Shown here: piece by piece, positions 1 to 38,868 of the stretch | Layout of the letters: each line of letters begins with the position of its first letter | How positions within the stretch are numbered: position 1 is the first letter of the stretch | DNA from: Desulfobacteraceae bacterium | GTDB lineage: Bacteria; Desulfobacterota; DSM-4660; Desulfatiglandales; Desulfatiglandaceae | DNA: 38,868 nt | NCBI GenBank assembly: GCA_003599015.1 | Contig: QZIK01000120.1 | Coordinates: 1-38,868, forward strand | Reading direction: 5' to 3' | Made by a program: the position numbers and the translations under genes | The notes under the pieces: generated by a model | Database searches by the model: none | What the model was told of the DNA's origin: nothing | The model's input: the letters and a program-made list of their open reading frames with translations, nothing else

Positions 1-95
1 CGTACTGTTAAGTACGCCTCATTCCTCGTGATATCGCAGGCCTTGCATCTGGGCATTTTTCCTCAGCCTGTGAACAGCTGTTTTTCAACACGCTG

Positions 96-3000
96 TTAAG
101 GCACAGGCCCAAGACATTCGTTGACAGAGGGACTCTCTTCTTCTTGGTCGGCCACTGAGGTTTCCGGGGAAGGCTCTATGAAATTTTCTCCAAATAAAAT
201 CTTCTTTATGGCCTCCAGGTATTCGGCGTTCCTTGATAGATAAAAAGAAAGCGGTTTTGGAAAATTGTCGCCAAGGATGCCGTTTATGAACATCTGGCTT
301 ATCTCTCGATGCCTGTGAAGGGTAAACTGGGAGCTTGTCAGCACATGCCGCTCGTCTTCTGAAAGGGTATGTATGAACTGCCTCAGGGCGGTTCTAGCCC
401 TTGGCTGGTACATCCAGAAATAAAGGAGATCAAGGGCGTGAACCATGATAATCTTTTCAAGGTCCTGAGCCTCTGAGCTGGCCTTTCGTTTCATGCGGTT
501 TGAGTGCTGAAGAACTGCAAAGGGCTGCACCTCCGGATAGATGAGCTCAAGCTGTGCATAAATGTCGAAAAGCTGCTCGAACTTTACCTTGTAATCGCGA
601 AGCCTTTTTCTGATGTTCAGATGGCGGTCTGCCAGACCCTCTATGAAACCCGCAACAATATCAGAGGCTGTCTTTGAAATGATGGCCGCCCATTTTTGAA
701 GTACGGTTGCCGTATCCGGTACTGTAAAGGAAACCATTAAGCTGCCCGCGGCTGTGTTGATAAGCACCGCCACGGGGACTGATACAATGGTACGGAAAAA
801 GTTTCCATACACAGCGGCCCTGGGAAGCCCTCTGAGCATGTTGTGTGCGGATAGATAAATACCGTTGGCCAGGGCAATGGATGTGTAAAGAAGGACAGGG
901 TTGGTGGCGGTCGTTATGCCCAGGCTCTGATCCAGGATAAGGGTTTTTACCAAATAGTCGAGAAGGGGAACTGAAAAACCCGTGTACATTAGTGAATCGG
1001 TTATACGGCTCCAGCTTATGTAGTCGTTCCAGTTGAGGAGCGGAGAACGTCGGAATCCACCTCCTCCCAGGACAGACTGCACCACATTTCTGAGACCTGT
1101 TATGGCAAACCATATGAAGGCGCCTCCATATGCAAGCAGCCACCATTCCTTTGTCAGGGCAAAGGTTGCAAAGGCGGGGATAAAGCCTGTCATCACCTTG
1201 AGTGCGTTTTTCAGTTTTGAGTTGAGATGGCGGAAGCGAAAGGGGCTAGGTCTGGCCTCCGGCTTTCCCAGTGAAAGGTTGTTTGCGATTGTCTTCTGCG
1301 CTCCTCCCAGTGTCACTATGTTTCCCGGGGTTGCCATGCTTGGCTGCTTGGAGTCCACCTGCCAGATTTCTTTGACATCCGAGAGGAGAAAGCCCAGCGG
1401 CCATGAGCCAACGGCTCTGCGAAGGCCGTTTCCCTGAATCCTGGTATCGGACGGGGGAACGAAACTCAACGTCCTGTAGGCAGGTACACGGATAGGAATA
1501 ATATCGCGCCTCGCTCCTGTTTCCCCGCGCCTGATCTCCCTTTGAACCCTCTTGGGCAGGGAATCGATTATTGCGAGTCCCATGCCGTGCAGCCTGGGTG
1601 AGCGGCCCGTAGAGTCGCTGCCGACTCTCGGTCTGAGGGATCTTCCCGAATAATATGATTTGAACGTGTCTATGTCATAGAGAATGGAAATTAGTTTTTC
1701 TATCTGAGAGGCCTTTGCAGGGGCGGCCGCCTCCCTGAGCCTCGATATCATCTCCCGGATAATCTGCTTGAGGTGAATGACGCTCCCCTCGTTGATTGCC
1801 CGCATGAGGCGGATTATCTCCCGAAGTTGAGGGGCCTTTCCCTCTGAATAATCCTTGAGATTGAAGATCTCAAGCCGGGTGATCATGCCCTGGCAGTCAT
1901 AGAGAAGCTCCAGTACGTCTTCTACTTCCAGATTGGTGAGATTGAGAGTGACGCGGTAGCCGGAATGAAGAGCTGCCAACCTGGAAAGGACCTCATATGG
2001 CGCCAGTCTCATCAGTTCCGGCGCGCCTGGATCATCCCCCGGCCGGTCGGGAAATTTTATCTCAGGGTTTTTTTCCTGAATAAGGTATCCGTCCACCAGG
2101 GCTTCGAGATCCATGGTGTTGAGGCAGTCAACCCAGTCATTGATCTCCTTGCGGCGTTGAGGGTCGGCTTTTTGGATTTCTCTTCCCAGATGGTCAAGCC
2201 TTGCCTGAAGGGCCTTAATCAATTTGTTGTGGATGAACTTAGAAAGGTGAAGCTTTGATTTTTGGCCGATCCCCACAAAAGTAATAAATTCCTCCTCATT
2301 GACCGGCTCTAGCGCGATATGGAGACTGTTATTGAGTTCCAGGCGGTGAACTTCATTGAATTTCCTCAGAAGATGAAGCACATGTTCCTGCTGGTGGCGG
2401 GATACCATTCGCCCGTTATCCATGATTGTCATAACGGCAGGCTCTGCCAGGAAACAGAGAAATGCCTGGGAATCGGCAAAGCCTCTGGGCACCCAGATAA
2501 GTTGTACGTATTTTTCACGGAAACGTGCCGAGTACTCTATTCCGATCCTGACATCAATATCGAGGATCTTTGCCGCCTCAAAAAGTTCGGCCGCGAACCT
2601 GGGTTCAATGAAATTGTAGTGAATGACCCTCAGACGGCGTATGCCCTTGATCCAGGCATCCATAATAAGATGGGTGGAGGACTTGCGGCCTTTGGTGTTA
2701 GCGTCGTGCACGTGGTCGTCAAAGGCAAGCTGGTTCCAGGACTCAGGCATCTCGAGCAGGTGGTAGTTTTTGAGCTGGCGGCGGACCAGCCTGGGCTTTC
2801 CGGAGGCGGTCATGCGGAAATCATGGGCAAGTTCAAGCTGGCGGCGGTAATTCCCGTGTGCTCGTACCAGATCTTTCATTATCTGGAGGAGGACCCTGGC
2901 GGTGTTTTTTGGCATTGGGCCTTCAGCTGTATCTATTACCTCAAGGCGAAGGGAGCGGAGGGCGTTCAGACGGTCATCCACTCCTCCCACTTCAAGAGAG

Positions 3001-3197
3001 CTGAGGAGTTGAGCAACTGCATAAGCGGTCCTCAACCCTTTTGTTTCGGCCATCTCCTTTATGCCGTTAGGATGAAAAAACGGGAAATATTGCCTGCGGG
3101 TAAACCTGGCCCTGGTCAGGATATCATTGACGATCTTGATGAGATCATAGTCTTTGCGGTCAAACAGGTAACTCGGTATCTTGGATTTGTTGATCAT
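96..3197 (-). CDS. Uncharacterised 1033-aa protein: N-terminal PHP/amidohydrolase-like segment (DDHVHDANTKGR...IEYSAR) and C-terminal multi-helix membrane segment
   Basis: Long ORF from the track; HxHD-like motif followed by 'RVIHYNF' and 'DVRIGIEYS' as in PHP-type hydrolases; hydrophobic stretches such as FIPAFATFALTKEWWLLAYGGAFIWFAITGL. Confidence 0.75.
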   Translation of the reverse strand: MINKSKIPSYLFDRKDYDLIKIVNDILTRARFTRRQYFPFFHPNGIKEMAETKGLRTAYAVAQLLSSLEVGGVDDRLNALRSLRLEVIDTAEGPMPKNTARVLLQIMKDLVRAHGNYRRQLELAHDFRMTASGKPRLVRRQLKNYHLLEMPESWNQLAFDDHVHDANTKGRKSSTHLIMDAWIKGIRRLRVIHYNFIEPRFAAELFEAAKILDIDVRIGIEYSARFREKYVQLIWVPRGFADSQAFLCFLAEPAVMTIMDNGRMVSRHQQEHVLHLLRKFNEVHRLELNNSLHIALEPVNEEEFITFVGIGQKSKLHLSKFIHNKLIKALQARLDHLGREIQKADPQRRKEINDWVDCLNTMDLEALVDGYLIQEKNPEIKFPDRPGDDPGAPELMRLAPYEVLSRLAALHSGYRVTLNLTNLEVEDVLELLYDCQGMITRLEIFNLKDYSEGKAPQLREIIRLMRAINEGSVIHLKQIIREMISRLREAAAPAKASQIEKLISILYDIDTFKSYYSGRSLRPRVGSDSTGRSPRLHGMGLAIIDSLPKRVQREIRRGETGARRDIIPIRVPAYRTLSFVPPSDTRIQGNGLRRAVGSWPLGFLLSDVKEIWQVDSKQPSMATPGNIVTLGGAQKTIANNLSLGKPEARPSPFRFRHLNSKLKNALKVMTGFIPAFATFALTKEWWLLAYGGAFIWFAITGLRNVVQSVLGGGGFRRSPLLNWNDYISWSRITDSLMYTGFSVPLLDYLVKTLILDQSLGITTATNPVLLYTSIALANGIYLSAHNMLRGLPRAAVYGNFFRTIVSVPVAVLINTAAGSLMVSFTVPDTATVLQKWAAIISKTASDIVAGFIEGLADRHLNIRKRLRDYKVKFEQLFDIYAQLELIYPEVQPFAVLQHSNRMKRKASSEAQDLEKIIMVHALDLLYFWMYQPRARTALRQFIHTLSEDERHVLTSSQFTLHRHREISQMFINGILGDNFPKPLSFYLSRNAEYLEAIKKILFGENFIEPSPETSVADQEEESPSVNECLGPVP

Positions 3198-3521
3198 CTT
3201 GGCAGCCCGGTTTCTGACATGATCCTAACAAATCGCCGGGCACTTTCCAATCGGAAATAATATCGCCCTTTAAGCTTATGACAGGACTTTAAGGAATACC
3301 TCAGACCTGCGGCAAGTTAAACTGAACTTTCAGGAACATTTCCTGCCCTAAACCATTTCAACAGTAACTTATTATAGTTAACCATTTTTTGGCGTAGAAC
3401 CTATTTAATTGCAACTTGACGCCTGTTGTTATATTTGACTTTGCTGCATTTTTTTGAAACTAGGCTTCAGCAACATGTGGACGAGTATGCGTATCAGATG
3501 TGAGACGTCTTCTCCCCATGC

Positions 3522-5300
3522 CTAAAGGCAGGTGCTCCCGTCGCATGATTCGGTGTAGGTCCTCTTCTTTTTTACTCTCTCAAAAAAGCAATCTTCTATG
3601 TTTTCCCTCTTGAAATGACTCAATAGAACAGGTTTTTTCGTTAATTCCAGTTGAAACGCTGTCCCCTTTTTCTGATAGATATTCTGAAGCCAGTTCTCGT
3701 TGTCGGTCTCGGGAAAATCCTCTCTGTAGTGGGCGCCCCGGCTTTCTTCCCTGCACTTGGCGGCATTAACGACCATTCGGCATACCGTAATCAAATTGGC
3801 TACATCGATAATATGATTCCATTCCATGTTGTACCTGGCCAAATACCTGTCCGCTACGCTGGCCTCATCTATCTTCTGGATCAGATTCTCAAGGTGATAG
3901 GCGGCCTCTTGCAGATGCAGCCTGGTACGGACCAAACCTGCCTTTTCCCACATGAGATTTTCGATCTCGCTCCGAATCTCATAGACATTTTCTCCCCTTT
4001 CTCGCAAAAAAGGCTTCAACCAACGCATTCTCATCTTTTCAGCCTCAGCCTCCTGATAGGGGTGAAGATCTTCTTCTAGCGCGAGCAATGCAGCTGTATC
4101 CCCTGCCCTTCGCCCATATACGGTTGAGTCACATATCCCGTTTCCCCCAAGTCTGTTGGCGCCATGCACGCCGCCTGCATCTTCGCCGCATACCAGCAAC
4201 CCTTTCAAGTTGGTTTGGCACTGGGCATCGATGCAAACCCCTCCCATCTGGTAATGGGCTGTAGGGGTTACCTCCACCTTTTCTCTGGCCAGATCTTTTC
4301 CGATATCTTTGACCCTCTCCACCATTCCAGGGAATTTCTTCTCCACAAACTCGGCGCCAAGATGGCTTGCATCTAGGTATACACCCTTGTTGACCGTGCC
4401 CCGGCCCGCCATGATTTCAATAAAACTGGAACGTGCCACGCGATCCCGGGTCGATCTTTCAAGCCGCTCGGGGTCGTACCGCTCCATGAACCTTTCGCCA
4501 AGACCGTTATAGAGCCTGGCGCCGGCGCCCCTGAGACCTTCTTCCAGGAGACTTCCGTTCAGTCGGGATCGGCCGGCGACCAGCCCTGTAGGGTGAAACT
4601 GGACCATCTCCATGTCAACGAATTCAGCCCCGGCCCTGAAACAAATTGCCATCCCGTCTCCGGTCTTGTCAAATGACGGAGCTGAAATTTTGTACATGGA
4701 GGCGCAGCCTCCTGTAGCTACAATGGTCACCTTGCTGTTGACAACAAATATTTCACCGGTCCGGATATCGGAGAGCAGGGCTCCTACGATTCGATGTCCG
4801 TCTTTGGACGTCAACAGGTCGAGTCCCCGCGTTTCTTCAAACACCTTTATGTTTCGAGCAAATATCTGGTCGGTCATTCGACTGATCAACTGGATCCCTG
4901 TAAGGTCAGCCACGTGAACTGTCCGGTCAAACGACTGGCCTGCAAATGGCTTCTGATGAATCCTTCCATCCTCATCTCGATCAAAGAAACAGCCAACCTT
5001 GACCTCCAGTTCATAGACCGCTTTAGGGGCATCGCTCACAAGGGTCCATGCCAGTGCCTGATTATTGATGAAGCCTCCCCCTTTCAGGGTGTCTAAGAAA
5101 TGGTTTTCCAGGGAGTCTTTTTCATTAAGGACCACATTCATGCCGCCCTGGACCATTCGGCTGCATCCTCCTTTTCCAATCAACCCCTTGGTTGCTATGA
5201 CGATCTTGAGGCGAGGATGCCTGTCATATGCATGCAAAGCTGCAAACAACCCGGCGCCTCCCGCACCAAGGATCAAAATATCTGCCTTTATGACGTCCAC
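3522..5300 (-). CDS. sdhA: Succinate dehydrogenase/fumarate reductase flavoprotein subunit
   Basis: N-terminal FAD-binding LILGAGGAGLFAALHA; MVQGGMN; HPTGL; TAHYQMGGV; followed on the same strand by FeS and membrane subunit genes. Confidence 0.93.
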   Translation of the reverse strand: MDVIKADILILGAGGAGLFAALHAYDRHPRLKIVIATKGLIGKGGCSRMVQGGMNVVLNEKDSLENHFLDTLKGGGFINNQALAWTLVSDAPKAVYELEVKVGCFFDRDEDGRIHQKPFAGQSFDRTVHVADLTGIQLISRMTDQIFARNIKVFEETRGLDLLTSKDGHRIVGALLSDIRTGEIFVVNSKVTIVATGGCASMYKISAPSFDKTGDGMAICFRAGAEFVDMEMVQFHPTGLVAGRSRLNGSLLEEGLRGAGARLYNGLGERFMERYDPERLERSTRDRVARSSFIEIMAGRGTVNKGVYLDASHLGAEFVEKKFPGMVERVKDIGKDLAREKVEVTPTAHYQMGGVCIDAQCQTNLKGLLVCGEDAGGVHGANRLGGNGICDSTVYGRRAGDTAALLALEEDLHPYQEAEAEKMRMRWLKPFLRERGENVYEIRSEIENLMWEKAGLVRTRLHLQEAAYHLENLIQKIDEASVADRYLARYNMEWNHIIDVANLITVCRMVVNAAKCREESRGAHYREDFPETDNENWLQNIYQKKGTAFQLELTKKPVLLSHFKRENIEDCFFERVKKKRTYTESCDGSTCL

Positions 5301-5451
5301 AGTACCTTCATCCTTTTCAATACTCTTACTCGCATCATTTTAAGAAACCCGTATCACGAGGATTCTGCTAATTTGCATTCCGTGCGGACGCAATCCGATA
5401 GCCTCATCTTCATCAAAATTTACCGCTTTTCTCGATCCCCCATTCATTGAC

Positions 5452-6174
5452 CTATTTAACTATGCCGAACTTATGCAATACACATCTCCGTTTCAGATTT
5501 TGGATAGACCGTGTGGGAACAATGTTTTTTGGGCAGACCTCTGCGCAATTGAATTGGGTGTGACATCGCCAAACACCGTAGGATCGATCGACCGTCTTCA
5601 ATCTCTCAACCCGTATGGCATCCCGCTTGTCAGCAATCAATGTATATGCCCTGTTCAAAGCCGCCGGTCCCAGGTACTCGCTGTTAGTGGCCACCATTGA
5701 ACATGCCGAATAGCAGCATCCACAAGTGATGCAATCCAGCATGTCATCAATAATCTCCCGTTCCCCGGAACCAGGCCGGACGACTACCGGTTCACTAATT
5801 TCCTTATTAGAAACATAGTATGGCTTGATCTTTTTCCATTTTTCAAAGAAAGGTGCCATGTCCACGACTAGATCCCGAATAATGGGAAAGTTGGGAAGCG
5901 GCATAATAGTTATGTCTTGGGTTCTCAACGAAGACACCTGAGTTCTGCAGACCAGACGAGCCCTCCCATTGACATACATGGCGCAGGATCCACACATCCC
6001 GATACGACAGGAGAATCTGAAAGAAAGCGAACGGTCCAGGCAGTTCTGGATATGCATCACTACATCCAGTAGGGCCATGTTGTCAAAGACGGGGACCTCG
6101 AAATTGTCGAATCTGGGTTCGACGTCTCTGTCTGGATTAAATCTAAAGACCTTAACGTGCAACGAATCGGGCAT
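5452..6174 (-). CDS. sdhB: Succinate dehydrogenase/fumarate reductase iron-sulfur subunit
   Basis: CRIGMCGSCAMYVNGRARLVC (2Fe-2S) and CITCGCCYSAC/CAEVCP cluster motifs. Confidence 0.93.
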   Translation of the reverse strand: MPDSLHVKVFRFNPDRDVEPRFDNFEVPVFDNMALLDVVMHIQNCLDRSLSFRFSCRIGMCGSCAMYVNGRARLVCRTQVSSLRTQDITIMPLPNFPIIRDLVVDMAPFFEKWKKIKPYYVSNKEISEPVVVRPGSGEREIIDDMLDCITCGCCYSACSMVATNSEYLGPAALNRAYTLIADKRDAIRVERLKTVDRSYGVWRCHTQFNCAEVCPKNIVPTRSIQNLKRRCVLHKFGIVK

Positions 6175-6209
6175 TTCAACATCTCCAAATATCTCTTTCC
6201 ATAGGACCG

Positions 6210-6596
6210 TTAGCTCGAAAAAACGATGCTGACAAGGCCAAACACTCCGAACCCTGCAAAACCCAAACCTATCGCAATCAGGAGTACGAGCACGACAACC
6301 CTTTGCTTTGTTGTTGAATCGAAATCAAGGAAGACCGAATACAATCCATAACAGGCATGATAGAGTCCGAAAATCAGCAGCAAAACATCAAGTGAGAGGA
6401 GAGCCGGTGTCTTCAAACGGGTAAGGATGTCGTTGTAACTGAGGGGTGCTCCTCCATTGGAAAAGTGGAGCAATGCAATATGCCATCCCAGCGCGACGAG
6501 CAATATGACAGCACTTATTCTCTGCAGAAGCCACGTCCATGCATGCATGTGCATACCTCTCAGCCACTTAACTTCAATGCAATTGCCCAGATCCAC
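6210..6596 (-). CDS. sdhD: Succinate dehydrogenase membrane anchor (SdhD-like); true start possibly the internal Met (MHMHAW, about 6554), which removes most of the overlap with the upstream gene
   Basis: Small three-helix hydrophobic protein within the sdh operon; conserved His/Tyr helices (LYHACYGLYSV). Confidence 0.8.
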   Translation of the reverse strand: MDLGNCIEVKWLRGMHMHAWTWLLQRISAVILLVALGWHIALLHFSNGGAPLSYNDILTRLKTPALLSLDVLLLIFGLYHACYGLYSVFLDFDSTTKQRVVVLVLLIAIGLGFAGFGVFGLVSIVFSS

Positions 6597-6955
6597 ATAA
6601 GTGCCCCTGCCACCATCAACGCGCGAAAGATATTTCTCTGGGTGTTAACTGTTACACCGATCCCCATATCGAACATCAATATCCGTATCCCATTCAACCC
6701 GTGATAAAGTACGGCCCCGAGCAACAGGATGTCCAATATTTCAAAAATAAGGTGGGTCATGAGGAGCGTCAGGGTAGCATTGAACCTATCCTTTCCCGAC
6801 AAGATCGAGGTGCCCATCAGGATGATGTGGAGCAGGATGTAGAAGACGAGACCTAGACCGGTGACCCGGTGGAGAATCCAGGCCCACATTCCGATTGCAT
6901 CCCACATCTGTCGTTGATGAGAATATTTTGAAGACTGAGATGGATAAATAGACAT
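6560..6955 (-). CDS. sdhC: Succinate dehydrogenase cytochrome b subunit (SdhC-like)
   Basis: HRVTGLGLVFYILLHIILM and LYHGLNGIRILMFD typical of SdhC. Confidence 0.85.
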   Translation of the reverse strand: MSIYPSQSSKYSHQRQMWDAIGMWAWILHRVTGLGLVFYILLHIILMGTSILSGKDRFNATLTLLMTHLIFEILDILLLGAVLYHGLNGIRILMFDMGIGVTVNTQRNIFRALMVAGALMWIWAIALKLSG

Positions 6956-7148
6956 AATTATTTCTCACTTACTATCAAAAACAAATTTGCCTCACCTCTA
7001 TGCTCCTCATGTTTGTTCACCCATTTTCACTTGAGGGCTGTTTCGAGGCCTTTTTGGCAGAGCCGATTTTATTGTGTGGGATGATTAATTTCTCCCAAGC
7101 CACACTTGCTGACGATAATGATCTCGTTTTCCCTGTCGCAATCTTACA

Positions 7149-7164
7149 GGCAATGTTTGTGCCA
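7149..7164 (-). promoter_or_regulatory. Candidate sigma-54 (-24/-12) promoter, minus strand TGGCACAAACATTGCC, reading toward sdhC
   Basis: 15/16 match to TGGCAYRNNNNTTGCW with correct GG-N10-GC spacing; intergenic; about 195 nt upstream of sdhC; next to a sigma-54 activator gene. Confidence 0.7.
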
Positions 7165-7252
7165 TAACCAACCTGATGCTATTTTTTAAGAGGGAAGTGG
7201 ACACTACATTGTCAGATGCGAATGCTGAGAATGCCGGAATTTGAGCTTCTCT

Positions 7253-7266
7253 GCCCAATTTTGGGC
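7253..7266. promoter_or_regulatory. Palindrome GCCCAA-TT-TTGGGC, candidate upstream activator site
   Basis: Perfect 6-bp arms; about 120 bp upstream of the inferred start of the minus-strand sigma-54 promoter; near-copy at 9634-9647. Confidence 0.5.
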
Positions 7267-7331
7267 TTGACAACCCAGAACCCATAAAAGACAATAATTC
7301 AAAACGGACCATAAATGTAGGGAGAGTTGCG

Positions 7332-8858
7332 ATGCCTTGGAGCGTGACACCGGAATACGAGCTTCTGCTGAAGCTGAACAACACCATCATCCGTAACCGT
7401 ACCCGAGAGAGTCTTTTTGGCGCCATTGCATCGGAGATCAAGAAGATTTTCCATTATGACCGCTGCAGTATCAACTTGTACGATCCAGCTACCCAGTCAC
7501 TCAGTTATTTTGCAACCGCCGACGGCATACGGCCCGACGGGATCACCTGCAGGACAAGCAGGCCGTTGCCCAAAGGTTCAGTTGCCAATCGGGTGATAGA
7601 AACACGGAAGCCTGTCATCATAGAAGACCTGTCCAAAGATCCCGGACTTACAACAGCAGACACCATGCTGATGGAGGGACTTACATGTACTATGGCGTTT
7701 CCGCTTATTATACGAGATGATTTCTTGGGCTCGTTCCATGTGGCATTCAAAAAGCAGCCGGAAGACATGGAAGACCTGATGTCTTTCCTGGAAGACATAT
7801 CCGTCCAGATTACAATTGCTGTCGACAATATGCTATCCTATGAGAAGCTAAAGAAAATCAATGAGAAACTTGAGCAACAGAAACAGTATGTGTTGAGGAA
7901 GATCGATCGGTTGGATAAGGACTTCTATTTCACCAGCGATCTCATGACCGAAATCATGAATGATTTGGACCTCGTCGCCAACTCAGACACCTCCGTTTTC
8001 ATTACCGGAGAAACCGGAACGGGCAAGGGGCATATCGCCAGGCATATCCACAATCTAAGTCATCGCAGGGAGCAGTTGTTCGTCAAGGTGAACTGCGCCG
8101 CTTTGGCTCCGACCTTGATTGAGAGCGAGCTGTTCGGTCACGCAAAAGGATCATTTACCGGAGCTGCCGCCAGGAGGACGGGGAGATTCGAAATGGCCGA
8201 CGGAGGCACTGTTTTTCTTGATGAAATCGGAGAACTTCCCCTCCAGAGCCAGGCCAAACTCCTTCAGGTTCTTGAGGATAAAAGCTTTGAGCGGGTTGGA
8301 GAGAGCAGGCCTATCTCGGTTGACTTCAGAGTCATTTCAGCCACCAATCAGGATTTAAAAAAAAAGATGCGCGAGCAAAAGTTTAGACGCGATCTGTATT
8401 ATAGGCTCAATACGATACATATTCGACTCCCGCCGCTTCGAGAGCATCCGGAAGACATACCTCTCTTGATCAGGTGTTTTACTACTCGCTTTGCCGAAAG
8501 GATGAAGAAACCAGAGGCGACGTACTCTCCGAGCGCAATCGATGAGCTCTGCAGATACCGCTGGCCAGGCAATGTACGCGAAGTGCAGAATATCGTGGAG
8601 CGGCTTATGATCCATCGCGGGGGGCATATGATTATGGAGACGGATATCCGGCAGTTGCTTCATTCGGTAGAACCCGGGGAAGCACCAGCTACAGAAGACA
8701 AGTTTCTTACCCGTGCTGAAATGGAAAAGCGTCACATTGAAAAGGCGCTGGCTGCATGCAACGGTGCTGTGGGAGGGAAACATGGTGCGGCTAGGTTATT
8801 GGGAATTCCAAGATCCACGCTTCAATACCGTATGAAAAAGTTGGGCATCTCCACTTGA
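7332..8858 (+). CDS. Sigma-54-dependent transcriptional regulator (GAF sensor - AAA+ - Fis HTH)
   Basis: GETGTGKGHIARHIH Walker A, ELFGHAKGSFTGA (GAFTGA loop), GGTVFLDEIGELP Walker B, RRDLYYRLN, C-terminal Fis HTH GAARLLGIPRSTLQYRMKKLGI; RBS ggagag upstream. Confidence 0.95.
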   Translation: MPWSVTPEYELLLKLNNTIIRNRTRESLFGAIASEIKKIFHYDRCSINLYDPATQSLSYFATADGIRPDGITCRTSRPLPKGSVANRVIETRKPVIIEDLSKDPGLTTADTMLMEGLTCTMAFPLIIRDDFLGSFHVAFKKQPEDMEDLMSFLEDISVQITIAVDNMLSYEKLKKINEKLEQQKQYVLRKIDRLDKDFYFTSDLMTEIMNDLDLVANSDTSVFITGETGTGKGHIARHIHNLSHRREQLFVKVNCAALAPTLIESELFGHAKGSFTGAAARRTGRFEMADGGTVFLDEIGELPLQSQAKLLQVLEDKSFERVGESRPISVDFRVISATNQDLKKKMREQKFRRDLYYRLNTIHIRLPPLREHPEDIPLLIRCFTTRFAERMKKPEATYSPSAIDELCRYRWPGNVREVQNIVERLMIHRGGHMIMETDIRQLLHSVEPGEAPATEDKFLTRAEMEKRHIEKALAACNGAVGGKHGAARLLGIPRSTLQYRMKKLGIST

Positions 8859-9023
8859 CATGTTATGGTTTTTCTGTCCCATTCCTCTAATCCCAACCCG
8901 AAATTGTTTAAGTCCCCAATCGTTCGATCCCACTCATTGATCCCTTTAGCCTGTTAACGCCACAGAGATTCACTGTTTTTAGTGCCTGCCTTGGAAGGAT
9001 TTCACCTTAATAAGACTCTTTGA

Positions 9024-9039
9024 GGGCATACATATTGCA
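9024..9039 (+). promoter_or_regulatory. Candidate sigma-54 promoter GGGCATACATATTGCA
   Basis: 15/16 match to TGGCAYRNNNNTTGCW, correct GG-N10-GC spacing, 68 nt upstream of the first gene of the plus-strand catabolic run. Confidence 0.7.
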
Positions 9040-9106
9040 GTATATTTCATGCGAGGTATGACCTGCGAAACAGGATAAAAATATAATTGTCGGGGGGAGG
9101 GCTGAG

Positions 9107-9535
9107 ATGGGTATAACGTTAGACCAGGCTCAAACGGTGTTGGATGCAATGGTACGGTTTGCATCGGAGACCAAACCGGGGTTGCCAAGTTCAATGGCGG
9201 TGGTGGACGCAGCAGCCAATCTTGTATGCTTCAAAAGAATGGACGGCGCGTCCCCATTGACCATCAGGATGGCCTGTAACAAGGCGTATACCGCTATCGA
9301 CTGGGGAATCAATACCATTGATGTTTTGAGGATTTTTTTTAGTGGTGAAAACGCTAGGGATATCGCTTGGTTCGGAGACAAGCGGCATGCTCCTATCCCC
9401 GGTGGAGTGCTGATCCGATCTGAAAATGGAACGATTGTGGGCGCCGTAGGCACCAGCGGTCGTACGGGCCAGGAAGATGAAGAGCTGGCAAGAGTGGGGG
9501 AGATGACCTATCAGTCTTTATTGAAAGGCCTTTAG
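9107..9535 (+). CDS. HbpS/GlcG (DUF336) family protein
   Basis: ITLDQAQTVLDA...SMAVVDAAANLVCFKRMDGA...NKAYTA and GGVLIRSENGTIVGAVGTSG; RBS ggggggagg. Confidence 0.85.
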   Translation: MGITLDQAQTVLDAMVRFASETKPGLPSSMAVVDAAANLVCFKRMDGASPLTIRMACNKAYTAIDWGINTIDVLRIFFSGENARDIAWFGDKRHAPIPGGVLIRSENGTIVGAVGTSGRTGQEDEELARVGEMTYQSLLKGL

Positions 9536-9633
9536 CGAAATGGTGCAGGGCGTTGCTTTGTTCACTGTGTGTCTGGTCTTGGGACCAGTTACATATGGTG
9601 GGCCATTTGTTGAGCCGAATATCGGGCAATAGT

Positions 9634-9647
9634 GCCTAATTTTGGGC
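9634..9647 (+). promoter_or_regulatory. Near-copy (GCCTAATTTTGGGC) of the 7253-7266 palindrome
   Basis: 13/14 identity to GCCCAATTTTGGGC; located in the 164-nt gap before the CoA-transferase gene. Confidence 0.4.
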
Positions 9648-9699
9648 TGAGCTTCGACGATGCCACCGCTTCTTTGAGTCATCGCACAAGTACATTTCT

Positions 9700-10965
9700 A
9701 TGGTTGAGATGTCTGAGCATAAAACGACAACGAGCACCGAGGCACTTCTGAGAGGTTTTCGCGTCCTTGACTTGACCACAGATCCGACCGGCCCTTATGC
9801 GGCGCAAAACCTGGCCGGATTAGGGGCTGAGGTGATCAAGATCGAGCGGCCTCATATCGGCGATCCCTGCCGATGGAATCCTCCCTTTGTTGGCCCAAAG
9901 GGAATCGCCTACGAGGTGAAGAATCCTTACGACATCTCGGTTCAGTATCTGAGGCGGAACCGGGGCAAGAAGAGTGTTTTTCTAAACCTGAGGCATGAAA
10001 TGGGGAGGGAACTGTTCAAACGCCTTGTGAAGGTTAGCGATGTCGTTATCGAGAACTTTGCGCCGGGCATTATGGAGGCGAACGACCTGGATTACGACCG
10101 GCTGAAGCAAGTCAATCCGGGCATCGTTTTCTGCTCAGTCTCAGGCTATGGGCAGGACAGTGCTTACAAAGAGAGCCCCGGGTTCGATCTGATGGTTCAG
10201 GCCGCCAGCGGGATTATGGAAATGGAGGGCTCTTTGAACAGATCGAGCATTCGGTGTGGCACATGGGCTGGCCAGATGGTTCCCGCCCTGTGGGCAACCA
10301 TCAGCATCATGGCAGCCCTCCTGTCACGAGAGAAAACAGGCCGCGGAGACTATATCGACATATCCATGCAGGATGCCTGCTTCTCAGCGGCGGCAGACGA
10401 ATTCCTAAAGACATCCTCTTTTCAGAGAACGTTGCTCGGCGAGGATGAAAGTCCATCCAGGCCCGCTCCCTGGAATGTGTATCCGACCCGTAGTGGGCAG
10501 ATCGTCATCTGTGTGGCTCAGAGCAGCCAGTGGTACGCATTCCTGGAGGTAATAGGCAGAGAGGACTTGAGAGACGATCCACGTTTCAAGAGCCAACAGA
10601 TGCGGAGCAGAAACGCAGATGCCATTGATGCCATTACGGCTGCCTGGCTGGAATCGCTGACTGCGGATGAAGCGGTTAATAGGCTCAGAGAAAAGAAAAT
10701 TCCGTGCGAACGGGTTTCTTCATTTGAAAGGGCTATGGCGGACCCTCGTTTGATCTCTAGGAGGATGATCCAGGAAGCGATGCATCCGGTCTATGGAAAG
10801 ACCGGCCTGAAAGCGTCGGGATTTCCGGCCAAATTCTGGAAGGGTAAGGCCGGGTTTTTTTCGCCCGCCCCATATCCTGGACAGCACAATGAAGAGATCT
10901 ACATGGGATTGCTGGGCCTATCAAAGGAGTACATGGAAAGGTTGAAAGAAGAAGAGATCATTTAA
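9700..10965 (+). CDS. Class III (CaiB/BaiF/Frc family) CoA-transferase, BbsE/BbsF-like
   Basis: GFRVLDLTTDPTGPYAAQNLAGLGAEVIKIERP; catalytic Asp context DISMQDA. Confidence 0.92.
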   Translation: MVEMSEHKTTTSTEALLRGFRVLDLTTDPTGPYAAQNLAGLGAEVIKIERPHIGDPCRWNPPFVGPKGIAYEVKNPYDISVQYLRRNRGKKSVFLNLRHEMGRELFKRLVKVSDVVIENFAPGIMEANDLDYDRLKQVNPGIVFCSVSGYGQDSAYKESPGFDLMVQAASGIMEMEGSLNRSSIRCGTWAGQMVPALWATISIMAALLSREKTGRGDYIDISMQDACFSAAADEFLKTSSFQRTLLGEDESPSRPAPWNVYPTRSGQIVICVAQSSQWYAFLEVIGREDLRDDPRFKSQQMRSRNADAIDAITAAWLESLTADEAVNRLREKKIPCERVSSFERAMADPRLISRRMIQEAMHPVYGKTGLKASGFPAKFWKGKAGFFSPAPYPGQHNEEIYMGLLGLSKEYMERLKEEEII

Positions 10966-10970
10966 GGAGG

Positions 10971-12203
10971 ATGACGTATCCCATGCAAAAATACTACCCA
11001 TTGGAAGGGATAAGGGTGCTCGGCCTTGAACAGTACATCGCGGGACCGGACTGTACCATGTGGCTTGCTGATCAGGGCGCGGAAGTTATCAAGATAGAAA
11101 GACCTGGGAGCGGCGATCCGAGAAGAAACTATCTCCCGGAGGTAGAAGATAAGGACGGAAACAAGGCCTACGGGGGATTTGAAGTCTTCAATCGAAACAA
11201 GAAGAGCCTTTCGCTCAATATACAGTCCGAAAAGGGAAAGGCGCTGTTCAAGGAACTGATCAAACATACGGATGTCATTGTGGAAAACATGGCTCCGGGT
11301 ACAATCGAGAAATTAGGCTTGGGATATGATGTGCTTAAAGAAATCAATCCTAGACTCATCTATGCGGCCATCAGCGGCTTTGGGAGATTAGATGAATTGA
11401 AAGGGCCTTATTCAAATTGGCCTGCCTTTGACCCGGTCATTCAGGCAATGGCAGGCATCATGGACCTCATAGGCGAAGAAGGAAAACCACCCTTGTGGGG
11501 GTTTCCCGGACTGGCCGACATGTTCACAGGAGTGGTAACAGGATATGCCATCCTGTTGGCGCTGTTTATGCGAGAGCGAACCGGCGAGGGCCAGTTTATA
11601 GACTCTAGCATGTACGACAGTCTGGTCGCCCTCAATGAAATGGGGATTATGACTTATTCCTTCAGCGGGGAAATCCTTTCAAGGGGATCCGTCCTGCGAT
11701 TTCAGGCGCCAGCAGGGGCGTATCAGCTTAAAGACGGGAGCTATGTGGCCTTCCTTGCTGCCAATGACTTTATTTGGAAGCGTTTCTGCAAGGCCATAGA
11801 ACGGGAAGACCTGATTGAAAACCCAAAAACCGCAACCGGCCCTGAACGGGTCCGGAACAAGGATTTTCTGGAGCCGATCGTTCAGGAATGGATGGTCAGC
11901 AGAGATCGAAAAGAGGTTGTCGGGACGCTTCTTAGAAACGGTGTTCCGGTGGGACCGGTTCAAAACGCAGAAGACCTGGTTCATTGCCCCCACCTCAAGG
12001 CGCGCCAAATGCTTGTCCAAATTGAGCATCCCATTGCCGGGAAACGCGTTTATGCTAAGTCTCCTATTAGAATGACCAAAGCCAAAGACGTCCCAACCCG
12101 TCCATCCCCCACACTGGGCGAACACACGGACGCTATTCTGAAAGATCTGCTGAATTACGACAATGGCACCATTCAAGGCCTTCGAAATGAAGATGTTATT
12201 TAA
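10971..12203 (+). CDS. Class III (CaiB/BaiF/Frc family) CoA-transferase, second subunit/paralogue
   Basis: GIRVLGLEQYIAGPDCTMWLADQGAEVIKIERPGSGDPRR; DSSMYDS; 5-nt gap to the upstream paralogue. Confidence 0.92.
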   Translation: MTYPMQKYYPLEGIRVLGLEQYIAGPDCTMWLADQGAEVIKIERPGSGDPRRNYLPEVEDKDGNKAYGGFEVFNRNKKSLSLNIQSEKGKALFKELIKHTDVIVENMAPGTIEKLGLGYDVLKEINPRLIYAAISGFGRLDELKGPYSNWPAFDPVIQAMAGIMDLIGEEGKPPLWGFPGLADMFTGVVTGYAILLALFMRERTGEGQFIDSSMYDSLVALNEMGIMTYSFSGEILSRGSVLRFQAPAGAYQLKDGSYVAFLAANDFIWKRFCKAIEREDLIENPKTATGPERVRNKDFLEPIVQEWMVSRDRKEVVGTLLRNGVPVGPVQNAEDLVHCPHLKARQMLVQIEHPIAGKRVYAKSPIRMTKAKDVPTRPSPTLGEHTDAILKDLLNYDNGTIQGLRNEDVI

Positions 12204-12237
12204 AGGTGTTTTGCACGAAGAATAGGAGATCAAGCAG

Positions 12238-12693
12238 ATGGGAAATGAGAAAGCCGGGAAAAAAATGGGACAGAAAGAGAAGGAAGGAGAGGCAGATATT
12301 ACTTTTTATCATTCCGATCTGGTTGAAGTGCCGACAGACGGGTCTCCTCCATTCTTGAAAGGTTATCGTTGCAAGAGTTGCGGACAGCTTGATTTTCCGA
12401 AGTTAAGCATCTGTCCGGGCTGCTGGGGGGCGGAATTTGAGATGGTTCCTTTGAGCCGTAAAGGGACCCTTTATGCATTTGCTGAGGTCTTCTTAGGTCA
12501 GCCTGGGATGACGTATCCCATGACCATCGGATATGTAGATCTTCCCGAAAACATCCGAATATTTGCTCAGATCGAGGGAAAAGCAGAGCAATTCAACTGC
12601 AATGATGCCGTGGAGTTGACCATCGGGACAATACGAACGAATCGGGATGGTCTGCCCATCACAAGCTACAAATTCAAAAAGGCGGAATCTTAG
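12238..12693 (+). CDS. Zn-ribbon/OB-fold (DUF35) protein, BbsA-like thiolase partner
   Basis: CKSCGQLDFPKLSICPGC zinc ribbon followed by an OB-like region; immediately precedes a thiolase gene. Confidence 0.88.
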   Translation: MGNEKAGKKMGQKEKEGEADITFYHSDLVEVPTDGSPPFLKGYRCKSCGQLDFPKLSICPGCWGAEFEMVPLSRKGTLYAFAEVFLGQPGMTYPMTIGYVDLPENIRIFAQIEGKAEQFNCNDAVELTIGTIRTNRDGLPITSYKFKKAES

Positions 12694-12723
12694 TCTCTAT
12701 CTTTTTGTCAGGGGGATTAGATA

Positions 12724-13899
12724 ATGAAGCTGGACAGGGATGTCTACATTGCGGGCGTTGGGGAGACCAGATTTGGAAAGCACACATCGGACTTTGATGT
12801 GCTTGGAAGACAGGCTGCCCTGCAAGCCATGAGAGATGCGCATATCGAAAAACCCGGGATCGTTCAAACCGCATACGTTGGAAATGTGCAAAACGGCATT
12901 GTTACCGGACAGATGGTTTTTAAGGATCTCGGGATGTGCGGTGATCTGGCGATCATAAATGTGGAAAGCGCCTGTTCGGCTGGCGGCATGGCGGTATACT
13001 GCGCAGTAAAGGATGTAGCGACAGGAACGGCGGATATCTCTATTGCCGTCGGAACGGAAAACCACAGCCTTACCCGCCAGGCGGGGACGGCGTTTGCCGG
13101 TGCAACCGGCGACATTGAAACCATGCAAGGGCTTGTATTTACTGGCAAATATGCCATGAGGGCCAATCGATATATGTTTGAGACCGGTGCCACACCGGAA
13201 GACCTGGCAATGGTCACGGTCAAAAACAGACGGCAAGCGACCCACAATCCCCATGCCTGGTTCAAAGGCAACATTTCTATCGAAGAGGTTCTAGCCTCTA
13301 GGATGGTTGCCTCTCCGCTGACATTGCAACAATGCTGTGGCATCAGTGATGGAGCCGGCGCCGTTGTAGTTTGTTCAAGAGAGATGACAAAGAACCTTGG
13401 TATCCAGAAACCTGTTAAGGTTAGCGGTGCGGTTGTCTTTTCAGGGCCCTATCACAACAGGCCGAGGGATTTGACCGGTGACGATATCACTGAAATGGCG
13501 GCCAGGAGACTCTATGAAGAATCCGGAATCGGACCGGAGGACGTGAATATCATCGAATTGCACGATGCCTTCACCATAGCTGAAATACTCTATTACGAAT
13601 GTCTCGGACTTTGCAGAAAAGGAGAAGGCATCAAATTTCTGAGGGACGGTGAATCTACCTACGGCGGGAAATGTGTTGTTAGCCCCAGGGGCGGCATGCT
13701 CTCCTACGGACACCCTGTAGGAGCGTCCGGGGCCGCACAGATTGCATCATGCGTCAAGCAGTTGAGAGGAGAATGTGCCGGGTACCAGGTTGAACCGGTC
13801 CCGGCCGTTGCCATGACCCATGTGACGGGAGGGGGAATGTCAGGCACCGAACATGCTGCATGCACCATGCACATGCTGACAAAGGCCTGGCAGGCATAG
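12724..13899 (+). CDS. SCP2-type thiolase / BbsB-like
   Basis: [16 protein letters not shown] (nucleophilic Cys), [24 protein letters not shown]. Confidence 0.9.
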
Positions 13900-13919
13900 A
13901 GCTGATCTGGAGAAGAGCT

Positions 13920-14081
13920 ATGAGGGAGCCTTTTGAAGTGCAACTGGGCAGGGAAAACCTCTCCTACCGCCTGACTTTCAAAGATGTGGTGGAGATCCTG
14001 GAGACCATCGATCGGTCTCCAGGCGAAGAACTGCATCTGGAAGTGGGGGACCTGAAATTGACAATTGAGAAAAAGAGATAG
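13920..14081 (+). CDS. 53-aa protein resembling the N-terminal segment of AccB/BCCP without the biotinyl domain
   Basis: ATG at 13920 with RBS ggagaagagct; FKDVVEILETIDRSPGEELHLEVGDLKLTIEKKR parallels DHDDLIQILEIVGHSDIDEFRLELGELKLFLKKS of the BCCP at 15636. Confidence 0.65.
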   Translation: MREPFEVQLGRENLSYRLTFKDVVEILETIDRSPGEELHLEVGDLKLTIEKKR

Positions 14082-14131
14082 GGGAAGAGGGCTTTCTTTC
14101 ACAATCAAATACCTATCGGGGGACATGTCAA

Positions 14132-15604
14132 TTGACCGAATTGGGATTTATCGAAGAGACCCTGCGCGATGGTCAACAGTCTTTGTGGGCGAACAGGATG
14201 ACTACGGAATCCATGCTGCCCGCAGCGCCCATGCTGGATGAGGCAGGATTCAAAAAGGTGCATATCATGAGCGCCTCATGCTTCGAATCCTGTCTGATGT
14301 ACCTTTACGAGGATCCGTGGGAGCGGATGCGCCTTCTCTGCAGCAGGATGCCCCATACGGAGATCATGGTCCTGATTCGGAGCCGGCACACCTTTGGCTG
14401 GGACCGATATCCCAACGATGTCATCGAACTCCTCTTCAAATGCCTGAAGCGGATCGGCATCGGCTGGGTCCTTATATTTGACGGTCTGAATGACATTCGC
14501 AACATGGAGTGGCAGTGTCGAATTGCCCGGGGTGTAGGTCTCAAGGCAGCCCCTGCCATCACCTTCGCAGAGAGTCCCGTTCACACAGACGCATATTATG
14601 CCGACAAGGCGAGTAAGCTTGTTGAGATCGGGGTGGACAGCATATGTCTGGGAGACGCCAGCGGCCTGCTGACGCCTCAAAGGACCCAAACCCTCATCCC
14701 AGCCGTTCGCCAAGCAATCGGCGACAAAACACTGCTGGAATTTTCGGCACACTCGGGAACGGGGCTGAGCAGCGGCTGCTACAGGGAGGCTCTGAAGGCC
14801 GGGGTGGACAGCATCTGCACGACCAGTCTGCCGCTGTCGTATGGGAATTCCATCCCCTCAACTATCGAGGTGATTCAGATGGCCCAAGGACAGGGGCTGA
14901 AGATTGGCCTCGACAGAGACTTGGTGAGCAGGATTGACGATTATTTCTATTGGGTGGCCTATCGAGAGAAACGGGCCACCGGAAAGCCGGTCCGGTTCGA
15001 TCCCGTAGCGTATCACAAATATGCCGGACATCAGATACCGGGCGGTATGATGTCACATTTGGTGAGCCAGTTGAGAGACTTGGGACTGGAACACCGCCTC
15101 CCTGAGGTGCTGGAAGAGGCGGCACGTGTTCGGGAAGAGCTGGGATGGCCGGTGATGGTGACGCCTTTCTCCCAATTCGTAGGTGTACAGGCGGTTTTCA
15201 ATGTGGTCCAGGGAGAGCGATATCTCACCATCCCGGCGGAGCTCTCGCTGTATGCCCGCGGTTATTACGGAGAACTGGCAGCGCCCATCGCACCCAATGT
15301 CCTCGATCGCATTCTCTCCAAGGGGGACTCCGAACCCATGGATCCTCTGGAAAACATCCATGAACCCATGGTCGGAAGGTTCATAAAGGAGAAAGGGCCT
15401 TTCCGGTCGGATGAGGACCTGCTCATGAGCCTGTTCAACACGCCTCAGACACTGGAGAAATATTTCAAGAACAAAAAAACGATCCATACGGAGGCCGTAA
15501 TGGGAACTCCGTTATCCTGTCTGATAAGAGAGCTGGCAAGTCGGCGTGACGTTCGGCGGGTTGCGATTCAAAAAGATAGGTTGAGGCTGGATGTCCGGTA
15601 TTAG
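14132..15604 (+). CDS. PycB/OadA/5S-type carboxyltransferase-like protein (DRE-TIM), atypical active site; TTG start
   Basis: EETLRDGQQSLWANRM, EDPWERMRLL, HQIPGGMMSHLVSQL typical of the family; flanked by BCCP and biotin carboxylase. Confidence 0.88.
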   Translation: MTELGFIEETLRDGQQSLWANRMTTESMLPAAPMLDEAGFKKVHIMSASCFESCLMYLYEDPWERMRLLCSRMPHTEIMVLIRSRHTFGWDRYPNDVIELLFKCLKRIGIGWVLIFDGLNDIRNMEWQCRIARGVGLKAAPAITFAESPVHTDAYYADKASKLVEIGVDSICLGDASGLLTPQRTQTLIPAVRQAIGDKTLLEFSAHSGTGLSSGCYREALKAGVDSICTTSLPLSYGNSIPSTIEVIQMAQGQGLKIGLDRDLVSRIDDYFYWVAYREKRATGKPVRFDPVAYHKYAGHQIPGGMMSHLVSQLRDLGLEHRLPEVLEEAARVREELGWPVMVTPFSQFVGVQAVFNVVQGERYLTIPAELSLYARGYYGELAAPIAPNVLDRILSKGDSEPMDPLENIHEPMVGRFIKEKGPFRSDEDLLMSLFNTPQTLEKYFKNKKTIHTEAVMGTPLSCLIRELASRRDVRRVAIQKDRLRLDVRY

Positions 15605-15635
15605 GGACTTAGGACCATCGAGCGAGTGGAGGCGA

Positions 15636-16202
15636 ATGATGGGGTCAATAGACCATGACGATCTGATTCAAATTTTAGAGATTGTGGGGCACTCTGATAT
15701 TGACGAATTTCGGCTGGAGCTTGGTGAACTTAAATTGTTCCTGAAGAAGTCAAGCGCGGCCCATGCTGATAGAGCGTCCGGTATGCCTGTTCCGGAAAGG
15801 ACAGAAACCGCATCCCTGACGGAAAGGGCAGAACCATCTGAAGAACGAACGACGAGTTCTGGAGCGTCAGGAGAAGTCCTGCCTGAAACGCGCGGAGAAC
15901 CCGAGTCCCGTGAACCGGCAAAGGTGACCGGTTACACAGCCATTAAGGCCCCGCTCTTGGGGACGTTCTACAGGGCGCCTAAACCCGGGGCACCGCCCTT
16001 TGTTACAGAAGGCCAGTCTGTGATCGAGGATGACACCCTGTGCATCATCGAGGTCATGAAACTCTTCAATACCATCAAGGCAGGCATCAAGGGCACCATC
16101 AAGGAAATCTGTGCGGAAGACGGGCAATTGGTGGAGTTTGACCAGACGCTGTTTTGGGTGGAAGAGGACCCTAAGCAAGAACTGAGGGAGGCTCAGGCCT
16201 GA
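15636..16202 (+). CDS. accB: Biotin carboxyl carrier protein (AccB-like)
   Basis: C-terminal biotinyl domain CIIEVMKLFNTIKAG; AccB-like N-terminus; ATG at 15636 with RBS ggagg (ORF track extends to 15591). Confidence 0.9.
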   Translation: MMGSIDHDDLIQILEIVGHSDIDEFRLELGELKLFLKKSSAAHADRASGMPVPERTETASLTERAEPSEERTTSSGASGEVLPETRGEPESREPAKVTGYTAIKAPLLGTFYRAPKPGAPPFVTEGQSVIEDDTLCIIEVMKLFNTIKAGIKGTIKEICAEDGQLVEFDQTLFWVEEDPKQELREAQA

Positions 16203-17554
16203 TGGGCAGTATCTCGAGGGTGTTTGTTGCGAACCGCGGTGAAATTGCCCTGCGGATCATCCGTGCCTGCCGGGAGATGGGCATAGAATCGGTGTTGGGG
16301 GTATCGAATGTGGACAAGAATAGCCTGCCCGCCAAGATGGCCGACCGAGTGGTCTGCATCGGGCCCCATCCACCCCTGCAGAGCTACCTCAAAGTAGGGA
16401 CGCTCATTACCGCCGCCCTTGGCACCGGTGCGGATGCCATCCATCCAGGGTATGGCTTTCTCGCAGAGCAGCCGGAGTTGGGAGAAGCATGCATGCACAA
16501 CGGGCTCATCTTCATCGGTCCGAAACCGGAAAACATCCGGCAGATGGGGGACAAACTGGTCGCGAGGGAAATGGTCAGAGATCTCGGCGTCCCTGTCATT
16601 CCCGGTTCTGAACTGGTGCACGATGCGAAAGAGGCCGGTGCGATGGCTGAAAAGGTCGGGTTCCCTGTTCTTCTAAAAGCGGCGGCCGGCGGTGGCGGCA
16701 AAGGGATGAAGATGGTCAGGAACCCAAGCGAGTTGAAATCGGTCTTTGAAGAGGCTTCAGCCGAGGCCCGGGCCGCATTCGGGGATGACAGGATCTATAT
16801 CGAGCACCTGATCGCGAACGCTCGGCACATCGAGGTCCAGATCCTTGCAGACCGGTATGGAAATGTGATTCACCTGTTTGAGCGTGATTGTTCGCTGCAG
16901 CGCCGGTATCAAAAGATGGTGGAGGAAGCCCCATCTCCTGCGGTAACGTCCGATATGCGTGAAAAAATCACACAGGCGGCGGTCGCCATTGCACAACATG
17001 TCAACTACGAGAATGCGGGCACTATCGAAATGGTTCTGGACCAGGATCAGGGAAAATTTTACTTCCTTGAGATGAACACGCGAATCCAGGTTGAACATCC
17101 TGTGACAGAAATGATCACCGGTAAGGACCTTGTCAAGGAACAGATTCGAATCGCGTCCGGAAACCCGATCAGTTTCACCCAGGAAGAAATTTCCATTAAG
17201 GGGCACGCCGTTGAATGCCGAATCAATGCCGAGAAACCTGACGCTAATTTCATGCCGCACCCTGGTCGGATTTTGAGCTGGACCCCACCGGAAGGACATG
17301 GAATTCGAATTGATAGCCACTGTTATTCAGGTTATTTCGTGCCGCCCTATTATGATTCCCTTCTTGCCAAACTGATCACAACGGGAGTCAACCGTTCCAA
17401 GGCCATTCATCGCATGGAGGACGCCCTTGCGAATTTTGATGTCAAAGGTGTGGAAACCACGATCCCCTTTTACCGGAAGGTCATGAACCATCCGGATTAT
17501 CTGAATGGACGGATACATACGCGGTGGGTAGAGGAGGTCTTCCTGAACCGGTGA
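16202..17554 (+). CDS. accC: Biotin carboxylase (AccC-like)
   Basis: VFVANRGEIALRIIRACREMGI, LKAAAGGGGKGMKMV, FLEMNTRIQVEHPVTE; TGATG overlap with the BCCP gene. Confidence 0.96.
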   Translation: MGSISRVFVANRGEIALRIIRACREMGIESVLGVSNVDKNSLPAKMADRVVCIGPHPPLQSYLKVGTLITAALGTGADAIHPGYGFLAEQPELGEACMHNGLIFIGPKPENIRQMGDKLVAREMVRDLGVPVIPGSELVHDAKEAGAMAEKVGFPVLLKAAAGGGGKGMKMVRNPSELKSVFEEASAEARAAFGDDRIYIEHLIANARHIEVQILADRYGNVIHLFERDCSLQRRYQKMVEEAPSPAVTSDMREKITQAAVAIAQHVNYENAGTIEMVLDQDQGKFYFLEMNTRIQVEHPVTEMITGKDLVKEQIRIASGNPISFTQEEISIKGHAVECRINAEKPDANFMPHPGRILSWTPPEGHGIRIDSHCYSGYFVPPYYDSLLAKLITTGVNRSKAIHRMEDALANFDVKGVETTIPFYRKVMNHPDYLNGRIHTRWVEEVFLNR

Positions 17555-17654
17555 GGCAGCGGGTTCCAACTGTCCAGAGTGGCTGCCTCGCTGAGCCTGA
17601 GATCCAAAACTCGGAAGTGGGAATCTCCGAAAGGAGACGTTTAGAGGTCATCTC

Positions 17655-18500
17655 ATGTCTATTGTTACCATAACGACAGGGTTTTACGGGAAAGGCCAGG
17701 AAGTCGCAGAGAAAGTCGCAAGCAGGCTCGACTATCGATGCATATCGAGAGAGACACTTCTCCATGCCTCGGACGGACTCAATCTCCCGGTATTAAGGGC
17801 CTTCCTGTCCTTTCGAAAAGGGCCTTCCGATATCGAGTTGACCAGCGCGGAGAAGGAAAAATACATCGCCGGCGTTCAGCTTCTGCTGTTGAGCGATTAT
17901 CAGAAGGACAATGTCGTCCACCATGGCATGGCAGGCCACTTCATTGTCAGGGGAGTCGAACATGGTCTGAAGGTCTTGATTATGCAGGATATCGAGGACC
18001 GGATGCGGTCTTGCATGGAGCAGGAGGGATTGTCCCGTAAAGATGCCTTGATCTATCTGAAGGAGAGAGACCATCCCCTTATCGAATGGGGGTTTCATCT
18101 ATACGGTATTCATCCCTGGGATTCAGACCTCTATGACTTGGCTATCCACCTCAAAAGGATCTCCGTTGATGCTGCGGTGGATATGATCTGCCGCACCGTC
18201 GCGCTCGACGTTTTCCAGACAACACCAGGATCCCAACGGCATGTCGATGACCTTCTCCTTGCTGCCAGGGCAAAGTGGGAGATCAGGGATATCAATCCCT
18301 ATGCGGACGTCTCGGCTCATGATGGTTCACTAACCGTAAGGGCTGTCCTGGACGGTGCGTCAGGCACATCTGTTGAAGAAAGAGACCGACTCACCGAGGA
18401 GATACAAGCGGCTGTAACAAAAATCCCTGGCGTAACGGAAGTCAGGATCGATGCAGCATTGTATCCGATAAGGGATATGGTGGAGGAAGGAACGCCATGA
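17655..18500 (+). CDS. Cytidylate-kinase-like family protein
   Basis: TTGFYGKGQEVAEKVASRLDYRCISRETLL N-terminus typical of the family; C-terminal BON-like extension. Confidence 0.75.
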   Translation: MSIVTITTGFYGKGQEVAEKVASRLDYRCISRETLLHASDGLNLPVLRAFLSFRKGPSDIELTSAEKEKYIAGVQLLLLSDYQKDNVVHHGMAGHFIVRGVEHGLKVLIMQDIEDRMRSCMEQEGLSRKDALIYLKERDHPLIEWGFHLYGIHPWDSDLYDLAIHLKRISVDAAVDMICRTVALDVFQTTPGSQRHVDDLLLAARAKWEIRDINPYADVSAHDGSLTVRAVLDGASGTSVEERDRLTEEIQAAVTKIPGVTEVRIDAALYPIRDMVEEGTP

Positions 18501-19285
18501 CTATTGTCGCCGGCTGTGATGTAGGCTCGATTACCGGCAAAACCGTCATTTTGGATGGGGGCGAGATCATTTCGTCCAGTGTCGTACCCTCTCGACCCCT
18601 GCCTGCCAGAACAGCCGCTGATACCATGGGCCAGGCCCTTGAGAAGGTGGGTCTCGACCTCAAAGACGTGAAGTATGTGGTGGGGACCGGCTACGGAAGG
18701 GTTAAAATTCCCTTTGCAAACAAGACGGTTTCGGAAATTGCCTGCCATGCCAAGGGAGCCGCATGTCTGATGGGGACAGCCGGAACCCTTATCGACATCG
18801 GCGGACAGGACTGTAAGGCAATTGCTCTGGATGAAAAGGTCCGGGGGAAGGTTAAGAGTTTTGTCATGAACGACAAATGCGCGGCAGGGACCGGGAGATT
18901 CCTCGAGGTTATGGCCGCGGTTTTTGAAATCAATGTCGATGAGATGGGTCCGCTGGCTGTCCAAGCCAAGAAGATCGTCCCCATATCCAGTCAGTGCAGT
19001 GTTTTCGCCGAGAGTGAAGTGATCAGCCTCATTGCCGAAGAAAACGATCGAGCGGATATCTTGGCAGGCGTTTGTGATTCCGCGGCAGGCAGGATTATCT
19101 CTCTGGTAGGCAGGGTCGGGCTGAGAGAAGACGTCATTATTTCAGGTGGGGTCGGTAAAAATATCGGCGTGGTCAGGGCAATAGAGAGAAGACTGGGCAT
19201 TGAAATGAAGCGTCTGCCGGGTGATCCACAGATCGTTGGGGCCCTGGGCGCGGCTATCATCGCCCAGGAAATGAGCCTTAAATAG
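18497..19285 (+). CDS. 2-hydroxyacyl-CoA dehydratase / benzoyl-CoA reductase-type ATPase activase (HgdC/BcrD family)
   Basis: GCDVGSITGKTVIL, IDIGGQDCKAI, NDKCAAGTGRFLE, SSQCSVFAESEV (two FeS-ligand Cys); 4-nt overlap with the upstream gene. Confidence 0.94.
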   Translation: MTIVAGCDVGSITGKTVILDGGEIISSSVVPSRPLPARTAADTMGQALEKVGLDLKDVKYVVGTGYGRVKIPFANKTVSEIACHAKGAACLMGTAGTLIDIGGQDCKAIALDEKVRGKVKSFVMNDKCAAGTGRFLEVMAAVFEINVDEMGPLAVQAKKIVPISSQCSVFAESEVISLIAEENDRADILAGVCDSAAGRIISLVGRVGLREDVIISGGVGKNIGVVRAIERRLGIEMKRLPGDPQIVGALGAAIIAQEMSLK

Positions 19286-19311
19286 GCGGCATTGATTAAA
19301 AGGAAATCAGT

Positions 19312-19360
19312 TCAGCCATTCTGAGTGCCTGAATGACCTCTGACCCAATCGAATGGCTGA
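19312..19360. repeat. Inverted repeat tcagccattc / gaatggctga (10-bp arms, 29-nt spacer)
   Basis: Perfect 10-bp arms 19312-19321 and 19351-19360, ending just before the RBS of the ATG at 19371. Confidence 0.6.
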
Positions 19361-19370
19361 GGAGAGAAGG

Positions 19371-20165
19371 ATGACGGATAAGGGATACAAAGACGGGATA
19401 TTCCCGACAAGCAGACTGAGAATAGCGGTTACCGGCAAGGGGGGCGTAGGCAAGACCATTATTTCGGCGTTGATAAGTCGGGTTCTGAGCCGTCAAGGGA
19501 GAAAGATCCTCCTGGTGGATGCAGACCCCGCGATGGGGCTCTCGTACATTCTGGGCGCGGAAACAGATCGAAGCGTCGGATCCTTTCGGGACAGGGTCAT
19601 CTCGGAGCCCCAGCTCAAGAGGGAGCTGGGCAGTGTTCGCATAAAAGATGTACTGATCAGAGAAGCCCTGGTCAAACTGCATGATGCTGAACTGTTGATT
19701 ATGGGAAAAGAAGAGAGTTCAGAGTGCTATTGCGGCGTGAACAGCGTCTTGAAATACGGCATCGGTTCTATCGCCAGCGATTATGATGTCATGCTGATTG
19801 ATTGTGAAGCCGGCCTTGAGCAGATTCACAGAAGGGTTCTCAACACGGTGGACACACTGTTTGTTGTCACGGATATGTCTGTAAGGGGGATGAAGACCGC
19901 TATCCAGATAAAAAAAATCGTTGAATCCGGATCGGCCATTGAGGATTGCCAGAGATTTGGCTTGATCTTGAACAGAATGAAGGGCGATGCCGCTCCTCTG
20001 CTCACAATGGCCGAAGAAGTCGGATTGGAGGTTTTTGGATCGATTCCGGAAGACGATCATGTGACCTCCCTCGATAGGGAAGGTCTCCCCATCGACAACC
20101 TTTCTGAAATGTCGAGCAGTCTTGGGGCAGTTCGTCGCATATTGAGTTCTCTGAACCTGTTTTGA
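19371..20165 (+). CDS. CooC-like MinD/ParA-type ATPase (ORF track start 19353)
   Basis: RIAVTGKGGVGKTIISAL deviant Walker A, LLVDADPAMGL, CYC motif (ECYCGVN), VTDMSVRGMKTA; RBS ggagagaagg before ATG 19371. Confidence 0.88.
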   Translation: MTDKGYKDGIFPTSRLRIAVTGKGGVGKTIISALISRVLSRQGRKILLVDADPAMGLSYILGAETDRSVGSFRDRVISEPQLKRELGSVRIKDVLIREALVKLHDAELLIMGKEESSECYCGVNSVLKYGIGSIASDYDVMLIDCEAGLEQIHRRVLNTVDTLFVVTDMSVRGMKTAIQIKKIVESGSAIEDCQRFGLILNRMKGDAAPLLTMAEEVGLEVFGSIPEDDHVTSLDREGLPIDNLSEMSSSLGAVRRILSSLNLF

Positions 20166-20216
20166 AAGTTATGGCCTTTTGGTTTCACCCTCGAGCAGAG
20201 AAAAGGAAATAGAGAA

Positions 20217-21575
20217 ATGGCTTACAGCGAAAGATATGCATGGTTGCGAATAGAACGTAAGTTTCGTCCGTGGCTGAATGACGAAGAGATGGATATGGTC
20301 CGAAGTGTACGAGACTATATGCAGGAAAAGGTCAAACCAAGGGTGTGGGATCTGGAAGGCGCACATCATGACCGGGATTGGGACTCTGCATGGAACACCT
20401 TCGTTCAATTTGGTGCAGACCTTGCTCGGCTGGGTTACCTGCAAGCAGGCATTCCTGAGTCCTATGGAGGGTTGGGGCTTTCTCTTCCCTGTCAATTGGC
20501 CATGGGGGAAGAGATCGGCAGGGTTGACGGTTCTTTCTCTTCCCTCATCAATAAGGCCAACTGGGTGTCAGGCCCCATCTTCCGCTCTCCCAACGAGGTT
20601 CTCAAAAAGTTGATGGTGGAGAAACTCTGTAAGGGCGATTTCTACACGGGCGCCGTCTGCTTCACCGAACCCCAGGGCGGCGTCAATATCGAAGACATCA
20701 CCCAGCGGGGACGCGCCGCACTGGTCACCGCCATCCAGAAGGGGAATGAATACGTGATCAACGGGCAGAAGATTTTCCCCGGTCCGTCAGGGCCAGCCGA
20801 AGTTTTTCAAAGAGAAGGATCAAAAGGGCATATTGGCTACCTTGTCGTAGCCAACACGGAACCTGACAGGGACAAACGAACCTGGGAATCCATCGGCCTT
20901 TTCTACGTACCGCCTGATGCTGAAGGCCTCTCGTTTTCCCAGCCTTACCAAAAGATGGGGTGCACGTTGGACAGAAACTGCGAGATCAATTTCGACGACG
21001 TCTGCATACCCAAGGAATATCGGGTCGGAGGACCGGGCTTGGATGCGGCGCTGTTCTACTCCGTCATTCTTGCAGGTTCACGCATTGGAATCGCGGCTCG
21101 CATGACGGGAGGCACCGTAGGGCTTTTCGAAAAGGCCCTGGATCAGTCGGGCGTTCGTGAGATCGAGGGCAGACCCCTTCGAGAGTATTCCTTGTGGGCC
21201 GCGGTTCTCGGTGAAATGGCCAGCCGAATCGTTGCATCCAGGGCATCCTACTTCTACGCTGCCCATACGGTCATGAATCCGGCCGTTTATGGAAATTTCT
21301 GGGACCAGGATGGCCCCCACGGGATCTGCTCGGGGGCTAAGGAGGAAGCCTCCCGCAATTTCAGATGGGTGGGAGACCGAACCATGGAGATCTTTGGAGC
21401 TCAAGGCTATATGTGTGAATTCGGGGTAGAAAAAATAATCAGGGACGGGGAAATGGGTGTGCTTGCGCCGGGAGGGGCCCAAAGAGACAAATTGGATGCG
21501 GCGCTCTGTTTCTTCCCCCGCACCTGGTCCGGCAGAGCCGACGGGTTACATCGATGGAGGCCGCCAATGCCTTAG
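20217..21575 (+). CDS. Acyl-CoA dehydrogenase family protein
   Basis: AGIPESYGGLGLSLPCQLAMGEEIGRVDGS, AVCFTEPQGG, FDDVCIPKEYRVG, EIFGAQGYMCEFGVEKIIRDGE. Confidence 0.9.
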   Translation: MAYSERYAWLRIERKFRPWLNDEEMDMVRSVRDYMQEKVKPRVWDLEGAHHDRDWDSAWNTFVQFGADLARLGYLQAGIPESYGGLGLSLPCQLAMGEEIGRVDGSFSSLINKANWVSGPIFRSPNEVLKKLMVEKLCKGDFYTGAVCFTEPQGGVNIEDITQRGRAALVTAIQKGNEYVINGQKIFPGPSGPAEVFQREGSKGHIGYLVVANTEPDRDKRTWESIGLFYVPPDAEGLSFSQPYQKMGCTLDRNCEINFDDVCIPKEYRVGGPGLDAALFYSVILAGSRIGIAARMTGGTVGLFEKALDQSGVREIEGRPLREYSLWAAVLGEMASRIVASRASYFYAAHTVMNPAVYGNFWDQDGPHGICSGAKEEASRNFRWVGDRTMEIFGAQGYMCEFGVEKIIRDGEMGVLAPGGAQRDKLDAALCFFPRTWSGRADGLHRWRPPMP

Positions 21576-21631
21576 TTGATGTGCTACGGTCTGCTTGATC
21601 CCAGCCCACCTGCGAAAAAAAGGAGTTGACG

Positions 21632-22762
21632 ATGGAAGTTCTCGATCAGTTGGAGGCCTTAGCCTCTGAAAATCCCAATTCAGCGGCCAAGGCGTGGAAG
21701 GATGACGGCAAAAAGATTGTCGGGTACTGGTGCTCCTATGTTCCCCAGGAGCTGATGCACGCAGCCCATGTATTTCCCTACCGCATCAGAGGCACCGGCG
21801 CGAGGAGTACCGGAAGGGCCGACGTGTACATGGCCGCTGTCTGCAACTGCACTTATCCTCGTGCTGCCCTCGAGCTTGCACTCGACGGAACCTATGATTT
21901 TATCGACGGCATGGTAGGAGCGAATGAATGCGATCACGGACGCCGGGCATACGAAATCTGGGTGGAAAAAAAGGGCATCCCGTTTCACCATTTCCTCTTT
22001 GTTCCACATAAGATCGATGACTCAGTGCTGGCGGAATTCCAGAAAGAGCTTCTCAAATTCAAGGTCCACCTTGAGAATCGCTTTCACACGTTCATCACAG
22101 ATGATGCGCTGTTCAAGTCCATCCGCCTCTATAATGAGAACCGGAGGCTGCTTAAGACGCTTCAGGAAGGCATGAAGAAAGAGCAGCCACTTATGAAGGG
22201 ATCTGAATTGAACACGGTGATTGTGGCGGGCGTTTGTACGCCTCCTGAGCAATATAATCAGCTCCTAAAACAGTTACTGGAGGACCTGAGACATCGCAAA
22301 CCGATGGACAGGCCAAGGGCCAGACTCATGATCTATGGCTGGATCGGAGATAATTCCGGGTTTCACAGGCTCGTGGAAGATGTGGGCGGACTGGTGGTTG
22401 CGGATAACTGCTGCTACGGCACGAGAGATTTCTGGGAACCCGTCGAAACTGATGGCGATCCTCTAAAAGGCATCGCACGGTCATATCTTTATCGCCCCAC
22501 ATGCGCCCGTATGATGGGCGAATTGAACAGCAGGCTTGCCTATGCGAAGAATATGATTCAGGAGTTCGCCGTGGACGGCGTCCTTATCACAAGACATCAG
22601 TTTTGCGACATTCATGGTTCAGAGGCTTTTTCACTGAAGCGGCACGAGAATGAGATGGGCGTCCCGTTTTCAGCCCCTTTGATTCAGGAATACCTCGGCG
22701 AAGATGCGGGGCGGTTGAAGACCCGCATCGAGGCCTTTATTGAACAGATAGAAAGTAATTAA
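21632..22762 (+). CDS. 2-hydroxyacyl-CoA dehydratase family small subunit, BcrC/HgdB-like (pair 1)
   Basis: GYWCSYVPQELMHAAHVFPYRI, VCNCTYPRA, NECDHGRRAYEIW, ADNCCYGTRDFWE, FCDIHGSEAFSLK; RBS aaggag before ATG 21632. Confidence 0.93.
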   Translation: MEVLDQLEALASENPNSAAKAWKDDGKKIVGYWCSYVPQELMHAAHVFPYRIRGTGARSTGRADVYMAAVCNCTYPRAALELALDGTYDFIDGMVGANECDHGRRAYEIWVEKKGIPFHHFLFVPHKIDDSVLAEFQKELLKFKVHLENRFHTFITDDALFKSIRLYNENRRLLKTLQEGMKKEQPLMKGSELNTVIVAGVCTPPEQYNQLLKQLLEDLRHRKPMDRPRARLMIYGWIGDNSGFHRLVEDVGGLVVADNCCYGTRDFWEPVETDGDPLKGIARSYLYRPTCARMMGELNSRLAYAKNMIQEFAVDGVLITRHQFCDIHGSEAFSLKRHENEMGVPFSAPLIQEYLGEDAGRLKTRIEAFIEQIESN

Positions 22763-22778
22763 ATTCGGGAGAAAAGGG

Positions 22779-24098
22779 ATGACATCCAAGAGAGATATTA
22801 TTTTCAAAGAGTTTGACTTTTCCAAAAAACCGGAACTCAAAACAGACCTGCTTCATACCATACAATATGCCATCAAATCGGCCATCTCCCAAAGGGATCC
22901 AGTCATGCAGTGGATCTGGCAGCCTTCCATCAACGCGATCGATGACATGTGTGCCGCAGCGGAAGATCCGACCGATGTGGTTCTTATAGGATTTAACCTG
23001 GCACCCGAAATGATCTATGCCATGGGATTGAAACCTGTTTGCCCGGAAGGCTTGTCATTCCTTTGCCCCACCGAGTATCTGATCCCTTATATCGACGAGT
23101 CCCACAAGGCATTCATCCCGGACCACCTCTGCTCTTTTCTTAGCGGTTCCATCGGAATGGCCATATCCAACGCCATACCCAAACCGGTGGCCATAGTCCA
23201 CACCTCTCAGCCCTGTGACAACTCCATCGCACAGAGCACCGCGTTGGCTGACTTTTATGGTGTGGAACCTTACATCATTGATTCACCTTATTACGACAAT
23301 GATGAAGCGTATGACTATTTCGCTGTGCAGATCAAAGAAGGCTTTCGTTATCTGGAACAGATGACAGGGAAAAAGCTCGATATCGACAGATTTCGCGAAG
23401 TCATGGCGCGATCCCAGCGGGCCCACGAACTGGTGCATGAGATCAATGAGCTCAAGAAAAGAAAGCCATGCCCGATACCGACGGGCGCGATCTTGCGCCA
23501 GCTGAGTATCGGGATGTACGGCCAGACCGGCAGCGAGCACCTGGTTCGCTGGCTGGAGAAACACCTTGAAGATGCTCGAGAGCGCGCCCATAAAGGAATC
23601 GGCGGGCAGCACGAGGAAAAGATCCGAACCGCCTGGATCTACGCATGGCCCAGTTTTGAATGGACTATATACGAATGGCTGGGAAAGAAATACGGGGCCA
23701 TTCCGGTGATATTTCAGGCGTCAGAGTATTTTTACACGCCGAAGAGCTCCGGGGATTTTGATGATCTGTGCAGGTCTCTGGCCATCCGGATCCTGAGTTG
23801 CCCCATGGGTAGATCGAGCCGGGGGCACCTAGATTATTTTGTACGCGATTCAGCCTATTGGTGCAAGGAATGGAGCATTGATGCGGCTATATTTGCGGGG
23901 CATCTCCAGTGCAAGGCCAACTGGTCCGTTGCCCAGATTACCAAGGAGGTCCTCATGGATGAACTGGGTGTCCCAATGCTCAGTTTTGTTGTGGATGCCC
24001 TGGATCCCCGCGTCACTTCCACGGAGCAGATGCTGGGGTATATCGAGCCCTTTCTTGAGATGGTCGCTGAAAACAAGGAGTTGGAAAAGATCGGTTGA
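22779..24098 (+). CDS. 2-hydroxyacyl-CoA dehydratase family large subunit, BcrB/HgdA-like (pair 1)
   Basis: APEMIYAMGLKPVCPEGLSFL, DHLCSFLSG, SQPCDNS, GHLQCKANW; 16-nt gap to its partner. Confidence 0.92.
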   Translation: MTSKRDIIFKEFDFSKKPELKTDLLHTIQYAIKSAISQRDPVMQWIWQPSINAIDDMCAAAEDPTDVVLIGFNLAPEMIYAMGLKPVCPEGLSFLCPTEYLIPYIDESHKAFIPDHLCSFLSGSIGMAISNAIPKPVAIVHTSQPCDNSIAQSTALADFYGVEPYIIDSPYYDNDEAYDYFAVQIKEGFRYLEQMTGKKLDIDRFREVMARSQRAHELVHEINELKKRKPCPIPTGAILRQLSIGMYGQTGSEHLVRWLEKHLEDARERAHKGIGGQHEEKIRTAWIYAWPSFEWTIYEWLGKKYGAIPVIFQASEYFYTPKSSGDFDDLCRSLAIRILSCPMGRSSRGHLDYFVRDSAYWCKEWSIDAAIFAGHLQCKANWSVAQITKEVLMDELGVPMLSFVVDALDPRVTSTEQMLGYIEPFLEMVAENKELEKIG

Positions 24099-24103
24099 TG
24101 AAG

Positions 24104-24120
24104 TGCCTCTGCCAGAGGCA
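24104..24120. repeat. Near-perfect palindrome tgcctctg-c-cagaggca between pair 1 and pair 2
   Basis: Perfect 8-bp arms around a single C in the 77-nt intergenic gap. Confidence 0.6.
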
Positions 24121-24175
24121 TTGTAGATGCTATTTTTTAAGAGAAAATTGTTAGAGAGCAGACAGGGGATTCACC

Positions 24176-25303
24176 ATGACGGCTTTAGAAGAACTGACCT
24201 TATTGGCGAAACAAAATCCCAATCCGACTGTCAGTGCATGGAAAAACAAAGGACATAAGATCGTCGGTTATTGGTGCTCCTATATCCCGCGGGAACTGGT
24301 CCACGCAGCAGGACTATTGCCTTATCGGATAAAGGGCGTAGGGGCTGAGGGAACGACCAGGGCGGATGTCTATATGGCTGCAGTTTGTAATTGTACTTAC
24401 TCCCGCGCCATATTGGATATGGCGCTAAATGGGGCTTATAACTTCCTTGACGGACTGATCGGAATGAACGAGTGTGACCACGGTCGCAGGGCTCACGAGA
24501 TCTGGGTGAAAAAGATAGGCGTGCCGTTTGATCATTTCCTGTTTGTTCCACACAAGAGTAATGATACGACCCTGCGGGAGTTCGAAAAGGAACTCTTGAA
24601 ATTGAAAGTTCATCTGGAGAGCCGATTCCACACCTTTATTACGGATGAGAATCTGCTCAACTCCGCCCGGATTTATAATGACAATCGCGCGTTATTAAAA
24701 AGCCTCCAGGAAAACATGAAAGAAAAAGCCCCGCGCATCAAGGGCTCCGAGATGCATGATGTCGTTATTGCTGGCGAATCAATCCCTCCCGAACAATACA
24801 ACCAGCTTCTGAGACGATTAGTCGAGGAACTGGAGAATCGCCCCCCTCTCTATGATTACCGGGCACGGATTTTCATTTACGGCTGGACCGGGGATGACTC
24901 CAGCTTCTACAAAATTGTCGAGGATGTGGGAGGACTGGTGGTCGCGGATAACTGCTGCTTCGGCACCAGGGAGTTCTGGGAGCCGATCCACCTGGACGGA
25001 GATCCTTTCAATAGCCTTGCAGCATCCTATCTGAATCGGCCACCGTGCCCCCGGATGATTGACGGCTTTGATAAGCGCTTTCAAGATGTTAAAGACATGA
25101 TCACCGAGTTTCAAGTGGATGGACTTCTGGTTACGAGACAACAATTCTGTGACCTGCACGGGGTCGAAGCCTTTTTCCTCAAAAAGCGTGAAAAGGAATT
25201 AGGGGTTCCCTTTTCAGCGCCTCTGATCCAGGAGTATGTGGGCCTGGACACAGGACGTCTGAAAACACGTATCGAAGCCTTTATTGAGCAGATCGAGAGG
25301 TAA
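24176..25303 (+). CDS. 2-hydroxyacyl-CoA dehydratase family small subunit, BcrC/HgdB-like (pair 2)
   Basis: Paralogue of 21632-22762: GYWCSYIPRELVHAAGLLPYRI, VCNCTYSRA, ADNCCFGTREFWE. Confidence 0.93.
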   Translation: MTALEELTLLAKQNPNPTVSAWKNKGHKIVGYWCSYIPRELVHAAGLLPYRIKGVGAEGTTRADVYMAAVCNCTYSRAILDMALNGAYNFLDGLIGMNECDHGRRAHEIWVKKIGVPFDHFLFVPHKSNDTTLREFEKELLKLKVHLESRFHTFITDENLLNSARIYNDNRALLKSLQENMKEKAPRIKGSEMHDVVIAGESIPPEQYNQLLRRLVEELENRPPLYDYRARIFIYGWTGDDSSFYKIVEDVGGLVVADNCCFGTREFWEPIHLDGDPFNSLAASYLNRPPCPRMIDGFDKRFQDVKDMITEFQVDGLLVTRQQFCDLHGVEAFFLKKREKELGVPFSAPLIQEYVGLDTGRLKTRIEAFIEQIER

Positions 25304-25321
25304 CTGCAAGTGGGAACAACA

Positions 25322-26638
25322 ATGGCATCCCAAAAAGGTATTGCTTTCAGGCAGTTTGATTTTTCAAGAAAGCCAGATCTAAAGATCGACCTCATTCAAC
25401 TGATACGGAAGAATTTTATGGGGTTTATGGACAGGGTTGACGAGTCAAAGCGGTGGATATGGCAGCCCAGCCTTGACGGCATTAAGGCCCTGTCATCCGC
25501 CTTTGATGACCCCGAAAATATCGTGCTGCACCATTTCACGGTTGCTCCAGAGATCATTTATGCCATGGGCCTGAAGCCGCTTTGCCTCGAAGCCTTAAGC
25601 TTTCTGGCCCCTGTTGAACATCTGTGCGCATATGTGGATGAATCTCGCAGTGCTTATGTGCCGGATCATCTTTGTTCCTTTATCAGCGGGTGGCTCGGGA
25701 TGCTCCACCTGGATATCATACCGAAACCGAGCGCTATTATACATTGTACCCAGCCGTGTGACAATACGGTGGCGGCAGGCGCGATTCTGGCTGACCACTA
25801 TGATACGGAGATGTTCGTCTTGGATACGCCCTATTATGATACCGATGAAGCACATGAATATTATGCACAGCAAATCAAGCAGGCATTTAAGTATTTAGAG
25901 AGAATGACAGGCAAAAAGCTCGATATTGACAGATTCCGTGAAGTTATGGAGCGTTCCCATAGGGCCTATGAATTGTTGCATCAAATTAATGAGCTTAAGA
26001 AAAGAAGACCTTGTCCGATACCTGCCAATCCTTTGCTGAGGCAAACCAGCATCGCCATGTACGGGCTCACCGGTACTCTTCAACTTGTAGAATGGTTGGA
26101 AACACATCTGGCGGATGCAAGAATGCGTGTTGAAAAAGGCATCGGGGGCACATACGAGGAGCGGATCAGGGTCGTATGGAATATGTCCTGGCCGATTTTT
26201 GACTGGGCAATCTATGAATGGATGGAAAAAGAATACGGGGCAATAAGCGTTGCCTACCAGTCGGCGGAGCCTTTTTACATGCCGAGGGATATTTCCTCTG
26301 CTGATTTTGATCAATTATGCAAGGCCCTTGCCATCCGGAACCTAAACAGTTCCATGGGGAGGCAGGGACGGGGTCATTTTGAAGGCTTTATCAGAGACTC
26401 GGTGTACTGGTGCAGGGAGTGGGGCGCTGATGCCTGCATATTTGCGGGGCATCTGCAATGCCAGGCCAACTGGTCGGCCGCTCAGATTTGCAAGGAAGTG
26501 TTGATGGACGAACTGGGGATACCCACCCTCATATTCACCGTCGATCAGGTGGATCCACGGGTGGCATCACAAGATCAGATGGTGGCAAAGCTTGAGCCTT
26601 TTCTGGAAATGGTGTCTGAAAACATGATGCGGAGTTGA
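25322..26638 (+). CDS. 2-hydroxyacyl-CoA dehydratase family large subunit, BcrB/HgdA-like (pair 2; ORF track start 25310)
   Basis: Paralogue of 22779-24098: DHLCSFISG, TQPCDNT, GHLQCQANW. Confidence 0.92.
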   Translation: MASQKGIAFRQFDFSRKPDLKIDLIQLIRKNFMGFMDRVDESKRWIWQPSLDGIKALSSAFDDPENIVLHHFTVAPEIIYAMGLKPLCLEALSFLAPVEHLCAYVDESRSAYVPDHLCSFISGWLGMLHLDIIPKPSAIIHCTQPCDNTVAAGAILADHYDTEMFVLDTPYYDTDEAHEYYAQQIKQAFKYLERMTGKKLDIDRFREVMERSHRAYELLHQINELKKRRPCPIPANPLLRQTSIAMYGLTGTLQLVEWLETHLADARMRVEKGIGGTYEERIRVVWNMSWPIFDWAIYEWMEKEYGAISVAYQSAEPFYMPRDISSADFDQLCKALAIRNLNSSMGRQGRGHFEGFIRDSVYWCREWGADACIFAGHLQCQANWSAAQICKEVLMDELGIPTLIFTVDQVDPRVASQDQMVAKLEPFLEMVSENMMRS

Positions 26639-26795
26639 AGGAAAGCACCTTAACTCCGTTTTATTTGGACAGGCGCTATGCATCAATTCAGCCTGGACCA
26701 TTGGTTACAAGGATGTGGCATCGAATGGCATGGGTCCGAACCCTACAGAGGTAAGGCGTGTAGTCACCAAAGTGAATGCCAGCGCAGGGGAATGA

Positions 26796-28358
26796 ATGAA
26801 TTTAGGTAGATACATATCGCGCAGTTCGCTCCACTACTCGGACAAGGTCTGTTTGGTTCACGGTAAAAGGCGTTATTCTTATAGAGAGTTTGAGCAGAGG
26901 GCGAATAGCCTCGCTCGAGGACTCATGCATCTCGGACTGATGCGAGGGGATCGGCTGGCGGTTCAGTCCTGGAATCGCTCTGAAATGATTGAAATCGAGG
27001 TCGCCTGTTACAAGGCCGGCATTGTTCGTGTCCCGATGAATGCGCATCTTTCGCCATCAGAATCCGTGCACGTCCTCAACGACTCAGAGACGAAGGCAGT
27101 CATAGCGGATCCCATGCACATGGACCATATTCTTCAACATAAATCCAGCATTCCTAAAATAGAATATCTCATCTGTCTCGAAAATACCCCCGCCGGCGTG
27201 CTTGATTACGAAAAAACTATCGCTCAGTCATCTGTGGAGATGCTCGATATCGACCTGGATCCTTCCGAACTGGCCGTGCTTGCCTACAGCTCAGGAACAA
27301 CCGGCAAAATGAAGGCCGTCATGCAGAGTTTCGCCAACCGGTTGGCCATGATCCGAAAGGCGTTGATGATTCCAGGCCTGTCCATTGAGCCAGGAGATGT
27401 CTTTGTCCATGCGGGTCCCATTTCGCATGCCAGCGGGATGTGGTCGATGCCCATGATGTTCCGAGGTGGCTGCAACCTTGTTCTGGAGCGCTTCAATGTC
27501 GAAAAGTTCCTGGAAGCTGTTCAGGAGGAAAAGGCGAGCCTCACCTTACTGGTTCCAACCATGATCCATATGCTTCTGGATTTTCCTGAGAGCAGGAACT
27601 ATGACCTGAGCAGTCTCAAGCGGGTGTTCTATGGGGCTGCACCGATTTCAAAAACCAGGCTGAGGCAGGCCATTGATGAGCTGTTCGGCTCTATCCTGAT
27701 TCAGGGGTACGGCATGACGGAGACCACTTCTGCAATTACGATCCTGACCTCGAAGGACCATCTGGATGCCTTGAGGGAAGATCATCAGGACAGACTGGCC
27801 TCCTGTGGAAGGCCCTGCTTCGACACCGAAGTGAAGGTGGTGGATGAGGCCGGCGGTGAGGTCTCCACCGGGGAGATCGGCGAGATTATTGCGCGCGGAC
27901 CGGATGTGATGGTGGGGTATTACAAGGATGCAGAATTGACCAAGGCAACGATCCGGGGAGGCTGGGTCCACACGGGGGATATGGCCAGAGTTGACGATGA
28001 GGGATACATCTATATCGTGGATCGCAAGTCTGAGACCATCATTTCGGGGGGATTCAACGTCTACCCTTCCGAAGTGGAGGGCGTGCTTTACGCCCACCCG
28101 GCTGTCTTTGAAGCGTGTGTGGTGGGCGTCCCTGATGAGAAATGGGGAGAGGCCGTCAAAGCCGTCGTCGTTGTCAAGAAAGGATGCGTTGTTACGGAGC
28201 AGGCATTGATGGATCACTGCAAGGCATTCCTGGCCGGATACAAGAAGCCTCAATCCATTGATTTTGTAAATGACCTCCCGAAGAATCCCAGCGGAAAAAT
28301 CCCCCGTCGGGTCGTCAGGGAAAAATACTGGCGGGATAGAGATCGAAAATTGATCTGA
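26796..28358 (+). CDS. AMP-forming acyl-CoA ligase/synthetase
   Basis: AYSSGTTGKMKAVMQS, QGYGMTETTS, GWVHTGDMARVDDEGYIYIVDRKSETIISGGFNVYPSEVE, PKNPSGKIPRR. Confidence 0.95.
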   Translation: MNLGRYISRSSLHYSDKVCLVHGKRRYSYREFEQRANSLARGLMHLGLMRGDRLAVQSWNRSEMIEIEVACYKAGIVRVPMNAHLSPSESVHVLNDSETKAVIADPMHMDHILQHKSSIPKIEYLICLENTPAGVLDYEKTIAQSSVEMLDIDLDPSELAVLAYSSGTTGKMKAVMQSFANRLAMIRKALMIPGLSIEPGDVFVHAGPISHASGMWSMPMMFRGGCNLVLERFNVEKFLEAVQEEKASLTLLVPTMIHMLLDFPESRNYDLSSLKRVFYGAAPISKTRLRQAIDELFGSILIQGYGMTETTSAITILTSKDHLDALREDHQDRLASCGRPCFDTEVKVVDEAGGEVSTGEIGEIIARGPDVMVGYYKDAELTKATIRGGWVHTGDMARVDDEGYIYIVDRKSETIISGGFNVYPSEVEGVLYAHPAVFEACVVGVPDEKWGEAVKAVVVVKKGCVVTEQALMDHCKAFLAGYKKPQSIDFVNDLPKNPSGKIPRRVVREKYWRDRDRKLI

Positions 28359-28374
28359 AAGGGAGTCAAGGCCC

Positions 28375-29352
28375 ATGTATGGCACTGACCGGTATGAAGA
28401 ATTCATGGAGGAAAAAGACGTTATGATACGTGCAGAGACAATCCTGGCAGCTTCCAGGGAACTCAACACCAGAGCCGCAATTGAGATTCCTAAGGATGTC
28501 CAGCAAAAGGTGGAAAAGATGGCATCGGAAGAAACCAATCCTCTGTCCCGATACGTTTTGGAAAAGATCCTGGACAACTACGAGACCGCCATTAAAGACC
28601 GAAGCCCGATGTGCGCGGATACAGGCTTGCCAAGGTATTACGCCAAAATCGGCAACCAGGCAAGCATCGAAGGGGGCATGGTCGCTCTAGAAAAATCGCT
28701 CCGTCAGGCGACGGCCGACACGACGGCCAGCATCCCCCTGAGACCCAATCGAGTGCACCCATTTTCCCGAAAGGACCACAACAACAATGTGGGCCTGCAT
28801 GCGCCGACGGTTGACTACAGTTTCGAACCCAACGTGGACTGGATGGATATTACCGTCGTTCACAAGGGGGGCCTTTTCGGGGGCGAATACAGGATGCTTT
28901 TTCCTGCTGACGGCATCCCCGGGCTGAAGCGGTTTTTCCTGGATTCCATTGCAGAGTTTCTTCGCAGGGGGATGTCGTGTCAGCCTGCGGTTATTGGCAT
29001 CGGTGTTGGCGGCACAAAGGATGTGTGTGTCCGTCTTTCAAAGGAAGCGGCTTGCCTGCGACTCGTGGGCGATCGGAACTCGGAGCCGGAGATTGCCAGA
29101 CTTGAAGAGGAACTCATCGACCTCGGAAACAATGCAGGGTTTGGGCCCATGGGGTTTCCGGGGAAATCCGCCGTGCTGGACGTCCATATTGAAGCAGCAT
29201 ACGCCCATACCGGCGGCATGCCTGTGGGTATCCAACAGTTTTGTTATGCCCAGAGAAGAAAAACCGCACGGTTCTTCCCTGACAATACAGTGGAATTTCG
29301 TGAAGACCCCCGGTGGTTTACTCCCTATTACCGCAGAGAGACGATCGATTAG
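28375..29352 (+). CDS. Class I fumarate hydratase-like alpha subunit (FumA/TtdA type)
   Basis: SPMCADTGLPRYYAKIG, SCQPAVIGIGVGGTKDVC, GMPVGIQQFCYAQRR (three candidate cluster Cys). Confidence 0.9.
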   Translation: MYGTDRYEEFMEEKDVMIRAETILAASRELNTRAAIEIPKDVQQKVEKMASEETNPLSRYVLEKILDNYETAIKDRSPMCADTGLPRYYAKIGNQASIEGGMVALEKSLRQATADTTASIPLRPNRVHPFSRKDHNNNVGLHAPTVDYSFEPNVDWMDITVVHKGGLFGGEYRMLFPADGIPGLKRFFLDSIAEFLRRGMSCQPAVIGIGVGGTKDVCVRLSKEAACLRLVGDRNSEPEIARLEEELIDLGNNAGFGPMGFPGKSAVLDVHIEAAYAHTGGMPVGIQQFCYAQRRKTARFFPDNTVEFREDPRWFTPYYRRETID

Positions 29353-29376
29353 GATCGCAGAAAAAGGAGCCGTGAG

Positions 29377-30060
29377 ATGATACCGCAAGACCAGACCGCA
29401 ATCCGAGAAGTCAGCATTACACTCCCTGTCCGGGATGATCAACTGAATTCTCTCCAATTGGGCGACGCAGTCTTTTTAAATGGCATGGTGTTCACCGGCC
29501 GTGAAGGACTTTACCACATGATTTTCGAGAAGAAGGCGGAACCGCCCATCGATATCCGAACGCTGGGTGGCGCGACATTTCATTGTTCTCCAGCCATCAA
29601 CGAATCATCGCCGGGCATTTACCACGTTCCATCGGTTACCGCAACGGCGAGCTTCCGGTTTGCCAAATACATGCCGGAGTTTCTGAGCCGGTACAACATC
29701 CATTTCGTCATCGGGAAGGGAGGGATGTCATCCAGGGTATACAAAGAAAGTTTCGTCCCAAACCGTACGATCTATCTGACAACCGTCGGCTACGGCTTGG
29801 GGGCCATTTATGGAAAAGGGATTGTGGGCGTGAAAGATGTGGCCTGGAAGAAAGAACTTGGGCTTGCACAGGCCATCTGGGTGCTTGAAGTGAATCATTT
29901 TGGCCCCTTCATGGTGGAGTGTGATGCGAGGGGAAACAGCCTCTTTGAACAAGGAAACGATGAGATCAACAAAAAGTTTCTTCCCCTCTATGAGGGACTG
30001 CCTATACCCGCATTGAAGCGGTTGGGAGAGGTGACATCACCTGCTCAGGAAGTGGTGTAA
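29377..30060 (+). CDS. Class I fumarate hydratase-like beta subunit
   Basis: LNSLQLGDAVFLNGMVFTGREGLYHMIFEK, FVIGKGGMSSRVYKE, directly follows the alpha subunit. Confidence 0.9.
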   Translation: MIPQDQTAIREVSITLPVRDDQLNSLQLGDAVFLNGMVFTGREGLYHMIFEKKAEPPIDIRTLGGATFHCSPAINESSPGIYHVPSVTATASFRFAKYMPEFLSRYNIHFVIGKGGMSSRVYKESFVPNRTIYLTTVGYGLGAIYGKGIVGVKDVAWKKELGLAQAIWVLEVNHFGPFMVECDARGNSLFEQGNDEINKKFLPLYEGLPIPALKRLGEVTSPAQEVV

Positions 30061-30172
30061 TCTCAACAGAGATGAGCGGCGGACGAATGTCAGAGACAAA
30101 GACTGCTGAAAACGGAAGTGCGCCTTCCGTGCAGCATAACGTGGTTTCAAGCGGTTTCTTAAGGAGGTAGAG

Positions 30173-31246
30173 ATGAAAAAGGGCAAATTGACAATGGGTG
30201 CTTTGGCGGTCTGTATCCTGTTTTCCGTCTTGGCAGCGCCCGGCGTCCGTGCGGAGGAGGTCATCGAGTTAAAGGCAGCCACATGGCTTCCCACATCCCA
30301 TCCGGTCTACCAGCAGGTTTTCATCCCCTGGGGACAACTGATCGAGAAAAGGAGCAAGGGGCGGGTTAAATTCGCCTGGTTTCCGGACGGATCCCTGGTC
30401 AAGGCTGAGCAACATCTCAGCGCCATCAAAGGCGGCATGGTGGATGTGTTGACGCCGATGGCGCTTTGGACGGTGGACAAGCAATTTCCAATTATTTCGG
30501 CCATATTCATGCCTTTCCAGGTGGACAACGAAACCCACGCCTCCCTGTCTTTCTACGATGCGTTCCAACAGATGCCGGAAATCCGGGAGGAGTTGAAGGG
30601 AATAAAGATGGTTGGTTTTTCGTCGTCGGGGATGGGTAATTTTCACACGAAGGGGTTCCTGGTCAAAACAGCGGCAGATTTCAAGGGGAAGCGCATTTGG
30701 CCCGCCAACAGCATAGGGGTGGAGTCGTGCAAGCTTTGGGGTGCCGTACCCACTCTTGTCAAGGTCTCCGATATCTACATGTCGTTGCAGAGGGGAACTT
30801 TGGATGGCATTTTCTTCCCAACCCCGCCGCTCAGCGACTTTCGTTTTACAGATCTGATTAATAACCATACATTATGCGGCTACTCCCTGGCAGCTCAACC
30901 TGTGACCATGAACCAGGCCAGGTGGGATTCCCTCCCCCCCGATATCCAGAAGATCTTCGACGAACTTACGCTCCCTCTCAGCATTGCCATCGGAAACAAG
31001 TTCGAGGAAATGAATGAGCATATTGTTCGGGAACTCAAGAAACGGAGTGATAATATCTACATATTTTCCCCGAGCGAAAAACAGGAATGGAGGGCCAGTA
31101 TTCAACCGATCTTTGACACTCAGGCGGCGGCCATCACTGCGACAGGCCGCGATGGCAAGGGGGTCATGAATAGAATCCAAAACATTGTAACAGAGGCCAG
31201 GAAAAAACCTTTCAAGGTGAATCAGGACTGGCAGGTAGTGAAGTAG
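30173..31246 (+). CDS. dctP: TRAP transporter substrate-binding protein DctP (copy 1)
   Basis: Signal peptide; SHPVYQQVFIPWGQLIEKRSKGRVKFAWFPDGSLVKAEQ; ADFKGKRIWPANS; next to DctQM. Confidence 0.92.
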   Translation: MKKGKLTMGALAVCILFSVLAAPGVRAEEVIELKAATWLPTSHPVYQQVFIPWGQLIEKRSKGRVKFAWFPDGSLVKAEQHLSAIKGGMVDVLTPMALWTVDKQFPIISAIFMPFQVDNETHASLSFYDAFQQMPEIREELKGIKMVGFSSSGMGNFHTKGFLVKTAADFKGKRIWPANSIGVESCKLWGAVPTLVKVSDIYMSLQRGTLDGIFFPTPPLSDFRFTDLINNHTLCGYSLAAQPVTMNQARWDSLPPDIQKIFDELTLPLSIAIGNKFEEMNEHIVRELKKRSDNIYIFSPSEKQEWRASIQPIFDTQAAAITATGRDGKGVMNRIQNIVTEARKKPFKVNQDWQVVK

Positions 31247-31266
31247 GGGGACACGGGCAAGGTGAA

Positions 31267-31320
31267 CCACCATTGAAGCGACCTGGAAAGGTGACTTTTT
31301 CGGATCAGGAAGTGGTGTGA
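31267..31320 (+). pseudogene. Remnant of the fumarase beta 3' end (PPLKRPGKVTFSDQEVV*) before the second dctP
   Basis: Aligns without gaps to 30007-30060 (PIPALKRLGEVTSPAQEVV* end), including cattgaagcg, gtgac and tcaggaagtggtgt(g/a)a. Confidence 0.8.
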
Positions 31321-31430
31321 TAACGAGCGATAAGGCGCCAAGGGAGGTGAGAGACAAGGAGTTGCGGCAATCGGAGGGTGTTTGGGGGATTAGAAAAACA
31401 TTATCAGAATAAGTCATTAAGGAGGCGGAG

Positions 31431-32507
31431 ATGAAAAAGGGCAAATTGATGATAGGCGTTTTGGTAGTCAGTATCCTGTTGTCTGTTTCGGCGGTCGGTG
31501 CCGTCCGCGCTGCCGATGTCATCGGGTTAAAGGCAGCCACATGGTTTCCCACATCCCATCCGGTCTATCAGCAGGTCTTGATTCCCTGGGGACAGCTCGT
31601 CGAGAAGAGGAGCAATGGCCGGGTCAAATTTGTATGGTTTCCGGATGGATCTCTGGTCAAAAACGAGCAGGGTCTCAGCGCCATCAAGGGCGGTATGGTG
31701 GACGTGATGGCGCCTCTGTCCATATGGGCATTTGATAAGCAGTTTCCCATCGTCACCGCCATATACATGCCCATGCAGTTGGACAGCGAGACCCATGCAT
31801 CCAGGTCCTTTTACGACGCGTTCCAGCGAATGCCGGAGATACGGGAGGAATGCAAGGGGATGAAAATCGTGGGATTCGCATCCTCAGGGATCGCCAACTT
31901 CCACATGAAGGATATCCTCGCGAAGACCCCGTCGGATTTCAAGGGACAGCGCGTATGGCCTGCCAACAGCATCGGGGTACAATGTGCCAAGCTGTGGGGA
32001 GCCGTGCCCACCCTTGTCAAGATGGCCGACATCTATATGTCGCTTCAGAGGGGAACCCTGGATGGCGTGTGGTTTCCCACTCCCCCGATCGCCGATTTCC
32101 GCTTCACCGACATGATCAAAAACCATACGCTTTGTGGCTTCTGCGCCGGCTCACAGGCCGTCGTCATCAACCAGGCCAAATGGGATTCCCTCCCATCCGA
32201 TATCCAAAAGATCTTCGACGAACTTACGCTCCCTCTCAGCATTGCCATCGGCAACAAGTTCGGGGAAATGAATGACCATATTATAGGGGAACTCAGGAAA
32301 CGGGGCGACAACATCTATGTGCTCTCTCGGAAAGAAAAGGACGAGTGGAGAGCAAGCATTCAACCTATCTTCGACGCTCAGGCGGCTGACATCACCGCCG
32401 CAGGTAGGGACGGCAAGGCCATCATGGCTAAGATCCAGACCATTGTCGCAGAAGCCAGGGAAAAACCCTCCAAGGTGACTCAGGACTGGCAGGTAGTGAA
32501 GGAGTAA
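31431..32507 (+). CDS. dctP: TRAP transporter substrate-binding protein DctP (copy 2, tandem paralogue)
   Basis: High similarity to 30173-31246 along the full length; signal peptide. Confidence 0.92.
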   Translation: MKKGKLMIGVLVVSILLSVSAVGAVRAADVIGLKAATWFPTSHPVYQQVLIPWGQLVEKRSNGRVKFVWFPDGSLVKNEQGLSAIKGGMVDVMAPLSIWAFDKQFPIVTAIYMPMQLDSETHASRSFYDAFQRMPEIREECKGMKIVGFASSGIANFHMKDILAKTPSDFKGQRVWPANSIGVQCAKLWGAVPTLVKMADIYMSLQRGTLDGVWFPTPPIADFRFTDMIKNHTLCGFCAGSQAVVINQAKWDSLPSDIQKIFDELTLPLSIAIGNKFGEMNDHIIGELRKRGDNIYVLSRKEKDEWRASIQPIFDAQAADITAAGRDGKAIMAKIQTIVAEAREKPSKVTQDWQVVKE

Positions 32508-32649
32508 GGATACTTCTAACCTTGGAAGGGAAGAAGGGGCTGAAAGGAAGACCATTGTGTTATTAATGGGCTATATTTCTTCCAGCCTTGTTCACAGAGG
32601 GACATGGGGATGGACAGTAGGGGAACTACATAGAGACGGCGGGGGATTT

Positions 32650-34605
32650 ATGGAAGTGCAGCGTTCGATTGCACATGTTTTTAGTAATTTTCTGCTGGAT
32701 TGCGCATCGGCCCTTGAAAAACCATTGGGATATGTGAGCAGCAAATGCGTAGCTCTGGCGTCCCTTCTTTCTCTGGGTATGGCCGTTTTCATTATCCTGG
32801 ATATTGCCCTCAAGTATCTGTTCGAGGCACCCATGCACTTTATCATCGAGGGAGAGACTTTTCTTTTGGTGATGGTGACCTTTCTAACCATTGCCGAAAC
32901 CCAGAGGAACGGCAGACACGTTTCTGTGGATCTCTTTACCATAGGTCTTCCTATCAAGGTCCGGCTTTTCAACAGCACGATTTTTTCCATTTTCGGTATT
33001 TTCCTCTTCGTGATTGTAAGCTGGCAGTTGTTCCAAAGAGGGTTGCAGGAATACTCAGACGGTGCGAAAAGCTTGATTTCTCATATTCCTTTTTTTCCTT
33101 TTTCATTTTTGGCCGCCTTTGGATGTGTGCTTTTGTCCCTGGTTCTTTTCAAGGAGCTGTTAGAAAAGCTTGGCCGATCCTTTTCGACATACAGGCGGCC
33201 CTTTTTTATCCTGGCTGTGATACTGATTCTGTCTGCAGTCATCATGACGCTTCCGATCGCGTACCAAACTTTTGGCATTCAGGTAGGAAGAAATGCCCTA
33301 GGCGTGGTGATGCTGGGGTTTGCTCTTGTGCTCATGTTCTTTGGTTTTCCTGTAGCCTTTACTATGGCCTTTGTCGGACTCTTGGGAACGTGGTTTCTGG
33401 CCGGCCGGGATATCTCTTTCGGATTTACTCGGCTGGCTGCATTTGACAGTGTGGCGGAATACTATTTATGCGTAATCCCCTTTTTTATTCTCATGGGGTT
33501 GTTCTGCCTGGGTGCGGGCATCAGCAAGGATTTGTTTCGTGCTGCCCATAGATGGGTGGGTGCAATGCCGGGTGGTCTGGCCATTTCAACTGTGATCGGC
33601 TGTGGGGGCTTTGCGGCCATATGTGGGGACAGCATGGCCAATGCAGCCACCATGGGCGCTGTGGCGCTTCCTGAGATGAAGAAGTACCAGTATCAGGATT
33701 CCCTGGCCACCGGTTCCGTGGCTGCCGGGGGCACGCTGGGGATACTGATTCCACCCAGCATTGGGTTTATCGCGTATGGCGTTGTTACCCAAGAGTCTGT
33801 GGGCAAGCTCTTCATGGCCGGCATCCTCCCTGGAATCATTCTGATTCTTTTCTTTTGCGCAACTATCTTTCTCCGGTGCAAGCTGAATCCCACCCTGGGG
33901 CCGGCGGCAGAGCCATGCTCCTGGAGAGAGAAGGTACGCTCACTCCAAGGAGCCTGGCAGGTGGTGCTGCTGTTTGCCGCAGTCATGGGAGGCATCTATT
34001 CAGGGGTGGTGACCCCTACCGAAGCCGGGGGTGTAGGGGTGATCGGCGCTCTGATCCTGGCCCTGTTTTCCTCTGAGTTCACCTGGAAGAAAATGGTTGA
34101 CTCGCTGACGGACGGCATTCAGATGTCCGCCATGATCATCACCATGCTGATTGGGGTAGCCATTCTCAACAACTTTATTGTGCTGACCGAAATGCCTTCT
34201 CGTCTGTCCGATTTTCTTCAATCCATGAACCTCGCCCCGTATGCCTTTTTTGTTTGCGTCATGCTGCTTTATCTGGTCATGGGGATGGTGATGAACATCA
34301 TCCCCATGATCATAGTCACCCTGCCCATTATCTTTCCCTCGATCGTCGCCATGGGTTTCGATCCCATCTGGTTTGGGGTGGTGATGGTCATCATGATGGA
34401 AATGGGCCAGATCTCGCCACCCGTGGGGATCAATGTCTTCGTGATTGCAGCGGTAGCCAAGGATGTGCCAATGCAAAGAATCTTCCTTGGGATACTGCCC
34501 TTCATCTTTTGCGAGGTAGCGGTCATTGTTCTCTTGACCTTCTTCCCCAAGATCGCACTCTTCCTCCCCAGCCTCATGGAGGTGCTGCCGCCTATAATAA
34601 GATGA
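32650..34605 (+). CDS. dctQM: TRAP transporter fused DctQ-DctM permease (ORF track start 32557)
   Basis: Small-subunit DctQ-like N-terminus then DctM-like PFFILMGLFCLGAGISKDLFRAAHRWVGAMPGGLAISTVIGCGGFAAICGDS; RBS gggggatt before ATG 32650. Confidence 0.9.
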   Translation: MEVQRSIAHVFSNFLLDCASALEKPLGYVSSKCVALASLLSLGMAVFIILDIALKYLFEAPMHFIIEGETFLLVMVTFLTIAETQRNGRHVSVDLFTIGLPIKVRLFNSTIFSIFGIFLFVIVSWQLFQRGLQEYSDGAKSLISHIPFFPFSFLAAFGCVLLSLVLFKELLEKLGRSFSTYRRPFFILAVILILSAVIMTLPIAYQTFGIQVGRNALGVVMLGFALVLMFFGFPVAFTMAFVGLLGTWFLAGRDISFGFTRLAAFDSVAEYYLCVIPFFILMGLFCLGAGISKDLFRAAHRWVGAMPGGLAISTVIGCGGFAAICGDSMANAATMGAVALPEMKKYQYQDSLATGSVAAGGTLGILIPPSIGFIAYGVVTQESVGKLFMAGILPGIILILFFCATIFLRCKLNPTLGPAAEPCSWREKVRSLQGAWQVVLLFAAVMGGIYSGVVTPTEAGGVGVIGALILALFSSEFTWKKMVDSLTDGIQMSAMIITMLIGVAILNNFIVLTEMPSRLSDFLQSMNLAPYAFFVCVMLLYLVMGMVMNIIPMIIVTLPIIFPSIVAMGFDPIWFGVVMVIMMEMGQISPPVGINVFVIAAVAKDVPMQRIFLGILPFIFCEVAVIVLLTFFPKIALFLPSLMEVLPPIIR

Positions 34606-34705
34606 TGCGGTATTATATCCTCTATTTTGTTTATTAAGTACAGGGGCTGCCTTAAAGCGCAAGTGGAAGGTGAAACCAATTACATATTTTTAGAAAGGAA
34701 CAGTG

Positions 34706-35839
34706 ATGACTGCTTTGGAAGAGATATTTGAATTGTCTTCATCCAATCGTAACAGCGCCGTCAAAGCATGGAAGGAAAACGGTGGGAAAATGGTTGGATA
34801 CTGGTGTTCTTACATACCATGCGAACTCATCCACGCCGCAGGACTTTTTCCTTACAAGGTAAAGGGGTTGAACGCGAACGGAACCTCGAGGGCCGAGGTA
34901 TATTTGACGCCTGTCTGCACATGCAAATGGTCCCGTTCTATTGTCCAGTTGGCCTATGACGCGGAGTATGGTTTTCTTGATGGGCTGGTGGGGATGAACC
35001 AGTGTGATCACAGCCGAAGGGCCCATGAATTCTGGGTGAGGAAAATCGGTGTTCCCTTTGATCATTTTGTGGCAGTGCCCCACAAGATGGAGACGGAGGC
35101 GGCACTGGAATGGTACACGAAAGGTCTCCTTGACCTGAAAAACCATCTGGAAGATCATTTTCATGCGCCCATCACTTCGGACGCTCTGATCCGCTCCATC
35201 GATCTGTTCAATGAAAACCGGTTGCTTCTCAAGGAATTACAGGCATGCATGAAGGACAAGGATCCGTGTATCAGGGGATCGGATCTCCACAAGGTGATTA
35301 TTGCGGGGGTTTCCACGCCGCCCGAGCGATACAACAATCTGCTGAAACGTCTGTTGAAAGAAATTAAGGAGCGGAAGTCCACAACCGATTACAGGGCCAG
35401 AATCATGATCTGCGGATGGTGTGGAGACGATACCACGCTTCGAACCATCCTTGAAGATCTGGGCGCCCTCGTTGTGGCTGACAACTCCTGTTTTGGGACT
35501 CGAGATTATTGGGATCTAGTAGAGGTGGAGGGAGATCCCCTGGATAGCATTGCCAGGTCCTATCTGAACAGGACCCCTTGTCCCCGCATGATGGACGGGT
35601 TCGCCAGGCGGCTTGCTTTCACCAAAGAGATGGTCGAGCAATTCGCTGTGGATGGAATCATCCTGAGCAGGATTCAATTTTGTGATCTCCACGGAATTGA
35701 TGAGTTCAACTTTAAGCTGCGGGAGAACTTCCTGGGGGTTCCTGTATCGTCCCCCCTGATACAAGAGTATGGGAGCCAGGATATTGGAAGGCTTAAAACA
35801 CGATGCGAAGCGTTCATTGAACAGATTGAAAAACGATAG
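34706..35839 (+). CDS. 2-hydroxyacyl-CoA dehydratase family small subunit, BcrC/HgdB-like (pair 3)
   Basis: MTALEEIFELSSSNRNSAVKAWKENGGKMVGYWCSYIPCEL; VCTCKWSR; NQCDHSRRAHEFW; ADNSCFGTRDYWD. Confidence 0.93.
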   Translation: MTALEEIFELSSSNRNSAVKAWKENGGKMVGYWCSYIPCELIHAAGLFPYKVKGLNANGTSRAEVYLTPVCTCKWSRSIVQLAYDAEYGFLDGLVGMNQCDHSRRAHEFWVRKIGVPFDHFVAVPHKMETEAALEWYTKGLLDLKNHLEDHFHAPITSDALIRSIDLFNENRLLLKELQACMKDKDPCIRGSDLHKVIIAGVSTPPERYNNLLKRLLKEIKERKSTTDYRARIMICGWCGDDTTLRTILEDLGALVVADNSCFGTRDYWDLVEVEGDPLDSIARSYLNRTPCPRMMDGFARRLAFTKEMVEQFAVDGIILSRIQFCDLHGIDEFNFKLRENFLGVPVSSPLIQEYGSQDIGRLKTRCEAFIEQIEKR

Positions 35840-35848
35840 GGGGAGACA

Positions 35849-37189
35849 ATGCCTGAAAAAGATAAAATAAGGTTCAGGGAGTTTGATTTTTCAACCAAGC
35901 TGGACCTGAACATCGACATCCTGCACCATACGGAGCGGATAGTGAAAGGTCTCATATCCCAAAGAGACCCCTCGATCCAGTGGGTTTTCCAACCCTACGT
36001 CGATGCCTTAGAAGAAATGAGCGAGGCAATTCGCGAAGAACAGCCGATCGTGTACCATAACTTTACGGTCCTACCCGAGCTGATTTATGGTATGGGAATC
36101 ATCCCCTACCACCACGAGATGTTGGCGTTTATCTGTCCGACCGAATATTTTGCAGCGTACAAGGACCTGTCGTTTACCCATAACACGCCGGAACATCTGT
36201 GCTCTCTCCTCAGCGGAACCTTGGGTATAGCCTTGTCTGATGGGTTATCTAAACCGGATGCCATGATTTACGCCTCCCATCCCTGCGACAGCGGTGTCGC
36301 CACATGTCAGGCCTTGGCCGAATACTATGGGGTAGAACCGTTTATAATCGATTCACCATACGATGACAGCCGGGAGGCCCATGATTATGTGACGAGGCAG
36401 ATCAAGGAATGTGTGACATATCTCGAAGATAAGATCGGTAAAAAAGTAGACATGAACGTGATGCGAGAGGCCGTCAGAAGATCCGACAGGGCCCATGAAC
36501 TCCTGTATTATATCAATGAAATGAAGAAAAAAACCCCCTGCCCTATTCCCTCGTCGATCATTCTTCGGTCTGTCAGTGTGGCCATGTGGGGTATGGTCGG
36601 CAGTCAGGAGACGGTCGCATGGCTTGAGAGGTTCCTAGAAGATGCAAAGGAGCGGGCTGAACGGGGCATGGGGGGGAGATACGAGGAAAAGCTGCGAATC
36701 GCCTGGATCTACACCTTTCCCACGTTCGATCCGGCCATTTTTGAATGGATGGAGGCAAGATTCGGGGCCACGTCCGTGATCTTCCAGGGCGCAGAGCACA
36801 TGTACTGGCCGACCTACAAACCGTTAAGAAGGCCCTGCTACGATTACAGCCTCGATGAACTGTGCGCCATCATGGCAGACAAGAGTTTGAATACGCCTAT
36901 GGCCAGGCAGGCCCGGGGCCATTTCGACTATTTTATCAAGGATGTGGTCCACTGGTGCAGGGAATGGAAGATCGACGCGGCCATATTCTCCGGTCACATC
37001 CAGTGCAAGTCCAACTGGTCTTCCGCACAACTGGCAAAAGAGGTTCTGATGGATGAGTTGGGTATCCCCACCCTCATCTACGAGACGGATATCTTTGACC
37101 CCAGAGTCACCTCTGCGGAGAAAACCGTGGCCTACATGGAGCCATTTTTGGAAATGGTAGCTGAGAAGAAACTTTTTGAGGCTTTTTAG
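35849..37189 (+). CDS. 2-hydroxyacyl-CoA dehydratase family large subunit, BcrB/HgdA-like (pair 3)
   Basis: EHLCSLLSG, SHPCDSG, GHIQCKSNW; 9-nt gap to its partner. Confidence 0.92.
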   Translation: MPEKDKIRFREFDFSTKLDLNIDILHHTERIVKGLISQRDPSIQWVFQPYVDALEEMSEAIREEQPIVYHNFTVLPELIYGMGIIPYHHEMLAFICPTEYFAAYKDLSFTHNTPEHLCSLLSGTLGIALSDGLSKPDAMIYASHPCDSGVATCQALAEYYGVEPFIIDSPYDDSREAHDYVTRQIKECVTYLEDKIGKKVDMNVMREAVRRSDRAHELLYYINEMKKKTPCPIPSSIILRSVSVAMWGMVGSQETVAWLERFLEDAKERAERGMGGRYEEKLRIAWIYTFPTFDPAIFEWMEARFGATSVIFQGAEHMYWPTYKPLRRPCYDYSLDELCAIMADKSLNTPMARQARGHFDYFIKDVVHWCREWKIDAAIFSGHIQCKSNWSSAQLAKEVLMDELGIPTLIYETDIFDPRVTSAEKTVAYMEPFLEMVAEKKLFEAF

Positions 37190-37232
37190 CATTTAACATA
37201 ACATAATGACAGTGCATTAGAAGGAGGAACCA

Positions 37233-37547
37233 ATGTTTGTAGATGAACGCATCTATACGCTGCATGCGGGCCAGGTGCCTGTTTTCCTGAAACTCTACGA
37301 GGAGGAGGGGATGGAATGCCAGGTGCGCATCCTTGGCAAGATGGTGGGCTACTATTACACAGACGTAGGCCCATTAAACCAGATTGTGCACATGTGGGGG
37401 TACGAGAGCATGGATGACCGTTTTGAACGCCGCAAGAAATTGCAGGCCTCGTCCGAGTGGCAGGCTTATGCCAAAAAGATGCGGCCATTGGTGGTTCATG
37501 TGGAAAACAAGATACTGGTTCCGGCGCCTTTCTTTAAAGTTCCGTAA
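37233..37547 (+). CDS. NIPSNAP family protein
   Basis: DERIYTLHAGQVPVFLKLYEEEGM...LGKMVGYYYTDVGPLNQIVHMWGYESMDDRFERR. Confidence 0.9.
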   Translation: MFVDERIYTLHAGQVPVFLKLYEEEGMECQVRILGKMVGYYYTDVGPLNQIVHMWGYESMDDRFERRKKLQASSEWQAYAKKMRPLVVHVENKILVPAPFFKVP

Positions 37548-37643
37548 GGTGTTTCAGGTCCCTAAGCTTTGGATCGAGGAACTTTTTCCCTGAAACTTCT
37601 TAATCTTAGACGGGCATAACTGAAGAGAAAATGGAGGAACGGT

Positions 37644-38726
37644 ATGGATGTTTTCGAGCAACTGGCCAAAAAGCTGGACGGGTTGCCCCAAGGCTTCCCA
37701 ACAACAGAAAACGGTGTAGAACTCAAGATTCTCAGAACCATATTTGATCCAGAAGACGCCAGGATGGCGCTACTGATGACCCCTGCACCTGAGACCGCAG
37801 AACAGGTGGCAGAGCGCCTGGGGCGTCCTCTGGACGAAATTAGCGCGCATTTGGACGATATGGCGCGAAAAGGGCAGATCGTCTCGTTCAAGATGGCCGG
37901 ACGCCAAGTGTACCGGCTTGCCCCCTTCGTCATCGGAATCTATGAGATGCAGCGGCGGGAGAGACTAACGAAGGAACTCGCCGAGCTTTTTGAGGAGTAT
38001 TTGCCTCATCTCACAAAAACCTCGGGCGGCTACGGACCCCACATGACGAGGGTGATTCCTGTTCAGTCAACCATCAAGGCAGACCTGCACGTGCTCCAAC
38101 ATGAAGACATTCGCCAGATAATCGCCAAGGCTAAGTCTTTTCGCGTGCAGGATTGTGTCTGCCGTAGGGAAAAGGCTCTGTTGGGGGACCCCTGCAAACA
38201 TACCCTACACAACTGCCTCCAGTATTCCATGGAAGAAAGCGCCTTTGATTATTTCAACCTGGATGGGGAAATTATCACGAGAGAGGAGGCCCTCAGGATC
38301 ATGGAAGAGGCCGACCAGGAGGGCCTGGTGCATACCACCTATAATGCGATGGACGTGCCGGCAGGGTTTTTGTGCAGTTGCTGCGGTTGCAGTTGTGGTC
38401 TTATGCGTGCCCTCAAGGAATATCATGCCCCGTACGCAATTGCCAGGAGCAACTATGTGGCCCACATCGATGCGGATGCGTGTACTGCGTGCGGTGTATG
38501 CAAGGATGAGCGTTGCCCCATGGACGCCATTGTGGAAGATGATGGCATCTACCGGGTGCTCGAAAAGCGGTGTATCGGATGCGGGGTCTGTGCGGTGGTC
38601 TGCCCTTCCGAGGCCCTCATCCTGATTCAAAGACCCGAGTCGGACAGGGATGAAATAGCTCGGGATATGTTGGAATGGGGTAAGCAGCGGCTGGCCAACA
38701 GGGGTCGGCACCTGATCACGAATTAG
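37644..38726 (+). CDS. 4Fe-4S dicluster-containing protein with N-terminal winged-helix-like segment
   Basis: CTACGVCKDERCPMDAIV and CIGCGVCAVVCPSEAL ferredoxin motifs; extra Cys-rich motif CSCCGCSCG; N-terminal DEISAHLDDMARKGQIV winged-helix-like. Confidence 0.88.
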   Translation: MDVFEQLAKKLDGLPQGFPTTENGVELKILRTIFDPEDARMALLMTPAPETAEQVAERLGRPLDEISAHLDDMARKGQIVSFKMAGRQVYRLAPFVIGIYEMQRRERLTKELAELFEEYLPHLTKTSGGYGPHMTRVIPVQSTIKADLHVLQHEDIRQIIAKAKSFRVQDCVCRREKALLGDPCKHTLHNCLQYSMEESAFDYFNLDGEIITREEALRIMEEADQEGLVHTTYNAMDVPAGFLCSCCGCSCGLMRALKEYHAPYAIARSNYVAHIDADACTACGVCKDERCPMDAIVEDDGIYRVLEKRCIGCGVCAVVCPSEALILIQRPESDRDEIARDMLEWGKQRLANRGRHLITN

Positions 38727-38775
38727 CGAAAGCCATGTCAACAAGGCCACTCAGGAACCAAGGGAGACGAGAGCG

Positions 38776-38868
38776 ATGGCACGCCATTCTTTTCAACGTG
38801 ATTTGAGAGATATTCATTTTGTTCTGTTCGAACACCTGCATGCTGAGAAAGTGCTAGGCTATGAGGTC
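38776..38868 (+). CDS. Partial CDS (window edge): probable acyl-CoA dehydrogenase with N-terminal extension
   Basis: ATG after gggagacgagagcg; MARHSFQRDLRDIHFVLFEHLHAEKVLGYEV resembles the 'RDIRFVLFE' start of extended acyl-CoA dehydrogenases; open to the window end. Confidence 0.55.
   Translation, partial: MARHSFQRDLRDIHFVLFEHLHAEKVLGYEV

Follow-up and report, generated by a model that had tools for sequence, protein, structure and literature searches.

A PycB-like carboxyltransferase without the carbamyl-lysine, encoded beside its own biotin carboxylase and a BbsAB-like thiolase

The 490-residue carboxyltransferase (CT) encoded in the window, by which we mean the whole 38,868-nucleotide stretch of DNA analysed here, is, judged by its sequence, a variant of the biotin-dependent ketone carboxylases with an eroded metal site. 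Together with the BCCP and the biotin carboxylase (BC) encoded directly behind it, this protein very probably forms a functional carboxylase that acts on a substrate other than pyruvate. By analogy with characterized systems, we favor a pathway in which a keto acid is carboxylated and subsequently cleaved by thiolysis, to which we assign a probability of roughly 0.55.

The carboxyltransferase and its metal site

A metal site formed by a carbamylated lysine, two histidines and an aspartate is standard in this carboxyltransferase family. An earlier note on this DNA had claimed that the window CT has lost the lysine (Gly at 14651-14653) and the first metal-binding histidine (Ser at 14744-14746), and the alignments and a structure model bear out both losses. 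Residue 174 is Gly where OadA, 5S and pyruvate carboxylase (PC) have the carbamylated Lys, and residue 205 is Ser where these proteins have the first His of the HxH pair, which reads S205-A-H207 and therefore contains a single His. The metal ligands Asp13 and His207 are retained and, in a 53-row alignment, so are R12, Q16, R83, D117 and S308. The register was consistent across phmmer alignments to 2nx9, used as the OadA reference, and 1rqb, used as the transcarboxylase 5S reference, the 53-row alignment and the structure model. This AlphaFold2 model, calculated with 42 window and locus sequences as input and the plasmid rows left out, has a pLDDT of 93.8 and adopts the 5S/OadA fold. The changed positions lie on the expected strands, with G174 ending strand 170-175 and S205 ending strand 201-206, and the nearest solved folds found by Foldseek are 5S and OadA (TM 0.83-0.86). 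In view of this model and its closest solved structures, the alignment register can be considered safe. The alignments, which could have spoken against the earlier claim, place neither a Lys nor a second His of the HxH pair in the metal site; nor is there an alternative Lys near Gly174 within its strand. The open reading frame is real and both orthologues described below share its start residue; since they also agree on the losses, a sequence or alignment error was ruled out.

In profile searches, the window CT scored over the cut-offs of PF00682 and PF02436, but under those of every PycB, OadA, PC and 5S model, the best score being 386.6 bits against 402 for PRK09282, and far under those of the equivalog models for PycB, OadA and 5S. 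The protein thus shares with PycB, OadA and 5S the fold, the PYC_OADA domain and residues R12, D13, Q16, D117, H207 and S308, but differs from them in lacking the carbamyl-Lys and the first metal His, in belonging to a separate clade, and in being flanked by dedicated BC, BCCP and CoA genes.

Relatives and the spread of lysine loss

Relatives of the window CT were gathered from GTDB species and from plasmids. Two orthologues with 60-61% identity were found (L096/L123 in genome G214 and L097/L124 in G230), both in other families of the same phylum. They are changed at the same two positions, in line with a clade that shares the losses, but position 174 is Ala and position 205 Val, rather than Gly and Ser, and His207 is retained in both. 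His309, directly following Ser308, is common to the window CT and the two orthologues; in the 50 other homologues compared, this residue is Asn, Thr or Ser. Orthologues are rare: a search of 84 further genomes of the class, 7 further ones from the order of G230 and 23 from that of G214 returned none, the gene is missing from the genus-mate G001, and the viral contigs searched held no relative. The cluster looks like an accessory one that was probably transferred.

A sister group of about 4-5 members from Actinomycetes and Rhodobacterales (L004-L007, L084) has Asn instead of Asp13 and Thr or Ser instead of the Lys, and keeps both His; L008, listed with this group, has Glu and Gln instead. An M29-peptidase-like protein is encoded near several of these CT genes (L004-L007, L084). 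A second Lys-less clade carries Glu or Tyr (L027, L028, L063, L087, L093, L094, L091, L017 and others). Tyr for Lys coincides with Asn for the second metal His in the CTs at L017:7785-9443 and L091:8001-9458, and Lys is replaced by Glu in the CTs of L027, L028, L063, L102, L104-L106 and L111 (longer loci L056, L057, L129, L131, L135 and L138). At L056, L057, L131 and L135, an HMG-CoA-synthase-like protein is encoded near the Glu-carrying CT, with a thiolase, BC and UPF0261 (Tm-1-like) protein in varying combination. A literature search on Lys-less CTs, which largely reached papers available without subscription, returned nothing relevant.

In a tree built with the signature columns omitted, with support given as SH-aLRT values from a short search, the window CT and its two orthologues group together (97) and then join the sister group (98). 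This Lys-less branch sits in a 49-row superclade (99) that includes the HpeB-like CT of plasmid locus L095 and leaves 18 PycB/OadA-like rows outside. On sequence grounds, Lys loss in these clades tracks with the ketone-carboxylase branch, not with pyruvate carboxylase. The earlier statement that the protein is not a pyruvate carboxylase is supported both by its scores under all PycB/OadA/PC/5S cut-offs and by this position outside the PycB/OadA clade (99% SH-aLRT). What the note did not contain is that the nearest characterized kin, HpeB, are ketone carboxylases and that the neighboring thiolase is BbsAB. A single origin of all Lys losses was set aside, as the best tree requires two changes of the Lys, though a p-AU of 0.081 leaves a joint origin unrejected.

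Gene cluster and comparison with known systems

The cluster is encoded on one strand in the order CaiB1, CaiB2, BbsA, BbsB, CT, BCCP, BC (Table 1). As claimed before, a cognate BCCP and biotin carboxylase adjoin the CT. The BC and BCCP genes share a single base. The gap between the CT and BbsB genes is 232 bp, so that the cluster may have more than one transcript. Behind BC follow genes for a cytidylate-kinase-like protein, a BcrAD-type activase, a CooC-like ATPase and an acyl-CoA dehydrogenase and, further on, three HgdB/C-type pairs, an acyl-CoA ligase, a fumarase-like hydratase and a TRAP transporter. The ligase is possibly a further member of the pathway, and the transporter possibly takes up its substrate. 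The cytidylate-kinase-like protein (17655-18500) has an extra C-terminal region, and its gene shows a 4-base overlap with the activase gene. This activase (18497-19285) is the single one in the stretch that holds the three HgdB/HgdC-type pairs, which belong to the 2-hydroxyacyl-CoA dehydratase/benzoyl-CoA reductase family and lie at 21626-26638 and 34703-37189.

Table 1. Genes of the window that are discussed in connection with the carboxyltransferase
Feature	Position	Strand	Remarks
CaiB1, class III CoA-transferase	9700..10965	+	PF02515; Asp motif FDLMVQA
CaiB2, class III CoA-transferase	10971..12203	+	Asp motif FDPVIQA
BbsA-like Zn-ribbon/OB-fold (DUF35) thiolase subunit	12238..12693	+	59% identical to BbsA chain of 7pxp
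BbsB-like benzoylsuccinyl-CoA thiolase subunit	12724..13899	+	75% identical to BbsB chain of 7pxp
Carboxyltransferase (CT), 490 aa	14132..15604	+	HMGL-like barrel and PYC_OADA domain; TTG start
BCCP, biotinylation motif EVMKL	15591..16202	+	TIGR00531 118.9 bits, cut-off 115.2
BC subunit	16202..17554	+	TIGR00514 648 bits, cut-off 626.5; 68% identical to BC beside L123 CT
AMP-forming acyl-CoA ligase	26796..28358	+	63% identical to ligase of L123 cluster
TRAP-type organic-acid transporter	30173..34605	+	two DctP-like binding proteins, DctQM fusion

The L123 locus repeats much of this content, with CaiB2 (74%), a thiolase of the PaaJ type, BCCP, CT (60%), BC and the ligase, together with a DASS anion symporter. 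The CaiB2 orthologue adjoins the orthologous CT in L123, and none with this identity was found in the other genomes searched for CaiB2; CaiB1 homologues with 50-63% identity adjoin Lys-keeping CT genes (L051-L053, L125, L132 and L133). CaiB2 resembles BbsEF less closely than it does succinyl-CoA:mesaconate and succinate:hydroxymethylglutarate CoA-transferases. In manual counts, for which flank lengths differed, some loci were near-duplicates and the PycB loci came mostly from one order, BC or BCCP was found beside the CT in 36 of 44 superclade loci versus none of 25 PycB-clade loci, and a CoA-transferase, thiolase, CoA ligase or kinase in 26 of 44 versus 1 of 25.

The biotin-dependent HpeCBA of Rhodococcus rhodochrous GD02 carboxylates 4-phospho-acetovanillone and 4-phospho-acetophenone using one ATP (PMC9618137), and its CT, HpeB, is ~51% identical to XccC of Aromatoleum EbN1 (PMC9618137; PMC8461187). 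HpeCBA, XccBCA of Aromatoleum EbN1 and AcvCDE of Sphingobium SYK-6 are, like the window system, made up of BC, BCCP and a PycB-like CT, and a CT of the same clade with a dedicated BC and BCCP, one of the marks of aryl-ketone carboxylases, is found in the window as well. The beta-keto acid formed by HpeCBA is later activated with CoA and then cleaved (PMC9618137), which resembles the route proposed below. The plasmid locus L095 has the hpe gene order with matching protein sizes, and its HpeB-like CT keeps the Lys and HxH, with Thr at 83 and Gly at 308; ketone carboxylation alone therefore needs no Lys loss. This locus contains a kinase and a phosphatase that are absent from the window, where no open reading frame matches HpeH, HpeI or HpeD of L095. 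Plasmid operons of Rhodococcus pyridinivorans and R. oxybenzonivorans (CTs at L087:7527-9449 and L093:7662-9452) have the order BCCP-BC-CT-DUF35-thiolase-phosphatase, with adjoining genes for PEP-utilising, kinase-like enzymes. By content they resemble the window in that a Lys-less CT is followed by a DUF35-thiolase pair, but their CT has Glu instead of Lys, keeps both His and belongs to the other Lys-less clade. As one of the hosts is named R. oxybenzonivorans, an aryl-ketone route is plausible for these operons.

The BbsB of the window scores above the NF053628 equivalog cut-off (762.1 versus 750 bits), and BbsA falls just short of that of NF053627 (240.7 versus 250 bits). Both resemble Geobacter BbsAB (7pxp) in sequence, but in the window they adjoin a carboxylase rather than BbsC, BbsD and BbsH, homologues of which were not found in the window, and the CoA-transferases belong to another class III branch than the BbsEF of the Bbs system. 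A toluene pathway was considered and rejected, in view of these missing genes and because only one glycyl radical enzyme turned up in the 66%-complete genome and its score does not mark it as BssA. No oah gene, a marker for the steps downstream of benzoyl-CoA, scored over its cut-off in this 66%-complete genome, and a benzoyl-CoA pathway could therefore not be confirmed. The 837-aa glycyl radical enzyme at L078:7728-10241 (G000:C110) scores under every named-family cut-off, and two MmdA-like carboxyltransferases and acyl-CoA dehydrogenases are encoded beside it.

Proposed route and alternatives

Carboxylation of biotin by BC is standard, and the residue roles in CO2 and proton transfer are those of PC. 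Arg12, Gln16, Arg83 and Ser308 of the window CT correspond to residues that bind pyruvate in PC, with Ser308 at the position of T882. Since Arg12, Gln16, Arg83, Asp117 and Ser308 are kept, CO2 and proton transfer could run as in PC. In the proposed mechanism, CT, BCCP and BC would form an ATP-driven biotin-dependent carboxylase of the ketone-carboxylase superclade, on the side of HpeCBA, Xcc and Acv. BC would carboxylate the biotin on BCCP, and the CT would transfer the CO2 onto the carbon adjacent to the ketone of an imported organic acid, yielding a beta-keto acid. CaiB1 or CaiB2 would then load CoA from succinyl-CoA onto this acid, after which the BbsAB-type thiolase would cleave the beta-ketoacyl-CoA. 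In the active site, only Asp13 and His207 would be left of the four metal ligands, possibly with a contribution from His309. The carbonyl would probably be held by Arg12, Gln16 and Arg83, while Ser308 would relay the proton. Polarisation of the carbonyl by a metal would either be lost or be provided by the changed site (Asp13, His207 and perhaps His309); a metal ion may also be bound via other ligands. In the HpeB-like protein, Thr and Gly take the places of Arg83 and Ser308; that the window CT has kept both suggests an acceptor that bears a carboxylate. The earlier proposal of a biotin-dependent enzyme with an altered metal site and a different acceptor agrees with this, considering the dedicated BC and BCCP, the other catalytic residues that are kept, and the equivalent substitutions in the orthologues.

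The organic-acid transporters (TRAP in the window, DASS in L123), the succinyl-CoA-type CoA-transferases and BbsAB make the order keto acid, beta-keto acid, CoA ester and thiolysis the most economical one, and the recurrence of CaiB, thiolase, CT, BCCP, BC and ligase in L123 supports it, as does the CT beside a DUF35-thiolase pair in the two Rhodococcus plasmid operons. Analogy supports the first steps well and the substrate weakly. Because BbsAB releases an acyl-CoA and succinyl-CoA, a candidate substrate would be a gamma-keto acid, R-CO-CH2-CH2-COOH, for example 3-benzoylpropionate (R aryl) or levulinate (R alkyl), which would be carboxylated to an acylsuccinate, and the succinyl-CoA from thiolysis could be reused as CoA donor. 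An acylsuccinate product is a tentative suggestion, drawn from this analogy, and it is somewhat more doubtful still that the whole chain operates, with a CT that needs no carbamyl-Lys, whose metal site has two ligands or is missing, and that converts a gamma-keto acid to an acylsuccinate for cleavage by BbsAB in an undescribed anaerobic route. In L123, a PaaJ-type thiolase stands in place of BbsAB, which may confine the acylsuccinate idea to the window, if it is right at all.

The CT might instead act on a CoA thioester or on a different keto acid, with BbsAB belonging to a separate route, such as the downstream part of a benzylsuccinate-type pathway. There is perhaps one chance in a few for this, as many CoA-ester enzymes are mixed in the operon, the thiolase of L123 differs in type, and a related genome has a canonical bbs operon (L079) whose BbsB is 81% identical to that of the window, so that the window BbsAB may be a remnant of toluene degradation. 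The lack of BbsC, BbsD and BbsH homologues in the window, the failure of the one glycyl radical enzyme detected in the 66%-complete genome to score as BssA, and the recurrence of a CT beside a DUF35-thiolase in Rhodococcus all weigh against it. A CT that runs in reverse or as a transcarboxylase, loading biotin with CO2 drawn from a beta-keto acid like an oxaloacetate decarboxylase, would fit OadA and 5S as closest solved relatives, but is improbable, because the overlap of the BC and BCCP genes argues for ATP-driven carboxylation and the window proteins that were scanned include no OadB-type membrane subunit. The absence of two of the four metal ligands could also mark a decaying or non-catalytic paralogue that serves only as a scaffold. 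We consider this even less probable, given a full-length open reading frame with the other checked active-site positions conserved, the pair of orthologues from other families with matching small residues and the shared His309, and a cluster that holds no other CT. Finally, an enzyme that still uses pyruvate or oxaloacetate, as the retained Arg12, Gln16, Arg83 and Ser308 might imply, is hardly credible for a protein that falls outside the PycB/OadA clade, scores under all PycB/OadA/PC cut-offs, and shares its genome with a standard Lys-keeping PycB-like gene (L001).

The loss of the Lys is more general than the earlier note said, and not a one-off of the window CT. Natural clades without the carbamyl-Lys site, of which one comes with a readable gene cluster, offer a direct way to test the role of the metal, and the cluster points to a carboxylation-then-thiolysis route for which a concrete first set of substrates can be named. 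The findings also suggest that database labels reading "pyruvate carboxylase subunit B" on such genes are wrong. If the proposed route is true, the CT and BbsAB would together constitute an anaerobic keto-acid route not described so far.
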